64,000 nt of DNA, taken from assembly GCF_900451095.1 (NCBI RefSeq), contig NZ_UGHV01000001.1, positions 1 through 64,000 on the forward strand. The letters run 5' to 3'. Every line of letters starts with the position of its first letter. Position 1 is the stretch's first letter. The notes below the pieces were generated by a model, which saw nothing but the letters and a program-made list of their open reading frames with translations, did not search any database and was not told where the DNA came from. A program made the position numbers and the translations under genes. Of the stretch, positions 1 to 64,000 are shown in pieces. This DNA is from Helicobacter canis (lineage in GTDB: Bacteria > Campylobacterota > Campylobacteria > Campylobacterales > Helicobacteraceae).

Positions 1-159
1 TGCTTCGGTCGCTTCGCTCCCTCGCAATGACTGCTGAGGGTTGTCATCGCGAGCGGATTTATCCGCGTGGTGATCCATAGCCGCTGTGCTAGAATCCACT
101 TTTTGCGCGGTGGATTCTAGGGTGTTGTGATCGATTAGGTGTTGCTTGTGCTTTTTCAT
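1..159 (-). CDS. 5' part of repeat-invaded small virion-operon gene (partial)
   Basis: The first 53 codons of the gene that is complete at 53729-54310. The ATG is at 159, preceded by a GGAGAG-type ribosome site. Nearly all of the visible part is repeat-coded peptide (VDSS, ARDD and SLRGSEATEA words). The rest of the gene lies off the left edge only because the contig starts here. Confidence 0.7.
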   Translation of the reverse strand, partial: MKKHKQHLIDHNTLESTAQKVDSSTAAMDHHADKSARDDNPQQSLRGSEATEA

Positions 160-176
160 TTGCTCTCCTTTATGTG

Positions 177-996
177 TTACTGCTTCGTATAGGGTCTTGG
201 GGTGGTGTCGCTGCTTTGGCTAGGGTTTTGTTTAGGCTGATTTTTCTGCTGCTGCTCCCACCATTTGCTGTATTGAAAGTTTTTCTGCGTGGTGGCAGCT
301 TGGGCTAGGGCGTTGTAGCGATTCCACTGCCAGATTAAAAGGGGTGGGACAGGGTATCCTTGCCTTTCCAGCTGCTCTATTTGCGTGCCTAGATTTGTCA
401 AAGCTATGCGCATTGTCTCGCCCTGTCTTTTGGCTTGCTCGCTTTGGGCTTTTAAACTCCCCGCCAGCTCCCTTTTTGATGTCTTCTACCATTGCATTTG
501 TGAGTCGCCCCCACCACTGGCCGTCTAGCGATGTTGTAAAAGTTCTGCTGTGTTAGGCTTTGGTAAGCGTGCATTGTCCTCGCTTATGGGTATTATGCCT
601 CCGCTAAAGTGATTTAGCTTCCTGCCTATCCCACTCCAAAAGCCCGCCTGCCTTCTCGGCCTAGCTCTAAAGTTTTCTCAAGATTTTCAAGGCCCTGCGA
701 GTGTTTGACTTATATCGCCCATAAGCTTGGTAACGCTTTGGGTTTTTGTGTTGGCATTGATGTTGAGATTGCCGGTGAAGGTGATGTCATTGTATTTTTT
801 TTCGCTAAATACGCGTCATAAGGGGGTTATCTCCTTTTTTTTCATCCCAATATTTTATGCCTGTGTATCCTTGGGGCGTGCCGGTAAAGTGCATAGCAAG
901 TCCTGCGCCTGCTTGCACCTCTGGGGCTAGCCCTTGCTCTCTTTGGTCTTTTTCATAGTCGATTTGCTCGATAGCATCGCTTAGATCCTTTGCCAC
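177..996 (-). pseudogene. Frameshifted copy of the 268-aa virion protein
   Basis: Collinear with the intact gene at 54328-55134. The first 63 and last 78 codons read correctly from the GTG at 996 and to the stop at 177. Between them about a dozen single-base insertions break the frame: extra bases in T, G and C runs near 446, 510-525, 645-660, 690, 795 and 820-840. The errors look technical rather than biological, because the second copy is clean and the insertions occur only near the contig end. Confidence 0.85.
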
Positions 997-1005
997 TTGC
1001 TCTCC

Positions 1006-1906
1006 TTATATGCTTAGATATATCTTTTTTATCCGCTCCGTTTAGGGTGTTTTGTGATGATGTCTTCATAGGTTTTTGCGCTTGGCATTTAGCTCTATGA
1101 TGTTTTGCTATGATCTCTTGGCTTGCAAAGCACTTTAAGCTCTGCAAGCGCAGAGCCGTCTCATAGCGTATTTTTATCACTTCATCACTTTGCATTGCTT
1201 GCAGGGCGATGTTTTTAGCCTTACTTTCTAAGCTCTCTAGGATTGACTCTTGGGATTCTAGGGTGCTAAGCAGATTATCAATGCTCTTTTTTGCGGATTC
1301 TAGGGCTTTGCTCTCTAGCTCTCTCAAATTGATTTGCGGGGTGATTTTCTCCTGCACGGCGTGGGTGATGGCGGCTAGATCTAGCGCGGCTAGGAGTTTT
1401 TGGGCGTTTTGATCTAGATAGGCTTGTAGCTTTATGCTTGCTGCAGTGCCAAAGTCGCTTATAAGTTGATCTAATGTGTCTTTATATGCTTGGGTAAGCT
1501 CTCTTGCCTTTGTCTCTAGGGCTTGTATTTTGCTATCAAGCTTAAAGCCTGCTAGGATTTGCTTTAGGGTTTGGGCTAGGTTGGTGGCATTGCGATCGCT
1601 AAAGTCTCTTGCCACTTGGCGGCTTATGCCTTCTAGATCTAGGCTTTGGCTTACCTCTTGGGCTAGGGTGTGGAGATTTTTACTAAAAAGCTCTTGCACT
1701 TGGGCGATATTTTGCGCGTTTAGATTCTGCGCGGTGGTCTCTAGCTCTTTTGTAAAAAACTCTTTCGCCTGTGTTTTTGTAGTCTCTAGGCTCTCTTGCA
1801 CAAAGGATTCTAAATGTGCTTGCACGCTTTGCTGCAGGGCTTGTAGGTCGTTTTTAGCGTTTGTGAAAGTAGTTTCAAGGGCGGAGATTTTGTCAAATAG
1901 TGTCAT
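1006..1906 (-). pseudogene. Frameshifted copy of the 298-aa coiled-coil protein
   Basis: Collinear with the intact gene at 55144-56040. The frame is correct from the ATG at 1906 down to about 1100. Single-base insertions near 1090, 1070, 1045 and 1028 then shift it, so that the apparent ORF runs on to 953 with an unrelated tail. The genuine stop is at 1006-1008. Treat it as a sequencing or assembly defect. Confidence 0.85.
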
Positions 1907-2034
1907 ACTCTTATCCTTTGTTTTTGGTTTTTCCTAGAATCCACTTTTTTATGGATTGCTTCGGTCGCTTCGCTCCCTCGCAATGACAGAAAAGGCGTTC
2001 GGTAGTTTTCCCTAAAGTCGCTCGGCGTGGGATT

Positions 2035-2125
2035 TTGGAGATAAAAATGGGGCTTTGCAAGGCGAGTCAAGGGATTTACCTTGAGTGGTAATGAGTGCAG
2101 ACTCGCCGCAGCAATCGCCATTTTT
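2035..2125. repeat. R5 palindromic repeat
   Basis: Starts with GATAAAAATGG and ends with its exact reverse complement CCATTTTTATC, an 11-bp closing stem. Inside, the left arm GGCTTTGCAAGGCGAG and right arm CTCGCCGCAGCAATC are shared with family R3, but the centre differs. A second unit is at 8019-8107. A minus-strand ORF across it, 1903-2121, is repeat read-through and not a gene. Confidence 0.8.
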
Positions 2126-2148
2126 ATCCCAAAAGCGTAGCCGTTCTA

Positions 2149-2523
2149 CTAGAATTCCGTCAAAATCTCGCTTGGGCAGAAATATGCCACTCTCACTACC
2201 ACCTCTCCGCCTGTTGGCTTTTGATCAAACTCTAGCGTTACCACGCCGCCTAGCTTTGTGCTAGTAACGACACTTGATTTGTGGTTTGCCTTTGCGCTTA
2301 GATCTAAATCATTGCCAAAGGCTTCTTTGCTATAGTCTTTGCCTACTTTAAGCCCTAGATCAAGCTTTGTAGCCGTTACTGCTGGCTCTAGCACTTCGAC
2401 ATCTATGCTCATTATCTCCGCGCCTGCTGGCAGGGCTACGGCTTCATAGGTTTTAGACTTTAGGTCTTTTAGGGTTACTTGGGCTTTGGCTAGGTAGTAG
2501 ATATTTTTGACTCGTTGTTTCAT
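2149..2523 (-). CDS. Small virion protein downstream of coat protein
   Basis: 124 residues with no membrane segment and a beta-strand-rich pattern of alternating hydrophobic residues. The start at 2523 has AAGGAG seven bases upstream. It follows the major coat gene on the same strand, separated by R3 and R1 repeats. In many tailed phages this slot holds a head decoration or stabilising protein, and that is my best guess from position and composition. I recognise no family signature. An identical copy is at 56283-56657. Confidence 0.7.
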   Translation of the reverse strand: MKQRVKNIYYLAKAQVTLKDLKSKTYEAVALPAGAEIMSIDVEVLEPAVTATKLDLGLKVGKDYSKEAFGNDLDLSAKANHKSSVVTSTKLGGVVTLEFDQKPTGGEVVVRVAYFCPSEILTEF

Positions 2524-2583
2524 TGTAAAACTCCTTGTGGTTTGGTTTGTTAGTTTTGTCTTTGCTTGGTTTTGGCGTTGGCT

Positions 2584-2815
2584 TTTGGGCTAGAATCGTG
2601 GATTGCTGCGGCTCGCTTGTGCGATAGACCACTAGTCTTATCTCCGCGCTCGCCTTGCAAAGCCCCGATTCTAGCCTCAAAATCCTGCCGCCTGCGTGCT
2701 TGGTGTAGAAAACGCGTTTTCTTGCGCTGCTCGTTTTCTGTCATCGCGAGACACTCCCCCCCTTTTTTCTGTCATCGCGAGACACTGCGCTAGCAGTGGT
2801 GTGGCGATCCATAGA
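2584..2815. repeat. R3 unit followed by R1 half-unit and R1 full unit
   Basis: Bases 2584-2700 are an R3 element (GGATTGCTGCGGCTCGC at one side, GCTCGCCTTGCAAAG at the other). At 2742 GTCATCGCGAGACACT starts an R1 unit that breaks off into a C/T run. A complete R1 unit with CACTGC/GCAGTG stem follows at 2771-2807. The minus-strand ORFs at 2453-2680 and 2550-2744 are only repeat read-through. Confidence 0.8.
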
Positions 2816-2825
2816 ATCCGCTTTT

Positions 2826-4010
2826 TTACTCTTTGGAGCTAAAAATCCCAATACACGCAAAATCCGTATCGTGGAATGGGCTTAAACTTCCGCTCTCATT
2901 GCTATCAAATCGCGCCTTGCTAACGGCAAGCAGTCGATCCACGCCTACGATAGTCTTTCTCCCAGAGTCGGCTTCATCGATGTAGAAATCCACCTTATCG
3001 CCGCCGACCATAACAAGCGCAGAAGCCCCGATCAACGCCCCGATACTTACAGGCTGACCATTAGCATAGTAGCTAGGAGGGGTTAGCTTCTTGTGGTTTT
3101 GGGGGTTGATATTTGCCATATAGTCTGTATCACTTACCTCGCTATTTGGCATACCACTTTGCAGCGGTGTCCATATACCCATATCTAGCACAGGGCAGTT
3201 ATCTATAAGCCCGATAAGCCCTGTAAAGATCCTATTTTCATCGCCGCGCACGCCTGCTGCTTTTTGCATTTCAATCCATTCAGGATCGTTTTTGAGCTGG
3301 TTGCAGGCATAGCTATCAAGTAAAATGATATAGCTATTATGCTCTAGGGATATGCCTTGCACGGAGACTAGATCGCTTTTGATAGGCTTTAGTGGATAGC
3401 ATTCCTTGCCTTTGTAGTTTATACCTGTTCTAGCCATAAAGATCGCGCGGCGCAGGGCTTGGACATTCATCACATCGCCTTTTTGGATTTTTTTAGTGGC
3501 AGTGGCGACATCTGGCTCGCTGCTAGTATCTTTAAAGTTGCTTGTTTGATCGCACACGACACAATTGGTAAAATCTGTAATAAGTGCGGATACTAGTGCC
3601 TTATCCCTGCGCAAGCGCATCCAGTCTGTCAAGCTATCGCTGGCTTCTTTGATGAAATCAATTTGCTTTAAAGCGGTGTATTTTTCAATCTCGCTTTTAA
3701 TGGCATTGGCGATCACTTTTGGATAAGTCGTTTGGCTCATAATCTCTAGTGAGTCGTAGTTGGTATCTAGATCGGCGTTGCCCTCTACTCCTGTGCCTGT
3801 CAAAGGGGCTTTAAGCCTTGGGCGGTAGGGCTGGGAGTCTTTCACGGCATAAAATCGCACGCCGCGATCCGCTCCTTTACCAAAAAAGCTTTCAAACGGG
3901 CTTTTACTCCAGCTGGCTTTTTCGATCACTCTAGCGATATTTAGCTGGACATTTGGGTCTTCTTTCCAGCCGGCAAAGTTTATGGCATTTAGTGGATTTT
4001 GGTAAGACAT
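2826..4010 (-). CDS. Major capsid (coat) protein
   Basis: 394 residues, start at 4010 with AAAGGAGTAACA before ATG. The N-terminal third (FAGWKEDPNVQLNIARVIEKA, then a segment on purified-head-like ESFFGKGADRG) and the middle DWMRLRRDKALVSAL helix resemble the N4-gp56/DUF4043 group of major capsid proteins. So does the stretch with DPEWIEMQKAAG, followed by a loop on VRGDENRIFTG and a Gly-rich end LMVGGDK-like region. Length is typical. It sits directly downstream of a scaffold-like gene (4054-4686), the usual head-gene order. The family call is from memory of motif layout; coat function itself is well supported by context. Identical copy at 56960-58144. Confidence 0.75.
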   Translation of the reverse strand: MSYQNPLNAINFAGWKEDPNVQLNIARVIEKASWSKSPFESFFGKGADRGVRFYAVKDSQPYRPRLKAPLTGTGVEGNADLDTNYDSLEIMSQTTYPKVIANAIKSEIEKYTALKQIDFIKEASDSLTDWMRLRRDKALVSALITDFTNCVVCDQTSNFKDTSSEPDVATATKKIQKGDVMNVQALRRAIFMARTGINYKGKECYPLKPIKSDLVSVQGISLEHNSYIILLDSYACNQLKNDPEWIEMQKAAGVRGDENRIFTGLIGLIDNCPVLDMGIWTPLQSGMPNSEVSDTDYMANINPQNHKKLTPPSYYANGQPVSIGALIGASALVMVGGDKVDFYIDEADSGRKTIVGVDRLLAVSKARFDSNESGSLSPFHDTDFACIGIFSSKE

Positions 4011-4053
4011 TGTTACTCCTTTATGTGTGTTTTACGCTTGCGCGCTCCGTGGG

Positions 4054-4686
4054 CTAATACCGTTCCGTAGGGAGTAGGTCGGCGTTATAGTCTAGGTTGG
4101 CACTTGGGGTGGCATTCCCAGCTATGCGGCTTGGTGGCTTCTCTCCACCTTGGCTCCCTTGTGGATTGGCATTTTGCGATAGATAGATTTGCTCTAGTTG
4201 TTTGAAAAAGTCATAAGGCTGTAATTGATCTAGCTGTGCTTTTGCCGCGTTTGGGATATAATCCTCATAAAACTGCAAAAGTGTGTTTAAATCCACGCTT
4301 GCTTCTTGCTCAAACTTCGCTCTTGCTTGATCGATCTGCCCCATAAGGGACTTTTGATTGATAGAGCCTTGCAGCTCTTGGGCTCTGGCTTGCTTGCTCG
4401 CGATATTATCTTGGTAGAATTGATTTTGCATTTGCGCTATTTTTATGAAAAACTGCTCTTTATCTTCATAAAATAAATCTTCTAGCTCTGGTGTGATAAG
4501 CTCGCTTGCGTATTTAGCAAAGTTAGCTTCTAAAGCTGCCTCGCTTTGTGCTAGCTCATTTTGCAAGGTCTCTAGCTCTTTTGTCTCTGCGCTTGTATCA
4601 AAGGGGCTAGGCTCTTGTGGTGCTTGGGCTTGCTCGGCTAGCTCTTGGCTTGGCTCTTGGGTCTCTACTAGCTCTTGTGGTTCCAT
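4054..4686 (-). CDS. Probable scaffolding protein, ends in LPTERY
   Basis: 210 residues, very rich in Glu and Gln, with an acidic N-terminus, a long helical middle (ETLQNELAQSEAALEANFAKY) and a Gly/Pro-rich tail ending DLLPTERY. Acidic, helical and immediately upstream of the coat gene is what scaffolds of podoviruses look like. I see no protease motif. The last six residues recur at the end of the protein at 48853-49266 and nearly at 21991-22188, so the tail may be a docking motif. Start 4686 has AAGGACACTT before ATG. Copy at 58188-58820. Confidence 0.6.
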   Translation of the reverse strand: MEPQELVETQEPSQELAEQAQAPQEPSPFDTSAETKELETLQNELAQSEAALEANFAKYASELITPELEDLFYEDKEQFFIKIAQMQNQFYQDNIASKQARAQELQGSINQKSLMGQIDQARAKFEQEASVDLNTLLQFYEDYIPNAAKAQLDQLQPYDFFKQLEQIYLSQNANPQGSQGGEKPPSRIAGNATPSANLDYNADLLPTERY

Positions 4687-4740
4687 AAGTGTCCTTAAGC
4701 ATTTTCTAAAAAGCGTAATATAAAAAACTTGCCCAAAAGA

Positions 4741-4754
4741 AAAAAGGGGTAAAG
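4741..4754 (+). promoter_or_regulatory. AAAAGGGGTAAA motif, left edge of divergent intergenic region
   Basis: AAAAAGGGGTAAAG, one of about ten copies of this motif in the 54-kb unit (also 4965, 21378, 22916, 29046 reverse, 29091, 29539, 43201, 47141 reverse/47166, 49331). Here it lies between the minus-strand scaffold/coat operon and the plus-strand membrane gene pair. A TATATT box for the scaffold gene lies at about 4720-4725 on the minus strand. Operator or promoter element is an inference from recurrence and position. Confidence 0.5.
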
Positions 4755-4764
4755 CTTGGGGGTA

Positions 4765-4826
4765 TCAAAGGGGCTATGTCAAAGGGGATTCTCAAAGGCA
4801 ATGTTGTGGAGAGAGTCTCTCAAAGG
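4765..4826 (+). repeat. Four phased TCAAAGG direct repeats
   Basis: TCAAAGG occurs at 4765-4771, 4779-4785, 4792-4798 and 4820-4826, that is with steps of 14, 13 and 28 (2 x 14) bp. Regular phasing in a divergent intergenic region suggests a binding array for a phage or host regulator, or an iteron set. Nothing in the sequence identifies the binding protein. Confidence 0.5.
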
Positions 4827-4934
4827 ATTTGTATGCAAGGATTTTGACTTAATCTATAAAGGAGGCTATGAAGTGTGCAGGGTGTGTGTGGGGACTGCAC
4901 GGCTGAAGTTGGCTCTCACTTAGACTCTCTCCAC
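4806..4934 (+). other. 13-bp inverted repeat closing a 103-nt loop
   Basis: GTGGAGAGAGTCT at 4806-4818 is the exact reverse complement of AGACTCTCTCCAC at 4922-4934. If transcribed rightwards it would close a large stem around a ribosome-site-plus-ATG microORF at 4868. It could be a structured leader or small RNA. No known riboswitch class is recognisable. Confidence 0.4.
4868..4906 (+). CDS. 12-residue microORF with strong ribosome site
   Basis: ATG at 4868 is preceded by AAAGGAGGCT and runs 12 codons to TGA. Two Cys are near the start (MKCAGCVWGLHG). It sits inside the large inverted repeat. It may be a leader peptide or chance. A 13-mer, AGTGTGCAGGGTG, overlapping it recurs at the start of the dCTP deaminase gene (about 43240). 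Confidence 0.25.
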   Translation: MKCAGCVWGLHG

Positions 4935-4964
4935 GCTTGTAATGCTAGCAGGTTTTAGCCCATT

Positions 4965-4990
4965 AAAAAGGGGGTAAAGTATGCTACAAT
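4965..4990 (+). promoter_or_regulatory. Promoter of the small membrane gene pair
   Basis: AAAAAGGGGGTAAAG at 4965-4979 is followed by TATGCTACAATG, with a TACAAT -10 box at 4985-4990 preceded by TGC (extended -10 type). The start codon is at 5009. The same composite, motif plus TGCTACAAT or TGCTATAAT, precedes the genes at 22974, 43250 and 49372. No -35 consensus is visible, as is common in Helicobacter. Confidence 0.6.
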
Positions 4991-5008
4991 GTGGATAAAG
5001 GAGTGTGT

Positions 5009-5245
5009 ATGCCGCGCCTTGATGGATTGAAAGAGGATTTAGGGTATTTGAAATTTTGCTTTGGTATAGTTGTTGCGACTTTTTTGGCTCTTGTTGGCTG
5101 GATCGCGACAAACTACACCGCTGCTAGTGTGTTATTGTTGGTGTGTGCTTTTGTGTCTGCTGTGATTTTTGCTGGGCTGGCTTTGTTTATCAATGCAAAA
5201 ATGAGAAAAATCATCGATGAAATTTATCAAAGCAAAAAGGAGTAG
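5009..5245 (+). CDS. Small two-helix membrane protein
   Basis: 78 residues from the ATG at 5009, chosen because AAAGGAG lies directly before it; the upstream in-frame ATG at 4991 has no ribosome site. A short charged N-terminus (MPRLDGLKEDLGYLKF) precedes two membrane segments, roughly residues 17-37 and 41-62, and a basic tail. Small proteins of this build, starting RLDxxKEDLGxLK, are common in Campylobacterota and other proteobacteria, usually as the first of a pair. The function is unknown; membrane or lysis-related is possible. It is transcribed against the surrounding phage genes from its own promoter. Copy at 59143-59379. Confidence 0.75.
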   Translation: MPRLDGLKEDLGYLKFCFGIVVATFLALVGWIATNYTAASVLLLVCAFVSAVIFAGLALFINAKMRKIIDEIYQSKKE

Positions 5246-5247
5246 CG

Positions 5248-5346
5248 ATGATGTTTATAATTTTTGGCGGGATTTTTTTGTGCTTTTGTGCGCTTGCTTG
5301 GAGTATCTATCAAGGTGTGCGCGATAGCGATAAAGCGCACAATTAA
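5248..5346 (+). CDS. 32-residue single-span membrane peptide
   Basis: ATG at 5248 lies two bases after the stop of the preceding gene, with AAAAGGAG in the end of that gene, so the two are translationally linked. Residues 3-22 are a hydrophobic helix; the tail is charged (QGVRDSDKAHN). Too short for a family call. It ends tail-to-tail with the primase gene, overlapping its stop by three bases. Copy at 59382-59480. Confidence 0.65.
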   Translation: MMFIIFGGIFLCFCALAWSIYQGVRDSDKAHN

Positions 5347-7304
5347 AACGCCTTTTGGGCGTGTATGTCTTGCTTGACTTGGGCGATTTTCTCGCTTAAT
5401 GCTAGCACTAAATGCAAATCCTTTTTTGCCCTAGCTTTGGTCTGCTCGCGGTGCAAATGTGCTAGATATAGATCGCAATAATGCTGATAAAATGCTTCGC
5501 TTTCTAGCGGTTGTGTTTGTATAAACTCTTTAAAAATGGATTCGGCTTTTTGCGATAAAGCAGGGAGTTTGTGGCTCGCGGCGTTGATAGACGCTCTAGT
5601 CTTATCTCCTTGCTCGCCACTGCACAACCCTACTTTCTCATCAAAAATCCTAGAATCCTGCGCCGTGTTTAGATTTGGGGCGTTGCTCGTTTCTCTGTCA
5701 TCGCGAGCCGACTTGTCGGCGTGGCGATCCATACTAGAATCCACTTTTTGACTTGCTAAAAATATCCGCACGCTTTTCTCTAGCTCTTTGGGTAAAAAAC
5801 TCAAATCTAATTCGCTAGCTATATACGCGCATTCCTCACTATGCAAAATACTCGCTATAAAACTACTATAATCATCGTTAGCCTGCTTTGTGGGTAGTCT
5901 ATCTTGGGTGAAATACTCTTGTGGCACGCCTGTGAGCTTGCACGCGCATTCTAAAAACGCCTGCTTATCGTAGAAGTTTTTACACGCTGCAATCGCGCCT
6001 TTTATTTCATTAAACGCGCTTGTTTTGTCTTTATTTTTATACAACCATTTTATAAAAAACTCAAAACCGTTTAAATAGTTAAAATCTAGCTTTTCTCTGG
6101 TGGATTCGGCTTTGCTCTCCCACTCTCTGTCATCGCGAGCGGTGCTTGCACCGCGTGGCGATCCATTTTTCACGCTAGAATCCGCTTTTGCGTTTTTATG
6201 GATTGCTTCGGTCGCTTCGCTCCCTCGCAATGACGGCTGGGGTTTGTCATCGCGAGCCGACTTGTCGGCGTGGCGATCCATAGCCATCAACGCTTCATTT
6301 ATATCCTTGCACAATCTCCCCTTAGAATCCTTATTTTTCAGCAGTGCTACCTTCACCCTATAAAATCCGGCTTCAAAGCACACTTTCACCGCCCTAAAGT
6401 TTGCCGCCATACCGCTCTTGTCATTATCAAAGCAAAAGATCACTTCACAATCAAGCCTAGTAAGTAGATTTAAATGCTGGATATTGAAAGCTGTCCCCCC
6501 TGTGGCTAGCGCGTGTTTATAGCCATTTTCGTGCAGCAGTATGCTATCGATATAGCCTTCGACTACAAAGGCGGCTTTTTGCGCTTGGATCGTGGCTTTG
6601 GCATTGCTGTAAAGGTAGAGTATCTGGGCTTTTTTGTAAAAGTAGCTTTCCTTGGAGTTGATATACTTTGGGGCGTTTTTGTTGAAGTTGTAGTGGGGGT
6701 GCGTGCGTGCGACAAACGCCACTACTTTATGTTGCGGGTTGCGGATTGCGATTGAGATTCTCTCACGCATAGGGATTGATATTTTGCCCTTTTCATACTC
6801 GTTAGCAAAGTTGGATTCTACTAGCTCCCCCGCGCTAAAATTTGCTAGTAAAATCTCCTTGCTTGGCACTAGCCCTATATCATATCGCTCGCATATCTCT
6901 TGCGTGATCCCCCTTGAGGCTAGATACTCTACAATCTCTCTATGCTTTTGTAGCTCGGCTTTTGCTAGCTCGTTGATTTTCTCCAGCACTTCGCTAGGAC
7001 TCTTGCCTACCTTTTGCGCCTTATCATACTCTAGGGCGATATTTGTAAGCTCGCTTAAGCGTTGCAGGGCTTCATTAAAGTCGATTTTCTCATACTCTTT
7101 TATGAAGCTTATCACATCGCCCCCCTTGCCGCAGCCAAAGCATTTATACATCCCCTTTACATCGCTTACCACAAAGCTAGGGGACTTCTCACTATGAAAG
7201 GGACAGCAGGCTATGAAGTTTGTGCCATTTTTGCGCAAAGGGATATAGCGTTCGATCACGCTTACAATGCTACTACTCTTTAATGCCTCGATATTTGTTA
7301 CCAT
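5343..7304 (-). CDS. DNA primase (CHC2 zinc finger, Toprim)
   Basis: 653 residues. A CHC2-type zinc ribbon uses Cys34, His37, Cys55 and Cys58 (PFH and CFGCGKGGD motifs). The Toprim fold shows EGYID at 249-253 and the acidic pair in FDND at 292-295. It makes RNA primers for phage replication together with the DnaB-like helicase at 8134-9312. Residues about 342-405 and 530-600 are repeat-coded insertions (R1 units read as MDRHADKSARDD and SLRGSEATEA, plus an R3 variant) placed in linkers between domains, so the protein seems to tolerate them. Its ATG lies one base after the vapC stop. Copy at 59477-61438. Confidence 0.9.
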   Translation of the reverse strand: MVTNIEALKSSSIVSVIERYIPLRKNGTNFIACCPFHSEKSPSFVVSDVKGMYKCFGCGKGGDVISFIKEYEKIDFNEALQRLSELTNIALEYDKAQKVGKSPSEVLEKINELAKAELQKHREIVEYLASRGITQEICERYDIGLVPSKEILLANFSAGELVESNFANEYEKGKISIPMRERISIAIRNPQHKVVAFVARTHPHYNFNKNAPKYINSKESYFYKKAQILYLYSNAKATIQAQKAAFVVEGYIDSILLHENGYKHALATGGTAFNIQHLNLLTRLDCEVIFCFDNDKSGMAANFRAVKVCFEAGFYRVKVALLKNKDSKGRLCKDINEALMAMDRHADKSARDDKPQPSLRGSEATEAIHKNAKADSSVKNGSPRGASTARDDREWESKAESTREKLDFNYLNGFEFFIKWLYKNKDKTSAFNEIKGAIAACKNFYDKQAFLECACKLTGVPQEYFTQDRLPTKQANDDYSSFIASILHSEECAYIASELDLSFLPKELEKSVRIFLASQKVDSSMDRHADKSARDDRETSNAPNLNTAQDSRIFDEKVGLCSGEQGDKTRASINAASHKLPALSQKAESIFKEFIQTQPLESEAFYQHYCDLYLAHLHREQTKARAKKDLHLVLALSEKIAQVKQDIHAQKAF

Positions 7305-7305
7305 A

Positions 7306-7707
7306 TCACACCCAATTTTCTAGCCTTAAGCCTACTACACGCTTAAAGTCTTTACTATCGTTGGTTATAAGCGTTAGATCATTTGCTAGCGCGGTGCTTG
7401 CTATAAGCATATCCATAGCCCCTATAAGTGCTTTTCTGCGCTCTAAATCCGCGCGGATTTTGGCATACGCTCCTGCCTCCTTGCTCCCAAACTCTAGCAC
7501 CTGCAAATGCGCTAAAAACGCGTGCAAAGCTAGCGTGTTGCTCTCTTTAAAGCGTGATTTCTCCACGCCAAAAAACAGCTCCGCCACGCTGATCGCGCTT
7601 ATGGCTATCTCGCCGAGCTCATATTTGTCAAAGTGGCTTTTTATGCGTTCTGGCTTGTTGTTTAGGATATAGATGCAAATATTTGTATCTAGCATTATTT
7701 TTGCCAT
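7306..7707 (-). CDS. vapC: VapC-type PIN-domain toxin ribonuclease
   Basis: 133 residues with the PIN-domain acidic set Asp7 (MLDTN), Glu43 (VAELFFG), Asp99 (GAMDMLIA) and Asp117 (ITNDSKDF). VapC toxins cut specific RNAs, often initiator tRNA, unless bound by their antitoxin. The start overlaps the antitoxin gene by 13 bases. The stop is one base from the primase ATG, so toxin, antitoxin and primase look like one transcript. A role in plasmid-like maintenance or in excluding other phages is inference. Copy at 61440-61841. Confidence 0.9.
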   Translation of the reverse strand: MAKIMLDTNICIYILNNKPERIKSHFDKYELGEIAISAISVAELFFGVEKSRFKESNTLALHAFLAHLQVLEFGSKEAGAYAKIRADLERRKALIGAMDMLIASTALANDLTLITNDSKDFKRVVGLRLENWV

Positions 7708-7919
7708 TCTCGCTCCTGTGCGCTCTCCTGCGTTCGCTCTAGCTTGCCTTGAAAGCTCTCCACCGCGCTAAAGAGATTTTCCCACTTTTTATCGCTTGGG
7801 GTTAGCACTATGCTTTCATTGATCTTAGCGATCTCAAACGCACAATCCTTGCTAAGATTTAGCGACTTTGGTAGGCGTATGGCTAGTGAATTGCCACTTT
7901 GAAAGACTTTTGCGGTCAT
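7695..7919 (-). CDS. vapB: VapB-type AbrB/SpoVT-fold antitoxin
   Basis: 74 residues. The N-terminal half, KVFQSGNSLAIRLPKSL, is the AbrB/MazE-like DNA-binding fold. The C-terminal half is acidic and suited to blocking the toxin. Ribosome site AAAGGAGC precedes ATG at 7919. Upstream on the minus strand an AT-rich stretch with TATATAT at about 7950 is a likely promoter, and the palindromic AT words there could be the autoregulatory operator. Copy at 61829-62053. Confidence 0.88.
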   Translation of the reverse strand: MTAKVFQSGNSLAIRLPKSLNLSKDCAFEIAKINESIVLTPSDKKWENLFSAVESFQGKLERTQESAQEREWQK

Positions 7920-7924
7920 TTTTG

Positions 7925-7975
7925 CTCCTTTAAAGTTGTTACAAATAAGTATATATAAATTTTATAAACTTTTGC
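7925..7975 (-). promoter_or_regulatory. AT-rich promoter region of vapBC-primase
   Basis: Minus-strand reading contains TTTATAAAATTTATATATAC within about 50 bp of the vapB start. This is the only strongly AT-rich gap in the neighbourhood and fits an autoregulated toxin-antitoxin promoter. The exact -10 cannot be fixed by eye. Confidence 0.45.
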
Positions 7976-8018
7976 GCGTTGGCGTTTCTCCTAGAGTTGC
8001 TCGGCGTATGATTTTTGT

Positions 8019-8107
8019 GATAAAAATGGGGCTTTGCAAGGGCAGACTTGGGATTTACCTTGAGTGGTAATGAGCGCAGACTCGCCGCAGCAATCGCCAT
8101 TTTTAGC
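8019..8107. repeat. R5 palindromic repeat, second unit
   Basis: Same arms and centre as the unit at 2035-2125 (GATAAAAATGG opening, GCCATTTTT closing, TTTACCTTGAGTGGTAATGA in the centre). The closing stem has lost one pair here and the left arm has an extra G. It lies between the helicase stop and the vapBC promoter. Copy at 62153-62241. Confidence 0.8.
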
Positions 8108-8133
8108 CAAAAAGCATAGTCGCCTATATCGAT

Positions 8134-9312
8134 CTATATCGATACCACCTCTATGATCTTATCCATCTCCACGCTTTCCGTTATCGCCTCTCCCCCCACC
8201 TCTATACTCGCAAATTTGCGCGTGTTTGGATCAAAGGCGACTTTCTCTTTGAAGTGCTTGCCTGTTTGCTTGTTTTTTTTCAAGATCACCATTCGGCTAT
8301 TTTCGCTAAACTCTCTCAAAGCTTCGATCTCTGGCTTGCAGTGTTCTATACGGATTATTATGCTTGCTTCGTGTCCGCCCTTTTTGCTCCCCATAGGATT
8401 ATCGCGATCGCTCTTAGAAGTTTGCACGATCAAAAAGACTAAAATGCCTAACGAGTGGCACAGCTTGGCTAAAAGGCTAAATTTTAAGCTCTCTTCCTCT
8501 TCCATATTTCTGCCATTTGGGCTAGTGATTCTCATCTGTGAGTCGATCAAAAAGACTTTCACGCCCTGCCGATAGAGATTTTTGATATTTTGCGCGATGG
8601 TGTAAAGCTCATAGCCCTCGTTTATGATATACATATTATCAAGGTTTGGCGGCTTTCTCTCTGCTTGCTTGGCGCGGATATACTGCTCGATCGTAAATTC
8701 AAAGCTAAAAAAGCCTACCTTTGCATAGTGGCTGATATTTTCTAGCACTTGCAGTCCTAGCGTGGTTTTCCCCGCTTCTGGATCGCCACTGATTAGCACA
8801 AGTTGCGCTACTTCTATCCCCCCATCAAACACAGAGTCTAAAAAGCCTACCTTTGTCTTAAACTTTGGCTGCTCTGGTCTTGTAGCATAGTAGTCGATCC
8901 ATTGGGCTAGGTTTTTATACTCATTACTCTCCACGGCACGATCTAGCATTGAGAGATCTAAAAGCGTGTTGTTGTCGCTTGCTTTTATCATCTTTAGCCC
9001 ATTTGCCTTTTGCATTTTTAGCTTGTAGGCTGTGATAAGCTCTTGGGAGAGATTGACAAAGCTAGAGTTAGGAGCTTTGCTAAAAAGTTCTAGCACATAT
9101 TCATCGCTTTGCTGCTCTGTGGTTAGAGCGTTCATAAGGCTATGTGTGCTTAGGGCTTTCTTGCCTTGCAGGGTTAAGATTTTCTCCAAAATCACGCTGC
9201 CCTTTTGGCTAAAGACTTGGCGCGGCGTGATCGCTAGAAACTCATCAATATCCTCTTTATAATGCACCATCGAGAGTAAAATCTCTTGCTCTAGGCTCTC
9301 TAAAGTATCCAT
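8134..9312 (-). CDS. DnaB-like replicative helicase
   Basis: 392 residues. An N-terminal helical domain of about 130 residues precedes a RecA-type ATPase with Walker A GDPEAGKT at 176-183, catalytic-type Glu205 in FSFEF and Walker B VFLIDS at 253-258. It is somewhat shorter than cellular DnaB (about 450-490). It should unwind the phage replication fork with the primase at 5343. Start at 9312 has GGGAGCTAGA before ATG and lies inside the end of the 111-residue gene, so the two are coupled. Copy at 62268-63446. Confidence 0.85.
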   Translation of the reverse strand: MDTLESLEQEILLSMVHYKEDIDEFLAITPRQVFSQKGSVILEKILTLQGKKALSTHSLMNALTTEQQSDEYVLELFSKAPNSSFVNLSQELITAYKLKMQKANGLKMIKASDNNTLLDLSMLDRAVESNEYKNLAQWIDYYATRPEQPKFKTKVGFLDSVFDGGIEVAQLVLISGDPEAGKTTLGLQVLENISHYAKVGFFSFEFTIEQYIRAKQAERKPPNLDNMYIINEGYELYTIAQNIKNLYRQGVKVFLIDSQMRITSPNGRNMEEEESLKFSLLAKLCHSLGILVFLIVQTSKSDRDNPMGSKKGGHEASIIIRIEHCKPEIEALREFSENSRMVILKKNKQTGKHFKEKVAFDPNTRKFASIEVGGEAITESVEMDKIIEVVSI

Positions 9313-9635
9313 TCTAGCTCCCTTTCTTTGACTTCTTTTTTGTAAAAATACATTGATAGCAGGTATTGCTCCTCGTATCTGCTGCCCTTATATCGCTGTA
9401 TCTTTGCCGTGCTAGCCCTTTTGCCCGCCTGCTCCCAGAAAAGCATTTTTAGCAAGTCTAAGAAGTCATTATCATTGATAAATCGCTTCTTGCTATGCAG
9501 TATCTTGGCACTTAAAACTTCTAGCTCACTCTCATTCGCGCTATTGATAAAGCCATTTAGATTTTGGCAAAAATACTCGCTTAGGGTTATGTTGCTTTGG
9601 GATTGCAAAAAATTGACAAAGTCTTGTTTTTTCAT
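9300..9635 (-). CDS. Hypothetical protein upstream of helicase
   Basis: 111 residues, mixed charge, probably helical, with no motif I recognise. It overlaps the helicase start by 13 bases, and its own ATG overlaps the TGA of a repeat-only ORF (ATGA junction). Its Shine-Dalgarno AAAGGA is the outer edge of an R2 repeat (ACAACGCGAGAAAGGA). Position suggests a helicase partner or loader, which is only a guess. Copy at 63434-63769. Confidence 0.65.
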   Translation of the reverse strand: MKKQDFVNFLQSQSNITLSEYFCQNLNGFINSANESELEVLSAKILHSKKRFINDNDFLDLLKMLFWEQAGKRASTAKIQRYKGSRYEEQYLLSMYFYKKEVKERELEWIL

Positions 9636-9952
9636 AGTTTGATCCTTTCTCGCGTTGTCTTTTGCGCGCTTTTGCTAGATTCTACGGCGCGGGCTTGCTC
9701 ATTATCGCCTAGATAAATCCCTTCGCCCGCGCCTTGAAAGCTAGCAAAATCATCGCAAAATACTTCCGCTTGCGTGGTATGGTTGGGATTTGCTGCTTTG
9801 CTTGTTTCTCTGTCATCGCGAGCGGATTTATCCGCGTGGCGATCCATACTAGAATCCGCTTTTGGTGTGTTTATGGATTGCCACGCCACTGCTAGCGCAG
9901 TGTCTCGCAATGACGCTAAAATCGCGTTTTTCCTAGAATCCACTTTTTTCAT
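9632..9952 (-). CDS. Repeat-only ORF (R1 + R1 + R2)
   Basis: 106 codons composed almost wholly of R1 units read in two orientations and one R2 unit (9654-9778). The ATG at 9952 overlaps the upstream TGA, and AAGGAGCCAAAA precedes it. The stop TGA at 9632 overlaps the ATG of the 111-residue gene. No fold is expected. It may serve mainly to carry ribosomes from one gene to the next across the repeats, or be a once-real gene overwritten by repeats. A partial copy is at 63766-64000. Confidence 0.4.
   Translation of the reverse strand: MKKVDSRKNAILASLRDTALAVAWQSINTPKADSSMDRHADKSARDDRETSKAANPNHTTQAEVFCDDFASFQGAGEGIYLGDNEQARAVESSKSAQKTTRERIKL
9654..9778. repeat. R2 palindromic repeat
   Basis: GGCGCGGGC at one side pairs exactly with GCCCGCGCC at the other around a conserved centre (TTGCTCATT..CGCC..AGATAAATCCC). 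Other units: 12724-12847, 16485-16640, 21138-21266, 22370-22465, 49640-49775, 53930-54055. The end nearest 9654 continues into the Shine-Dalgarno of the gene starting at 9635. Confidence 0.8.
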
Positions 9953-10281
9953 TTTTGGCTCCTTGTGTAGAATATTTCTAATGCGTTTTTAATCGCGTTT
10001 AATTGTGCTTCGCACGCCTTATCTTTGGTATGCGTATTTATATAGCGCGTCACTACTCTCTCGCGTATCTCTTGGGCTTTTGCTTGGTAGGCTACTATGT
10101 CTAGCTTATCTTGTAGTATTTGCTTATTTTGCGTATCTAGGAGTGTGCTGGCGTTTGCTAGCTCGCCTTTAAGCCTTGCTATCTCTTTGCCTTGCGTGTA
10201 GTTCCATACGCTAAGGGTGGAGATAAAGCCTAGCAGAGCAATAAACGCGATTGATACGGCTATAATCGTTGCTTTACTCAT
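9949..10281 (-). CDS. Inner-membrane spanin-like protein (Rz type)
   Basis: 110 residues: one N-terminal membrane helix (about residues 5-25, IIAVSIAFIALLGFISTLSVW) followed by a long coiled coil and a short end with one Cys. This is the build of i-spanins, which bridge to an outer-membrane lipoprotein to fuse the envelopes at lysis. No embedded lipoprotein gene is evident in another frame; a lipoprotein candidate lies 9 kb away at 19689. It sits in the replication operon, so a different membrane role is possible. Confidence 0.5.
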   Translation of the reverse strand: MSKATIIAVSIAFIALLGFISTLSVWNYTQGKEIARLKGELANASTLLDTQNKQILQDKLDIVAYQAKAQEIRERVVTRYINTHTKDKACEAQLNAIKNALEIFYTRSQK

Positions 10282-10666
10282 TCTGCCCCCTTAGCTCTGC
10301 GTTCTCGTGTATATTCCCTATGACTTCCACACACTCTAGCTTATTGTCTTTGTAGCCATTGTCTCTGTTATCATATATGCCTTGTAGTCTTGTGCCACAA
10401 TCCACTTGGAATTCTTTCTCAATGCTTGGGTGTATGATGTAGAATGTGCTTTCTGCATATATCACTTCTAGCGGTTTTGTGTATTTTCTATATTTCACCA
10501 TATCGCCGACATAGATTTTTTTACCATTCTTATCATAAAATCCACTCCATAGCTCTACTTCTGCATCATCGCTGAATCCACTAAGCCCCATATATTTTTT
10601 AACTACATCTCCAGCATACTTTTGCCCATTGTCCCAAATCCTAAAATCAAAGTCTTTTAGCTTCAT
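10274..10666 (-). CDS. YopX-family phage protein
   Basis: 130 residues with the layout of the YopX family: FDFRIWDNGQKY near the N-terminus, YMGLSGF, then GFYDKNGKKIYVGDMVKY, and VIGNIHENAEL at the C-terminus. The family is widespread in phages of Firmicutes and Proteobacteria; its function is not established. Start overlaps the stop of the 56-residue gene (ATGA), and its end overlaps the next start by 8 bases. Confidence 0.85.
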   Translation of the reverse strand: MKLKDFDFRIWDNGQKYAGDVVKKYMGLSGFSDDAEVELWSGFYDKNGKKIYVGDMVKYRKYTKPLEVIYAESTFYIIHPSIEKEFQVDCGTRLQGIYDNRDNGYKDNKLECVEVIGNIHENAELRGQNE

Positions 10667-10833
10667 CGCTTCTCCTTTTGCGCTTTGCTCTCTAGCTTCT
10701 TTACTCTCTCTGCTAGCTCTTGTATTGCCACCATTGCTAGTTGCTGATTCTGTGCTAGATTATTATTTGACTCTGTGAGCCTAGCGATTACTTCTTGCAT
10801 TTCTTGTAGTTGCTTTGCTTGGGATTCTGTCAT
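10663..10833 (-). CDS. 56-residue coiled-coil protein
   Basis: Too short for most ORF cut-offs but well supported: AAAGGAGCAAAA precedes ATG at 10833 and the TGA overlaps the YopX ATG. The sequence (MTESQAKQLQEMQEVIARL ... ERVKKLESKAQKEKR) is a single amphipathic helix with heptad spacing. Function unknown. Confidence 0.65.
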   Translation of the reverse strand: MTESQAKQLQEMQEVIARLTESNNNLAQNQQLAMVAIQELAERVKKLESKAQKEKR

Positions 10834-10884
10834 TTTTGCTCCTTTGTAAAAAATAAGTTCGTTTCTTGCAAATACTTCGCTAGC

Positions 10885-11178
10885 CTAGTAAGCTCTTGGA
10901 TCAAAAAGGCGTTTTTGCTCTTGTTTTGCTTCTTGGCATACTTTCTTAGCTTTGTGATATTTGCTTGTCGCATTTTGAACTTTTTGCGGTGCTTTCCTTG
11001 CATAGATTCTCCTTGTGGCTAGTTTTAGGGCTTTGTCATAAGGCTTTAGGTGTGCGTTGATCGCCCACTCGATCACTTCGCTGCGGCTGATGTGATAGCT
11101 TGTGGCGACTACTTGGATAAAGCCTAGGATCTCATCGCTCAAATAAAAGCTGGGGCTATGGATTTTCTCACTAAGCAT
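10885..11178 (-). CDS. Possible ribbon-helix-helix regulator
   Basis: 97 residues. SFYLSDEILGFIQVVATSYHISRSEVIEWAIN has the strand-helix-helix pattern and SRSEVIxxA signature of ribbon-helix-helix repressors; the tail is basic and helical. AAAGGAGCATAA precedes ATG at 11178. It is the only candidate DNA-binding regulator in the early region. A role in copy control or lysogeny is speculative. Confidence 0.5.
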   Translation of the reverse strand: MLSEKIHSPSFYLSDEILGFIQVVATSYHISRSEVIEWAINAHLKPYDKALKLATRRIYARKAPQKVQNATSKYHKAKKVCQEAKQEQKRLFDPRAY

Positions 11179-11362
11179 TTATGCTCCTTTTTCTGTCATC
11201 GCGAGCCGCGATAGCGTCGTGGCGATCCATAAATTTTGCGCTAGCAAAATACGCTTCCCTAGAATCCGCTTTTGGTGTGTTTATGGATTGCCACGCGGTG
11301 CAAGCACCGCTCGCAATGACAAAAGGGGCATTTCTCCTAGAATCCACTTTTATTTCACGCAT
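11171..11362 (-). CDS. Repeat-only ORF between replication gene and regulator
   Basis: 63 codons built from R1 units in both orientations. The ATG at 11362 lies inside the last codons of the replication gene; the stop lies five bases into the next gene. It contains the AAAGGAG used by the 97-residue gene. Same bridging arrangement as 9632-9952 and 12704-12937. Confidence 0.35.
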   Translation of the reverse strand: MREIKVDSRRNAPFVIASGACTAWQSINTPKADSREAYFASAKFMDRHDAIAARDDRKRSINA

Positions 11363-12441
11363 AGAACAGCCTTTCCGCCGAGATTTTTAGGCATTTTTGG
11401 CGTTAGTCTCGTGTGATTTGTGGATTCTACGGCGTGGGCGTTTCCGTCATCGCGAGCGGCTCCCCCCACCCTGTCATCGCGAGCGGATTTATCCGCGTGG
11501 CGATCCACTTTTATGGATTGCTTCGTTTCACTCGCAATGACGGGGAATAATCCTTGCCAGCCCATATCCACGCTCTTTTCAATCACGGCGCATATATCTT
11601 GCCCCTGCTCTTTTAGTCGTTGTATCTTGCGTAGTTGAAAGTCGATTTGACTAGGCTTTAATCGTGCTTTGCTGGATTCTTGCTTATAACGGATCCAAAG
11701 CTTTATCGCTTCTTGCTCTTTTTCGTTAAAGGCTTTTAAGTCTAAAAAGCTTGCAAGATCTTTTGCTTTCTCGCGCGTGCGTTTAGAACTACTATCTTTA
11801 TAAGAATCTTGTAAAAGATTCTTATTTATAGTGCGCAAATTTTGCGCATTTTTATTAGGCGTTATCTCACTACTAGGATCCGCTTTTTTATCGTCATCGC
11901 GAGCCTTGCTCTGCAAGGCGTGGCGATCCATACTAGAATCCACTTTTTCATTATGGATTGCTTCGGTCGCTTCGCTCCCTCGCAATGACCCCCTAGCAAA
12001 GCACAGATTCAATAAATAGCGTTGTGTTTCTGTCTGCACGATCAGCACGCGCCTTTTCCTTGGCACGCTGACATCTTTTGCCACGCTTGAAGTGAAGTTT
12101 GCTACCTCTTGGGGTTCATCGACATAAGGATACTCATAAAAGCCCTCTTCTAGATCATAGGTATTTGCCTCCCTCTCCACACCTTTAAAGACCTTTATCG
12201 CCCGAGTATTAGTAAAAATCTCTCGCAAATACTTGCGGCAAGAATTAGGGCTTATCATTAGCTGCTTTGCGATATGACTCACACTTAGCTTCCACTCTTT
12301 AGGGAGTGTGTAGATATAGCTTGCCACGCCTATGGCTTGCAGACTTAGCCCGCAATGCCACATATCCGCAGGGATTAGGTGATTGATCCTGCCGTATTTT
12401 AATTCTATTTGCTTATTTTGGTAGTAGATTGTTTTACTCAT
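11350..12441 (-). CDS. Phage replication organiser / helicase-loader-like protein
   Basis: 363 residues from the ATG at 12441, chosen for its GAAGGAGCATAAA ribosome site; an upstream in-frame ATG at 12486 lies in repeat. The N-terminal winged-helix region (LSVSHIAKQLMISPNSCRKYLREI) fits an origin- or DNA-binding domain. The C-terminal part (IKLWIRYKQESSKARLKPS ... VIEKSVDMGWQGLFP) matches the ending of phage DnaD/DnaT-like replication proteins. Between and after these come R1 repeats in frame (about residues 155-190, 320-345). It probably recruits the DnaB-like helicase to the origin. Confidence 0.7.
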   Translation of the reverse strand: MSKTIYYQNKQIELKYGRINHLIPADMWHCGLSLQAIGVASYIYTLPKEWKLSVSHIAKQLMISPNSCRKYLREIFTNTRAIKVFKGVEREANTYDLEEGFYEYPYVDEPQEVANFTSSVAKDVSVPRKRRVLIVQTETQRYLLNLCFARGSLRGSEATEAIHNEKVDSSMDRHALQSKARDDDKKADPSSEITPNKNAQNLRTINKNLLQDSYKDSSSKRTREKAKDLASFLDLKAFNEKEQEAIKLWIRYKQESSKARLKPSQIDFQLRKIQRLKEQGQDICAVIEKSVDMGWQGLFPVIASETKQSIKVDRHADKSARDDRVGGAARDDGNAHAVESTNHTRLTPKMPKNLGGKAVLCVK

Positions 12442-12521
12442 TTTATGCTCCTTCTCGCGTTGTCTTTTCTGCGCTTTCTCTGTCATCGCGAGCCGACTTG
12501 TCGGCGTGGCGATCCATTAAC

Positions 12522-12707
12522 CTAAAATCCATTATCCACCTCCCCTATGCTTAAGAGCATTTCTAGCCCTACTTCTTTCTCACACTCTTGGCACTCACAC
12601 CTAAGCTCTTTGATCTCATCTTGCTCTAGGTAGTCAAACTCATTTTCTAGCTTGGTGGTTATTTCATTTTCACGCCCACAAAAAGGGCAGTCAAATATCA
12701 AGATCAT
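12522..12707 (-). CDS. Small zinc-ribbon protein
   Basis: 61 residues with two Cys pairs: CPFC at 8-11 and CECQEC at about 37-42. It is acidic overall. AAAGGAGTGTGAG precedes the ATG at 12707, and the ATG overlaps the TGA of the repeat-only ORF upstream. The ribosome site is the outer edge of the R2 repeat at 12724-12847. Phages often carry such small zinc ribbons; the partner is unknown. Confidence 0.7.
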   Translation of the reverse strand: MILIFDCPFCGRENEITTKLENEFDYLEQDEIKELRCECQECEKEVGLEMLLSIGEVDNGF

Positions 12708-12937
12708 CTCACACTCCTTTCTCGCGTTGTCTTTTCTGCGCTTTTTGTGGATTCTGCGCGGTGGGCTTGCTCATTTACGCCGAGTAAAATCCCTTCGCCC
12801 ACCGCTTGAAAACCCCAAAAATCGCTAGAAAATCCTGCCGCTTGCGTGGTTGGCTTAGAATTGTTGCTTGCTCTGTCATCGCGAGCGGATTTATCCGCGT
12901 GGCGATCCATAAACACACTAGAATCCACTTTTATCAT
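12704..12937 (-). CDS. Repeat-only ORF (R1 + R2)
   Basis: 77 codons: ATG-ATA-AAA-GTG-GAT then an R1 unit (core CGGAT/ATCCG, 12878-12910) and an R2 unit. Preceded by AAGGAGCAAGA, four bases after the stop of the 38-residue membrane gene. It ends in an ATGA overlap with the zinc-ribbon gene. Probably a translational bridge rather than a functional protein. Confidence 0.35.
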   Translation of the reverse strand: MIKVDSSVFMDRHADKSARDDRASNNSKPTTQAAGFSSDFWGFQAVGEGILLGVNEQAHRAESTKSAEKTTRERSVR

Positions 12938-12947
12938 TCTTGCTCCT

Positions 12948-13064
12948 TTACAAAATCTCGCGCAAAACTAGCACATAAACAATCACACCTAGCACCATAA
13001 ACACTAGGTAATCACTCACAACCAAAGCCCCTTTTTTCCTTAAGTAGTCAAAGAGTTTTTTCAT
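12948..13064 (-). CDS. 38-residue membrane peptide
   Basis: ATG at 13064 after GAAAGGTGTGAAA. A basic N-terminus (MKKLFDYLRKKG) is followed by one hydrophobic helix (about residues 14-35) and a short end. Non-repeat sequence in the middle of a repeat-rich stretch, which argues that it is a genuine gene. Function unknown. Confidence 0.6.
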   Translation of the reverse strand: MKKLFDYLRKKGALVVSDYLVFMVLGVIVYVLVLREIL

Positions 13065-13066
13065 TT

Positions 13067-13231
13067 TCACACCTTTCTCGTTTCTCTGTCATCGCGAGCC
13101 TTGCCCTGCAAGGCGTGGCGATCCATTTTCACACTAGAATCCGCGTTTGGTGCTTTATGGATTGCTTCGGTCGCTTCGCTCCCTCGCAATGACACTAAAA
13201 TCGCGTTTTTACTAGAATCCACTTTTTTCAT
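13067..13231 (-). CDS. Repeat-only ORF, 54 codons
   Basis: ATG at 13231 after AAAAGGAGCGAGAA. The reading frame passes through two R1 units in opposite orientations (SLRGSEATEAIH and MDRHALQGKARDD) and stops three bases before the next gene's ATG. The frame carries the Shine-Dalgarno of the 38-residue gene. Confidence 0.3.
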   Translation of the reverse strand: MKKVDSSKNAILVSLRGSEATEAIHKAPNADSSVKMDRHALQGKARDDRETRKV

Positions 13232-13324
13232 TTCTCGCTCCTTTTATTTTTTCGCCGATTTTTCCGCAGACTCTCTGTCCGCCTTTATCCCGTTTTGGGA
13301 TTCTAGGATTTGGGTGATTAAATC

Positions 13325-13412
13325 GTGGCTTTGCAAGGCGAGCGCGGAGATAAGGCTGGGTCGCCTATCGCACAAGCGAGCCGCAGCAATCCACGATTTA
13401 AGCCCCAAAGCC
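13325..13412. repeat. R3 palindromic repeat overlapping integrase 3' end
   Basis: AAATCGTGG opens and CCACGATTT closes the element; inside are the standard R3 arms GCAAGGCGAGC and GCGAGCCGCAGC. It overlaps the last few codons of the integrase (stop at 13398), so the repeat landed at or formed the end of that gene. Confidence 0.75.
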
Positions 13413-14507
13413 GAATCCCCCAAGCCTAAAGCCCACAAAGGTTGCCCTCTCCCGCTTTTGCGGCATATACTTCACATAGTGGGTGAATGTCGTATGCAGC
13501 GAGCTATGCCCCAGCATCGCACTTATCCACAGCGGCTCCTCTCCATTTACTAACATCATCGTGGCAAAGCTATGGCGCGTTTGATACAGCACGCGAGCTT
13601 CTAGCCCACACATCGCCAAAGCTTGCTTCCAGCGGACTGCAAGTTCTTTTTCATCAAGGGTGAAAAGCCGATTATGCTTACGCTTTAGAGTCGCTCTTAA
13701 AGCGATTTGACTCTGCAGGGCTAGCTTGGCATTTTCTAGTAGGTCGATATATCTAGCCTTGCCTGTTTTGGTGGTGCTTATGGCATTTCTTAGCCGCTCT
13801 TTTGACTTGCAGATATAGACTTTGTCATTTTCTAGGTCTATATCGCTTACCTCTAGGGCTAGGATCTCTCCTAGCCTAGCCCCGCTAAAGATCGCAAAGC
13901 CTAGATAATTTCTCACTTCTAGCCACTTTTTATCATCTCTTGCTAGACACTCACACGCCCTTAGCACTGCTTCTGCCTCTTGTAGATTTAGCGGCTTTAT
14001 ATCTGGCTCTTTTAGGGCTAGCTTTCTATGCCTTTGGACGATGATATTATTGCTAAGCACGCCAGCTTCCTTAGCATAGGCGATAAGGCGATTTAGCATA
14101 TCGATTTGCTCCTTTGCCATATCGCGCACGATTTGCTCATAGCCAGCTTGATTTAGCAGGCTTATTTCATAAGGGATTTTTTGGGCGATTAACCTTAGGT
14201 GGCTTTCATATCGCTTTAGGCTTTGAGGCTTCAAATGCCCACATCTAGTGCGCAAAAAGCTCTCCCCTAGTGTCTGTATATCTGCTAGGTTTTCAAGCTT
14301 TGTGCTTGTAGCCCTTAGGCTTGCCTTTTGCCCTTGTAAGAAGCTTATGCAAAGCTCTTTTATACGGCTTGCTATATCTGCTAGGCTTTCTTGCTTATAT
14401 GGCTCCCCAGAGCTAAAGCGCAGCCGCCCTAGGCTGGTGTTGCAGTCGATATAGGCGATGCCGTTGCGATCTCGTATATGAGACTTTTTAATGTGTAGAT
14501 TGTCCAT
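13398..14507 (-). CDS. Tyrosine-recombinase integrase
   Basis: 369 residues. Catalytic set: Arg211 (SGARLGEI), Lys247 (TTKTGKAR), Arg311 in YQTRHSFAT (the usual first His of HxxR is Tyr308), His334 (LGHSS) and nucleophile Tyr344 (THYVKY). The N-terminal 170 residues contain a core-binding helical domain. It would integrate and excise the phage at a tRNA or other att site; no att core can be assigned without the host sequence. Start at 14507 follows AAAGGAGATTAA. The end merges into an R3 repeat. No CI-like repressor is visible nearby. Confidence 0.9.
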   Translation of the reverse strand: MDNLHIKKSHIRDRNGIAYIDCNTSLGRLRFSSGEPYKQESLADIASRIKELCISFLQGQKASLRATSTKLENLADIQTLGESFLRTRCGHLKPQSLKRYESHLRLIAQKIPYEISLLNQAGYEQIVRDMAKEQIDMLNRLIAYAKEAGVLSNNIIVQRHRKLALKEPDIKPLNLQEAEAVLRACECLARDDKKWLEVRNYLGFAIFSGARLGEILALEVSDIDLENDKVYICKSKERLRNAISTTKTGKARYIDLLENAKLALQSQIALRATLKRKHNRLFTLDEKELAVRWKQALAMCGLEARVLYQTRHSFATMMLVNGEEPLWISAMLGHSSLHTTFTHYVKYMPQKRERATFVGFRLGGFGFGA

Positions 14508-14789
14508 TTAATCTCCTTTGTAGATTCGGTCTTGGGTAGGCAATGCGGCAGTGTTGCAAACTTTGTGAAAGGCACGATCGCCAAGATCGCTAACCTTCCC
14601 CAAAGTTTGCAAAGCTCCCACAGCCCCACCGCAACTCCTAGAATCTTGTTGAAAAAATAAGTTTCTGTCATTGCGAGATTTTGCGCTAGCAAAATCGTGG
14701 CAATCCATAAACACACTAGAATCCACTTTTTTATTGTCATCGCGAGCCTTGCTCTGCAAGGCGTGGCGATCCATACTAAATTTCCACAT
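14508..14789 (-). CDS. Repeat-only ORF upstream of integrase (R1, R1, R4)
   Basis: 93 codons from ATG 14789, which has AAGGAGATAAAA before it inside the end of the 57-residue gene. The frame runs through R1 at 14737-14773, R1 at 14668-14708 (core ATTTTGC/GCAAAAT) and an R4 palindrome, and ends TAA directly before the integrase ATG. It carries the integrase ribosome site, so it could couple integrase translation to the upstream gene. Confidence 0.35.
   Translation of the reverse strand: MWKFSMDRHALQSKARDDNKKVDSSVFMDCHDFASAKSRNDRNLFFQQDSRSCGGAVGALQTLGKVSDLGDRAFHKVCNTAALPTQDRIYKGD
14530..14655. repeat. R4 palindromic repeat
   Basis: TTGCAAACTTTG pairs with CAAAGTTTGCAA around a centre with GGCACGATCG and AAGATCGCTAACC. 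Outer flanks GCAATGCGG and CCGCAACTCC are shared with the R4 units at 16190-16370 and 48225-48358. Confidence 0.7.
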
Positions 14790-14949
14790 TTTTATCTCCT
14801 TCATCTTTTCTAGAACGCGCTTTTGCAATGCGCTCTGACCCCCACTCCAAAAAGCGCAAAAAATAATAAATAAGTGCGAGAAAAATCACTACTTTAACAC
14901 CACTGCTAACCCCACTCATAAATATTTCAAACAGCCTATCATCATTCAT
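14776..14949 (-). CDS. 57-residue membrane protein
   Basis: ATG at 14949 with a near-perfect ribosome site AAAGGAGGTCAAAA. One membrane helix at about residues 17-33 (VKVVIFLALIYYFLRFL), then a charged tail. It is divergent from the 130-residue gene starting at 14998; the 48-bp gap must hold both promoters. Function unknown. Confidence 0.7.
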   Translation of the reverse strand: MNDDRLFEIFMSGVSSGVKVVIFLALIYYFLRFLEWGSERIAKARSRKDEGDKNVEI

Positions 14950-14968
14950 TTTTGACCTCCTTTTTTTG

Positions 14969-14974
14969 TATAAT
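14969..14974 (+). promoter_or_regulatory. TATAAT -10 box for the 130-residue gene
   Basis: TATAAT preceded by a run of seven T, 24 bases upstream of the ATG at 14998. No AAAAGGGGTAAA motif is present here, unlike most other plus-strand promoters in the unit. Confidence 0.6.
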
Positions 14975-14997
14975 TCACCATCACAAAAGGAGTTTTT

Positions 14998-15390
14998 ATG
15001 ATGCCTATGGTCATAGATAGCGGGACTTTTTTCTTAGGTTTTGTTGTTGGTGTATTTTTTGCTCTGGGAGGCTTATGGATTGTCAATATTGTCTTAAAGC
15101 TTATTGGTAAAAAGCCTATAATTTTACACATACAAGCACACGATGAAAAGCTTTTAGAATCCATAGAATCTTTTAAACGATCTGCCACAGGTTCCCACGA
15201 TCTCACACCTATTTTAGAAGCCCTGCAAGAGCTTAAATCCAAGCAAGAGCTAGAGAGCCAAGCCCTAGAATCCTTGAAAAAAGACTTAGAAAAGCAGCAG
15301 CAAACCCTGCACAATTTATCCCAAAGCCTAGAATCCATAAAAGACCAAATCAAACCCTTTGAGCCACCTTTACCCACACAACGCTGGTAG
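14998..15390 (+). CDS. Membrane-anchored coiled-coil protein
   Basis: 130 residues. An N-terminal hydrophobic helix (about residues 9-35, with GFVVGVFFALGGLWIVNIVL) is followed by a long Gln/Leu/Glu-rich coiled coil and a Pro-rich end. AAAAGGAGTTTTT precedes the ATG. It is on the plus strand, alone. The build suits an envelope-associated protein such as superinfection exclusion or a spanin-like part, but no family is recognised. Confidence 0.65.
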   Translation: MMPMVIDSGTFFLGFVVGVFFALGGLWIVNIVLKLIGKKPIILHIQAHDEKLLESIESFKRSATGSHDLTPILEALQELKSKQELESQALESLKKDLEKQQQTLHNLSQSLESIKDQIKPFEPPLPTQRW

Positions 15391-15403
15391 CTAGAATCCA
15401 CTT

Positions 15404-15640
15404 TTTTAGTATGGATCGCCACGCGGATAAATCCGCTCGCGATGACAAAAAAGGCGTTTTGGATTCTAACGCCGCTTGATTCTAAGATTTTGCGCAAATT
15501 TGGGGGTAGTTGGTGGCTGGATTCTAAGATTTTGGAGATAGAATCGTGGCTTTGCAAGGCGAGCGCGGAGATAAGGCTGGATCGCCTATCGCACAAGCGA
15601 GCCGCAGCAATCCGCGATTCTAGCCCAAAAGCTGAATCCC
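15404..15640. repeat. R1 (reverse) and R3 repeats
   Basis: R1 in reverse orientation at 15412-15446 (GGATCGCCACG ... CTCGCGATGAC, core CGGAT/ATCCG). R3 at 15530-15630 with closing stem GAATCGTGG / CCGCGATTC. No gene is credible here; the ORFs read through it are repeat translation. Confidence 0.8.
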
Positions 15641-15649
15641 ACACCCACA

Positions 15650-16117
15650 TTACACACCTCCTAGATAGTAGGGCATATCCCCCCCACACATCACCGCCCT
15701 TTCCCTTCTCCACGCTCTATCTAAGTTTTTAAGCGATCGCACAAAATCACGCAGATAAGAGCTTATAAGCCAACCCCAGTCGCTAGGTATGTAGTTTTCT
15801 ACCTGCGATCGCCCCTCCCACCACTCTTCATCGATCCGCACTATCCCACTCCGATCAAGCCACAGATACGCCACACACACGCTAAGCACATCATCAAGTT
15901 TTAGCCGCACTTTTAGCTTTTTAAACCCTAGCTGATCAAGCTGCGCCCAAGCCTTTGGCATAGACTCTAGCTCTTTTAAGTAGGCTTTGGCTTCTTGCGT
16001 GCTATCTAGTGTTACAAAGACATCGCCATTTTGATCTATGATTTCCACTTGAAAATCATCGTTTAAATGCTGCTCTAGGGTTTTCACTTTCAAACCTAGT
16101 CGTTCTAAATTACACAT
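15650..16117 (-). CDS. Hypothetical protein
   Basis: 155 residues, start 16117 with AAAGGAGATTGT before ATG. Soluble, with an N-terminal half of alternating strand and helix and a Trp-rich middle (DEEWWEGRSQVENYIPSDWGW). No family recognised. It has non-repeat codon content and a clean ribosome site, so it is probably real. It is the first gene downstream of the 2.5-kb gene-free region. Confidence 0.6.
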   Translation of the reverse strand: MCNLERLGLKVKTLEQHLNDDFQVEIIDQNGDVFVTLDSTQEAKAYLKELESMPKAWAQLDQLGFKKLKVRLKLDDVLSVCVAYLWLDRSGIVRIDEEWWEGRSQVENYIPSDWGWLISSYLRDFVRSLKNLDRAWRRERAVMCGGDMPYYLGGV

Positions 16118-16189
16118 ACAATCTCCTTTGAAGTTGGTGTCGTAGGTCGTGTTATTTGAGAGCTGCGAGTCAATAGTGCAAGAGATTCA

Positions 16190-16370
16190 GTCTTGGGCGA
16201 GCAATGCGCGTGATTTTAAGGATTTTGGGACAACCGCAGACCATTAGTCTAGCTCTGCCCCAAAATCCTTAAAAAACAAGCCCAGCCCCACCGCAAAACC
16301 AGCGAAGCGGTGCAAGGCGAAGCCGCAGCAGGTTTCTTTAGTAATGCTTAGAATCTTGTTTGAAGCAAAG
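16190..16370. repeat. R4 palindromic repeat, large unit
   Basis: A perfect 16-bp stem, TTTTAAGGATTTTGGG with CCCAAAATCCTTAAAA, encloses ACAACCGCAGAC and GTCTAGCTCTGC. The same centre, reversed, occurs at 48281-48310 inside a different 16-bp stem. An extra segment with AGCGAAGCGG and GCAGCAGG follows. Confidence 0.8.
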
Positions 16371-17510
16371 CCCAGCTGTCATCGCGAGCAAGCGCGGTAG
16401 CGATTGCGTGGCGATCCACACTTTGGGCTAGAATCCTTTGCTTGCTCGTTTAGATTTTGAGCGTTACTTGCAACTAGAATCCAGCGCGGTGGGCTTGCTC
16501 ATTTACGCCTAGTAAAATCCCTGCGCCCACGCCTTGAAAACAAGGGACACCGCTCGGCGCAAGCCGATGTTTCTTTAGAAAACCCCCAAAACGAAGTTTC
16601 TTTAGAAAATCATCGGCAAATCCTTCCGCCTGCGTGCTTGGCTTGGCTAGAATCCAGCGCGGTGCTTAGATTTAACGCGCTTCTTTTTTTCCGTCATCGC
16701 GAGCGGTGCTTGCACCGCGTGGCGATCCACTCTCACGCTAGAATCCTTTTTTGCGTGGGTGGGTGCTTTCTTTTGGTGCTAGAATCCTGCGTGCGTTTTT
16801 AATTTAGTGGCGTTTGCTTGTAGATCCTAGAATCCAGCGCGGTGCTTTGTTTGGCGTGCTTTACTACCCCTTAAAAAGCAAGCCCAGCCGTCATCGCGAG
16901 CCTTACCCCTCTCTCCGTCATCGCGAGCCTTACCCTGCAAGGCGTGGCGATCCATAGCCTTAAAGCTAGAATCCGCTTTTAAGCTCACACCTACACGCCT
17001 TGACTTAGGTTTCACCTTATCTGCAACCCACACGCGAGCGTGTTTGACATCGCTAGGCTTGTCTTATGGTTGTAGCTTTAGTGGTGTTTGGTGCTAGCTT
17101 GTTGGCTTTTGTAGCTTTGCTTTAAGCTTTTGTTAGCTTTTGACTTTGCACCGCGTGGCGTAGCTTCTTTGGCGATCCATACTAGAATCCACTTTTCACA
17201 AAGGGTTATTCTCTCTCACTCGCCAGCCTTGCCCCCATCTCTCTGTCATCGCGAGTCGACTTGTCGGCGTGGTGATCCATAGTCTCTGCTAGAATCCACT
17301 TTTTGTCATCGCGCTTCTCGTTTTTTGGTAGTTTTGGCAGTGTAGAGTAGCACTTGCTTAGAGGTAGCTAGACTTGCGCTTTTTAGCCTTTGCACTTAGC
17401 TTTTACCCACTCTGCCCACACTTTTACGCTTTTTTGTAGTTTGCAGGGCTTTCACGCGTTTTGGGCTTGTGGTTTGCCTTGTTTAGCCTTTTTGCACTAG
17501 TTTTGACATC

Positions 17511-17531
17511 TTTGGCACAGAGTTGGCACAG
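17511..17531 (+). repeat. Two TTGGCACAG iterons, 11-bp step
   Basis: TTTGGCACAG at 17511-17520, then AGTTGGCACAG ending at 17531. The same word is found in the triple array at 17791-17820. Helical-turn spacing is typical of initiator or repressor binding sites. Confidence 0.5.
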
Positions 17532-17790
17532 GTGGCTGGGGCTTTGACCCCCCCCAAATCTCGCAGAAATTCCTAAAATCCTTTGAGACTTTACGCGTTT
17601 ATCTTACGTATCAAGGGGGCTTCGCACGCCTTGATACACTCGCCCCACTCTCCCAACCTCTCCCCCAAATCCACCCCCTAAAATCTCATTTCCCCCTAAA
17701 AAGTGGATTCTAGGGGGTTTGATTAAAGGGGCGATTTTGGGGGGTTGGGGGCTGGCTTTTGGGGTGATATGCTCGCGTGTGTAGCTTAGT

Positions 17791-17820
17791 TTTGGCACAC
17801 TTTGGCACAATCTGGCACAG
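17791..17820 (+). repeat. Three tandem 10-bp iterons TTTGGCACAN
   Basis: TTTGGCACAC, TTTGGCACAA and TCTGGCACAG occupy exactly 17791-17800, 17801-17810 and 17811-17820. Tandem 10-bp iterons in a gene-free region are consistent with an origin bound by the replication protein at 11350-12441, though binding is not demonstrated. Confidence 0.55.
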
Positions 17821-18642
17821 CTTTCAAATAACACGACCTAACGATCGGCGCAAATTGTAGCGCAAAATCGCGCCATTTTTGCAAACTTTTTGCAAATCTT
17901 GCAATCCCCCTTACTAAAGTCCTTACCAAAGCTCGCGCCAAAGCTCTCCCGCGCCCTTGCCCACGCACTTTGCACACCCTAGAATCCGCCCGCACCACCA
18001 CGCCCTAAAGATAAATCCGCCCTAGCGATTTGCATTTTTGCATTTTGCACTCGGTCCAATTTTCACGCAACGCCGCGCAATTTACCACCAAAATCGCCCC
18101 CTTTAAAATACTAAAGGCTTCTATCCTTTCTCCCAAGCAAGCTCGCTCGCCTTGCTCTCTTGTGTGGGGGGGTGTGGCTTTGGCGTGTGGCGTAAAATGT
18201 GGTGTAAAATGTGGGCGTGTGAGTAATGCGCCGCGGCGGTGTGGATCGCTAGGCAAAGTGTAAAATGTGGCGCGGATTCTAGGATTTGACTCTGTGGGGG
18301 GGGGGGGTAGAATCATCGACACGACTTTAAGCTTTGGGGTTAGAATCCGCTTTTGGTGTTTGTGGGTGTGGGGCTTGATTTGTGGATCGCCGCGCCGCTA
18401 TCGCGGCTCGCGATGACAGGAGGCTGGTGTGTCTTTATGGATCGCCACGCGGTGCAAGCACCGCTCGCGATGACAGAAAAACGAGAAACGCCCCAAACTA
18501 AACACGGCGCAGGATTCTAGGATTTGCGATGAGAAACCTTTGCTTTGCAAGGCGAGCGCGGAGATAAGGCTGGTCGCCTATCGCACAAGCGAGCCGCAGC
18601 AATCAAAGGTTTATCGCGCAAAGACAGAATCCTTTGTAGCTC

Positions 18643-19047
18643 CTACTCATCCCCCTTGCTACTTAGTCCTAAGCTCTCTATCTTATCAAGCTTCTTTTTT
18701 ATATCTTCTTCTATCTCTTTGTTTATGTTCTCATACTCTTTGTTTAGACTTCGCTCTTTGTAGGGGGTAATCTCTATCTTGCCTGTCCCCCCTCTCATAT
18801 CCTTTTTCACGCTTGACATACTATTTTTCATCACTTCTAGGATATAGTCTCTATCCCAGTTTGTGTAGCGGGCAAGGGAGTCTATGTAGCTCTCTTGCAG
18901 TCGTTCATACTTCAGCCAAAGTTCTACATTCTTTGCCACGCTTACTACAAGTAGTAGTATAAACACCGCGCGGAATATCTTATACCCTAAGCTTAAGCCT
19001 CCGCGCTTATCTAAGTCTTGTGTGAATTCTGCCTTAGCCTTGTCCAT
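18643..19047 (-). CDS. Small membrane protein, lysis region
   Basis: 134 residues from ATG 19047 (AAAAGGATAAACACA before it); the longer frame from 19101 lacks a ribosome site. One membrane helix at about residues 25-42 (FRAVFILLLVVSVAKNVEL), then a charged helical region with a Lys/Glu-rich end. The start overlaps the holin-like gene by 14 bases. It is the last gene of a tightly packed seven- or eight-gene operon. Function unknown. Confidence 0.6.
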   Translation of the reverse strand: MDKAKAEFTQDLDKRGGLSLGYKIFRAVFILLLVVSVAKNVELWLKYERLQESYIDSLARYTNWDRDYILEVMKNSMSSVKKDMRGGTGKIEITPYKERSLNKEYENINKEIEEDIKKKLDKIESLGLSSKGDE

Positions 19048-19399
19048 TGTGTTTATCCTTTTTGGTATATTTGCTATCCACTTCATCAGTGGTTCTTGCA
19101 CCTTTGAGAGCGATTACCTTTTGCACTATCTCTATCGCCCTATCCACGCCAAAGAAGCCTACCGCACAAGCAATTGCTACTTTGGCAAGGTAGGGTATAT
19201 CCGTAGCACTAAGTATCCCATACATCACGATTGTGATAAACGCACTTGTTATAATTGATTTAAACGCATAAAACTTCGTGGGCTGCTCTGTCTTATCGCT
19301 GAAAAATGCCACCAATCCACTGCATAGCCCTATGATAAACACAGGCACAAGCTCTAGGTATGCTGGCAAATTTGGGAACAACTCTACTAAATAATCCAT
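19034..19399 (-). CDS. Probable holin
   Basis: 121 residues from ATG 19399 (GTGGAGATGATACA before it). Three hydrophobic segments at about residues 13-33, 47-67 and 71-92 and a charged C-terminal tail ending SKYTKKDKHNGQG, as in three-span phage holins (LydA/phage-holin-3 style). AIACAVGFFGVDRAIEIV resembles the last span of that group. It would form lesions in the inner membrane to release the endolysin. Neighbours are small membrane proteins and a DUF5675-like protein, which fits a lysis cassette. Confidence 0.6.
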   Translation of the reverse strand: MDYLVELFPNLPAYLELVPVFIIGLCSGLVAFFSDKTEQPTKFYAFKSIITSAFITIVMYGILSATDIPYLAKVAIACAVGFFGVDRAIEIVQKVIALKGARTTDEVDSKYTKKDKHNGQG

Positions 19400-19692
19400 T
19401 GTATCATCTCCACTATCTCTGCTACTACAAGGCACAGCCCTATGCTCACTGCTCCCCAAAAGATTTTATGCAGTGTTTTATACAGCTTTATAAGCTTTTT
19501 ATCCCTAGTAGTCTCACTCTCGCAGTAGTATCGCCCTATGAGCCACCAGCGGAAAAGAAACTTATATGACCTTAGCCTTTTTCTTGCACTCTCTCTTGCA
19601 CCTTGCTCTTTATAAAGGTAGCGTATAAACACCCCTACACTTACCACAAATGCCAGCACAAATACTAGTAGTAAATACCCTTGCAAGCTCAT
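19387..19692 (-). CDS. Two-helix membrane protein next to holin
   Basis: 101 residues from ATG 19692, which follows AAAGGAGATGGGCA. A first membrane helix at residues 5-25, a very basic stretch (RESARKRLRSYKFLFRW), then a second helix at about residues 78-98. The end overlaps the holin start by 13 bases. Could be an antiholin or second holin component; the sequence alone does not decide. Confidence 0.6.
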   Translation of the reverse strand: MSLQGYLLLVFVLAFVVSVGVFIRYLYKEQGARESARKRLRSYKFLFRWWLIGRYYCESETTRDKKLIKLYKTLHKIFWGAVSIGLCLVVAEIVEMIQWII

Positions 19693-19943
19693 TGCCCATC
19701 TCCTTTGCAAAATTCTAAATCTCTCTCTAGTAGCTCGGTGTATTTCAGTATCTCTGCGACATCTTCACTGACACTAGATTCCTTGCTAGGCATAGGCTTT
19801 GGTATATCCTTAGTCTTGCACTTTGTGGGGATATACACGGCTTCACGCTTTGTTATATCCGCACACGCGATTACATTGATAAGCACGACTAGCAGCATTG
19901 CTAGCCCTACTACAAAGCCCCATACCTTAGCAAGTATTCTCAT
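19689..19943 (-). CDS. Lipoprotein-like peptide, o-spanin candidate
   Basis: 84 residues. The N-terminal hydrophobic segment ends in a lipobox-like VIAC at about residues 24-27, followed by a Pro/Lys-rich linker (PTKCKTKDIPKPMPSKES) and an acidic helix. Outer-membrane spanin subunits have this build. The partner may be the 110-residue protein at 9949, though it lies 9 kb away, or the coiled-coil protein at 19940. Start and stop overlap neighbours by four bases. Confidence 0.5.
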   Translation of the reverse strand: MRILAKVWGFVVGLAMLLVVLINVIACADITKREAVYIPTKCKTKDIPKPMPSKESSVSEDVAEILKYTELLERDLEFCKGDGQ

Positions 19944-20218
19944 TTCTTGCTAGCCTTTTTAATCTCCACTAAATCCTTAGTGATATACTCTAGGGCTTCT
20001 TTTAGCCCAGCGATTTCATCGGCGTTTAGCTTTGTCTTATTAGCTAATGCTTCAGTCGCTTCTGTTAGCTTCTCTTGGGTGCTAGTGATTAGCTTTAGTG
20101 TTCCAGTGGTATCGCCTAGCCATCTTGCTAATTGCGCTAGTTGCGCTTGCGTGCTTACATATCTTTCTAGCTCTAAATCCTTGTCGATTCCTAGCCATTT
20201 TTGTAGTAGTCTTTTCAT
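19940..20218 (-). CDS. Coiled-coil protein
   Basis: 92 residues, no membrane span, with regular heptads from about residue 22 to the end (LITSTQEKLTEATEALANKT). GGAGACACA precedes the ATG at 20218. Overlaps the lipoprotein candidate start by four bases (ATGA-type). Function unknown. Confidence 0.6.
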   Translation of the reverse strand: MKRLLQKWLGIDKDLELERYVSTQAQLAQLARWLGDTTGTLKLITSTQEKLTEATEALANKTKLNADEIAGLKEALEYITKDLVEIKKASKK

Positions 20219-20243
20219 TGTGTCTCCTTTGTGTTGGTTTGGA

Positions 20244-20498
20244 TTACCTTAACCCTTGTGGCTTTGGTGGCTCGTATGCTTTGCTATGACTGTTTAGCAC
20301 TTCATCGCTGGGCATTACATTGCACACTTTAAAGTCGCAAGGGCTTAGGACTACTTCGCCTTTATCCTTGCGTGCGGCAGAGCAGTTAAACTCTTTATCG
20401 CAATGCTTGTAAGTCGCTAGCGTGTGGATAAAAAAGCCTATAAGAAAAAAGGTTATAAAAGTAACTACCACTAGCCCTAAGTCTTGTAAATGTTTCAT
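20244..20498 (-). CDS. Membrane-anchored Cys-containing protein
   Basis: 84 residues. An N-terminal membrane helix (about residues 8-28) is followed by an exterior part with four Cys (HCDKEFNCS, SPCDFKVCN) that could form two disulfides in the periplasm. ATG overlaps the TGA of the 34-residue gene. Function unknown; the cassette suggests lysis or envelope. Confidence 0.6.
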   Translation of the reverse strand: MKHLQDLGLVVVTFITFFLIGFFIHTLATYKHCDKEFNCSAARKDKGEVVLSPCDFKVCNVMPSDEVLNSHSKAYEPPKPQGLR

Positions 20499-20599
20499 TT
20501 TTTAGCCTTTGCCTTGTCTTTACTCTGTGCTTGTCGCTCGCGCATTTTTTCTAGCATTTTTATAATGCGCTTGTTGGTAGTCTTTAGTGGTTTGCTCAT
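20495..20599 (-). CDS. 34-residue very basic peptide
   Basis: ATG at 20599 overlaps the stop of the DUF5675-like gene (ATGA), and its own stop overlaps the next ATG. About one third of residues are Lys or Arg (MSKPLKTTNKRIIKMLEKMR ... KAKAKK). The chain of four-base overlaps is the main evidence that it is translated. Function unknown. Confidence 0.55.
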   Translation of the reverse strand: MSKPLKTTNKRIIKMLEKMRERQAQSKDKAKAKK

Positions 20600-21126
20600 T
20601 GAATCTCTTTAACCACTAGTCTAAAGTTTTCAATGCCGTGTTTCTCAAATAGCAAGAACAAATCATTTACACATCTAGTGCTATCACTACAAGTTCCATT
20701 GCCATTATCTACATAATTGACAAGAATACACGCGAGGGTATCGTGAGGCGAATTCCCGCTATGAATAAGCACACGCCTAGAAGCAAAGCTTGGCAACTCT
20801 TTTGTCTTTAACCACACAGCTACATTTCTACCATTCTTTGCTTTCCATTTTGGATATGCTTTTGCAGTAGCACCATTTGTGCTAGAGTCTGTCCATTCTA
20901 GGTAATACTCTCTTGCCACTATGCGCTTATCTTGGTTTGGTGTATCGGTAGATTCTCCGCCGTTCTCGCAAGTAACGCAAGCAAAGATATTAGCACCACT
21001 CTCATCGGTGATTGTAAGCTCGCCGATTGTGCTAGGCTCTGTTTTATACACTCGCCCTGTTTTAGCGTTTGGTGGTTTTTGCACGCTAGCGTATTCTTTC
21101 TTGCGTTGTAGGGTGATTGTTAGCAT
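20596..21126 (-). CDS. DUF5675-like protein, possible lysis enzyme
   Basis: 176 residues. The segment RRVLIHSGNSPHDTLACILVNY, then SDSTRCVNDLFLLF, follows the pattern IHxGNxPxDTxGCILVG ... S of DUF5675, a family often found in phage lysis or tail regions. An enzymatic role on peptidoglycan is proposed by analogy only. His and Cys residues in that motif are candidate active-site residues. Start 21126 follows GAGAAAGGATAGAA, the edge of an R2 repeat. It heads the lysis operon. Confidence 0.55.
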   Translation of the reverse strand: MLTITLQRKKEYASVQKPPNAKTGRVYKTEPSTIGELTITDESGANIFACVTCENGGESTDTPNQDKRIVAREYYLEWTDSSTNGATAKAYPKWKAKNGRNVAVWLKTKELPSFASRRVLIHSGNSPHDTLACILVNYVDNGNGTCSDSTRCVNDLFLLFEKHGIENFRLVVKEIQ

Positions 21127-21137
21127 TTCTATCCTTT

Positions 21138-21345
21138 CTCGCGTTGTCTTTTGCGCGCTTTTGCTAGATTCTACGGCGCGGGCTTGCTCATTTACGCCGA
21201 GTAAAATCCCTGCGCCCGCGCCTTGAAAGCTAGCAAAATCATCGCAAAATACTGCCGCTTGCGTGTGTGGTTAGAAAACGCGATTTCTTGCGTTTCTCTT
21301 TTTTGTCATCGCGAGCTTTGCGACAGCAAAGCGTGGCGATCCATT
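21138..21345. repeat. R2 and R1 repeats
   Basis: R2 at 21138-21266 with stem GGCGCGGGC/GCCCGCGCC, and R1 at 21306-21343 with core CTTTGC/GCAAAG. The R2 end continues into the ribosome site of the gene starting at 21126. The 21378-21391 AAAAAGGGGTAAAG motif follows before the adaptor gene's stop. Confidence 0.8.
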
Positions 21346-21377
21346 AAAACGCGATTATTCCTAGAATCCGCTTTTTT

Positions 21378-21391
21378 AAAAAGGGGTAAAG
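21378..21391 (+). promoter_or_regulatory. AAAAGGGGTAAA motif upstream of lysis operon
   Basis: AAAAAGGGGTAAAG between the adaptor gene end and the lysis operon. Read on the minus strand it is CTTTACCCCTTTTT, located 250 bp upstream of the DUF5675-like gene. Its role is inferred from recurrence only. Confidence 0.4.
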
Positions 21392-21407
21392 CTAGGCGAT
21401 ATTTGGG

Positions 21408-21989
21408 CTATGCTTTGATAAATGGCGTGATAAACGCTCTTTTTTCACGGCTAGCATTTGTGATAGCCCTTAGCTTATCGCACTCTTTTTCATACAGCTT
21501 TGTGTAGAAGCCCACGCGATCAAGGTTGCTAGCATTGGTCTCTATCTCAAGCACGATCACCAAAGCCCCCAGCACCAAAGCCCTGTGATAGAGCGGGTCT
21601 AGGATCACTTCCCTTTCATTTGTGTCGGTGTTTGCCCAGATCTCTAGCACGCCGCTAGTAAAGGGGGCGATCGTGTAAGCCCTAGGGCTTAAGGCTATAA
21701 GCGTGGGGGAGCTTGGCGGGTGCTTTAGGGCTTGGGTGTAGCTTTTTAGATCGCACGCCTTGCCGTTAAACTTCGCGTGGATTATCTCTAGCACGGGGGC
21801 TTCTAGCTCTAGTGTGCTATCTCTCTCCCCTAGCTCTTGCCTAAAATGCCCTATATTTGTGCAAAGCTCATAGATGATCTTGCTTTGGGCTTGTAAGATC
21901 ACATCGCCTAGCTCTGTATCACTGAAGCTTAGTCGCTCGTAGTCTGTGTCTCGAAGGCGGGAGCGGAGTTGTAGAAGTATGGTTTGCAT
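21408..21989 (-). CDS. Head-tail adaptor-like protein
   Basis: 193 residues. The N-terminal helical region (LRSRLRDTDYERLSFSDTELGDVILQAQSKIIYEL) resembles phage adaptor/connector proteins that attach under the portal and measure short helical domains. The middle is beta-rich, and a C-terminal helix with LGALVIVLEIE follows. Its role would be to link head and tail. It lies next to two small structural-type genes. The family call (DUF6682/gp4-like) is tentative. RBS is not strong, only a GAGAGAATAAA context. Confidence 0.45.
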   Translation of the reverse strand: MQTILLQLRSRLRDTDYERLSFSDTELGDVILQAQSKIIYELCTNIGHFRQELGERDSTLELEAPVLEIIHAKFNGKACDLKSYTQALKHPPSSPTLIALSPRAYTIAPFTSGVLEIWANTDTNEREVILDPLYHRALVLGALVIVLEIETNASNLDRVGFYTKLYEKECDKLRAITNASREKRAFITPFIKA

Positions 21990-21990
21990 T

Positions 21991-22188
21991 TTATTCTCTC
22001 TCGGTAGGGAGTGTGAAGCTTAGTGTGCTCTTAGCTTTTTCTGCGCGTTTGTTTGCTTGTGCGCGTTTTTGCACGCGAGCTTCATAGTCATCTTGCATTC
22101 CTAGCATTTCTTTGACTTTATCTGCTAGCTTTGCGCCTGTGGTAGATCCGCCGCTTAAGACTTTGCCGATTTGTTGTTTTTGGTTCAT
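21991..22188 (-). CDS. 65-residue protein ending TLPTERE
   Basis: Start 22188 follows AAAGGAGCAAAAA. A Gly/Ser/Thr-rich N-terminus (VLSGGSTTGAKLADKV) leads into a very basic helix (RVQKRAQANKRAEKAK) and an end STLSFTLPTERE. The last residues match the LPTERY ending of the scaffold-like protein and of the 137-residue protein at 48853-49266. Likely a minor virion or assembly protein. Confidence 0.6.
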   Translation of the reverse strand: MNQKQQIGKVLSGGSTTGAKLADKVKEMLGMQDDYEARVQKRAQANKRAEKAKSTLSFTLPTERE

Positions 22189-22224
22189 TTTTTGCTCCTT
22201 TATGGTGTTGTTGTCATTTTTCTC

Positions 22225-22470
22225 TCACTCGCGAGCCGACTTGTCGGCGTGGCGATCCATAGCTTAAACCTAGAATCCACTTTTGCGTTTTAATGGATCG
22301 CCACGCTTTGCTGTCGCAAAGCTCGCGATGACAAAAAAGGCGTTTGTGAAAAAAGGATTCTAGGATTTTGCGATGATTTTGGGGGTTTTCAAGCGGTGGG
22401 CGAAGGGATTTTACTCGGCGTAAATGAGCAAGCCCACCGCGCAGAATCCACCAAAAGCGCGCAAAAGACA
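22225..22470. repeat. R1 (forward), R1 (reverse) and R2 (reverse)
   Basis: R1 core CCGAC/GTCGG near 22225-22260, reverse R1 core CTTTGC/GCAAAG at 22294-22332, and R2 at 22370-22465 with stem GCGGTGGGC/GCCCACCGC. The ORF 22214-22498 is repeat read-through. Confidence 0.8.
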
Positions 22471-22479
22471 GAATCCTTC

Positions 22480-22875
22480 TCACTTGTAGCCTTTGCAAAT
22501 TGCGTAAATCCGCACGCTCGCATAGATCATATATGCTTTTATCCTGCTAAACGCCCTTGTCTCTATCATCGCTTCTAGAAATACCTTATCCGCAAAAACC
22601 CTAGAGACTCTGCCAGCGTGAAACTCTACACATAGATAGTCGTGTAGCACTGCGCATTTTAGTCCCTTGCCAAAGCGCGGTAGCACAAAGTCTGCCCCAA
22701 AGTTGCTAAATCCATCTGTGTGAAAGCCCCTTGGCACTTTTATCGCGCTTTGATCATCTGCGCTACTGCCCTTGCGATAGTAGTAGAAGCCTTGCAGTAG
22801 TGTCAGGCTCTTGCCATCATTGCTAAATCGCACTTCAATAGGCTCGGTAAATCTCGCTAGCTCTTGTGATTCCAT
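22480..22875 (-). CDS. DUF1353 family phage protein
   Basis: 131 residues from ATG 22875 (AAAAAGGAGCAAA before it). The motif VPRGFHTDGFSNF, then AVLHDYLC at about 76-83 and ADKVFLEAM, is the DUF1353 pattern. These small phage proteins are often near lysis or tail genes; conserved His/Asp suggest an enzyme, but no activity is established. The end runs into R2 repeat sequence. Confidence 0.8.
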   Translation of the reverse strand: MESQELARFTEPIEVRFSNDGKSLTLLQGFYYYRKGSSADDQSAIKVPRGFHTDGFSNFGADFVLPRFGKGLKCAVLHDYLCVEFHAGRVSRVFADKVFLEAMIETRAFSRIKAYMIYASVRIYAICKGYK

Positions 22876-22915
22876 TTTGCTCCTTTTTGCCAAGTATGCG
22901 TAAAATCGCTTATAT

Positions 22916-22952
22916 AAAAAAGGGGCAAGTATTTAGCGATAAATGCTACAAT
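22916..22952 (+). promoter_or_regulatory. Promoter for the 107-residue plus-strand gene
   Basis: AAAAAGGGGCAAGT at 22916-22929 (variant of the recurring motif) and TGCTACAAT with -10 box 22947-22952. The ATG follows at 22974 after CAAGGAGCCTAG. Same composition as the promoters at 4965 and 49331, but with a longer gap between motif and -10. Confidence 0.55.
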
Positions 22953-22973
22953 CCTAAAAATCAAGGAGCCTAG

Positions 22974-23297
22974 ATGACTACAATGACATTAAATGAGAGC
23001 TTTAAAGCCCTAGTGCGAGAGGCATTCCCCGATAAAAGCGATAAAGTTATAAGTATCTTTGATGAAGTGGTGAGCCATAAGGCAAGTAGCGATTTTTTAA
23101 ATGTGCAGGAGCTAAAGGCTCGCGCGATCGATGAGATCCGTAGCGAGCTAGCGACTAGGGATTTTGTGCGTGCGGAGATCGCAGAAGTGCGTCAAGAGAT
23201 CGCACGCGCTAAAGTGGATATTTTAAAATGGGTCTTTGGCTTGCAGGCTGGCACGATTGCGATATTGATCGGGGCGATGAAGTTTATCCTAGGCTAA
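22974..23297 (+). CDS. Coiled-coil protein with C-terminal membrane helix
   Basis: 107 residues. The middle (VQELKARAIDEIRSELATRDF, then VRAEIAEVRQEIARAKVD) is a coiled coil resembling DUF1640/CCDC90-type bacterial proteins. The C-terminus ILKWVFGLQAGTIAILIGAMKFIL is a membrane anchor. It runs towards the reverse transcriptase gene and overlaps its 3' end by nine bases. It is not an Avd protein (not a basic four-helix bundle). Confidence 0.65.
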   Translation: MTTMTLNESFKALVREAFPDKSDKVISIFDEVVSHKASSDFLNVQELKARAIDEIRSELATRDFVRAEIAEVRQEIARAKVDILKWVFGLQAGTIAILIGAMKFILG

Positions 23298-24410
23298 AAG
23301 TCTAGGCTCCCTACGATAGAAGCATAGCCCTTTGAGTGGGTAGGCTATGTGCGCTTTCTTGCAGTAGGCTTTGATCTTATGCTTTATCACGCGCAAGATT
23401 TTGCTAAAGAGATTAAAGCAGCTTGCCCGTTTTACATATCCATAGTAGCTAAAGATCCTTGCAAACTCTTTTGCCCCTACGCGCTTTAGTCTTGCTAGAT
23501 CTTTTATGCGCTTTGCCGTGGCTTTTCTCACGCGAGCAAAGCTTTCAAAGCTCACCACCCCCAAAAAGTCTAGCCCGCTACGCATAGGTCTTAGGCACAC
23601 TTTATGGGCTTGTAGTCCTAGATCTTGCAAGGCTCTTTTAATATTCCCAAAGCTTCTCCATAGATCCCTCTTACTATCGCTAAACAGCACTATATCATCA
23701 GCATATCGCACCAGCTTTACGCCCTTTGTATGCGCCCTATCAATGTCCCTTAGATATACATTGCCAAAAAGAGCACTTAGATAGCTCCCTAGATCTAGCC
23801 CCTTTTGATTTGCCCCTAGCACTTTAGCGATAAGCGTAAGTGTCCTAGCACACGATATGTTCCTAGCGATTTGCTTTTGTAAAATTGCTAGATTGATATG
23901 CGCGTAGAATTTGGCTATATCGCATTTGAGATAGTATCTATACACCTTGGCATATCTCTTCACGCGCTTTAGTCCATAATCCACCCCCCGCCCCTTGATA
24001 CACGCGCAAGTCTGCGTGCTAAGAGTCTTTAGCAGCAAAGGCTCTATGATATTTGCTAGGGCGTGGTGGATTATTTGATTAGGATAAAAGGGGGAGATCG
24101 CTAGCTCGCGCGCCTTGCCATTTTCTAGGCGAGTTTTCTTCGTGGTGGATTCTAGTAGCTTAAGATCTTTGCCCATAAGCTTATCTTGCACCTTTTTGGC
24201 ATAAAGCTCTCGATCTTTTAGCACTCTTTGCACGCTAGCTCTTTTTAGCTTGCCGCGGCTTGCTTTGGTGATCGCTAGCTGGATATTTTCTAAGCTTATG
24301 ATCTTTTCATAAAGGTGTTTATGTGTTTTTATGGTAGATCCTTTGTTTCTATTCTCCCCATAATTTTCGCTTACGCTACTAGTTATTATTTGGGGCTTTC
24401 CTTTGTTCAA
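23289..24410 (-). CDS. DGR reverse transcriptase
   Basis: 373 residues from TTG at 24410. Motifs: catalytic Asp164 in YYLKCDIAKFY, LGSYLSA at 207-213 in place of the QGxxxSP of group II intron enzymes (the DGR-type signature is [ILV]GxxxSQ), YADD at 236-239 and GLDFLG. No maturase or endonuclease domain. It copies the template RNA from 24702-24794 into error-prone cDNA, mutating adenines, for transfer to the variable repeat at 24943-25032. Homologues begin near KTHKHLYEKI; here that codon is ATA at 24332, preceded by AAAGGATCTACC, so the start is uncertain. Confidence 0.9.
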   Translation of the reverse strand: MNKGKPQIITSSVSENYGENRNKGSTIKTHKHLYEKIISLENIQLAITKASRGKLKRASVQRVLKDRELYAKKVQDKLMGKDLKLLESTTKKTRLENGKARELAISPFYPNQIIHHALANIIEPLLLKTLSTQTCACIKGRGVDYGLKRVKRYAKVYRYYLKCDIAKFYAHINLAILQKQIARNISCARTLTLIAKVLGANQKGLDLGSYLSALFGNVYLRDIDRAHTKGVKLVRYADDIVLFSDSKRDLWRSFGNIKRALQDLGLQAHKVCLRPMRSGLDFLGVVSFESFARVRKATAKRIKDLARLKRVGAKEFARIFSYYGYVKRASCFNLFSKILRVIKHKIKAYCKKAHIAYPLKGLCFYRREPRLLA

Positions 24411-24483
24411 GCGTTGGATCTAGGCGGATCCGCATTTATCGCTTGGGCTACTAGGGGGTGTTAGAATCCACTTTTTTGCTTTA

Positions 24484-24520
24484 TGGATCGCCACGCCGAC
24501 AAGTCGGCTCGCGATGACAA
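24484..24520. repeat. R1 repeat (reverse) upstream of RT
   Basis: GGATCGCCACGCCGAC at left and GTCGGCTCGCGATGAC at right, core CCGAC/GTCGG. It lies between the template repeat and the reverse transcriptase gene. Confidence 0.8.
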
Positions 24521-24574
24521 TAAAAAAGTGGATTCTATAACGCTGCTGGATTCTACACCAAGCACAAAGCGGAA

Positions 24575-24680
24575 GGATTTTGAGGCTAGAATCGTGGCTT
24601 TGCAAGGCGAGCGCGGAGATAAGGCTGGATCGCCTATCGCACAAGCGAGCCGAAGCGATCCACGATTCTAGTCCAAAAGC
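24575..24680. repeat. R3 hairpin between template repeat and RT
   Basis: Closing stem GAATCGTGG / CCACGATTC with standard R3 arms. It begins about 20 bp beyond the RT-proximal end of the template repeat, so the template transcript would carry this hairpin right after the template. In the Bordetella phage DGR the spacer at this place is needed for cDNA priming; whether the R3 element does this here is untested. Confidence 0.75.
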
Positions 24681-24701
24681 CAACGCCGAGCTAGAAATAG
24701 G

Positions 24702-24794
24702 GTGGGAGCCGATGTTCCAGTTGCGATCCCCCAGCTCGTTGTTACCATTCCAAGCAAACAAGCCGGCGTGCGCGGAGTTGTTCAGGCTGCCGCT
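24702..24794 (-). ncRNA. DGR template repeat (TR)
   Basis: 93 bp (31 codon-sized units on the minus strand) matching the variable repeat at 24943-25032. If read like protein it gives ...NNSAHAGLFAWNGNN..., with Asn (AAC/AAT) codons exactly where the variable repeat differs. The TR has 21 adenines; the VR is changed at 12 of the 19 aligned ones and lacks TAA (one 3-nt deletion). No other substitutions occur. Not preceded by a ribosome site, so it acts as RNA template and not as gene. Confidence 0.93.
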
Positions 24795-24888
24795 TCCCCC
24801 TAGCAGCCGGGTCCTAGCGCGGGCTTCTCTCTCAAGCGTCGCTCCCCAAATACTTTAGCTGCTTTTTTAGATTTCCAAACTCTCGTGG

Positions 24889-24913
24889 GCGCGATCTTTT
24901 ATAAAGATCGCGC
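24889..24913. other. 11-bp hairpin just downstream of VR
   Basis: GCGCGATCTTT at 24889-24899 and AAAGATCGCGC at 24903-24913 with a 3-base loop, located 5 bp beyond the target gene's stop and 29 bp beyond the VR. In DGRs a hairpin or cruciform close behind the VR increases retrohoming. A transcription terminator is the alternative, but no long T run follows in the gene direction. Confidence 0.65.
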
Positions 24914-24918
24914 GGCTT

Positions 24919-26904
24919 TTAGGTAGTCTTTTTGAAACAAGGGCGGGAGCCGAAGTGCCAGCCGCGAACCCCCAGCCCGGCGCCATCCCAAGCAAACAAG
25001 CCGGCGTGCGCGGAGTTGTACAGGCTGCCGCCGATGAGACAAAGCCGTAGCCCATCTGCGATCCAGCTCCCATCAGTAGTGCCATTTGTGCTAGTGCCTC
25101 CCTCTGTGGCTTTGGGGATCATCGTGCCCGCGTGGGTGCGCTTCACTTGAGAGCCTGAAGTGATATTGACAATATGTCCGGTATTTGTGTAGCCATTGCT
25201 AGAAGTCTCATCGCTATAAGCTTGCTCGTGAGTAGCTAGATAGACTAGTTTATTATTGAGATATATCCCATCGACAAACTCCCAGACATTCCCAGCAGGA
25301 TTGCAGATACCGCGATAGATAAACATCTTTGCCCTTTTATCACTCCCGCTTACAGGGATACTCATCGTCTTATCCCCCGTGGCAAAGCTTATAGCTTCAT
25401 AGAGATAGCTTGTGTTGTTCGCGCTTGTATTCCAGCTATAGATCGCCCACTTGCTCTGCTCTGTGCTTTTGCTATCTGCCGTGCTTCCTAGATAGCCTCT
25501 CTCTATACTATACAAAAATGCTAGGGCTTCTCGCTCGTGGTGGTTTTGGATCTTCATATCTTTGTTGAATTGCTGCGTTTGAGTCCTAAAGCTAGGGCGG
25601 TCAATCTCTGTGGTAGGCTTTGGATTACTACTTAGAAAGAAGCTTCCTTGCATACCCCCTAGGCTTACGCTCTCCCAGCTCCCTAGATAAAAGCCCTCCA
25701 CCTTCACGCTAGAGATCACGCCATTTTTATCCGCCCCCCTTCCGCTTAAATTTGTGTAGCCTTGATAGCCATAGGCGTTTAGATCAAAGCTAAAGGGACT
25801 TAGACTGCAAAGCTTTAGCAGATATTCTTGACTATTGTAGGCAAACTCTATGTCGATTATGTGATGCTCTGGGATCTTGCTGACACACTGCCAAAGCGCG
25901 CTATCTTTATACTTTTGCATAGCTTGGTGGGATAGGTCGGCATCTTGTGGGATAGACTCTAGCGTGCCGTCATTTTTCAAAGCGTAGCGTTTGATATGTG
26001 AGTGGGGCATATCCGCGCGATCAAAAAATTTGGTCACAGGATCATCGTTTGACTTTTCATTTAAGCGATCTTGCACTTTATCTAGCCAGAGGTTATCTTC
26101 AGCGGTGCCGGTGTTTATACGGCAGGATTTATTCGTATCGATATTTTCGATAAATCCTGCAAACACGCTAGCTTTTACCTTCACGCTTATGGGCTTACTC
26201 CACTCACTCACGGCACCTGTAGGGCTTATCGCGCGTGCCTTTATGCTAGCACTTGTATCACTGCTTGCATTTGTCGCTGTGAGGGCGTAGCTCCCGGCTT
26301 CTAGGTTTTGCGTTTTTGTGGCAGCTAGATTTGTGAGCAGTAGCTCATAGGTAAGGTTGCTTCCGTGCGTGTCGCTATGGCTTGGGCTTATCTCTAGCTC
26401 GCCGCTTGCGTTTTTTAGCAGCTCTTTGTGGCTAAATGCTATGCTAGGCACGCTAGGTGGATTCTCCCCTAGGGTTTGGGTGTATTTGGTTAGGATATAA
26501 ATATCCCTTGCTTCTTGGGCTGATCCTTGCAGCTCTTTAGCCTTTTTTAGCAAGCTAGCTCTCGTGTCTTGCACTCTCTCTAGCCTATCGGTGTTTAGCT
26601 CATAAAAGCTCTTTATGATATAGCCCAAAGCTTCTGCATTTTTAGCCGCTTGGGCTAGCTCTTTTAGCTTATCGAGTGTGGCTTGGCGGTGGGCGATATT
26701 TGTCGCGCTTTCTGGCGTGGATTCTTGCTCGCTTGGGCTTGCAGTATCTTGGGTGGTCTCTTCATCTGGGTGCTTTGGCACGCTGTGTGTTGGCTCTTCA
26801 TCACTATTTAGCTCGCTATCTACTTGACTCTCTAGCATTTCTTCTCGTGGGCGTAGCTCTCTCATTTGCTCTCCTTGTGTGGATTCTTGGATTTGATTTT
26901 TCAT
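24919..26904 (-). CDS. DGR-diversified tail-tip/receptor-binding protein
   Basis: 661 residues. The first 130 are acidic and coiled-coil-like; about 150-260 hold an Ig/FnIII-like segment (SASIKARAISPTGAVSEWSK). The last 200 form an FGE-sulfatase/C-type-lectin fold: NPAGNVWEFVDG at about 533-544, DGSWIADGLRLCLIGGS, then the variable repeat at residues about 624-654 (NSAHAGLFAW ... GWHFGSRP). Such folds in DGR targets display variable ligand-binding surfaces. It lies behind a coiled-coil fibre gene and a fibre-assembly-like gene, so host-receptor binding is likely. Start 26904 has AAGGAGAGTCA; a second in-frame ATG at 26862 also has AAGGAGAGCAA. Confidence 0.88.
   Translation of the reverse strand: MKNQIQESTQGEQMRELRPREEMLESQVDSELNSDEEPTHSVPKHPDEETTQDTASPSEQESTPESATNIAHRQATLDKLKELAQAAKNAEALGYIIKSFYELNTDRLERVQDTRASLLKKAKELQGSAQEARDIYILTKYTQTLGENPPSVPSIAFSHKELLKNASGELEISPSHSDTHGSNLTYELLLTNLAATKTQNLEAGSYALTATNASSDTSASIKARAISPTGAVSEWSKPISVKVKASVFAGFIENIDTNKSCRINTGTAEDNLWLDKVQDRLNEKSNDDPVTKFFDRADMPHSHIKRYALKNDGTLESIPQDADLSHQAMQKYKDSALWQCVSKIPEHHIIDIEFAYNSQEYLLKLCSLSPFSFDLNAYGYQGYTNLSGRGADKNGVISSVKVEGFYLGSWESVSLGGMQGSFFLSSNPKPTTEIDRPSFRTQTQQFNKDMKIQNHHEREALAFLYSIERGYLGSTADSKSTEQSKWAIYSWNTSANNTSYLYEAISFATGDKTMSIPVSGSDKRAKMFIYRGICNPAGNVWEFVDGIYLNNKLVYLATHEQAYSDETSSNGYTNTGHIVNITSGSQVKRTHAGTMIPKATEGGTSTNGTTDGSWIADGLRLCLIGGSLYNSAHAGLFAWDGAGLGVRGWHFGSRPCFKKTT
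24943..25032 (-). other. DGR variable repeat (VR)
   Basis: 90 bp at the 3' end of the target gene. Compared with the template (minus strand): AGC>GGC, AAC>TAC, AAT>GAT, AAC>GCC, GAG>GGG, GAT>GTT, AAC>GGC, AAC>CAC, ATC>TTC, CAC>CGC. All 12 changes are at template adenines. A 3-nt deletion falls in GGTAAC. Invariant positions keep the fold (GLFAW, GxW, GSxP). Confidence 0.93.
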
Positions 26905-26913
26905 TGACTCTCC

Positions 26914-27537
26914 TTAGGCTTGCTCTTCATAAGTTTGCATATCATCTTGGGCGGATTCTTGCTCGACTTTTGGGCTAAAAATGATCGCTTCTAGCTCTTG
27001 TGAGCTTTGCGCTTTAGTTATGGCGTCCTCGCACTTCTGGCGCGATCCTGTGAGCGTGGCAGAAAGTGTGCTAAAGATTTGGGCTTTTTCTAGGATCTTT
27101 GCTACTAGCTCTGCCTTTTCCACGCCCCTTGCTTTGGCAAGGCTATCGATGTAGGGGGTCTGTGCTTCTTGATTATTTTGATACGCCTTTGCCTCACTCT
27201 CTTGGGTAGGCCAGCTTTGTATCTCGGCTTGTGGCGTGGCTTGCGTGATAAGATCTAGGGCTTCTTGGTAGCTTGCGTTGATCTGTGCTAGCTTGATCGC
27301 CTTAAGCGTGGGGAGATCTAGCGGCGTTAGAGTCGCTGTGTGAAACATAGCCTGCAATATCGCGCTATCAGTTGCAGCTTGATTGATATAAAGCGCGCTT
27401 GCGTAGCGGTAGCTTGGCGGGGCTTTGGCTTCTTGGCTTGTTTTGGGGGCTTCTTGCATTCCTAAGAATACATTCACCCTCCCACTCGCACTATCTTTAA
27501 AGGCTAAAGGCTGATTGCTTGTCTGTAAAAATACCAT
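26914..27537 (-). CDS. Tail-fibre assembly-like protein
   Basis: 207 residues. The middle, LKAIKLAQINASYQEALDLI, then WPTQESEAKAY, TPYIDSLAKARGV and LTGSRQKCEDAI, follows the DUF4376/XkdW-like pattern of small phage proteins between tail-fibre genes: helical with a conserved Trp and a terminal I-x-x-A-x-x-x-x-E-L. They act as fibre parts or assembly factors. ATAAAGGAGCCACAA precedes the ATG. It lies between the long coiled-coil fibre gene and the DGR target. Confidence 0.65.
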   Translation of the reverse strand: MVFLQTSNQPLAFKDSASGRVNVFLGMQEAPKTSQEAKAPPSYRYASALYINQAATDSAILQAMFHTATLTPLDLPTLKAIKLAQINASYQEALDLITQATPQAEIQSWPTQESEAKAYQNNQEAQTPYIDSLAKARGVEKAELVAKILEKAQIFSTLSATLTGSRQKCEDAITKAQSSQELEAIIFSPKVEQESAQDDMQTYEEQA

Positions 27538-27548
27538 TTGTGGCTCCT

Positions 27549-29045
27549 TTATAAAAGATTGGTCCCTAGCTCGCTATCAGCTAGGTTTTGGCTTTGGCTG
27601 CTTGGCTTAAGCCCTTGCAGCAGGGCATTTATCTCTTGCAGTGCTTTGGTCTTTTCCTGCGTGATTGTCTCTAGGGCTGTGGTCTTATCGGTGTTTATGG
27701 ATTCTAGGGCTATGGCTTTTTTGGCTTCTAGCTCTGTTTTTGTTTGATTGCCTAGCTCTGCTAGCTGTGTCTCTAGCTCGCTCTTTTTCTCTTGCAGGGC
27801 TTGCAGGGCTTGATCTTTGGCGCGTTTTATAGCGTTGAGTGCTTCTTGACTGCCCGATCCGCTAATGTCCCCCCCAGCATTTTGGATGATCTCTTGTAGC
27901 TCTGCTTTTAGCTCATCTTTGTAGGTCTCTAGCTCTCCCTTGATCGCTTGCCCCTTTGTCTCTAGGGCTTGCTTGGTCTCTTGGGCTTTGTCTTGCACGC
28001 TAGATTCTATCTCTGCGATCTTTTGGGCTAGCTCTTGGCTCTTTTGCGTAAGTGTGCTTTCAAACTCTGCTAGCTTTCTTGTAAGATCTCCTAGCTTTGT
28101 ATCTAGTAGCGTGATATACTCATCTTTTTTGCTCTCAAGCTCTCTTTCATAGCCCTCTTTATCGCTTAAAAGCTCCGTGCGCATTTCATTTAGTAGGGTT
28201 TGGCTTAGGTTTGTTACCTCTTGCTTTAAAGCCTCTGCTAGCTTTATCTGCGCTTCTAGCTCTGCGCTTAAGCTCATAAGCTCTGCTAGCTTATGATCAA
28301 GCTCATTTAACGCTTGCAAAGCTTCTTTAACCTGCTCTAGATCTAGCTTGGTGCTATCGCTTAAGGATTTAGCTTCATCTAGCATAGTCTCTACTAGCTT
28401 ATAGATCGCTAGGCTTTGGGTGTGCTGCGTGGCTAGAGACTGCAAGGCTTGGTTTATATAGCTAGTGATAGCTTGCAAGTTTGCATTGAGCTCTGCCCAC
28501 TGCTTGGAGCTTAGGCTTATGCTTTGTGCGTGGTATTTGTAGAATCGAAACAAATCGCTAGAGATATTGAGCAGCTCGGCTATGCCTTGCAAGGTGTAGT
28601 GGGTGGATTCTATCACGCCGGCATTATTCTTGATCGCTTCGGCGACTTCTTGCTTGAAGGCTTCTAGCTTTTTCTCATCGGTTTGATCAAGCTCAGGGGC
28701 TAGGGGGTCATCGCCTAGGTCAGGGGCTTCTGGCAAAAGCGGTGGCTGTGGCGTTGGCTTTGCCGCGCTTGGTGTGGATTCAGCTTGCGGGGTAGAATCC
28801 TGCGCCGTGCTTGGCGTGGCTTCTTGGGCTTGCTCGCTAGAATCCTTGTTTTCATCGTCATCGCGAGCGGATTTATCCGCGTGGCGATCCATAGCCGCCG
28901 CGCTAGAATCCGCGCTAGAATCCACTTTTTGCGCGGTGGCTTGGCTGCTCTCTTGGGTGGATTCTAGGGCTTGCTCTTCTAGGTTTGCTTCTTGGCTTGG
29001 CTCTTGGCTCTTTTGGGCGGTGGGCTTTGTGGCTTGTCTTTTCAT
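27549..29045 (-). CDS. Long coiled-coil tail-fibre protein
   Basis: 498 residues. The N-terminal 120 are Gln/Ser/Pro-rich and include an R1 repeat read in frame (MDRHADKSARDD at about residue 50). The rest is nearly continuous heptad coiled coil to about residue 460 with one break (IQNAGGDISGSGSQ). A long trimeric or dimeric shaft is likely, with the DGR target as tip. The start is within the AAAAGGGGTAAAAATG context, so the recurring motif overlaps its ribosome site. Confidence 0.65.
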   Translation of the reverse strand: MKRQATKPTAQKSQEPSQEANLEEQALESTQESSQATAQKVDSSADSSAAAMDRHADKSARDDDENKDSSEQAQEATPSTAQDSTPQAESTPSAAKPTPQPPLLPEAPDLGDDPLAPELDQTDEKKLEAFKQEVAEAIKNNAGVIESTHYTLQGIAELLNISSDLFRFYKYHAQSISLSSKQWAELNANLQAITSYINQALQSLATQHTQSLAIYKLVETMLDEAKSLSDSTKLDLEQVKEALQALNELDHKLAELMSLSAELEAQIKLAEALKQEVTNLSQTLLNEMRTELLSDKEGYERELESKKDEYITLLDTKLGDLTRKLAEFESTLTQKSQELAQKIAEIESSVQDKAQETKQALETKGQAIKGELETYKDELKAELQEIIQNAGGDISGSGSQEALNAIKRAKDQALQALQEKKSELETQLAELGNQTKTELEAKKAIALESINTDKTTALETITQEKTKALQEINALLQGLKPSSQSQNLADSELGTNLL

Positions 29046-29060
29046 TTTTACCCCTTTTTG
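29046..29060 (-). promoter_or_regulatory. AAAAGGGGTAAA motif overlapping fibre-gene ribosome site
   Basis: On the minus strand AAAAAGGGGTAAAA runs directly into the ATG at 29045. The AGGGG may double as the Shine-Dalgarno. If the motif is an operator, binding here would affect initiation as well. Confidence 0.45.
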
Positions 29061-29090
29061 CTTGGCATTGTGCTACAACTCCCCACGCTA

Positions 29091-29116
29091 AAAAAGGGGT
29101 AAAGCTCCCCTATAAT
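29091..29116 (+). promoter_or_regulatory. AAAAGGGGTAAA motif plus TATAAT, plus strand
   Basis: AAAAAGGGGTAAAG at 29091-29104 and TATAAT at 29111-29116, the same arrangement as the other plus-strand promoters, but no plus-strand gene follows. It could drive an antisense or small RNA opposite the methyltransferase fragment, or be a relic. Confidence 0.45.
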
Positions 29117-29203
29117 CTCCCCTTTTCTAGCTTCTCTACTTTTACGCCGTGCTAAATAAACTTCTGCCCTCTGGGTAGATGATATAATCTGTGTTGCTCC
29201 CCC

Positions 29204-29491
29204 CTAGTAAATACGCACTTTTTCATAGAGCCACGCTCGCAAGCTTTCTGTCTGTGCGATATGATCTAGCCGCTTTTGGTAGTTGTCATAGTCATTCCAC
29301 AGCACTTGATTGCGCGGATACCATTGCTTGATATTATGCGCGACAAGTCCAGATCCGCCAAACACATCGATAAATATGCTCTCCCCATCGATCACCCCAT
29401 CTGCTCTCATAGTCTCTAGCACTTGCTTGATATGCTTTAGCATATTTTTCTTATTTCCCATAAAGGGTAGCGGCGGCTTGGTGTAAATCAT
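29204..29491 (-). pseudogene. Truncated D12-class DNA adenine methyltransferase
   Basis: 95 residues matching only the N-terminal part of Dam-like D12 methyltransferases: PPLPFMGNKKN (AdoMet-binding PxxPFxGxK type), FIDVFGGSGLVAHNIK (motif I) and WNDYDNY. The catalytic DPPY and target-recognition parts are absent, since full enzymes have about 250-280 residues. Without DPPY it cannot methylate. A deletion remnant is most likely; a short regulatory or decoy role is possible. Confidence 0.75.
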
Positions 29492-29678
29492 CTTTGCCCT
29501 TGTGTTTTTGTGCGATTATTCACTAAACACAAGCACACAAAAAGGGGTAAAGTGGATATTAAGCTTTGTGGGGTAGAATATGGGCAAGCTTTGCAATAGG
29601 CGTGGGGTTTAGCATATCTCCCACTTTTAGTGAGTGAAGCTTTTCCCTTGTCTGTGTTCTTTGGTATGCGGATACACT
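29492..29678. promoter_or_regulatory. Gap with AAAAGGGGTAAA motif
   Basis: Non-coding. AAAAAGGGGTAAAG at 29539-29552; words AAGCTTTGTGGGGTAGAATA and GCAAGCTTTGCAATAG follow. It separates the methyltransferase remnant from the LPD3-like gene. Confidence 0.4.
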
Positions 29679-30200
29679 TTAAAGGCTGGGGAGCAACTCT
29701 TCCAACTCTAAAGAGTAAATTCTATTTCCATATTCCACACTTTCTTTTATAGTCATTTTTGCCTGTGCTTGCTTATTGTTGATTGTTATTTGTGTAAAAA
29801 ATCTATGCATAGATAGGATGTCTTTGCTGTGTTTTTTATCTGCATAGCTTGTCTTTTTGGTGGCGTTTTCAAAGAGATTTTTCAAATCCCCTGCGACTTT
29901 AAAATGCTCATCTCTGCTAAATCCATTTGCCACGCTTTTATCCACTGCCATTTTGCTTGCGATTTTATTTATACCTGTGGTGGATATTTGTGCGGATATG
30001 CCTGTGGCTTTATTGACTATCTTTTTGTTGATATAGGGTTTTAGGGCTTCTTTTAAATCTGCCCTTAAAGCTCCTATGCGTTGTTTTCTTGTGTTTTGTA
30101 TGTTAGGGTGTTTTGGTCTGCTTGTATCTCCACTTTTTGTCCTTGCGCTTTTGGCGTGGATTTTAGCGTATTTGTGGTTCTTGTGATATAATGCACCCAC
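29679..30200 (-). CDS. Detached LPD3-like domain protein
   Basis: 173 residues. From about residue 45 on it parallels a segment inside the polyvalent protein (nt about 37080-37480): ISTTGINKIASKMAVDKSV against LSSTGIDKMLSDKAIQKSL, GFSRDEH against GFSKEQH, then MTIKESVEYGNRIYSLELE against ITLKESVQNGNRIYSVELE. I take both as the large-polyvalent-protein-associated LPD3 type. It stands alone behind the polyvalent gene. It may be a released domain, a competitor or binding partner for the embedded one, or a recombination product. Confidence 0.6.
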   Translation of the reverse strand: MGALYHKNHKYAKIHAKSARTKSGDTSRPKHPNIQNTRKQRIGALRADLKEALKPYINKKIVNKATGISAQISTTGINKIASKMAVDKSVANGFSRDEHFKVAGDLKNLFENATKKTSYADKKHSKDILSMHRFFTQITINNKQAQAKMTIKESVEYGNRIYSLELEELLPSL

Positions 30201-30283
30201 TCTTGCTTCCTAGTTGCCTGAGATACGGCATTGTAGTATCCACGCCTTGAGTAAGCGAAGCTATACACAGGAGATAGCAAAGG

Positions 30284-33200
30284 CTAGGTGGCTACTTCTT
30301 TATGTCCCATATATATCAAGTCGTGTTGCATTATCATCTGCTTTAATCTACCTTTTGTTGCTTCATAAGTTGTCTTATACTCTATCTTTCCATTTTTAGC
30401 GATTGAAATGCTTACAATATCTGTGATGTTGCTTGCATTCTTAAAAGGTTTGTAAAAATATAGTGTTCCTGCTTCATCTTTTGTAACAAAGGCTGGATTA
30501 TCTAGGATATGGATTAAAGCACCTGTAATATTAAATCTATTTTCTTTTTTGTTGCCTTGCTTGCTAAAATGTCTATACGCATAAGGGATATAGATATTTA
30601 CCACTCCTGCTGGTGTTTTATATGCTACTCTATTTTTAGCCTTATTTGGTGTGGCATTGCTTGAGTTGAGTAAAGATTTACTAAAAGTTTGCATATCCAT
30701 AGGGTTGGGTAAAGGTATTGCATAAGATTCTAACGCCTTATAATCTACCCTTCCGCTAGAATCTAAAAAGCTAGATTCTAGCTTCTTGCTTAATGCTTCG
30801 CCCATCATCGTGGCTTCGGCATTTGTATCATAAATGCTTGTGTCCATAGTTTTATGGGGGTGTGCTTGTAAAAATCCCTTTTCCCCTAGGGTTTTTAAAT
30901 TGTGTATATTTTGCTCTTGCTTGTAGATATGCTCCTGCAAGGAGTGGATTCTGTCATTGGCTAGTTTCTCTGCAGTTATTGGATTGTCAAATACTTTTTT
31001 ATATTCTGCAAGTATGTTGTCATATTCTTTCTTTGTTTTCTCTAGCTCTTGGCGTGTTTGTAAAAGATTTTTTTCAGCTCTTGCAAGTGCGTCATCTTGC
31101 ATTAGCCTTGCTTGCACATTTCTAGCCTCCACTTCTCCGTGCAGGTCAAAATACTCTTTGGCTTGTCTATAATAGTTTCTCCCATACGCAAAGCCCTCTA
31201 TATCTTGGATTGCGTGTTGTAGCTCGTGGTATAGCACTTCTTTGGGGGTGTGGTGTGTCGTGGCGATCTCGCCTAGGTTTATGGATAGGTGCTTGCTCTT
31301 TCCGTTATATTCTGGCATATACAGCCCAAAGGCTTCTAGTGTTTTATCATTTTTTATCACTAGGGTTTTAAGTTGTGGATATGCGTTAAAAAGCTCTTTA
31401 TCTTGCAAAATCTCCCCTAGCTCTACTTGCTGGGCTTTTTCAAGCTTGGGTATATCAAGCTCCCCACCCCTTTGGCTTATCTCAAACTTCCACCTTTGAT
31501 CCTTGTCCTTATACCAGCCTGTTTGCTCCCATATCTCTATCTCTTTTGCGCCTTTTGCTTCTAGCTCTTTGGCTCTCTCTAGCCTTGCTTTGTGCGGTGC
31601 GTAGGCTTCATTTGCTAGAGCCTTCTCCCCTGCGAAAAGCTGTGGATTTATATCAAAAAGCTTATTGTTGTGTAAAAAGCGCGTTAAAGCATTGTGCGTG
31701 CTGGTGGTGGCGTAGGTGTGCAAGTCTCTTTTGGCGATTTCTTGCATTAGCTGTGGATTGTCTTTTGCGATGTTTGGGTAGCTTTTGGCTACTTTTTTTG
31801 CTCGCCACTCTAGTCCCTTTGCCACTGCCTTGCTCCCAGCTACTCCGCCGAGCAGCCCTAGGGCAAACTTCTCGGGGCTAAATCTCCACTGCCCATTTTC
31901 ATCTTGCTCTATGCCGCTCACGCTTCCGCCTAGTAGTCCCGCCCCTAAGTGTGGATTGCTGTGAAAGATATTGGGACTAGAGTTATTAAAATACTTCCGC
32001 CCACTCTCGCTCTCTACGCCCCTGTTTTCTATATGCTTGATTTGATTGCTATCAAGCACCATAATCGTATCTGCCACGGGGTGTTTTTTGCCATTTTGTG
32101 TGCTATCATCTATGATATTTTTAAATATTATAGAATCGTGAAAATCCCTAATATTTTCTTGTATATGTTTAGGGATACTATCTATTGCATCATCTATATA
32201 ATCATTAAATGTATGCCCCTTAAAGTCTATCACTAAAGGATTTTTGGCATTCAAAAATACTTCATAAATATTAGCATTATAAGTTCTTGCGATTTTTTTG
32301 CTTGATGAAAAGTAATGCCCTTGTAAAAATTTATCCACTTGATTACTATATTTTGTATCAAAGACTTCAAAAATTTTATTTCCTATTTCTTTCCATTTCG
32401 TGCCGTGATAAAACACCTTCGGCAGTCCGTTTTCATCTTTTGTCAAAGGGCTTGAGTCTTTGTGCCACTCTAGCAGATCTTTTGCCTTTTTCTCATCGTA
32501 GGCAAACTTTTTCATCGCGGATTTTAGCAAGGCGTTAGAATCCTGTGCTACAATCTCTCTTGCAAGTCCATTCGGCTCTTGGTCTTTACTTGCTTGGCTG
32601 GTAAAAGTATGGATAAGGTCAGCGTTTTTTATCTTTGATTCTATATATCCCTTGCGTGCTTTGGGCAAAAATGTAAAGAGTCTTTTATCCTGCAAATCCG
32701 CTATCAAAAAGCTATAAAAGTTCTCCCCATCGTTAAATACCTTGATCTTTGTTTTTCGCTCGCCTTTTGTCAGCTCTATGTCTGGGTGCTTCAGGGTCGG
32801 CTCTATGATGTGCAAGTAGGCTAGTCTGCTTTGGGCATCGCCTTTTTTCTGTAAATGCGCTATGAAGTTTTCTTTATTTTCCACGCTTTCAAGGCTTTTT
32901 AGAAAGCTTTGTATATCAAGCTCCTGCGGTATCCTCGCACCTTGCTTTGATTCTAGTAGCTTCGTGGCTTCTTGTGGGGTGAGTGCCTTTGGAGTAGAAT
33001 CCACTTTTGGTGTTGCTTGCGGTGTGGGCGTGCTAGAATCTAGTCTAGGTTGTATCTTTTTCTTGTTAGTATGTCCATAAATGTGATAGTTTTTGACTAC
33101 TTTTCTCCACTCCCTAGCAAAATCATAAAATCCATCAAGATCTAGCCCATATTTTTGAGCCACTGCAAAATGTCTTTCCGCCTTTTCTCTAAAGCGTTGC

Positions 33201-36200
33201 ATTTTTTTAGGGGTGAGCGGGTCTTTTGTCTGCAAAAACGCTTCTTTATCTTTCAGCAATAAAGCACTATCAAATACTACTAAAGGTGGCACATCGCTAT
33301 CATATCCCCATTTTTCAGTTAATTGTGAGTCGATTTTTTGAGCTAGGGGATTTGCTTTTATAAAATCAAGTATATCTCTAAGGTATTCATTGTTTTTGCT
33401 CCACGACTCTAGCACTTCCATATTAAAATCTGTTTTCCCTTTTTGTGTGGGCTCTTTGGCTTGGGGTGTTTCTTTTGGGGTTTGCGTGGGCTCCTTGTGG
33501 ATCGCCGCGCCGCTATCGCGGCTCGCGATGACAGAGTGGGGGTCGCTCGGTGATGACGGCTGGGCTGGCTCGCTCTTTGGGCTTGGTTGCGTGGATTCTC
33601 CACTAGAATCCACTTTTTGCGCTGGGGGTGTTGGCTCACTAGAATCCGCTTTTGGATTATCCTTTGGCGTTTGTGTTTTTATTGGGGCATTAAAATCTAT
33701 TTCATTTAAAATGTTTGTAGATTTCTTGTCATAGTAGTTTTGTAGCTCTTGCATAGCTTCATCATATTGAGTAGTGTAAAACTCTCGTGCTTGTGCTTGC
33801 TCTTTATATAACGCATCATCAAAAAGCCTTCTTTCAACATTTTCATAGGCTTTAAATCTAATTTCTCTTATATTTTTATGCAATTCTTTTTCATCTCTTA
33901 CATTGTCTATTTCTGTTTTAATGGCATTTTTGAGATGTTCTATTTGATTAAGGGATTGTTCTTTAAAGTCTTGCAATGATTTTGTAGGTGGTATATAAAA
34001 CTCATTTTTCCTTACATTATTTAAGAAAAATTTATCACCTTTCATACCCAAATCATCATCAGTATAATTGCCTATGTTGGCATAATACATTGTCATATTA
34101 TCTTTATCATAGTATCTAATATCCGCTTTTTTAAAATCATCTCTCTTTATTGTGTTGGTTATCTCTCCGTTATTTGCTATTTTCTCTGCTAATTCTTTAG
34201 CAATATTTTCATTTTGTATGGCGTAGGATATATCAGGGTTGGTTATACTATCGCCATTTAGTGTTGTTTGTGGTATAATCTCATCGGCTTTGGCAAGAGA
34301 ATTAGCACTTGGCTCGTAACCAATGGATAGCGTTTGAGCCTTAGCCCTTGTTGTGTCTTTGTAGCTTTGTGAGTTTTTATAATCCCCACTTTCTTTAAAC
34401 ATTGTCTTAAAGCCGATTTCATTATTCTTTTTCTTTATCTGCTCTACGACTACAAAATGCCCATTAACTTGCTTGTAGCTTACTACAACAGGATTGCCAC
34501 TATTATCCACACTATCTAAGCTTTCATCAGCACTTTTTACAATGCTTCTATACTCTGCTATGTCGTTATAATCCACCGCTTTTTGCCCACTTTGCTGCAC
34601 GAGTGGGGAGTCTATGCCGTGTCGGTTTAGCGTGTGGTTTATGGCTTGGTAGTCTATCGTTACTCGCACATCGCTTGGGTGCTTGAAGCCTAGCTGCTCC
34701 GCTTCGGTCTTATCTAGCTTATCAATGGCTACTTTTTTGTTGTTTTTATGTGCATATTCTACGACTTGGGGTGTGAAGTTTGCTTCCCCTATGATTTGCA
34801 TATCTCGCCCTTTTGCTGGGCTAGAGTCTATAATGTCTTTTATCTCTTGGCTTAGGGTAGAATCCACTTTTGGCGGTGTTTGCAAATCTTGTGCTACAAT
34901 GTCGCTAGAGTTTAAAGGTTCATCTTTAGAAGTCAGTAAAGGATTAAATTCATCGCTATAAGCGGTCAGGTTCGCGGTGTCGCCTTTAATCTCATCAGGT
35001 ATTCTACCTTTTGTCTTTTTATAGCTTGTGATTATCCAATTATTCTCGCCTTGTTTATTAAAGCCTTTTGAGATTCCCACTAGATAATATTCATCGCCTT
35101 TTTTATACCATAGCGTATTCACGCCATTTTCTGTGATGAGCTTGCCATTTTCTACAATCTCGCTTATACCCTTTATGATCCCAGCTTCTCCGCTTCCAAA
35201 GCTTGCAAAGTCATCTAAATGCTTTTCTACGATTTTTTGTAAGCCTATTTTCTCATCTCCCCATACCAAATCAATGCCACCCAAGCCCTCTCTATGAAAC
35301 GCCCCTGCCACTTGTCCTTTTTTCTCTGCTAGTAGCTTCTCTATCGCTCCCACTCCATCGCGGTAGTATTCGGCATAGTTCTCTCCAAACTCCGCAATGG
35401 GCTTAATGCCTAGTGCCCTTTGTATTTTCCCCCTTTCTTTAGTGTAAAACTCTCCTATTTTTTCATCTGTTTGTTTATAGATTGCTCCCTCTCTAAGCTT
35501 TGCCATACTATGTGCTATTTCCCATATTTGCCCAGCAATATCTAGCTCCTGCTGTCGTGTGCTTTCTAGCATATCTTCAAAGGCTTGTTTATTCACCATA
35601 ATAGTGTGTTGATCTAGTATGTCGTGGTTTGTGTCAAACTCTTTTATTCTTTTCTCAAGGGATTGTATATACCTATCTCTGCTCGCTTGGGCTAGCTCTT
35701 TAAAATACTCCATATCTCCATATTTGCTTAGAAACTTTTCATAATTTTTGGCATTTGCGGTTTGGATTTGGGTAGAGGTTATGCCCCTTGCTTCTGCTTC
35801 TTTGATTTTCTCATCTAGTTCTTTTCTCCTAGCTCTCCCTTCCTTGCTTCTCCACTCGCCACTTTCTCTTAGCTGTGTAAGCTCTCTTTTTAAAGGCTTT
35901 AGAGATTCAAGCTCTTTGTATAGCTCTTTTTCTGCGTGGTGGGGTAGGTCTTGCTCTGGGATCTTTTGCGTTTGGGTTGGTGGCGTTGGCTTTGCCGCCT
36001 GTGAGTTGTTTAGATTTTGGGCGTTTTGAGTAGAATCCACTTTTGGCGTTTCTGTTGGCGTGGGTGTGCTGGGTGGTGTGGGTGGTGTAGGGTCTGTGTC
36101 AAAGTGCTTATGGATCTGCTCTTGCAAGTCTTTGACAAAGCTTGCGTGGTGTTTGGTAGGCGTGGGGAGATCGCGCAGATACTCTAGGGCGTGCTTTGTG

Positions 36201-39200
36201 CCATCACTCTCAAGCCCTAGCAAATAATCTACATCAAATCGCACTTCATCGCGCCATTTTATGAAGTCTTGCACCTTGCTTCGCACAAGCTCGGCTCGCT
36301 TGGGCTTTGGCACGATCGCATTTTTTAGCTCTCTTATGGCTTGCTCGATTATATCTAGCTCATCGCTTGCGCGGCTGGCGTATCGTGCGTATGTCTCATA
36401 GCTTACTCCTCCTTGCTTTGCGTAACGCTTTGCTTTGTATAAGTCTTTTAGTATTTCATATTTCAAGCTGTGTAGCTGTGTGAGTGGATTCTGTGCTTTG
36501 GTGGCTGGCTCTAGCCTATCGATATAGCTTTTTTCACTAAGCTTTTCTAAGGCTTGCTCGCGGTATTTTGCCGAGCCTTTTAGTCCTTGCTCGCCGCGCT
36601 CTTTGTTTTTCCACTTTAGGTTGCTGTTTTGCTTAGGGGTTACTTGTATGCTGCCACTCTCTGGGTAGTGTAAAAAATCTGTGCGGTTTAGTTGTAGTCC
36701 GTGCTTTTCTAGCTCGGCTTCAAAGGGTTTCTGCTTAGGGGTTATGGACTCGCTTACTTTGGCAAGTAGCTCATTGACTTGCTTTTCTACTTTTGGTGGG
36801 AGCTTTTTGCCCTCTTCTTTGTAGGGTTTCTCAAGCTTTCTAGCTTGTATCACTAGGGGGCGCACTTCATCATAGATGGGCTGCAGCTTTGCTTGTAGCT
36901 CCTGTGCCTTTGCCCTTGTCTCTGCGAGCTTTGCGGCTTTCCACGCCTTTTGGTCTGCTTTACTCCACTTGGGCTTTTCTCGCGTGGGGTGTGGTATAAT
37001 GTCACTAGGATTCTCAAATAGCCGAGCGGCTTTGGTAGCTCCTGCATCATCGTGATGAGAGTTCTCCACCCCTTTAGATTTTGGGCTACGATCTACGCTG
37101 CTGGGGTGGGCTAATCCCTCCAACTCTACACTATAAATCCTATTTCCATTTTGCACACTCTCTTTAAGCGTGATGAGTGCTTGGGCGTTTTGCTCCTGCA
37201 AGTCTTGGGCGTTTATGTATCTATGCACGCCTACGATGTCTGCGCTGTGATTTTTGGGCGGCTCTGTGTGTGAAAAATCGCTATTTTTAAAAAGCCTTTC
37301 AATGTCTGCCACTGCGCTTAAATGCTGCTCTTTGCTAAATCCATTATCTAAGCTTTTTTGTATCGCCTTATCGCTTAGCATTTTATCAATACCCGTGCTG
37401 CTTAGTCTTGCGATAATGCCGCTTTTGTGCGGTAGGTCTTTGTTTTTAATGCTTTGTAGCTGTTGCTTTACTTGCTCTCGTTGGGATTTTTTGGGCGTGT
37501 CTTTTAACTCTTGGTTTAGGCTAGAATCCACTTTTGGCGGTGTGAGTTCTTGCGTGTCAAAAAGGCTTTTTTGTGGTGGTTTGTGAGGGTAGCTACTCTC
37601 TATAAATCTGGCAAACTCCCTGCTCTCTATGCTCTCTTTGAGCTCCTTAAACATCGCTTCATCATAAGGCACTTTAGCATATCGTATCGCGCTTCTCAAA
37701 TCCTCCCAGCGCAAGTTGGCAAAATTATCCGCAAACTCTTGGGCTTGCTGCTTTTTGTGTCTTGCATTTCTAAGCATAAACCCACGATCAGTGCTATAAG
37801 GCTCTTCATCGGCTAGCTTGTTTAAGGGTTTCTGTGCTGTTTTGCGCAAGCCTTGTAGGATTTTATGCGCGTGATCTTGCGCTTGCTCGCTTAATGTTGT
37901 GTGGCTTTGTGGTATAATATCGCTAGAGTTTAAAGGGAGATTATCCCCTTTAGTAAAAGGCGTTGATGATATACTTTCGCCTTTCTCTTTTTTGATATAC
38001 GCAGTTACTAGCCACTTATTCTCTAGCGGTTTTCCATTCCAATTTTGTTTCAATATCAACTTATAATCTTGTGTTTCTATCTTTGTAGCTTCGTTAGGCT
38101 TACTTGTGATTTTCCCATTTTCTATAATGTCTGCTATTTCATTTTTAGCAAACTCCAACGCCTTAGCTTCTGCTTCTGCTTCGCTTAAGCCTTGCTGCAT
38201 AAACTCGGCTTTTCTTTTGTCTAAAATATGTGCTAATCCATAGCCATCGTGCTTTTCTAAATCTGTTATTTCTCCCCAGACTAAATCAATATCCCCTAGC
38301 TCTTTGCGGTGGAATGCACCTGCCACTTGCCCTTGCTTTTCATTCAGTAGTTTTGCAATAGCAGATTCCCCGCTGTGATAATGCTCTGCATAGTTCGTGC
38401 CAAACTCTTTTATGGGGTTAATGCCTATCCTTGCTTCAATCTCCGCACGCATAACCTCAAAAGACTTGCTAAAATCTCTGCCGTTTAGAATCAAATTTTT
38501 ATCCGTGTAGTTATGCTCCTTTTGTATATCTCGCAGCACTTTTAAATCCATAGGGTATCCACGCCAATAAAAGTTCTCTACTTCAGGAAGTCTCACTACA
38601 CCTAAATCCCCATTTTTAGCATAAGTGAGTTTTCCCCTTTCTCTATTCATTAAGTCTATAAAGTCTGTATCTTTAGTGTTTTTTTTAAAAGCTAAATCTA
38701 ATTGCTTATCTATCTCTGCTATTTTTCTTTTATACTCATAATCTACATCACTACTTGCCCCCTTGTTTTTCTCTAGCCACTCATTTGCTTTTTGTAGCTC
38801 TTCTTCTCTTATTTTTTGACTAAATGCTCTTGCTCTCTCTTGTGCTTCCTTATCTGCTTGTTGCATATTTTCATACATACGCAGATAGATTGTATCCATA
38901 GCTTCTTTTCTTGCCTTGCCTTTTAGTGTTGTATCTTGCTTGAGTTTTTCTAGCTCCATATAATCTAAATCTATGCCATTTTCTTTTAGTCTGTCCCTAA
39001 ACCGACTTCTATAATCTAAATATTTTTTGTCTCGTGTTTTTGTGTATCCTCTCCCTAAATACATTACTTTTGGAGCGTTGTAGGCTAAATCTCTAGATTC
39101 TTTATTTAATTGTTTTATTTTCTCTTTGGCGATTTGTATCTTGGTGTGCGTATCTTTGCCTGCGATTGCTTGCTCAAAGCCTTGCAGGGTTTTTTTCTCA

Positions 39201-42200
39201 TCGGTGTAGGGCTTTTGCTGTGGTATAATGTCGCTTGCAAGTTCATTAGAAAACGCTTTAGTGGTAAAAGTCTCAGCGAGTATATTTGGGGCTTCCTTGC
39301 TTAAATATAGCACTTCTCCATTCTCACTCACTCTATTTTTTAGCTGGTTTAATGTTTTATATGAGTTTGTAGAGATTACCCACTCGCCTTTATCGTTTTT
39401 GCTCACGCTTGTGAAGTAGCTTGTCTGCCCTATGTCTTTAGCAAAAATTAGCGCGTTTTCCTTGTCTTTTATGATTATGTCGCTATGCTCTAAAGTCTCT
39501 TTGATATAAGGCAAAAACTCTAGCCTGTCTCGTTGCATAAGCTTCACTAAACTATTTGCGCTTAAGGTGATTTGCTCCCCTTGCAAGATCGGCTCTAGGG
39601 CTTGTGCTACTTGCTCGCTAAATTGTGGCGTGTAGGGTTCTTGCAAGTCTTTAAGCCCAAAGGTCTCAAGCCACTTTTGCGCGATGTCGGCTGGGATTTG
39701 GTGCGTGTGTCCTTGCGTGTCGGTGTAGGGGAGGGTAGAATCCACTTTTTGCGCTATGAGTGTGTCTTTTTGCGTTTCTTGCGGTGCTTCCTTGTGGATT
39801 GCCACGCCGCTATCGCGGCTCGCAATGACAGAGATGGGGTCGCTCGGTGATGACGGCTGGGCTTGCGCTGTGGATTCTAGGGTGTGGGGGCTCTTGGCTA
39901 TATCTAGCACCTCTTGGCGTGCGTTATCTAGCTCCCCTTTAAAGGCTCTTATATGCTCTTTTGTAGCATTAGTGAAGTCGCCGCGCTTTTCAAGCCGCGT
40001 GAGCTCTAGCTTTAGATCCCCTATGTTGTAGCTGGATTCTAGGGCTTTGCTTAGGTGGTGTCGTAGGGCGGCTCCTTGGACTTTTTGATTCACAGAGGGC
40101 AGAAGTGGTATATGCGGCAGTAGCCTTATCATATTGGCAAAGATCCCTTTAATCACTTGAAACTTCACCGCCCCTTCAAGCGTGGTGGCGATACTAGAGC
40201 CGATCTTGTCCGTGGTGGCTGGCTTTATGGCTTGCAGGATTAAAGGATCATTTTTAAAAAGCGCGTGAAACTTCTCCGCGGCGTTGATGTAGTCGTGGGC
40301 TGCTTTTGAAGTGAAAGTGCCCTTTAGCTCTTTAACATTATCTAAAAACTTCGTGCTATTAAATACCTGTATATCGCGCACCTCTAGCATTGACTTCCTA
40401 AAAAGCTCTTCTAGCATAGCGATCTCTATATGCGCTCTTGCTCCTTGTGGCAGGGCTTTGGTGATGGCATCGAGGTTTGCCTCTTTGTCGCCTTGCCCCT
40501 TGGCAAAATCAAGCAAGCTTTGCAGGGCTTTTTCATTGGTATTTTTGCGGTCGCGGATCTTCAGGCGATCGGCTAGCTTTAGGCTATCTTTCATCGTGGC
40601 ATAATCAAGCAACGCCGTATCAAAGAGCGTTTTTGCGTCATTATAGGCTACTTTGTTTTGGGCAAAGATACTTTCAATGCCTGCTTTTATATCACTTCGC
40701 ACAAAGCTATCATAAGCCTGCTTTATGTGGGTTTTGAAGTTTGGATCGCGCTCGTTTTTGTAGTAGGCGTTGAGATTTTTCAGCGCGTTGTTTAGCTGCG
40801 TGAAGGATACGCCCTTTGGGTTATAGATGTTTTTTTCTATGAAGTTTAAAAAATTAGCACTAGATTCTGGGGCGACTCCAGAGTCTGCTAGACTTTGCTT
40901 AAAGGCTTCAAAGCTTTGGGAGCCGCTTTGCTCTTTAAGTGTGTTTAGATTGACCTTATAAGTATCATCATAGATCGTGCCTAAAATCTGCGTGATCGCT
41001 TCATCATAAGAGTCTTTTGTGCCTTTTTCTAGCTCATCAAAGATAGCTTTAAGGCTACTTTTTGGCGCGATGGATTCTAGGTTTCTCTTAAGCTTTTGGG
41101 TGGTTTGGTGCAAGATCCTTGTCAAAGTATTGTGCGCTTTGGGGGATTTGCTCGCAGCTTCTGTGATAAAGCCTAGTAGATTCCCGCTCTCATCAGCGCG
41201 GATCGCTTGCAAAAGCCTGCTTTGAAACTGCTGCTGATTTTTCAAAGTGAAAATATCTTGCACCTTATCTACTGCGTCTTTGAACTTTGGAGGCAGATTT
41301 GTCGTATCTATGCGCTTTGTGTGATCGCCGATCTCTAAGGCTAGCCCGAAGTTTTCACTCGCTTCTTGCAGGGATTTTTCTTGCTCTTTGGTGTAGGTTT
41401 GAGAGAGTAGCTTTTGTGCCATAGCTTGGTTGCCATCTTGGGAGCGTTTGACAAAGCCTAGCACCGGCGTGTAGTCTATGATCTTGCCTAGGCTTTGGGC
41501 TATGCCAGCTCCTTTAAGCTTGTCATACGCCTTGATCGCGCCCAAAATTGCCATATCGCCTACGATATTTAGCACGCCTTCTTGCGTGGCGTGAGCTAAG
41601 ATCTCTTGGGCAGTAGTCTCTCTGTGTAAATAGGCATTGCCTAGGATCGTATCTAACGCCCCCCCGCCAAAGGCTCCCATCGCTCCCCCCACCACTGCCC
41701 CAGCAGTCGCGCCATAGCCCCCACCAGCTCTGCCCAGCTTCGCTCCCCTTGCCGCGCCGGCAAACGCCCCTGCAATGCCCCCTGTGATACTCCCAGCATT
41801 TGCCGCTAAAATCGTAGGCAAGCTTTCAAAAAAGCCACTATTTATGCGATAAAACTCGCCCTTGTGGTTCAAAAATAGCTCCCCCTTGTCATTTACCCCT
41901 ATGCCTTCAAAGCCTAGATTTGTAGCGATCGTGTGGGCGGAGTTTAGGTAGTCTGTCTTTGCCTTTTCATCGCTTCCGGTAAGCAAGCTTGCTATGCTTT
42001 TGTATTGGTGGAAGTTATCTAGCACTTCTAGGGCTGTTTTCATCTCTTTTGGCACGATCTTTTCGGCGCGTTTATTTTCTATAAAATCGCGGTATATTTC
42101 ATCATCACTAGCAAAGATCTTATCCCACGCGCTTGCACGGGATTTGATATAGTCTTTGTCGCTTTGGTCTAGCTCTTGGGGGGTCTTTTTAGCGATGTGT

Positions 42201-42778
42201 AGGTCTCTTAGATCTTTTTCATACGACTCTAAGGCTAGGTCGTGGGGCGTGGCGAGTGGATTTGTGAAGACGCTCTTTTCTTGGTGGGCTCTTTTGCGTA
42301 GGGCTTGCTTTAGGCTTGGGTGTAAATCACTAAAGGCTCTGCCTTGCTCTTTGGCTTCATCGATAGCTTTTTGCAGTGTGGTGTTATCTTGCTCCATCTC
42401 TTTTGTGAGCATAAAGCTAGGGGCTAGATCGCGGTAGATCTCGCGCAGTGCGCTTTCATTTTCTAGCTTATCAAGTGTGGGGGTGAAGTCTTCTTGCGTG
42501 GGGAGTGGGGGGGTGGATTCTAGGCTTGGGCTTATCTCTTTAGCTTCTTGTGGTTTTGGCGGGAGAAATTCCCAGTCGTTTTGGGCAAGCGTGCTTATCT
42601 TGTAGGCGAGTGGATTTTGGTAGCCTTGCGATCTTGTCTCTAGCTCTCCCCAGTCGATATTGGTATCTCTGCTTTGCAAAAATTCTAGTATATCTTCATC
42701 GCTTGCGCCGCTTTGCTTGGCTTTGTCAAAGTTGAAGCGCAGTCGGGGTTGTTGGGCTTGCTCTCTAGGATTTATCAT
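30284..42778 (-). CDS. Giant polyvalent ejected protein
   Basis: 4164 residues from ATG 42778 (AAAAAGGAGAGAGA before it); the longer frame to 42883 is repeat sequence. Seen in order: Gly/Ala-rich hydrophobic stretch (about 313-380); barnase/EndoU-like nuclease segments with DIDLVWG (about 1495-1565) and GIDLVWG (2495-2595); LPD3-like (1770-1900); VTIDYQAINHTLNRHG (2710-2820); LFTFLPKARKGYIESK (3335-3390); ADP-ribosyltransferase-like VFYHGT ... GHYFS ... VFLNAKNPLVID (3450-3600); zincin-like HELQH (about 3850); C-terminal nuclease-like. R1 repeats are in frame twice. Such proteins enter the host with phage DNA and blunt defences. Confidence 0.8.
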   Translation of the reverse strand: MINPREQAQQPRLRFNFDKAKQSGASDEDILEFLQSRDTNIDWGELETRSQGYQNPLAYKISTLAQNDWEFLPPKPQEAKEISPSLESTPPLPTQEDFTPTLDKLENESALREIYRDLAPSFMLTKEMEQDNTTLQKAIDEAKEQGRAFSDLHPSLKQALRKRAHQEKSVFTNPLATPHDLALESYEKDLRDLHIAKKTPQELDQSDKDYIKSRASAWDKIFASDDEIYRDFIENKRAEKIVPKEMKTALEVLDNFHQYKSIASLLTGSDEKAKTDYLNSAHTIATNLGFEGIGVNDKGELFLNHKGEFYRINSGFFESLPTILAANAGSITGGIAGAFAGAARGAKLGRAGGGYGATAGAVVGGAMGAFGGGALDTILGNAYLHRETTAQEILAHATQEGVLNIVGDMAILGAIKAYDKLKGAGIAQSLGKIIDYTPVLGFVKRSQDGNQAMAQKLLSQTYTKEQEKSLQEASENFGLALEIGDHTKRIDTTNLPPKFKDAVDKVQDIFTLKNQQQFQSRLLQAIRADESGNLLGFITEAASKSPKAHNTLTRILHQTTQKLKRNLESIAPKSSLKAIFDELEKGTKDSYDEAITQILGTIYDDTYKVNLNTLKEQSGSQSFEAFKQSLADSGVAPESSANFLNFIEKNIYNPKGVSFTQLNNALKNLNAYYKNERDPNFKTHIKQAYDSFVRSDIKAGIESIFAQNKVAYNDAKTLFDTALLDYATMKDSLKLADRLKIRDRKNTNEKALQSLLDFAKGQGDKEANLDAITKALPQGARAHIEIAMLEELFRKSMLEVRDIQVFNSTKFLDNVKELKGTFTSKAAHDYINAAEKFHALFKNDPLILQAIKPATTDKIGSSIATTLEGAVKFQVIKGIFANMIRLLPHIPLLPSVNQKVQGAALRHHLSKALESSYNIGDLKLELTRLEKRGDFTNATKEHIRAFKGELDNARQEVLDIAKSPHTLESTAQAQPSSPSDPISVIASRDSGVAIHKEAPQETQKDTLIAQKVDSTLPYTDTQGHTHQIPADIAQKWLETFGLKDLQEPYTPQFSEQVAQALEPILQGEQITLSANSLVKLMQRDRLEFLPYIKETLEHSDIIIKDKENALIFAKDIGQTSYFTSVSKNDKGEWVISTNSYKTLNQLKNRVSENGEVLYLSKEAPNILAETFTTKAFSNELASDIIPQQKPYTDEKKTLQGFEQAIAGKDTHTKIQIAKEKIKQLNKESRDLAYNAPKVMYLGRGYTKTRDKKYLDYRSRFRDRLKENGIDLDYMELEKLKQDTTLKGKARKEAMDTIYLRMYENMQQADKEAQERARAFSQKIREEELQKANEWLEKNKGASSDVDYEYKRKIAEIDKQLDLAFKKNTKDTDFIDLMNRERGKLTYAKNGDLGVVRLPEVENFYWRGYPMDLKVLRDIQKEHNYTDKNLILNGRDFSKSFEVMRAEIEARIGINPIKEFGTNYAEHYHSGESAIAKLLNEKQGQVAGAFHRKELGDIDLVWGEITDLEKHDGYGLAHILDKRKAEFMQQGLSEAEAEAKALEFAKNEIADIIENGKITSKPNEATKIETQDYKLILKQNWNGKPLENKWLVTAYIKKEKGESISSTPFTKGDNLPLNSSDIIPQSHTTLSEQAQDHAHKILQGLRKTAQKPLNKLADEEPYSTDRGFMLRNARHKKQQAQEFADNFANLRWEDLRSAIRYAKVPYDEAMFKELKESIESREFARFIESSYPHKPPQKSLFDTQELTPPKVDSSLNQELKDTPKKSQREQVKQQLQSIKNKDLPHKSGIIARLSSTGIDKMLSDKAIQKSLDNGFSKEQHLSAVADIERLFKNSDFSHTEPPKNHSADIVGVHRYINAQDLQEQNAQALITLKESVQNGNRIYSVELEGLAHPSSVDRSPKSKGVENSHHDDAGATKAARLFENPSDIIPHPTREKPKWSKADQKAWKAAKLAETRAKAQELQAKLQPIYDEVRPLVIQARKLEKPYKEEGKKLPPKVEKQVNELLAKVSESITPKQKPFEAELEKHGLQLNRTDFLHYPESGSIQVTPKQNSNLKWKNKERGEQGLKGSAKYREQALEKLSEKSYIDRLEPATKAQNPLTQLHSLKYEILKDLYKAKRYAKQGGVSYETYARYASRASDELDIIEQAIRELKNAIVPKPKRAELVRSKVQDFIKWRDEVRFDVDYLLGLESDGTKHALEYLRDLPTPTKHHASFVKDLQEQIHKHFDTDPTPPTPPSTPTPTETPKVDSTQNAQNLNNSQAAKPTPPTQTQKIPEQDLPHHAEKELYKELESLKPLKRELTQLRESGEWRSKEGRARRKELDEKIKEAEARGITSTQIQTANAKNYEKFLSKYGDMEYFKELAQASRDRYIQSLEKRIKEFDTNHDILDQHTIMVNKQAFEDMLESTRQQELDIAGQIWEIAHSMAKLREGAIYKQTDEKIGEFYTKERGKIQRALGIKPIAEFGENYAEYYRDGVGAIEKLLAEKKGQVAGAFHREGLGGIDLVWGDEKIGLQKIVEKHLDDFASFGSGEAGIIKGISEIVENGKLITENGVNTLWYKKGDEYYLVGISKGFNKQGENNWIITSYKKTKGRIPDEIKGDTANLTAYSDEFNPLLTSKDEPLNSSDIVAQDLQTPPKVDSTLSQEIKDIIDSSPAKGRDMQIIGEANFTPQVVEYAHKNNKKVAIDKLDKTEAEQLGFKHPSDVRVTIDYQAINHTLNRHGIDSPLVQQSGQKAVDYNDIAEYRSIVKSADESLDSVDNSGNPVVVSYKQVNGHFVVVEQIKKKNNEIGFKTMFKESGDYKNSQSYKDTTRAKAQTLSIGYEPSANSLAKADEIIPQTTLNGDSITNPDISYAIQNENIAKELAEKIANNGEITNTIKRDDFKKADIRYYDKDNMTMYYANIGNYTDDDLGMKGDKFFLNNVRKNEFYIPPTKSLQDFKEQSLNQIEHLKNAIKTEIDNVRDEKELHKNIREIRFKAYENVERRLFDDALYKEQAQAREFYTTQYDEAMQELQNYYDKKSTNILNEIDFNAPIKTQTPKDNPKADSSEPTPPAQKVDSSGESTQPSPKSEPAQPSSPSDPHSVIASRDSGAAIHKEPTQTPKETPQAKEPTQKGKTDFNMEVLESWSKNNEYLRDILDFIKANPLAQKIDSQLTEKWGYDSDVPPLVVFDSALLLKDKEAFLQTKDPLTPKKMQRFREKAERHFAVAQKYGLDLDGFYDFAREWRKVVKNYHIYGHTNKKKIQPRLDSSTPTPQATPKVDSTPKALTPQEATKLLESKQGARIPQELDIQSFLKSLESVENKENFIAHLQKKGDAQSRLAYLHIIEPTLKHPDIELTKGERKTKIKVFNDGENFYSFLIADLQDKRLFTFLPKARKGYIESKIKNADLIHTFTSQASKDQEPNGLAREIVAQDSNALLKSAMKKFAYDEKKAKDLLEWHKDSSPLTKDENGLPKVFYHGTKWKEIGNKIFEVFDTKYSNQVDKFLQGHYFSSSKKIARTYNANIYEVFLNAKNPLVIDFKGHTFNDYIDDAIDSIPKHIQENIRDFHDSIIFKNIIDDSTQNGKKHPVADTIMVLDSNQIKHIENRGVESESGRKYFNNSSPNIFHSNPHLGAGLLGGSVSGIEQDENGQWRFSPEKFALGLLGGVAGSKAVAKGLEWRAKKVAKSYPNIAKDNPQLMQEIAKRDLHTYATTSTHNALTRFLHNNKLFDINPQLFAGEKALANEAYAPHKARLERAKELEAKGAKEIEIWEQTGWYKDKDQRWKFEISQRGGELDIPKLEKAQQVELGEILQDKELFNAYPQLKTLVIKNDKTLEAFGLYMPEYNGKSKHLSINLGEIATTHHTPKEVLYHELQHAIQDIEGFAYGRNYYRQAKEYFDLHGEVEARNVQARLMQDDALARAEKNLLQTRQELEKTKKEYDNILAEYKKVFDNPITAEKLANDRIHSLQEHIYKQEQNIHNLKTLGEKGFLQAHPHKTMDTSIYDTNAEATMMGEALSKKLESSFLDSSGRVDYKALESYAIPLPNPMDMQTFSKSLLNSSNATPNKAKNRVAYKTPAGVVNIYIPYAYRHFSKQGNKKENRFNITGALIHILDNPAFVTKDEAGTLYFYKPFKNASNITDIVSISIAKNGKIEYKTTYEATKGRLKQMIMQHDLIYMGHKEVAT

Positions 42779-42829
42779 TCTCTCTCCTTTTTGGATTCTG
42801 TCTTTTTGCGCCTTTTGCGCGAGTTTGTG

Positions 42830-43170
42830 GCTCGCGGCGTCGATAGGCGATCCAGCCTTATCTCCTTGCTCGCCACTGCACAACGCGCAAAATCCATCAA
42901 AAATCCTAGAATCCTGCGAGTTGTTTTAAAAACTTGCGTGCTTGGTGTGGATTTTGGACTTCGCTTGCAAACCTAGAATCCTGCGGGCGTGTTTAATTTG
43001 GCGCGTTGCTTGCAAAAGTCCCTTTTCTGTCATCGCGAGCCGACTTGTCGGCGTGGCGATCCATACTAGAATCCGCTTTTTTGTGGATTACTAAAGAAGC
43101 TTCGGCTTCGCCTTGCTTTGCTTCGGTCGCTTCGCTCCCTCGCAATGACAGGGGGGGCTTGCAATCGTGC
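42830..43170. repeat. R3 variant and R1 cluster upstream of polyvalent gene
   Basis: R3 variant at 42830-42915 (GTTTGTGGCTCGC ... TTGCTCGCCACTGC, stem GTGGC/GCCAC with GA bulges), R1 core CCGAC/GTCGG at 43030-43065, and a second R1 with GGTCGCTTCGCTCC at 43118-43150 preceded by an unusual AAGAAGCTTCGGCTTCGCC insertion. Confidence 0.75.
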
Positions 43171-43200
43171 GTGTAAAATATCATAGAAGCTAAGCCATAT

Positions 43201-43221
43201 AAAAGGGGTAAATGCTATAAT
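43201..43221 (+). promoter_or_regulatory. Promoter of dCTP deaminase-family gene
   Basis: AAAAGGGGTAAA at 43201-43212 directly followed by TGCTATAATG with TATAAT at 43216-43221. The gap between motif and -10 is only three bases, so a protein bound at the motif would sit on the promoter. Start codon at 43250. Confidence 0.6.
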
Positions 43222-43249
43222 GCCCCAAAATTGACAAGGAGTGTGCAGG

Positions 43250-43822
43250 GTGGTTTTAGGTAGTAGTGAGTTAAAATCTTTGCACAATATCACAGCTCTT
43301 AATGCTTACAATATCCGCGGCAGCAGTGTTGATCTAAGTCTTAATGACAAAGCATATATCAAGAAAGATGATAGGCTTATAGATCTATTTATAGAAGATA
43401 TAGATCAAGTGTGCTTAGATATGTATAAAGAGATCGATTTGGCGTGTGGCTATGAGCTAAAGCCTAGGGAGTATATGTATTCTAGCAGTGTAGAAAAAGT
43501 CTCAATCCCTGTGGATATGTGTGGGATAGTGTTGCCTAGGAGCTCATTTTCTAGGCTTGGGCTTATCCTACCTATCTCTAGCTATGCAAATCCGGGATAC
43601 AGCGGCAATCTGCCTATTGTCATTTACAATGCTTCTAATTCTATCATCAAAATCCCCCCCTATATCCGTATAATGCAGCTAGTCTTGTGCGAGATCAAGG
43701 GAGAAGCTATCCCCTATGACTCGCACAAAGACTCTAAATATCACGGCGAGATCTCTCCCACGCCACCAAAGTTTAATGATGAAGAGATAGGAGAGATACT
43801 TGCCAAACTCAAAAATAGATGA
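43250..43822 (+). CDS. dCTP deaminase / dUTPase family protein
   Basis: 190 residues from GTG 43250, chosen because AAGGAG lies eight bases before it. Motifs: GSSVDLSL near residue 24, LPRSSFSRLGLILPISSYANPGYSG (the family's PxSSxxRxGL ... PGYxG core) and YNASNSIIKIPPYIRIMQLV, then SKYHGE near the end. Family members turn dCTP to dUTP or split dUTP, keeping uracil out of phage DNA or adjusting dTTP supply; which of the two is not decided by eye. Plus strand, own promoter. Confidence 0.85.
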   Translation: MVLGSSELKSLHNITALNAYNIRGSSVDLSLNDKAYIKKDDRLIDLFIEDIDQVCLDMYKEIDLACGYELKPREYMYSSSVEKVSIPVDMCGIVLPRSSFSRLGLILPISSYANPGYSGNLPIVIYNASNSIIKIPPYIRIMQLVLCEIKGEAIPYDSHKDSKYHGEISPTPPKFNDEEIGEILAKLKNR

Positions 43823-44054
43823 GATCATAGAGATCATCGCCAAAGAGCTAGAATCCACCAAAGCTAAAAACAATCACCTAACCCTTACACTAAATGACAT
43901 ATACGATACATTTAATGATCTAGGGTTAAAGATAGATCGGTGCGATGAGAACACCGACTCCATTATTAAAATGCTTAAAAATAAAGACTATTTACAAATA
44001 GATTCTTTCATCTTCGCGCTAATACGACTCCATAAAGCTACGCGCAAAGCCTAG
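43800..44054 (+). CDS. Hypothetical helical protein
   Basis: 84 residues from TTG 43800; AGGAG lies seven bases upstream inside the deaminase gene, whose last 23 bases it overlaps. Helical, mixed charge (KIDEIIEIIAKELESTK), no motif. It overlaps the converging minus-strand gene by 36 bases at its 3' end. Function unknown. Confidence 0.6.
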   Translation: MPNSKIDEIIEIIAKELESTKAKNNHLTLTLNDIYDTFNDLGLKIDRCDENTDSIIKMLKNKDYLQIDSFIFALIRLHKATRKA

Positions 44055-44444
44055 CCCTAACACCCTATCAATCTCTGCAAAATGCGGTGGCAGTAGATAC
44101 TCTGCGCCTTTTTCAATGTTTAGATCATAGACTTGCACAAAGTCTCTAAAGCTTTGGCGATCTAGGCTTTTGGCTTGCAAGGCTTGATCTAGGGCTTTAA
44201 GTGCTGGGGGCTTAGTAAGGCTGCTAAAATCATAGCCCCTTTGGCAGTGCTCCCACTCTAGCACGCCGCTGCCTTTATAGATATAAAAGCGCGCGCCATC
44301 TTGGCTCTCATAGTAGAAGCCTGCGGACTCTAGCTCTGGGAGTGTGTTTGTGCCATTTTGCAGGGTGAAGCTGGCTCGCACACGCCCATAAGGGTCTTTG
44401 AGTGTGGTGTGGGTGGGGTTAAAAGGGTAGATAAATTCGCGCAT
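44019..44444 (-). CDS. Hypothetical protein upstream of the polyvalent gene
   Basis: 141 residues from ATG 44444; the longer frame to 44597 is R3 repeat. An AAAAGGAG lies 13 bases upstream, a rather long gap. The N-terminal half is beta-rich (REFIYPFNPTHTTLKDPYGRV, then VRASFTLQNG), the C-terminal half helical. The gene lies between portal and polyvalent protein genes, so a virion role is plausible. Not recognised. Confidence 0.6.
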   Translation of the reverse strand: MREFIYPFNPTHTTLKDPYGRVRASFTLQNGTNTLPELESAGFYYESQDGARFYIYKGSGVLEWEHCQRGYDFSSLTKPPALKALDQALQAKSLDRQSFRDFVQVYDLNIEKGAEYLLPPHFAEIDRVLGLGFARSFMESY

Positions 44445-44474
44445 TGGTGTGTTTTTCTCCTTTTTTTTGGGATT

Positions 44475-44935
44475 CGGCTTTGCTTGGTTTTGGCGTTGGC
44501 TTTTTGCGATAAAGCAGGAAGCTTGCCTTTTGCTTGTGCGATAGTCATCTAGGCTTATCTCCGCGCAAAAGGCTTCGCAACCCTGCTTTCTCATCAAAAA
44601 TCCTTCCGCCTTTGGGCTTGTTTAGAATTCTGGCGTTTTCCTAGAATCCTGCGTGCTGATTTAGATTTGTTGCGTTTCTAGTTTTTCTGTCATCGCGAGC
44701 CTTGCTCTGCAAGGCGTGGCGATCCACAAAGCGCAAAAGTGGATTCTAGTGGGTTGCCACGATTTTGCTAGCGCAAAATCTCGCAATGACAGAAAAAAGG
44801 CGTTTTGGATTCTAACGCCGCTGGGTTTAAGATTTTTAGGCTAGAATCGTGGTTTTTCGAGCCGTGCGCGGAGATAAGGCTGGATCGCCTATCGCACAAG
44901 CACGGCGATGAAATCCGCGATTCTAGTCAAAAAGC
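44475..44935. repeat. Two R3 variants flanking two R1 units
   Basis: R3 variant 44475-44600; R1 core CCTTGC/GCAAGG at 44691-44727; reverse R1 core ATTTTGC/GCAAAAT at 44752-44790; R3 variant 44830-44935 in which GCCGTGC pairs fully with GCACGGC. Entirely repeat, no gene. Confidence 0.8.
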
Positions 44936-44949
44936 TTAAGCCCCCCTAG

Positions 44950-46725
44950 TTATCTCATATCTGCTGCGGCTTTTTTAGGATTAAACTGCATAAGCTTTTG
45001 CGCGTGATTTAGGGCTTTGCTCTCATTTTTCTCTCCTTTGTGCGGGGTGGATTCTAGCGCGTTAGCCTCTGCTTGCAAGACTTGTGCGCTGGCTTCTTGC
45101 ACGCTGGCTTGGGCGTTGTATTTATTCGCCTTTGCTTGAAGCTCTTCTAGCTGTGCTTGGGCTTGGGCTAGGGCTAGATCCTGCCTTGCTTGCTCTAGTG
45201 GGGCGTGGGCTTGGGCTTGCTCCTCTTGGGCTTTGGCGTGGGCTTGCATAAGGGCTTCTATATCTTGGATTATCGGGCTATCGACATCTTTTAGCATTAG
45301 TGGTAAAAGCTCTGGCACAAGCTCGGGGCGGCTTGCTTGGATCGTCTTCATCATCTCCACCCAGTGGGCAAATCTCTCTTCGCGCCCATCTTGCTTTAGC
45401 GTGGTTTTAAAGATGAGATCAAATTTGCCGGCTTTAAGGGTGTTTTGCTCGGTGGTGTTTATCTCTATGTATCGCTCCTGTGTCTTTTGATCGATGATTT
45501 TAAAGACTTGGGCTTGGGTGAAATACTGCTGCATTAGATCTATCGCCTTTTCGCAAATCAGCTTATCCATATCATCGCCGATCTTTATGAAATCCTGCAA
45601 GCCCAAAAGCCCCGCGTCTCTGCGCTGGGCTATGGCTACGCCGCTTTGGCGATTTACTGCCATACCTAGGGCTTCATCATTTAGCCCACTTAGGATTTTG
45701 GCAAGGTTGCGCTTATGCTCTGTCTTTTGGCTTAGGGCTTGGATCTCGGCATTATGCTTGATAAATTGGATTTTATTTTCTTTCAACGCGCCGCTTCGCA
45801 CCTTTATCACAGCATTATCTAGCCCTACGCTCTCTACAAACTCCTCTGTATCAAGCACGGCATCATCTTCAAAGAGTGCTTTAAAGCTCCCTAGCATATT
45901 CACAGCGCGATTTTCGGCAAAGTTTATGAAGTCTTGCAGCGGTTTAATGTCTCTAAAAAGCCCATACCACCTATTTTTCTCATCGATTTGATACTTTGCG
46001 ATCACAAAGGGATGCATTCCATTTTTAAAGGGCTTATGCTCATACTGATAGATCCCAGCCCGCTCGTGCCAATAATACCTACTCCATACCTGCTCACTCC
46101 AAGCACTTGCAGGGCTCTCTCTCACCCAAGTCTCAATCACAGAAGTCCTAGAATCCACAAAGCTATGATTTTCTATATACACCTCTTCCCCAAAGATCGC
46201 GCGAGCTTCTTCTATGTCCATATCGATTCTTCTATGAAATCGCCTAGAATCTAGCGCGTTTTGATCGCGTGAAAAGGCATCGATGATAAAGCAATCTGCC
46301 GGGATACTCTTAAGCTCTATGAAATTATCACCATATTTATCCTGCTCTACCCAGACTTCGCACACTGCAAGCCCTAGTATCAGCTCCTTATCGCGTAAAA
46401 TTATCTGCTTATCATACTGCTTGCTTTGTGTAAAGACTTTCAAAAGATCGTTAAAAAGATTTGCCAAAGGCTTGTCCTGCTCCTGCCTGCCTGAGACCTT
46501 GACTTCTTGCAGGCTTTGGATTTTGTAGCCTAGGATTTTATTGACAATCATTTTATAGATATTTTCTACTATGGGTGGCTGCCCTCTTAGATTAAGCTTT
46601 TCTAGCACTTCATCTGGGAGCTGGGAGCCGTGGTAGTAGCGGTGAGCTTCTTTATACTCTAGGAGGCTGGGGGTGTTGGCGCGGGAGTCGAGAGAGTAGA
46701 TCTCTAGTAGTTTCTGATGAGTCAT
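44950..46725 (-). CDS. Portal protein
   Basis: 591 residues from ATG 46725 (AAAGGAACAAAAA before it). The N-terminal part (YKEAHRYYHGSQLP, VENIYKMIVNKILGY) and the middle (PLQDFINFAENRAVNMLGSF, then NDEALGMAVNRQSGVAIAQRRDAG) follow the podovirus (P22-type) portal pattern. The last 90 residues are an Ala/Gln-rich helix, the barrel-like tail. It forms the 12-mer ring through which DNA is packed by terminase. The ribosome site is at the edge of repeat sequence (CTCGCG upstream). Confidence 0.85.
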   Translation of the reverse strand: MTHQKLLEIYSLDSRANTPSLLEYKEAHRYYHGSQLPDEVLEKLNLRGQPPIVENIYKMIVNKILGYKIQSLQEVKVSGRQEQDKPLANLFNDLLKVFTQSKQYDKQIILRDKELILGLAVCEVWVEQDKYGDNFIELKSIPADCFIIDAFSRDQNALDSRRFHRRIDMDIEEARAIFGEEVYIENHSFVDSRTSVIETWVRESPASAWSEQVWSRYYWHERAGIYQYEHKPFKNGMHPFVIAKYQIDEKNRWYGLFRDIKPLQDFINFAENRAVNMLGSFKALFEDDAVLDTEEFVESVGLDNAVIKVRSGALKENKIQFIKHNAEIQALSQKTEHKRNLAKILSGLNDEALGMAVNRQSGVAIAQRRDAGLLGLQDFIKIGDDMDKLICEKAIDLMQQYFTQAQVFKIIDQKTQERYIEINTTEQNTLKAGKFDLIFKTTLKQDGREERFAHWVEMMKTIQASRPELVPELLPLMLKDVDSPIIQDIEALMQAHAKAQEEQAQAHAPLEQARQDLALAQAQAQLEELQAKANKYNAQASVQEASAQVLQAEANALESTPHKGEKNESKALNHAQKLMQFNPKKAAADMR

Positions 46726-46747
46726 TTTTTGTTCCTTTCTCGCGTTG

Positions 46748-47115
46748 GCTTTTGGACTAGAATCGTGGATTGCTGCGGCTCGCTTGTGCGATAGGCGACC
46801 CAGCCTTATCTCCGCGCTCGCCTTGCAAAGCCCCGATTCTAGCCTCAAAATCCTGCCGCCTTTGTGCGTGGTTAGAATTGTTGCGATTGGTTTTAAAATC
46901 CTGCGGCTTTTTTATCAAACACATTTTCAGCTTCCTTTGGCGTTTCCCTGTCATCGCGAGACACTGCGCTAGCAGTGTCGTGGCGATCCATACTAAAAAG
47001 CTAGAATCCACTTTTTGTGTATGGATTGCTTCGGTCGCTTCGCTCCCTCGCAATGACGGCTGGGTTTTGTCATCGCGAGCGGCGTGAGCCGCGTGGCGAT
47101 CCATACTAGAATCCA
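46748..47115. repeat. R3 and R1 cluster upstream of portal
   Basis: R3 at 46748-46860; R1 core CACTGC/GCAGTG at 46951-46990; reverse R1 at 47018-47056; R1 core GCGGC/GCCGC at 47070-47105. No gene; the ORF 46757-47182 is repeat read-through. Confidence 0.8.
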
Positions 47116-47140
47116 CTTTTTGCGATCCATAAGCGCACCT

Positions 47141-47179
47141 ATTTTGCCCCTTTTGTATATGGTATAAAAGGGGCAAAAT
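47141..47179. promoter_or_regulatory. 14-bp palindromic operator before TerS-like gene
   Basis: ATTTTGCCCCTTTT (47141-47154) and its exact reverse complement AAAAGGGGCAAAAT (47166-47179), separated by GTATATGGTAT. This is the recurring motif as a perfect inverted repeat, with TATAAA inside, 20 bp before the start at 47199. It fits a dimeric regulator. Confidence 0.65.
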
Positions 47180-47198
47180 CACGCAAAAAGGCTTAGTT

Positions 47199-47792
47199 AT
47201 GGCTCATATCAACAAAAATGAAATCCGCGTATATTTTGAGACACACAACGACTCTCCCAAAGAAGTTGCCGCGCATTTTGGCATAAGCTATCGCACGCTA
47301 GCGCATTGGATCAAAAATGAAGGCTGGGAGCGGGCTAAGGCTCTGCAAGGTATCAGCGCAGAAGTCGTGCGCGATGATCTCTTGCAAAAACGCCTAGGCT
47401 CTGTGATACAAACAGGAGCTAGCAAGATCAAAAGCAATATCCGCGCAAATCTCGGTGCGCTTGCTGGCGAGCTTGATGAAATGATCTTAAACAATCTCCT
47501 AGATCAAAGCACCGATGAAATTTTGCTAAAGGCTATGAGCTCTAAATTTATCCAAAGCAATGTCGCTCTCTCTACAATGATCGCCAAAAATGAGCTTATG
47601 CAAATGCTGCAAATCAAAGGCGGCAAAGGCGATCCTATGGTCATCGCTTGCGCTGAAAAAGTCGCTAAAATGTTTGCTGAAATGCAAGTGCTACTCTATG
47701 GCAAAGAGCCTGCTATAACAAAGCTTGAAGCTATGGAGAATCCGATTGAGAGTATGAGTGAGCAAGAGCTTTTGGCACTTATAAATTCCTAG
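47199..47792 (+). CDS. Small terminase subunit-like protein
   Basis: 197 residues. An N-terminal helix-turn-helix (SPKEVAAHFGISYRTLAHWIKNEGW) typical of small terminases is followed by helical oligomerisation-type segments and an acidic end (MSEQELLALINS). It would bind the packaging site and load TerL. It is on the plus strand, opposite to TerL, portal and coat genes, with its own promoter/operator. Ribosome site is weak (AAAAAGGCTTAGTT). A regulator is the alternative because of the palindrome next to it. Confidence 0.65.
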   Translation: MAHINKNEIRVYFETHNDSPKEVAAHFGISYRTLAHWIKNEGWERAKALQGISAEVVRDDLLQKRLGSVIQTGASKIKSNIRANLGALAGELDEMILNNLLDQSTDEILLKAMSSKFIQSNVALSTMIAKNELMQMLQIKGGKGDPMVIACAEKVAKMFAEMQVLLYGKEPAITKLEAMENPIESMSEQELLALINS

Positions 47793-47814
47793 TTGCTGGT
47801 GGATTCGGCTTTGC

Positions 47815-48358
47815 GCGATAAAGTAGGGAGTTTGTGGCTCGCTGTGTCGATAGACCACTAGTCTTATCTCCTTGCTCGCCACTGCACAACCCTACTTTCT
47901 CATCGCAAATCCTAGAATCCTTTGCTGTCTCGTTTAGAATTGTTGCTTCGCTGGTTTTCTCATCAAAAATCCTTCCGCCTGCGAGTTGTTTAGATTTTGG
48001 GCGTTTGTGGTTTTTCAATCTGCCGCTTGCGTGGTTGGTGTAGAATTGTTGCGTTGCTCGTTTTTCTAAAGAAACTGCGCTTCGCTTGTTTTCCTAGAAT
48101 CCATTTTTCTGTCATCGCGAGACACTGCGCTAGCAGTGGCGTGGCGATCCATAGCCTTAAAGCTAGAATCCACTTTTTTAAATGGATTGCTTCGCTCCCT
48201 CGCAATGACAGAAAAAAGGCGTTTTTGTGTAAAAAGATTCTAAGCATTGCGGTAGTGCTAGTGGTGCTTTTTGTGGATTTTGGGGCAGAGCTAGACTTGG
48301 GGTCTGCGGTTGTCCCAAAATCCACAAAATCACTGCTATGATTGCCCAAGACTGAATC
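47815..48358. repeat. R3 variant, R1 pair and R4 unit
   Basis: R3 variant at 47815-47915 (stem GTGGC/GCCAC), R1 core CACTGC/GCAGTG at 48113-48150, short reverse R1 at 48181-48210, and R4 at 48225-48358 with perfect 16-bp stem TTTTGTGGATTTTGGG. The 3' end of the R4 touches the stop of the gene at 48358. Confidence 0.8.
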
Positions 48359-48852
48359 TATGAGATATTGCCGCCGTTAATGGTTGATCCTACTATTGCT
48401 GTTGGTGTCTTTTGCTTCGGCGTGGGGTCGAGTTTTTGCGGCACAGGCTGGGGCTTTGGCTGGAGCTTTTTTAAATTGTTATAGCGCATATTTTCTAGCT
48501 TTCTAAGCTCTTGCACGGCTTGATAGATTTGGCTAGCACTTGCATTGGAAGCATTGGCTTGGGCGCGGCTTGCGTGGATACTTGCATCAAGCTTCTTGTC
48601 ATAGTTGTCTATGTCTTTTTGCAAAAGCTGCTTTTGCATATTTTCTAGCTGGATTTGGCGGGCTTCTTGGGCTTCTTGCTTTGCCTTGGCGTGATTTAGC
48701 TCCTTGTAGGCTTCAAACATCGCTAGGCTATCTCGCACGCCTGCTGCACTTTGGGCTATAAACGCATCGCGATTGGCTAGGGTGTTTTGGGCGTTGCTAG
48801 CGGCGGCTAGGTAGGTTTGGAGACCTTGGGTGTGTGGGATCGGCTCTTTCAT
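48358..48852 (-). CDS. Helical virion-operon protein
   Basis: 164 residues, mostly one long amphipathic helix (EAYKELNHAKAKQEAQEARQ and on) with a Pro/Lys/Gln-rich end. Its ATG follows directly on the TAG of the upstream gene. It lies between TerL and portal, where ejection or head-completion proteins often occur. Function unknown. Confidence 0.6.
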   Translation of the reverse strand: MKEPIPHTQGLQTYLAAASNAQNTLANRDAFIAQSAAGVRDSLAMFEAYKELNHAKAKQEAQEARQIQLENMQKQLLQKDIDNYDKKLDASIHASRAQANASNASASQIYQAVQELRKLENMRYNNLKKLQPKPQPVPQKLDPTPKQKTPTAIVGSTINGGNIS

Positions 48853-49266
48853 CTAATATCTCTCGGTGGGGAGTTGCAGGGCGTTCGCACTCTGCGCTAT
48901 AGCTTGATTGTTTGCCTTGCGCTCATCTTCACGATTTTGCCAGCGGGTGTTTTCTATATCTAGCTGATCTTTGGCTGTCTTTAGCTGCTTCTCTGCTAGC
49001 TCTTGGCTCTTTATTTGATTCCAAATGCCAAGCCCTAGCTGCGTGGCTGATAGTGCTGCGTTTATGCTTCCTAGCGTTGCTTGCCCTGCGGTGAGTCCGG
49101 GAGCGGTTGGCGTGGCTTGGGTGGGGTTTAGGCTTGGCATTTTTAGGCTTGCGTTTTTGGCTAGGGTGTTTATGCCCTGCTGGCTACTTGGGAGAAATAG
49201 TGATTGTGCTTGTGGGGCTTGCCAGCTGGGTGTGGGCATTTGGGATAGTCCTGTAAATTGTGCCAT
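48853..49266 (-). CDS. Virion-operon protein ending in LPTERY
   Basis: 137 residues from ATG 49266 (TTTGGCAC context, AAAGGAGCAAAA before it). N-terminal Pro/Gln-rich, middle with an Ala/Gly helix (AGQATLGSINAALSATQLGLGIWNQI), then a charged helix and NALQLPTERY. Ejection-type proteins have such an arrangement. The C-terminal hexamer is shared with the scaffold-like protein. Confidence 0.6.
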   Translation of the reverse strand: MAQFTGLSQMPTPSWQAPQAQSLFLPSSQQGINTLAKNASLKMPSLNPTQATPTAPGLTAGQATLGSINAALSATQLGLGIWNQIKSQELAEKQLKTAKDQLDIENTRWQNREDERKANNQAIAQSANALQLPTERY

Positions 49267-49330
49267 TTTTGCTCCTTTGGCGTTTGCTTTGTGCGATAAA
49301 ATGGTAGTTTTCCTAGAATCCACTTTTTAT

Positions 49331-49354
49331 AAAAGGGGTAAAATCTGCTACAAT
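49331..49354 (+). promoter_or_regulatory. Promoter of the 31-residue membrane peptide
   Basis: AAAAGGGGTAAAAT at 49331-49344, then CTGCTACAAT with -10 box 49349-49354. Start codon 49372 after AAAGGAGTTGTG. Almost the same as the promoter at 4965-4990, including the six-base gap. Confidence 0.6.
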
Positions 49355-49371
49355 GATCTAAAGGAGTTGTG

Positions 49372-49467
49372 ATGCTTGAGGTGGTTGTGTTTGGGAGTAT
49401 TTTTGCTAGCATAGCGTTTGTCTTGTGTCTTGGGATCAAAGTCGCCCACGATCTTAGCAAATCCTAG
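49372..49467 (+). CDS. 31-residue membrane peptide
   Basis: AAAGGAG seven bases upstream and a complete promoter support it. One hydrophobic helix (VVVFGSIFASIAFVLCLGI) and a short polar tail. Similar in build to the 32-residue peptide at 5248-5346. The stop codon is formed where the repeat word CTAGAATCCACTTTT begins. Function unknown. Confidence 0.6.
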   Translation: MLEVVVFGSIFASIAFVLCLGIKVAHDLSKS

Positions 49468-49484
49468 AATCCACTTTTTTATTG

Positions 49485-49775
49485 TCATCGCGAGCCTTGC
49501 TTGCACCTTTTTTGTCATCGCGAGCCGACTTGTCGGCGTGGCGATCCACTTTCGCACTAGAATCCGCTTTTGGTGTGCTTGTGGATTGCCACGCGGTGCA
49601 AGCACCGCTCGCAATGACGATAAGGCTTTGGGTGGGGGCGGCAGTATTTTGCGATGATTTTCTAAAGAAACTTCGTTTTGGGGGTTTTCAAGCGGTGGGC
49701 GCAGGGATTTTACTAGTCGTAAATGAGCAAGCCCACCGCGCAGAATCCCTCAAAAGCACGCAAAAGACAACGCCC
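49485..49775. repeat. R1 half-unit, two R1 units and R2 (reverse)
   Basis: Incomplete R1 at 49485 breaking off after CCTTGCTTGCACC, then full R1 core CCGAC/GTCGG at 49517-49552, reverse R1 core CGGTGC/GCACCG at 49579-49618, and R2 at 49640-49775 with stem GCGGTGGGC/GCCCACCGC. Runs up to the end of terL. Confidence 0.8.
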
Positions 49776-49779
49776 AAAG

Positions 49780-51327
49780 CTAAATGCGCCAAAATGTGCT
49801 AGCCCCTCCACTGCGCCTCCCACTCTCTCTCACTTTCACACTCGCCCTTGGCGGTGCCACGATCTCACTATGTGCGCACGCGCTTGCGATCGCATCTATG
49901 CAGTCATCTTTCCTAAAGGGCTTTTCTGGATTAAAGCTAAAAAGCTCTTTTTGTATCTGTGCTAGCCCCCTTGCGTTGTGTAGAAAGACAAGGTAGCCTG
50001 TGTTGTAGTAGGGGCGCAGGGCTTTGATCTTTTCTACTTTAGAGATCTTGCGGCTTGGGGTGTAGCATTTTATATCATTGGTGATGGGCGGTTTATCTTG
50101 GCTTTTTAGTTCATTATTAGTTTTCACTAGCTCGTTTTGTAGCAGTCTCTCCAGCGTGAGCCCTCCGCCATCACTTTCTATATAGACTTTTGCTTGTGGA
50201 TTTTGGCTCATCATATCTAGCAAGTTTGCTATGGTCTGCTCCTCACTCCATATCCCATAGATACAATCGCGCACGACATAGCGCATAGAGTCTTTATAGC
50301 TCTCCACCCCCACTAAAACGATAGCGCGATTATCCGCGGCGGTGTTTAGGCTTATGGCATTATCCACAAAGATGTAGAGATTTTGCGCACTACACTCAAA
50401 GGCGGGGATCGTTTTAAAATACACTTTTTCAAAGTAGCCCGCTTCACTTGCGATAGGCTCTTGCTGATATTGTGTGCTAAACTCATCATTGCCCATCTGC
50501 AAGCGTAAAAACTCCAGCTCGCTTGGGCTATGCCTTGCGCTAAAAAGTGCTTCCCCCTTTTTGCGCGTATAAATCTTGCCCTTTATGCTGTGGGTCTCAT
50601 CCTCTGTAGCTAGGGCTTTTAGCTTTATGATCTTCCACTCATTTATGATGTCTTGCTCGAAGTTCTTAGGATCTTGTAAAAATCCGCATAGATCCTGCTC
50701 GCCAAGGCGTTGCATTAAGATCGTGATATTGCTCTCATTATCCTGCAAGCGTGAAAGCACGCTTTCTTTGAAGTTTTGATTGACTAGCACTCTTTCAGCG
50801 CGGCTACTCATCGCACTCACTTTTATGGGATCATCGATGATTATTTGATGTGCGTGAAAGCCCGTGATAGCAGATTTTAATGTCGTTACAAAAAGCCCTC
50901 CGCCCTCTTTTAGCACAAATTCATTGGCATTATCTTGTAAAAACACGGGCGATTTATTAAAGGTCTGGGCATAAAAGGGGCTTTTCATAAGATCGCGCAC
51001 TTGGTTTGAGATCTTGCGGCAAAGCTCATCGCTATAAGATATATAAAAAAACTTGCGCCACGGATACTTCCCCAACGCCCACGCGATAAAGCTTCTAGCA
51101 ATTATCTCTGTCTTGCCATAGCTTGGTGGCATATTTAGCATAAGCCTTGTTATAGGCTTGCTATCACTCTGTGGCAAAGTGGATTCTAGCACGGCACAGA
51201 GATAGTCATAATGCCAGCTATCATTAAAGGTCATTTGATTATACCTCTGCCACTTTAGTAGGACAAATTCCTTTAGGCTCTTTCTTGCTAACGCTCTTTT
51301 TGCTAGCTCTTTTTTATGTGGATTCAC
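49780..51327 (-). CDS. terL: Large terminase subunit
   Basis: 515 residues. ATPase: MPPSYGKT (Walker A-like) at 66-73 and IIIDDP (Walker B) with Asp165-Asp166. Nuclease: acidic residues in IFVDNA, IESDGGG and KDDCIDAIA spread over the C-terminal 200 residues. It drives DNA into the head through the portal and cuts concatemers. Start overlaps the 554-residue gene by 14 bases. The last residues (SGRRSGGASTFWRI) border an R2 repeat. Confidence 0.93.
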   Translation of the reverse strand: MNPHKKELAKRALARKSLKEFVLLKWQRYNQMTFNDSWHYDYLCAVLESTLPQSDSKPITRLMLNMPPSYGKTEIIARSFIAWALGKYPWRKFFYISYSDELCRKISNQVRDLMKSPFYAQTFNKSPVFLQDNANEFVLKEGGGLFVTTLKSAITGFHAHQIIIDDPIKVSAMSSRAERVLVNQNFKESVLSRLQDNESNITILMQRLGEQDLCGFLQDPKNFEQDIINEWKIIKLKALATEDETHSIKGKIYTRKKGEALFSARHSPSELEFLRLQMGNDEFSTQYQQEPIASEAGYFEKVYFKTIPAFECSAQNLYIFVDNAISLNTAADNRAIVLVGVESYKDSMRYVVRDCIYGIWSEEQTIANLLDMMSQNPQAKVYIESDGGGLTLERLLQNELVKTNNELKSQDKPPITNDIKCYTPSRKISKVEKIKALRPYYNTGYLVFLHNARGLAQIQKELFSFNPEKPFRKDDCIDAIASACAHSEIVAPPRASVKVRESGRRSGGASTFWRI

Positions 51328-52978
51328 TCATTGCTCCTGTGTAGAGTTGATAGGCTTGCTCCCACTCCTGCTCGCTTAGATCTGGCTTCCTATCTAAAAG
51401 GGCTAGAAATACATTGATAGTCCCGGTATCTAGTCTGTAGATTGTGAGGTAGTCAAAGATGTCATCATCATAAAATTTTAGCCCGAAGAGATCGAAGGTT
51501 ATCCAATACGCTTTCGCGCGTTTATGTGTGGCAAAATAGTAGTTTTCACCACCTTTTGCTATATGGTTATAGATCTCATCAAACTCGTGCAAGATCTCCC
51601 TCCACCCTAGCGTGTAAAAATCTAGCCTTAGCTTTGCCTGCACAAAGGCTTCATTAGCAAATTGTATCGATCGTGTAGCGTATAAATACCCCTTATCAGG
51701 TCCGCCCCACCAGCTAGGCTCTGGGAGCCCTAGCGTTTTGCCGCTTAAGAAAAATAAATCGGCATACTCTCTGGTGTGAAAATAGCCCTCCGCTGTGAAT
51801 GAATCTTGAAACGCACTACCATCAGCATAATTCCCCGCAAACTCCAAGCCCCCCAGCTCCCCTAGATCTGTATAAAAGCTCTCCACAAAGCTTAAGGATA
51901 ATTCTAAAAATATCGCGCCTTTTGCTATGGGCGTGCTTGCAGACTCTAGCTTGCCTTTGTAGTATTCTAGCACTTCTTGTAGTATCTTTTGGCGTTGCTC
52001 TGGGCTTAGCTTATGCTCCTTTAAATACTCGTAGAAAAAGTCCGCCCTCTTGCCCTTGCTATAGTTGCCTAGCTTGTGTAAGAAGTCGTTTTGCTTGTAG
52101 CGGTTTTTTAGCGGCTCTATGCGCTTATCTTGGCTGTGTTTGTAGTATTTCTCTATATGCTTGCCAGAATCCAGATAGCCAAAATACTCTTTTGATAGCT
52201 TCATATAGCCTTCATTGATTTGATCTAGGCGGGCTTGTATGCTTGCCTTTATGCCTCCTTGCACGCTTTCAAAGGCTAGCTCTGCCTTTTTGCGTGGGAT
52301 TGGGAGTGGATTTTGGGCGGTGGTGTAGGCGTCATTGCCCGCTAGGTGTTTGTGCGATCTATTTTGCGTGAGCTCATCAATGGGGCTTAGGGTATATTCG
52401 CCTAGCATTCCTTGTGCGGGATTATAAGCCTTGGTGTAGTTGAAGCTCTCCCCTCCTGCTTGCCCTGCTTTATACACTTCCCCATCGGCGCAAATCGCAT
52501 AAGGATTATAAATGAGAAAGTCGCTTAGCTGATTGCTCCTAGCTTCTAGGGTGTTTTTGGTGAGATTAGCTTGCGTGGTGGTATTTAATGCTTGGGCTTG
52601 CAAAGAGTAGGCTACTTGGTCTAAAAAGCCTTGCTGCGTGATTGTCAAAACACTTACGCCCACTTGCCCCCCAAGAGCCACGCCCCAAAGTGTCCAGCCC
52701 AGCCACCCAGCAGGAGGGGCGATGATCGTGATGACTGCCGTTAGTATCGCGCCTACGGTGATAAGTGCCATAGAGATGGGATCTAGCTCGCTAAACAAAA
52801 ACACCTCGCTATCTGCCTTGACTCTGCCATAGGCTTCTGCCTCTGCCTCTAGCCATTCTTGTGGCAAGCAGAGATTATGCTCGGCATTGATGGTCATAAA
52901 GGCTTCTAGCCTTTTATTTTTATAGCGATTTTTGATTCTTTGATAGCTTTTAGAATCTCTATCCCACGCGATCCCCAC
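51314..52978 (-). CDS. Large virion-operon protein with membrane segments
   Basis: 554 residues from GTG 52978. At about residues 66-115 two hydrophobic stretches (SMALITVGAILTAVITIIAPPAG, WTLWGVALGGQVGVSVL) lie in an otherwise soluble, aromatic-rich protein. Its position directly upstream of terL in the structural operon and internal membrane segments suit an ejection (internal head) protein that lines the DNA path. Ribosome site weak; an ATG 27 codons in is an alternative start. Not recognised by family. Confidence 0.6.
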   Translation of the reverse strand: MGIAWDRDSKSYQRIKNRYKNKRLEAFMTINAEHNLCLPQEWLEAEAEAYGRVKADSEVFLFSELDPISMALITVGAILTAVITIIAPPAGWLGWTLWGVALGGQVGVSVLTITQQGFLDQVAYSLQAQALNTTTQANLTKNTLEARSNQLSDFLIYNPYAICADGEVYKAGQAGGESFNYTKAYNPAQGMLGEYTLSPIDELTQNRSHKHLAGNDAYTTAQNPLPIPRKKAELAFESVQGGIKASIQARLDQINEGYMKLSKEYFGYLDSGKHIEKYYKHSQDKRIEPLKNRYKQNDFLHKLGNYSKGKRADFFYEYLKEHKLSPEQRQKILQEVLEYYKGKLESASTPIAKGAIFLELSLSFVESFYTDLGELGGLEFAGNYADGSAFQDSFTAEGYFHTREYADLFFLSGKTLGLPEPSWWGGPDKGYLYATRSIQFANEAFVQAKLRLDFYTLGWREILHEFDEIYNHIAKGGENYYFATHKRAKAYWITFDLFGLKFYDDDIFDYLTIYRLDTGTINVFLALLDRKPDLSEQEWEQAYQLYTGAMSEST

Positions 52979-52988
52979 GCTATGCTCA

Positions 52989-53732
52989 CTACACTATGCT
53001 ACGCACTTCTATGGTGATCGTATCTGCTACCCACTCTCCCGCGTCATTTTTAGCTTCAAAGCGCACGCTATAAAGCCCAGCATTTGCTTGGGTGAAAAGT
53101 AGCGATTTGGCGTGGGGGGTTTGCACTTGCTCTTCGTTTATGAAAAATCTCGTTTCATTATTGCCATAGCTTGAAAAGCCTAGGATCTTTATGCGCTCAT
53201 TTTCTAGGATCTCTGTGCGGTGGGCATATACTAGCACATCTTTGCAGCCATCGCCCTTTTTTAATGCTTCTAAAAGCTCATCGCGTAAATTATCTAGCAG
53301 GGTGTCATACTCTTCATTTAAGGGGTTGCCATTTATCAAATTGATTGTCTGCATAACCTTATCGGCGTGGGCTTTGATCGCGCTTGTATCATTGGCATTG
53401 CCTACGACATTGAGAAATCCTACATGCGCATTGCTTTTGTTGATTAGGGCATTATCTTGCACAGATCTTGCCATAGATTCGGCTTGGATTATGGATTTTA
53501 GTGCTTCGGCTATGGCTTGCTTGTTTAGGTTTTTGGCTTGGATTATTTGTAGCTCTATCTCTTGGCGGGTCTTTTCTTCTTGCAAAGAGATTTGCCGATC
53601 TTGGAGCTCTAGCTCTTCTAGCTTTAAGGCTGCATTCATAGCAAGCTCTGCTAGCTGACTTTGGGGGAAGCTAGTGGTCTTTAGGATTTTCACTAGCTCT
53701 AGGAAGTTTAGGTGGAAGCGCGTGGTATTCAT
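52989..53732 (-). CDS. Virion protein with coiled coil and Ig-like end
   Basis: 247 residues. A helical N-terminal half with heptads (LKLEELELQDRQISLQEEK) is followed by a C-terminal domain of about 70 residues (FINEEQVQT ... GLYSVRFEAKNDAGEWVADTITIEV) with the strand pattern of PKD/Ig-like folds. A structural protein, perhaps of the tail or head fibre. ATG overlaps the TGA of the upstream gene. Confidence 0.6.
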   Translation of the reverse strand: MNTTRFHLNFLELVKILKTTSFPQSQLAELAMNAALKLEELELQDRQISLQEEKTRQEIELQIIQAKNLNKQAIAEALKSIIQAESMARSVQDNALINKSNAHVGFLNVVGNANDTSAIKAHADKVMQTINLINGNPLNEEYDTLLDNLRDELLEALKKGDGCKDVLVYAHRTEILENERIKILGFSSYGNNETRFFINEEQVQTPHAKSLLFTQANAGLYSVRFEAKNDAGEWVADTITIEVRSIV

Positions 53733-54310
53733 CGCAATTTCTTAAACATAGTGGATTTATACTCTAGATAGCGTGATAGATCGCCTTGGGGGACTATGAA
53801 GCTATCGCCTTGGTGTAGGGGGTAGGTCTTGCCTGTGGGGAGTCGCAGGGTGTAGGGGAGGGAGCCTAGATAGACAAACTCACTACACGCGCATAAAATC
53901 GCTTGGGATTCGGCTTTTCTTGGCTTGGGCGTTGGCTTTTGCGCGCTTTTGCTAGATTCTACGGCGCGGGCTTGCTCATTTACGCCTAGTAAAATCCCTG
54001 CGCCCGCGCCTTGAAAGCTAGCAAAATCATCGCAAAATCCTTCCGCCTTGGTGCTTGGTGTGGGGGTAGAATCCGCGTTTTCTCTGTCATCGCGAGCGGA
54101 TTTATCTGCGTGGCGATCCACTTTCACACTAGAATCTGCGTTTGTGTGGATTGCTTCGGTCGCTTCGCTCCCTCGCAATGACTGCTGAGGGTTGTCATCG
54201 CGAGCGGATTTATCCGCGTGGTGATCCATAGCCGCTGTGCTAGAATCCACTTTTTGCGCGGTGGATTCTAGGGTGTTGTGATCGATTAGGTGTTGCTTGT
54301 GCTTTTTCAT
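53729..54310 (-). CDS. Small virion-operon protein with repeat-derived N-terminus
   Basis: 193 residues. The first 130 are R1 (three units) and R2 sequence read in frame; only the last 60 (ILCACSEFVYLGSLPYTLRL ... KTYPLHQGDSFIVPQG) look like an ordinary small beta protein. The original gene was probably about 60-70 residues and was enlarged by repeats at its 5' side, keeping ribosome site and ATG at 54310. Its TGA overlaps the next start. Confidence 0.55.
   Translation of the reverse strand: MKKHKQHLIDHNTLESTAQKVDSSTAAMDHHADKSARDDNPQQSLRGSEATEAIHTNADSSVKVDRHADKSARDDRENADSTPTPSTKAEGFCDDFASFQGAGAGILLGVNEQARAVESSKSAQKPTPKPRKAESQAILCACSEFVYLGSLPYTLRLPTGKTYPLHQGDSFIVPQGDLSRYLEYKSTMFKKLR
53930..54055. 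repeat. R2 repeat inside a gene
   Basis: Stem GGCGCGGGC/GCCCGCGCC, centre as in other R2 units, read in frame as GAGAGILLGVNEQARAVESS. It is followed by R1 units at 54089, 54150 (reverse) and 54195. Confidence 0.75.
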
Positions 54311-54327
54311 TTGCTCTCCTTTATGTG

Positions 54328-55134
54328 TTACTGCTTCGTATAGGGTCTTGGGGTGGTGTCGCTGCTTTGGCTAGGGTTTTGTTTAGGCTGATTTTTCTGC
54401 TGCTGCTCCCACCATTTGCTGTATTGAAAGTTTTTCTGCGTGGTGGCAGCTTGGGCTAGGGCGTTGTAGCGATTCCACTGCCAGATTAAAAGGGGTGGGA
54501 CAGGGTATCCTTGCCTTTCCAGCTGCTCTATTTGCGTGCCTAGATTTGTCAAAGCTATGCGCATTGTCTCGCCCTGTCTTTTGGCTTGCTCGCTTGGGCT
54601 TTTAAACTCCCCGCCAGCTCCCTTTTTGATGTCTTCTACCATTGCATTTGTGAGTCGCCCACCACTGCCTCTAGCGATGTTGTAAAAGTTCTGCTGTGTT
54701 AGGCTTTGGTAGCGTGCATTGTCCTCGCTTATGGGTATTATGCCTCCGCTAAAGTGATTTAGCTTCCTGCCTATCCCACTCCAAAAGCCCGCCTGCTTCT
54801 CGCCTAGCTCTAAAGTTTTCTCAAGATTTTCAAGCCCTGCGAGTGTTTGACTTATATCGCCCATAAGCTTGGTAACGCTTTGGGTTTTTGTGTTGGCATT
54901 GATGTTGAGATTGCCGGTGAAGGTGATGTCATTGTATTTTTTCGCTAAATACGCGTCATAAGGGGTTATCTCCTTTTTTTCATCCCAATATTTTATGCCT
55001 GTGTATCCTTGGGGCGTGCCGGTAAAGTGCATAGCAAGTCCTGCGCCTGCTTGCACCTCTGGGGCTAGCCCTTGCTCTCTTTGGTCTTTTTCATAGTCGA
55101 TTTGCTCGATAGCATCGCTTAGATCCTTTGCCAC
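54328..55134 (-). CDS. Virion-operon protein, intact copy
   Basis: 268 residues from GTG 55134 with GGAGAGCAA before it. N-terminal acidic helix, a Gly/Ala/Thr-rich middle (GAGLAMHFTGTPQGYTGIKYW), helical C-terminal half and a Gln/Pro-rich end. Position between coat-side and terL-side structural genes suggests a tail or ejection protein. Not recognised. The first-copy counterpart (177-996) is broken by insertions. Confidence 0.65.
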   Translation of the reverse strand: MAKDLSDAIEQIDYEKDQREQGLAPEVQAGAGLAMHFTGTPQGYTGIKYWDEKKEITPYDAYLAKKYNDITFTGNLNINANTKTQSVTKLMGDISQTLAGLENLEKTLELGEKQAGFWSGIGRKLNHFSGGIIPISEDNARYQSLTQQNFYNIARGSGGRLTNAMVEDIKKGAGGEFKSPSEQAKRQGETMRIALTNLGTQIEQLERQGYPVPPLLIWQWNRYNALAQAATTQKNFQYSKWWEQQQKNQPKQNPSQSSDTTPRPYTKQ

Positions 55135-55143
55135 TTGCTCTCC

Positions 55144-56040
55144 TTATATGCTTAGATATATCTTTTTATCCGCTCCGTTTAGGGTGTTTGTGATGATGTC
55201 TTCATAGTTTTTGCGCTTGGCATTTAGCTCTATGATGTTTGCTATGATCTCTTGGCTTGCAAAGCACTTTAAGCTCTGCAAGCGCAGAGCCGTCTCATAG
55301 CGTATTTTTATCACTTCATCACTTTGCATTGCTTGCAGGGCGATGTTTTTAGCCTTACTTTCTAAGCTCTCTAGGATTGACTCTTGGGATTCTAGGGTGC
55401 TAAGCAGATTATCAATGCTCTTTTTTGCGGATTCTAGGGCTTTGCTCTCTAGCTCTCTCAAATTGATTTGCGGGGTGATTTTCTCCTGCACGGCGTGGGT
55501 GATGGCGGCTAGATCTAGCGCGGCTAGGAGTTTTTGGGCGTTTTGATCTAGATAGGCTTGTAGCTTTATGCTTGCTGCAGTGCCAAAGTCGCTTATAAGT
55601 TGATCTAATGTGTCTTTATATGCTTGGGTAAGCTCTCTTGCCTTTGTCTCTAGGGCTTGTATTTTGCTATCAAGCTTAAAGCCTGCTAGGATTTGCTTTA
55701 GGGTTTGGGCTAGGTTGGTGGCATTGCGATCGCTAAAGTCTCTTGCCACTTGGCGGCTTATGCCTTCTAGATCTAGGCTTTGGCTTACCTCTTGGGCTAG
55801 GGTGTGGAGATTTTTACTAAAAAGCTCTTGCACTTGGGCGATATTTTGCGCGTTTAGATTCTGCGCGGTGGTCTCTAGCTCTTTTGTAAAAAACTCTTTC
55901 GCCTGTGTTTTTGTAGTCTCTAGGCTCTCTTGCACAAAGGATTCTAAATGTGCTTGCACGCTTTGCTGCAGGGCTTGTAGGTCGTTTTTAGCGTTTGTGA
56001 AAGTAGTTTCAAGGGCGGAGATTTTGTCAAATAGTGTCAT
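55144..56040 (-). CDS. Coiled-coil structural protein, intact copy
   Basis: 298 residues, nearly all heptad coiled coil (ISALETTFTNAKNDLQALQQ and on), with a less regular last 40 residues. Start at 56040; the upstream context is AAAGGATAAGAGT before ATG. Likely a fibrous tail or spike part, similar in style to the fibre at 27549. The first-copy counterpart (1006-1906) is frameshifted near its end. Confidence 0.65.
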   Translation of the reverse strand: MTLFDKISALETTFTNAKNDLQALQQSVQAHLESFVQESLETTKTQAKEFFTKELETTAQNLNAQNIAQVQELFSKNLHTLAQEVSQSLDLEGISRQVARDFSDRNATNLAQTLKQILAGFKLDSKIQALETKARELTQAYKDTLDQLISDFGTAASIKLQAYLDQNAQKLLAALDLAAITHAVQEKITPQINLRELESKALESAKKSIDNLLSTLESQESILESLESKAKNIALQAMQSDEVIKIRYETALRLQSLKCFASQEIIANIIELNAKRKNYEDIITNTLNGADKKIYLSI

Positions 56041-56168
56041 ACTCTTATCCTTTGTTTTTGGTTTTTCCTAGAATCCACTTTTTTATGGATTGCTTCGGTC
56101 GCTTCGCTCCCTCGCAATGACAGAAAAGGCGTTCGGTAGTTTTCCCTAAAGTCGCTCGGCGTGGGATT

Positions 56169-56259
56169 TTGGAGATAAAAATGGGGCTTTGCAAGGCGAG
56201 TCAAGGGATTTACCTTGAGTGGTAATGAGTGCAGACTCGCCGCAGCAATCGCCATTTTT
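56169..56259. repeat. R5 repeat, second copy
   Basis: Identical to 2035-2125 through the terminal duplication. Confidence 0.8.
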
Positions 56260-56282
56260 ATCCCAAAAGCGTAGCCGTTCTA

Positions 56283-56657
56283 CTAGAATTCCGTCAAAAT
56301 CTCGCTTGGGCAGAAATATGCCACTCTCACTACCACCTCTCCGCCTGTTGGCTTTTGATCAAACTCTAGCGTTACCACGCCGCCTAGCTTTGTGCTAGTA
56401 ACGACACTTGATTTGTGGTTTGCCTTTGCGCTTAGATCTAAATCATTGCCAAAGGCTTCTTTGCTATAGTCTTTGCCTACTTTAAGCCCTAGATCAAGCT
56501 TTGTAGCCGTTACTGCTGGCTCTAGCACTTCGACATCTATGCTCATTATCTCCGCGCCTGCTGGCAGGGCTACGGCTTCATAGGTTTTAGACTTTAGGTC
56601 TTTTAGGGTTACTTGGGCTTTGGCTAGGTAGTAGATATTTTTGACTCGTTGTTTCAT
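56283..56657 (-). CDS. Small virion protein, second copy
   Basis: Identical copy of 2149-2523 (124 residues, decoration-like position behind the coat gene), present because the contig overlaps itself. Confidence 0.7.
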   Translation of the reverse strand: MKQRVKNIYYLAKAQVTLKDLKSKTYEAVALPAGAEIMSIDVEVLEPAVTATKLDLGLKVGKDYSKEAFGNDLDLSAKANHKSSVVTSTKLGGVVTLEFDQKPTGGEVVVRVAYFCPSEILTEF

Positions 56658-56959
56658 TGTAAAACTCCTTGTGGTTTGGTTTGTTAGTTTTGTCTTTGCT
56701 TGGTTTTGGCGTTGGCTTTTGGGCTAGAATCGTGGATTGCTGCGGCTCGCTTGTGCGATAGACCACTAGTCTTATCTCCGCGCTCGCCTTGCAAAGCCCC
56801 GATTCTAGCCTCAAAATCCTGCCGCCTGCGTGCTTGGTGTAGAAAACGCGTTTTCTTGCGCTGCTCGTTTTCTGTCATCGCGAGACACTCCCCCCCTTTT
56901 TTCTGTCATCGCGAGACACTGCGCTAGCAGTGGTGTGGCGATCCATAGAATCCGCTTTT

Positions 56960-58144
56960 TTACTCTTTGGAGCTAAAAATCCCAATACACGCAAAATCCG
57001 TATCGTGGAATGGGCTTAAACTTCCGCTCTCATTGCTATCAAATCGCGCCTTGCTAACGGCAAGCAGTCGATCCACGCCTACGATAGTCTTTCTCCCAGA
57101 GTCGGCTTCATCGATGTAGAAATCCACCTTATCGCCGCCGACCATAACAAGCGCAGAAGCCCCGATCAACGCCCCGATACTTACAGGCTGACCATTAGCA
57201 TAGTAGCTAGGAGGGGTTAGCTTCTTGTGGTTTTGGGGGTTGATATTTGCCATATAGTCTGTATCACTTACCTCGCTATTTGGCATACCACTTTGCAGCG
57301 GTGTCCATATACCCATATCTAGCACAGGGCAGTTATCTATAAGCCCGATAAGCCCTGTAAAGATCCTATTTTCATCGCCGCGCACGCCTGCTGCTTTTTG
57401 CATTTCAATCCATTCAGGATCGTTTTTGAGCTGGTTGCAGGCATAGCTATCAAGTAAAATGATATAGCTATTATGCTCTAGGGATATGCCTTGCACGGAG
57501 ACTAGATCGCTTTTGATAGGCTTTAGTGGATAGCATTCCTTGCCTTTGTAGTTTATACCTGTTCTAGCCATAAAGATCGCGCGGCGCAGGGCTTGGACAT
57601 TCATCACATCGCCTTTTTGGATTTTTTTAGTGGCAGTGGCGACATCTGGCTCGCTGCTAGTATCTTTAAAGTTGCTTGTTTGATCGCACACGACACAATT
57701 GGTAAAATCTGTAATAAGTGCGGATACTAGTGCCTTATCCCTGCGCAAGCGCATCCAGTCTGTCAAGCTATCGCTGGCTTCTTTGATGAAATCAATTTGC
57801 TTTAAAGCGGTGTATTTTTCAATCTCGCTTTTAATGGCATTGGCGATCACTTTTGGATAAGTCGTTTGGCTCATAATCTCTAGTGAGTCGTAGTTGGTAT
57901 CTAGATCGGCGTTGCCCTCTACTCCTGTGCCTGTCAAAGGGGCTTTAAGCCTTGGGCGGTAGGGCTGGGAGTCTTTCACGGCATAAAATCGCACGCCGCG
58001 ATCCGCTCCTTTACCAAAAAAGCTTTCAAACGGGCTTTTACTCCAGCTGGCTTTTTCGATCACTCTAGCGATATTTAGCTGGACATTTGGGTCTTCTTTC
58101 CAGCCGGCAAAGTTTATGGCATTTAGTGGATTTTGGTAAGACAT
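56960..58144 (-). CDS. Major capsid protein, second copy
   Basis: Identical copy of 2826-4010, 394 residues. See that entry for the family argument. Confidence 0.75.
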   Translation of the reverse strand: MSYQNPLNAINFAGWKEDPNVQLNIARVIEKASWSKSPFESFFGKGADRGVRFYAVKDSQPYRPRLKAPLTGTGVEGNADLDTNYDSLEIMSQTTYPKVIANAIKSEIEKYTALKQIDFIKEASDSLTDWMRLRRDKALVSALITDFTNCVVCDQTSNFKDTSSEPDVATATKKIQKGDVMNVQALRRAIFMARTGINYKGKECYPLKPIKSDLVSVQGISLEHNSYIILLDSYACNQLKNDPEWIEMQKAAGVRGDENRIFTGLIGLIDNCPVLDMGIWTPLQSGMPNSEVSDTDYMANINPQNHKKLTPPSYYANGQPVSIGALIGASALVMVGGDKVDFYIDEADSGRKTIVGVDRLLAVSKARFDSNESGSLSPFHDTDFACIGIFSSKE

Positions 58145-58187
58145 TGTTACTCCTTTATGTGTGTTTTACGCTTGCGCGCTCCGTGGG

Positions 58188-58820
58188 CTAATACCGTTCC
58201 GTAGGGAGTAGGTCGGCGTTATAGTCTAGGTTGGCACTTGGGGTGGCATTCCCAGCTATGCGGCTTGGTGGCTTCTCTCCACCTTGGCTCCCTTGTGGAT
58301 TGGCATTTTGCGATAGATAGATTTGCTCTAGTTGTTTGAAAAAGTCATAAGGCTGTAATTGATCTAGCTGTGCTTTTGCCGCGTTTGGGATATAATCCTC
58401 ATAAAACTGCAAAAGTGTGTTTAAATCCACGCTTGCTTCTTGCTCAAACTTCGCTCTTGCTTGATCGATCTGCCCCATAAGGGACTTTTGATTGATAGAG
58501 CCTTGCAGCTCTTGGGCTCTGGCTTGCTTGCTCGCGATATTATCTTGGTAGAATTGATTTTGCATTTGCGCTATTTTTATGAAAAACTGCTCTTTATCTT
58601 CATAAAATAAATCTTCTAGCTCTGGTGTGATAAGCTCGCTTGCGTATTTAGCAAAGTTAGCTTCTAAAGCTGCCTCGCTTTGTGCTAGCTCATTTTGCAA
58701 GGTCTCTAGCTCTTTTGTCTCTGCGCTTGTATCAAAGGGGCTAGGCTCTTGTGGTGCTTGGGCTTGCTCGGCTAGCTCTTGGCTTGGCTCTTGGGTCTCT
58801 ACTAGCTCTTGTGGTTCCAT
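58188..58820 (-). CDS. Scaffold-like protein, second copy
   Basis: Identical copy of 4054-4686, 210 residues, ending LPTERY. In a circular genome coat, scaffold and the coiled-coil genes at 55-56 kb join the terL region without a break. Confidence 0.6.
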   Translation of the reverse strand: MEPQELVETQEPSQELAEQAQAPQEPSPFDTSAETKELETLQNELAQSEAALEANFAKYASELITPELEDLFYEDKEQFFIKIAQMQNQFYQDNIASKQARAQELQGSINQKSLMGQIDQARAKFEQEASVDLNTLLQFYEDYIPNAAKAQLDQLQPYDFFKQLEQIYLSQNANPQGSQGGEKPPSRIAGNATPSANLDYNADLLPTERY

Positions 58821-58874
58821 AAGTGTCCTTAAGCATTTTCTAAAAAGCGTAATATAAAAAACTTGCCCAAAAGA

Positions 58875-59124
58875 AAAAAGGGGTAAAGCTTGGGGGTATC
58901 AAAGGGGCTATGTCAAAGGGGATTCTCAAAGGCAATGTTGTGGAGAGAGTCTCTCAAAGGATTTGTATGCAAGGATTTTGACTTAATCTATAAAGGAGGC
59001 TATGAAGTGTGCAGGGTGTGTGTGGGGACTGCACGGCTGAAGTTGGCTCTCACTTAGACTCTCTCCACGCTTGTAATGCTAGCAGGTTTTAGCCCATTAA
59101 AAAGGGGGTAAAGTATGCTACAAT
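58875..59124 (+). promoter_or_regulatory. Divergent regulatory region, second copy
   Basis: Copy of 4741-4990: two AAAAGGGGTAAA motifs, four TCAAAGG repeats, the 13-bp inverted repeat, microORF and TACAAT box are all unchanged. Confidence 0.5.
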
Positions 59125-59142
59125 GTGGATAAAGGAGTGTGT

Positions 59143-59379
59143 ATGCCGCGCCTTGATGGATTGAAAGAGGATTTAGGGTATTTGAAATTTTGCTTTGGTA
59201 TAGTTGTTGCGACTTTTTTGGCTCTTGTTGGCTGGATCGCGACAAACTACACCGCTGCTAGTGTGTTATTGTTGGTGTGTGCTTTTGTGTCTGCTGTGAT
59301 TTTTGCTGGGCTGGCTTTGTTTATCAATGCAAAAATGAGAAAAATCATCGATGAAATTTATCAAAGCAAAAAGGAGTAG
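59143..59379 (+). CDS. Two-helix membrane protein, second copy
   Basis: Identical copy of 5009-5245 (78 residues). Confidence 0.75.
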   Translation: MPRLDGLKEDLGYLKFCFGIVVATFLALVGWIATNYTAASVLLLVCAFVSAVIFAGLALFINAKMRKIIDEIYQSKKE

Positions 59380-59381
59380 CG

Positions 59382-59480
59382 ATGATGTTTATAATTTTTG
59401 GCGGGATTTTTTTGTGCTTTTGTGCGCTTGCTTGGAGTATCTATCAAGGTGTGCGCGATAGCGATAAAGCGCACAATTAA
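59382..59480 (+). CDS. 32-residue membrane peptide, second copy
   Basis: Identical copy of 5248-5346. Confidence 0.65.
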   Translation: MMFIIFGGIFLCFCALAWSIYQGVRDSDKAHN

Positions 59481-61438
59481 AACGCCTTTTGGGCGTGTAT
59501 GTCTTGCTTGACTTGGGCGATTTTCTCGCTTAATGCTAGCACTAAATGCAAATCCTTTTTTGCCCTAGCTTTGGTCTGCTCGCGGTGCAAATGTGCTAGA
59601 TATAGATCGCAATAATGCTGATAAAATGCTTCGCTTTCTAGCGGTTGTGTTTGTATAAACTCTTTAAAAATGGATTCGGCTTTTTGCGATAAAGCAGGGA
59701 GTTTGTGGCTCGCGGCGTTGATAGACGCTCTAGTCTTATCTCCTTGCTCGCCACTGCACAACCCTACTTTCTCATCAAAAATCCTAGAATCCTGCGCCGT
59801 GTTTAGATTTGGGGCGTTGCTCGTTTCTCTGTCATCGCGAGCCGACTTGTCGGCGTGGCGATCCATACTAGAATCCACTTTTTGACTTGCTAAAAATATC
59901 CGCACGCTTTTCTCTAGCTCTTTGGGTAAAAAACTCAAATCTAATTCGCTAGCTATATACGCGCATTCCTCACTATGCAAAATACTCGCTATAAAACTAC
60001 TATAATCATCGTTAGCCTGCTTTGTGGGTAGTCTATCTTGGGTGAAATACTCTTGTGGCACGCCTGTGAGCTTGCACGCGCATTCTAAAAACGCCTGCTT
60101 ATCGTAGAAGTTTTTACACGCTGCAATCGCGCCTTTTATTTCATTAAACGCGCTTGTTTTGTCTTTATTTTTATACAACCATTTTATAAAAAACTCAAAA
60201 CCGTTTAAATAGTTAAAATCTAGCTTTTCTCTGGTGGATTCGGCTTTGCTCTCCCACTCTCTGTCATCGCGAGCGGTGCTTGCACCGCGTGGCGATCCAT
60301 TTTTCACGCTAGAATCCGCTTTTGCGTTTTTATGGATTGCTTCGGTCGCTTCGCTCCCTCGCAATGACGGCTGGGGTTTGTCATCGCGAGCCGACTTGTC
60401 GGCGTGGCGATCCATAGCCATCAACGCTTCATTTATATCCTTGCACAATCTCCCCTTAGAATCCTTATTTTTCAGCAGTGCTACCTTCACCCTATAAAAT
60501 CCGGCTTCAAAGCACACTTTCACCGCCCTAAAGTTTGCCGCCATACCGCTCTTGTCATTATCAAAGCAAAAGATCACTTCACAATCAAGCCTAGTAAGTA
60601 GATTTAAATGCTGGATATTGAAAGCTGTCCCCCCTGTGGCTAGCGCGTGTTTATAGCCATTTTCGTGCAGCAGTATGCTATCGATATAGCCTTCGACTAC
60701 AAAGGCGGCTTTTTGCGCTTGGATCGTGGCTTTGGCATTGCTGTAAAGGTAGAGTATCTGGGCTTTTTTGTAAAAGTAGCTTTCCTTGGAGTTGATATAC
60801 TTTGGGGCGTTTTTGTTGAAGTTGTAGTGGGGGTGCGTGCGTGCGACAAACGCCACTACTTTATGTTGCGGGTTGCGGATTGCGATTGAGATTCTCTCAC
60901 GCATAGGGATTGATATTTTGCCCTTTTCATACTCGTTAGCAAAGTTGGATTCTACTAGCTCCCCCGCGCTAAAATTTGCTAGTAAAATCTCCTTGCTTGG
61001 CACTAGCCCTATATCATATCGCTCGCATATCTCTTGCGTGATCCCCCTTGAGGCTAGATACTCTACAATCTCTCTATGCTTTTGTAGCTCGGCTTTTGCT
61101 AGCTCGTTGATTTTCTCCAGCACTTCGCTAGGACTCTTGCCTACCTTTTGCGCCTTATCATACTCTAGGGCGATATTTGTAAGCTCGCTTAAGCGTTGCA
61201 GGGCTTCATTAAAGTCGATTTTCTCATACTCTTTTATGAAGCTTATCACATCGCCCCCCTTGCCGCAGCCAAAGCATTTATACATCCCCTTTACATCGCT
61301 TACCACAAAGCTAGGGGACTTCTCACTATGAAAGGGACAGCAGGCTATGAAGTTTGTGCCATTTTTGCGCAAAGGGATATAGCGTTCGATCACGCTTACA
61401 ATGCTACTACTCTTTAATGCCTCGATATTTGTTACCAT
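59477..61438 (-). CDS. DNA primase, second copy
   Basis: Identical copy of 5343-7304 including both repeat-coded insertions. Confidence 0.9.
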   Translation of the reverse strand: MVTNIEALKSSSIVSVIERYIPLRKNGTNFIACCPFHSEKSPSFVVSDVKGMYKCFGCGKGGDVISFIKEYEKIDFNEALQRLSELTNIALEYDKAQKVGKSPSEVLEKINELAKAELQKHREIVEYLASRGITQEICERYDIGLVPSKEILLANFSAGELVESNFANEYEKGKISIPMRERISIAIRNPQHKVVAFVARTHPHYNFNKNAPKYINSKESYFYKKAQILYLYSNAKATIQAQKAAFVVEGYIDSILLHENGYKHALATGGTAFNIQHLNLLTRLDCEVIFCFDNDKSGMAANFRAVKVCFEAGFYRVKVALLKNKDSKGRLCKDINEALMAMDRHADKSARDDKPQPSLRGSEATEAIHKNAKADSSVKNGSPRGASTARDDREWESKAESTREKLDFNYLNGFEFFIKWLYKNKDKTSAFNEIKGAIAACKNFYDKQAFLECACKLTGVPQEYFTQDRLPTKQANDDYSSFIASILHSEECAYIASELDLSFLPKELEKSVRIFLASQKVDSSMDRHADKSARDDRETSNAPNLNTAQDSRIFDEKVGLCSGEQGDKTRASINAASHKLPALSQKAESIFKEFIQTQPLESEAFYQHYCDLYLAHLHREQTKARAKKDLHLVLALSEKIAQVKQDIHAQKAF

Positions 61439-61439
61439 A

Positions 61440-61841
61440 TCACACCCAATTTTCTAGCCTTAAGCCTACTACACGCTTAAAGTCTTTACTATCGTTGGTT
61501 ATAAGCGTTAGATCATTTGCTAGCGCGGTGCTTGCTATAAGCATATCCATAGCCCCTATAAGTGCTTTTCTGCGCTCTAAATCCGCGCGGATTTTGGCAT
61601 ACGCTCCTGCCTCCTTGCTCCCAAACTCTAGCACCTGCAAATGCGCTAAAAACGCGTGCAAAGCTAGCGTGTTGCTCTCTTTAAAGCGTGATTTCTCCAC
61701 GCCAAAAAACAGCTCCGCCACGCTGATCGCGCTTATGGCTATCTCGCCGAGCTCATATTTGTCAAAGTGGCTTTTTATGCGTTCTGGCTTGTTGTTTAGG
61801 ATATAGATGCAAATATTTGTATCTAGCATTATTTTTGCCAT
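61440..61841 (-). CDS. vapC: VapC-type toxin, second copy
   Basis: Identical copy of 7306-7707. Confidence 0.9.
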   Translation of the reverse strand: MAKIMLDTNICIYILNNKPERIKSHFDKYELGEIAISAISVAELFFGVEKSRFKESNTLALHAFLAHLQVLEFGSKEAGAYAKIRADLERRKALIGAMDMLIASTALANDLTLITNDSKDFKRVVGLRLENWV

Positions 61842-62053
61842 TCTCGCTCCTGTGCGCTCTCCTGCGTTCGCTCTAGCTTGCCTTGAAAGCTCTCCACCGC
61901 GCTAAAGAGATTTTCCCACTTTTTATCGCTTGGGGTTAGCACTATGCTTTCATTGATCTTAGCGATCTCAAACGCACAATCCTTGCTAAGATTTAGCGAC
62001 TTTGGTAGGCGTATGGCTAGTGAATTGCCACTTTGAAAGACTTTTGCGGTCAT
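61829..62053 (-). CDS. vapB: VapB-type antitoxin, second copy
   Basis: Identical copy of 7695-7919. Confidence 0.88.
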   Translation of the reverse strand: MTAKVFQSGNSLAIRLPKSLNLSKDCAFEIAKINESIVLTPSDKKWENLFSAVESFQGKLERTQESAQEREWQK

Positions 62054-62152
62054 TTTTGCTCCTTTAAAGTTGTTACAAATAAGTATATATAAATTTTATA
62101 AACTTTTGCGCGTTGGCGTTTCTCCTAGAGTTGCTCGGCGTATGATTTTTGT

Positions 62153-62241
62153 GATAAAAATGGGGCTTTGCAAGGGCAGACTTGGGATTTACCTTGAGTG
62201 GTAATGAGCGCAGACTCGCCGCAGCAATCGCCATTTTTAGC
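62153..62241. repeat. R5 repeat, second copy
   Basis: Identical to 8019-8107. Confidence 0.8.
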
Positions 62242-62267
62242 CAAAAAGCATAGTCGCCTATATCGAT

Positions 62268-63446
62268 CTATATCGATACCACCTCTATGATCTTATCCAT
62301 CTCCACGCTTTCCGTTATCGCCTCTCCCCCCACCTCTATACTCGCAAATTTGCGCGTGTTTGGATCAAAGGCGACTTTCTCTTTGAAGTGCTTGCCTGTT
62401 TGCTTGTTTTTTTTCAAGATCACCATTCGGCTATTTTCGCTAAACTCTCTCAAAGCTTCGATCTCTGGCTTGCAGTGTTCTATACGGATTATTATGCTTG
62501 CTTCGTGTCCGCCCTTTTTGCTCCCCATAGGATTATCGCGATCGCTCTTAGAAGTTTGCACGATCAAAAAGACTAAAATGCCTAACGAGTGGCACAGCTT
62601 GGCTAAAAGGCTAAATTTTAAGCTCTCTTCCTCTTCCATATTTCTGCCATTTGGGCTAGTGATTCTCATCTGTGAGTCGATCAAAAAGACTTTCACGCCC
62701 TGCCGATAGAGATTTTTGATATTTTGCGCGATGGTGTAAAGCTCATAGCCCTCGTTTATGATATACATATTATCAAGGTTTGGCGGCTTTCTCTCTGCTT
62801 GCTTGGCGCGGATATACTGCTCGATCGTAAATTCAAAGCTAAAAAAGCCTACCTTTGCATAGTGGCTGATATTTTCTAGCACTTGCAGTCCTAGCGTGGT
62901 TTTCCCCGCTTCTGGATCGCCACTGATTAGCACAAGTTGCGCTACTTCTATCCCCCCATCAAACACAGAGTCTAAAAAGCCTACCTTTGTCTTAAACTTT
63001 GGCTGCTCTGGTCTTGTAGCATAGTAGTCGATCCATTGGGCTAGGTTTTTATACTCATTACTCTCCACGGCACGATCTAGCATTGAGAGATCTAAAAGCG
63101 TGTTGTTGTCGCTTGCTTTTATCATCTTTAGCCCATTTGCCTTTTGCATTTTTAGCTTGTAGGCTGTGATAAGCTCTTGGGAGAGATTGACAAAGCTAGA
63201 GTTAGGAGCTTTGCTAAAAAGTTCTAGCACATATTCATCGCTTTGCTGCTCTGTGGTTAGAGCGTTCATAAGGCTATGTGTGCTTAGGGCTTTCTTGCCT
63301 TGCAGGGTTAAGATTTTCTCCAAAATCACGCTGCCCTTTTGGCTAAAGACTTGGCGCGGCGTGATCGCTAGAAACTCATCAATATCCTCTTTATAATGCA
63401 CCATCGAGAGTAAAATCTCTTGCTCTAGGCTCTCTAAAGTATCCAT
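62268..63446 (-). CDS. DnaB-like helicase, second copy
   Basis: Identical copy of 8134-9312. Confidence 0.85.
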   Translation of the reverse strand: MDTLESLEQEILLSMVHYKEDIDEFLAITPRQVFSQKGSVILEKILTLQGKKALSTHSLMNALTTEQQSDEYVLELFSKAPNSSFVNLSQELITAYKLKMQKANGLKMIKASDNNTLLDLSMLDRAVESNEYKNLAQWIDYYATRPEQPKFKTKVGFLDSVFDGGIEVAQLVLISGDPEAGKTTLGLQVLENISHYAKVGFFSFEFTIEQYIRAKQAERKPPNLDNMYIINEGYELYTIAQNIKNLYRQGVKVFLIDSQMRITSPNGRNMEEEESLKFSLLAKLCHSLGILVFLIVQTSKSDRDNPMGSKKGGHEASIIIRIEHCKPEIEALREFSENSRMVILKKNKQTGKHFKEKVAFDPNTRKFASIEVGGEAITESVEMDKIIEVVSI

Positions 63447-63769
63447 TCTAGCTCCCTTTCTTTGACTTCTTTTTTGTAAAAATACATTGATAGCAGGTAT
63501 TGCTCCTCGTATCTGCTGCCCTTATATCGCTGTATCTTTGCCGTGCTAGCCCTTTTGCCCGCCTGCTCCCAGAAAAGCATTTTTAGCAAGTCTAAGAAGT
63601 CATTATCATTGATAAATCGCTTCTTGCTATGCAGTATCTTGGCACTTAAAACTTCTAGCTCACTCTCATTCGCGCTATTGATAAAGCCATTTAGATTTTG
63701 GCAAAAATACTCGCTTAGGGTTATGTTGCTTTGGGATTGCAAAAAATTGACAAAGTCTTGTTTTTTCAT
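63434..63769 (-). CDS. Hypothetical protein upstream of helicase, second copy
   Basis: Identical copy of 9300-9635. Confidence 0.65.
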   Translation of the reverse strand: MKKQDFVNFLQSQSNITLSEYFCQNLNGFINSANESELEVLSAKILHSKKRFINDNDFLDLLKMLFWEQAGKRASTAKIQRYKGSRYEEQYLLSMYFYKKEVKERELEWIL

Positions 63770-64000
63770 AGTTTGATCCTTTCTCGCGTTGTCTTTTGCG
63801 CGCTTTTGCTAGATTCTACGGCGCGGGCTTGCTCATTATCGCCTAGATAAATCCCTTCGCCCGCGCCTTGAAAGCTAGCAAAATCATCGCAAAATACTTC
63901 CGCTTGCGTGGTATGGTTGGGATTTGCTGCTTTGCTTGTTTCTCTGTCATCGCGAGCGGATTTATCCGCGTGGCGATCCATACTAGAATCCGCTTTTGGT
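63766..64000 (-). CDS. Repeat-only ORF, second copy, cut by window end
   Basis: Copy of 9632-9866. The frame is open at the window edge; in the first copy it continues to the ATG at 9952. Confidence 0.35.
   Translation of the reverse strand, partial: PKADSSMDRHADKSARDDRETSKAANPNHTTQAEVFCDDFASFQGAGEGIYLGDNEQARAVESSKSAQKTTRERIKL

What the first reader, a model, noticed from the sequence alone, without database searches (positions are those of the whole stretch)
23289..26904. Complete diversity-generating retroelement in a Helicobacter-type phage
Reverse transcriptase, template repeat, variable repeat and a C-type-lectin/FGE-fold target lie together within 3.6 kb on one strand, in the order target-VR-TR-RT. 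Seen directly: YADD, LGSYLSA, the TR/VR pair and the GNVWEFVDG motif. Known: such systems (Bordetella phage BPP-1 type) diversify receptor-binding proteins. Inference: this phage changes its host-binding tip by mutagenic retrohoming. DGRs are not commonly associated with Campylobacterota phages.
Basis: partly seen in the sequence, partly recalled or inferred. Interest (0 to 1): 0.95.

Follow-up and report, generated by a model that had tools for sequence, protein, structure and literature searches.

The report
Active retroelement rewriting Helicobacter phage tail
A prophage in a genome that is likely Helicobacter carries a reverse transcriptase and a template beside a tail-protein gene whose end differs between two copies of the phage mostly at template adenines, so the phage has likely been rewriting, recently, the part predicted to touch its host, with an enzyme that lacks the amino acid usually regarded as this enzyme family's hallmark.

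Summary
RT (23289-24410), TR (24699-24793), VR (24940-25031) and a PHROG 5302 tail-protein target (24919-26904) lie on the minus strand. All 11 TR-to-VR substitutions fall on TR adenines (P about 2e-9), plus a 3-nt deletion. The RT falls inside the DGR clade. (2) H. canis prophages carry the same DGR; two records, by name of one strain, differ at 11 positions in about 17 kb, all in VR and all at TR adenines. So the DGR has very likely been active recently. (3) RT motif 4 is LGxYLSA, not xGxxxSQ, in all 27 rows of this lineage that cover it, and no bAvd match was found. This is a new, apparently active DGR variant that keeps adenine specificity without the hallmark glutamine. Receptor binding and the lectin fold are inferred; both structure models failed in the VR domain. 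DGRs are uncommon, not absent, in Campylobacterota (9 of 397 genomes found).

The parts
23289..24410 (-). DGR reverse transcriptase, 373 aa; motif 4 LGSYLSA at 23772-23792, YADD at 23694-23705
24699..24793 (-). Template repeat (TR), 95 nt, 20 adenines
24940..25031 (-). Variable repeat (VR), 92 nt, near the 3' end of the target gene; 3 nt shorter than TR
24919..26904 (-). Target gene, 661-aa tail protein (PHROG 5302), VR at its C-terminus, GNVWEFVDG at 25267-25293
24889..24913 (-). 11-bp hairpin with 3-nt loop, 5 nt after the target stop and 26 nt after VR; candidate homing hairpin (loop is not GRNA)
24411..24698 (-). TR-RT spacer, about half of it repeat elements found elsewhere in the genome or window; likely 3' part of the template RNA (inferred)
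17699..17721 (.). 23-bp attachment core at a phage-phage junction (same core at the host/phage border on C3 and at the phage/host border C1:71833-71855); phage unit 54,134 bp

Best explanation
This is a diversity-generating retroelement of a likely Helicobacter prophage: beside an unchanged template the end of a tail-protein gene carries substitutions only at template adenines, which most likely arise because the phage's own reverse transcriptase copies the template RNA with errors at adenines and the copy replaces the gene's end, so that the predicted host-contact surface would change. Shown: TR/VR pair with adenine-only substitutions in the window; DGR-clade RT; TR and RT constant while VR differs between phage copies in one genome and between two records of (by name) one H. 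canis strain. Inferred from BPP-1: RNA template, cDNA intermediate, retrohoming guided by the 3' end of VR and the hairpin after it. Inferred: the target is a receptor-binding tail protein with a lectin-type fold. The RT appears to do this without the SQ glutamine of motif 4 and without a recognisable bAvd.
For: Adenine-only substitutions, 11 of 11 in the window. Over five TR/VR pairs of this lineage 48 of 94 aligned TR adenines are changed and 1 of 375 non-adenine sites is substituted; the pairs are not independent (two share one TR, two others share another). C1 and C3 phage copies: 17 differing columns in about 7.98 kb, 11 of them in VR, 9 of those 11 at TR adenines; RT and TR identical. 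H. canis BK070056 against BK070057: 11 differences, 11 of 11 at TR adenines, none elsewhere in 7,013 + 10,069 bp. RT nested in DGR RTs, SH-aLRT 100/96/97. Relatives of the target vary at 13 of 31 VR residues against 21 of 381 outside (window group of 4) and 14 of 31 against 57 of 381 (10 H. canis-like). Same gene order in H. canis prophages. A clear hairpin follows the target stop in the window and, with another sequence, in Hcanis01463.
Against: No transcript, cDNA or phage particle was seen. The C3 copy has a 1-nt deletion and a G-to-T change in VR that put its target out of frame, and C3 ends 640 bp away, so consensus error is possible. VR1 and VR2 share 6 identical substitutions, so they are not two fully independent rewrites. 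The hairpin loop is not the GRNA tetraloop that BPP-1 needs; a strict hairpin scan (stem 7 or more, loop 3-8) found none after the H. canis VRs, and Hcanis32756 gives only a branched fold. No bAvd match. Fold of the VR domain unresolved: block-mean pLDDT below 40 throughout it in both models.
Confidence: 0.92

Rival explanations
1. A formerly active DGR whose RT (SA motif) is now dead; VR differences are relics.
For: Motif 4 lacks the SQ found in 64 of the 110 aligned rows; no bAvd match; the C3 target is out of frame.
Against: The SA motif is shared by all 27 rows of the lineage that cover it, some only about 60% identical to the window, so it is old; yet VRs differ between copies that are otherwise nearly identical.
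Confidence: 0.05
2. VR differences come from ordinary recombination with other phages that carry other VRs, not from new retrohoming.
For: Several related prophages exist in this host group; VR1 and VR2 share 6 substitutions.
Against: In H. canis differences stop sharply at the VR (11 of 11 inside) while all flanks are identical, and every one is at a TR adenine; recombination would be expected to bring flanking markers. No further VR-like copy was seen in the own genome with DNA (40 of 95 candidates scored) or with the target protein.
Confidence: 0.05
3. The two VRs in the window's genome are assembly or consensus artefacts of one locus.
For: C3 ends 640 bp from VR; C1's first 1.1 kb carries 15 gaps against its repeat; C3 VR has an odd 1-nt deletion.
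Against: The last 640 bp of C3 have no differences; 9 of 11 VR differences fall on TR adenines; H. canis shows the same independently. A consensus of a mixed VR population would itself mean DGR activity.
Confidence: 0.1
4. The RT is a retron, DRT/Abi or group II RT and the repeat is a coincidence.
For: NCBIfam and PADLOC best names are group II maturase, RT, DRT, far below the NCBIfam cut-offs.
Against: Tree placement against group II and QGxxxSP RTs (no retron or DRT rows) and adenine-only repeat; the seven QGxxxSP loci and the fragment G154 gave no TR/VR pair under the same scan.
Confidence: 0.01

Closest known systems
BPP-1 DGR of Bordetella phage (mtd-avd-TR-brt)
   Same: Target with C-terminal VR, TR then RT on one strand, adenine-directed TR-to-VR changes (18 of 22 in the deposited BPP-1 pair), stem-loop after the target stop, phage tail target.
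   Different: No bAvd match; motif 4 LGSYLSA instead of IGSLTSQ; 3-nt loop instead of GAAA; TR 95 nt against 134; target is PHROG 5302, no match to Mtd seen.
Helicobacter canis prophage DGRs (BK070053/55, BK070056, BK070057; RT annotated only as 'Retron-type RNA-directed DNA polymerase' or hypothetical)
   Same: Same order, same SA motif, RT about 61% and target about 70% identical, adenine-only VR changes.
   Different: Longer spacers and other sequences after VR; one record pair shows recent VR change.
Archaeal gut virus vir215 (NC_092586) DGR
   Same: PHROG 5302 tail target and PHROG 1423 RT side by side, adenine-only TR/VR (15 of 15), 120 columns at the target's C-terminal end match by profile (E 1e-7, probability 94%).
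   Different: Motif 4 has SQ; sequence otherwise very different (19% identity to the window target).
TaqVP (PDB 5vf4), DGR variable protein with an FGE-type C-type-lectin fold
   Same: GNVWE motif and C-terminal VR align in the same order.
   Different: Weak similarity only (E 0.0033; the two stretches alone are not significant).

Membership tests
Diversity-generating retroelement | TR/VR pair whose differences fall on TR adenines | tested here: met
   11 of 11 substitutions; five pairs, 48 A-site against 1 non-A-site substitution
Diversity-generating retroelement | RT in the DGR clade, apart from group II and other RTs | tested here: met
   61 rows; 48 DGR-type RTs against 13 outgroup rows, SH-aLRT 100. 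Retron and DRT RTs were not in the tree
Diversity-generating retroelement | VR inside a target ORF next to RT | tested here: met
   VR = residues 625-655 of the 661-aa target
Diversity-generating retroelement | Motif 4 (I/V/L)GxxxSQ: hallmark but not universal (90% of 155, PMC3521204, section 8 read) | tested here: not met
   LGSYLSA; 27 of 27 covering rows of the lineage have SA
Diversity-generating retroelement | VR changes while TR stays constant | tested here: met
   C1 against C3; BK070056 against BK070057
Diversity-generating retroelement | cDNA made from TR RNA and moved into VR | not testable with these tools
   needs wet work
BPP-1-type phage DGR | bAvd accessory protein (PF22296) | tested here: not met
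   none in own genome or in two H. canis phage records; found in BPP-1, VP58.5 and ZX4290 as positive controls (3 of 8 records). A diverged Avd is not excluded
BPP-1-type phage DGR | GC-rich 7-10 bp stem with GRNA tetraloop after VR (PMC3240598, passages seen) | tested here: inconclusive
   11-bp stem in the right place, 3-nt loop ATA
C-type-lectin/FGE-fold DGR variable protein | CLec fold with VR on the ligand surface | tested here: inconclusive
   profile hit to 5vf4, E 0.0033 / 0.026 / 0.0036 with three alignments; models unusable in this domain

The most novel reading that the evidence does not exclude
A whole lineage of Helicobacter phages runs a working DGR whose RT has lost the motif-4 glutamine (SQ to SA) and has no Avd, showing that neither is needed for adenine-specific rewriting; and the rewriting goes on in lysogens, so that tandem or excised copies of one phage in a single culture already carry different tail tips.
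Probability: 0.55. Interest if true: 0.68.

Novelty: new variant of a known kind. Interest (0 to 1): 0.55.

Why it matters
It would give Helicobacter phages, whose prophages a 2025 survey calls inadequately studied (PMC11840440, start of abstract), a built-in way to change their host-contact protein, with traces of recent use already in deposited genomes. It also bears on an open question: the SQ dipeptide was proposed to set adenine-specific infidelity (PMC3521204, section 10). The exceptions there (15 of 155) were SP, SH, NQ, PA, AQ and VQ, with SA not listed, and the authors could not exclude sequencing errors or recent inactivation. Here the change is lineage-wide and accompanied by fresh adenine-directed VR variation, which argues that the glutamine is dispensable and makes the point testable in vitro.

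Tried and rejected
Pfam at E<=1 gave nothing for the target or its relatives P0077, P0087-P0089. Rfam gave nothing at 22000-27600. Target search in viral contigs found no relative. A genome-contig scan with the RT found 2 distant loci only. The first TR/VR scan was void because of invalid BLAST options; repeated.

A retron or DRT identity was considered because of names in NCBIfam/PADLOC and rejected by tree and TR/VR pattern. An H. pylori paper that came up first (PMC4978471, passages) concerns an Abi-like RT, not a DGR.

Novelty in print. Ten searches of the held library, nine of which bear on it (one search was for 5VF4), listed no paper whose title or abstract start tells of a Helicobacter DGR. 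Several lists were capped (12 of 23, 12 of 104, 10 of 48, 12 of 2,508) and most listed papers were not opened. The Helicobacter prophage survey that includes the H. canis prophages (PMC11840440, passages) has no occurrence of 'reverse transcriptase', 'retroelement' or 'diversity-generating' in its main text. The global DGR survey (PMC8144416) and the thousand-genome survey (PMC6642488) have no 'Helicobacter' or 'Campylobacter' in their main text (passages). The 2012 DiGReF survey (PMC3521204) has neither name either, but a table row 'Delta/Epsilonproteobacteria' with 3.1 and 2.6 percent. No supplementary table could be read, so a listed but unnamed entry is possible.

Rows dropped: the tree used 24 of 73 RT proteins. 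Left out were cr6_1 (stop codons inside under the standard code), G154 (223 aa), and three survey loci without a tblastn hit in my script (L045, L049, L055). In the TR/VR scan (5 or more substitutions, at least 75% at A) 24 of 38 loci gave a pair. The 14 misses are Hcanis32756 (9 of 13, fails the filter because the alignment ran past the repeat; seen), G001 (VR beyond the contig), LBR48, a Rickettsiales MAG, G273, G320, the seven QGxxxSP loci and G154.
Full report
What is there. The minus strand of 23289-26904 holds a 661-aa tail protein gene (24919-26904), whose C-terminal end is the VR (24940-25031), then the TR (24699-24793), a spacer, and a 373-aa RT (23289-24410). TR and VR differ at 11 aligned sites, every one an adenine in TR (6 to G, 3 to T, 2 to C), and VR lacks 3 nt. 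With 20 adenines in 95 nt the chance of 11 of 11 is about 2e-9. One of the 11 (TR position 91, VR G) is probably a fixed difference, as H. canis has G in both repeats there.

The host and the phage. G001, of the same genus group, has 5,166 bp identical to an H. canis prophage record, so the genus is inferred to be that of H. canis. PHROG profiles name integrase, replication initiator, DnaB-like helicase, primase, major head protein, terminase and portal in the window. Window 1-17721 is repeated at C1:54152-71855 with no mismatches and 15 gaps, all in the first 1.1 kb. A 23-bp core, AAAAGTGGATTCTAGGGGGTTTG, stands at 17699-17721 between two phage ends, on contig C3 just after an ORF that I read as trpA (my reading; no profile search), and at C1:71833-71855 before host-type genes. 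So the phage unit is 54,134 bp, and the assembly contains a phage-phage junction, that is, a tandem prophage or an excised circle. Which of the two is not settled.

Two phage copies, two VRs. C3:64930-72904 equals window 17699-25671 at 99.79%. The alignment differs in 17 columns: 1 indel at 18295, 5 columns at 24624-24633 inside a repeat element with 38 further partial matches in the genome (40 of 95 candidates scored), and 11 in VR. Nine of these 11 are at TR adenines; the others are the T of the window's 3-nt deletion and a G-to-T beside a 1-nt deletion in C3. RT and TR are identical. The C3 deletion puts its target out of frame; C3 ends 640 bp further on, so a consensus error is possible. 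VR1 and VR2 share 6 identical substitutions, which may mean partial rewriting of a common ancestor, a preference for G, or chance.

The same in H. canis. Four prophage records of H. canis have the RT and the target. BK070053 and BK070055 are identical over the 17 kb fetched. BK070056 and BK070057 are by their names (Hcanis32756, Hcanis32756T) records of one strain, which their identity supports but no call proves. They differ at 11 positions in 7,013 bp, all 11 in VR and all at TR adenines, and at none in the 10,069 bp with TR and RT. The two ends of the BK070057 record lie in or just after VR, as a mixed VR population could cause, though other causes are possible. Over five TR/VR pairs 48 of 94 aligned adenines are changed and 1 of 375 other sites is substituted; the five are not independent.

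Protein-level variation. In four close target alleles (window group) 13 of 31 VR residues vary against 21 of 381 other residues from residue 250 on; in ten H. canis-like alleles 14 of 31 against 57 of 381. Two of these 14 alleles (window, P0080) lack one residue at the same place, where the window TR has the tandem codons AAC AAC and the H. canis TR AAT AAT. Slippage in threes within AAC repeats is mentioned for BPP-1 (PMC12875486, passage).

The RT. In a 61-row tree the lineage (10 rows) is one clade (SH-aLRT 100) nested among DGR RTs, next to those of Lactobacillus phage LBR48, Butyrivibrio phage Closwp03 and P0026 (96), then Perkons and vir215 (97); group II RTs and ~730-aa QGxxxSP RTs are outside (100) (quick method; no retron or DRT rows). 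In 110 aligned rows motif 4 ends in SQ in 64, SA in 27, SP in 15 (one of them not of the QGxxxSP form), NQ in 2, and is not covered in 2. All 27 SA rows are this lineage (the window counted twice, as P0001; G001 identical to Hcanis32756); the two uncovered rows, P0002 and P0024, belong to it too. PMC3521204 (sections 8 and 10 read) found SQ in 90% of 155 DGR RTs and proposed that it sets the adenine infidelity. Here adenine-directed variation persists without it.

Accessory parts. bAvd (PF22296) has no match in the own genome, in two H. canis phage records, G114, cr55_1 or LBR48, and matches in BPP-1, VP58.5 and ZX4290. After the target stop the window has an 11-bp hairpin with loop ATA (z -2.9 on the sense strand), Hcanis01463 a 14-bp one with a 9-nt loop, Hcanis32756 only a branched fold; a strict scan found none in the two H. 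canis loci. BPP-1 needs the stem and a GRNA loop (PMC3240598, passages); the loop here does not fit. About half of the spacer between TR and RT is repeat elements, and TR plus spacer fold strongly (z -3.4). The spacer ends, and one repeat element in Hcanis01463, are alike in H. canis; the rest is not.

The target. PHROG 5302 'tail protein'. An archaeal-gut virus, vir215, pairs the same two PHROGs and has its own adenine-only TR/VR, and its target matches by profile over 120 C-terminal columns. The only PDB sequence match at E<=0.01 is TaqVP (5vf4), E 0.0033, through GNVWE and the VR end; TaqVP has the FGE-type C-type-lectin fold (PMC6328139, passages). AlphaFold gave no usable VR domain. Receptor binding is therefore inference.

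How common. In 397 Campylobacterota genomes 22 have an RT match at E<=1e-10. Eight have an adenine-biased TR/VR beside it (G000, G114, G374, G414, G296, G246, G128, G361); G001 is identical to BK070057 where compared. Two more have SQ RTs without a pair in the stretch held (G273, G320), seven have QGxxxSP RTs, four were not resolved (G154, G344, G286, G143). Within the family, 5 of 121 genomes match at E<=0.001.

Verdict. A real and very probably recently active DGR. It is ordinary in architecture and unusual in its RT motif and lack of a bAvd match; not found described for Helicobacter in the library searched, within the limits told under Tried and rejected.

Noticed in passing
window 30284-42883 (-): 4199-aa protein with PBECR1 (two stretches), PBECR2 and PBECR3 nuclease domains, ART-PolyVal ADP-ribosyltransferase, LPD3 and LPD23 by Pfam: a very large polyvalent phage protein.
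   Followed up: partly
window 17699-17721; C3:64930-64952; C1:71833-71855: The attachment core contains GTGGATTCTA, a string that recurs in the repeat elements around it, so the phage may use a repeat-like site after the trpA-like gene.
   Followed up: partly
window 24482-24537, 24600-24687, 21145-21352, 22229-22470: Repeat elements inside phage intergenic regions, including the TR-RT spacer; C1 and C3 copies differ by 5 columns within one such element.
   Followed up: partly
contig C3, equivalent of window 25020-25026 (L003): 1-nt deletion and G-to-T at the start of the second VR, putting that copy's target out of frame.
   Followed up: partly
L036 (G114), L037-L041, L043: Further DGRs with adenine-biased TR/VR and SQ-type RTs in other Campylobacterota genomes.
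   Followed up: partly
window 22974-23297 (+): Small gene with a sub-threshold CCDC90-like coiled-coil match, convergent with the RT; a similarly sized gene stands there in Hcanis01463 but is not annotated in Hcanis32756.
   Followed up: no
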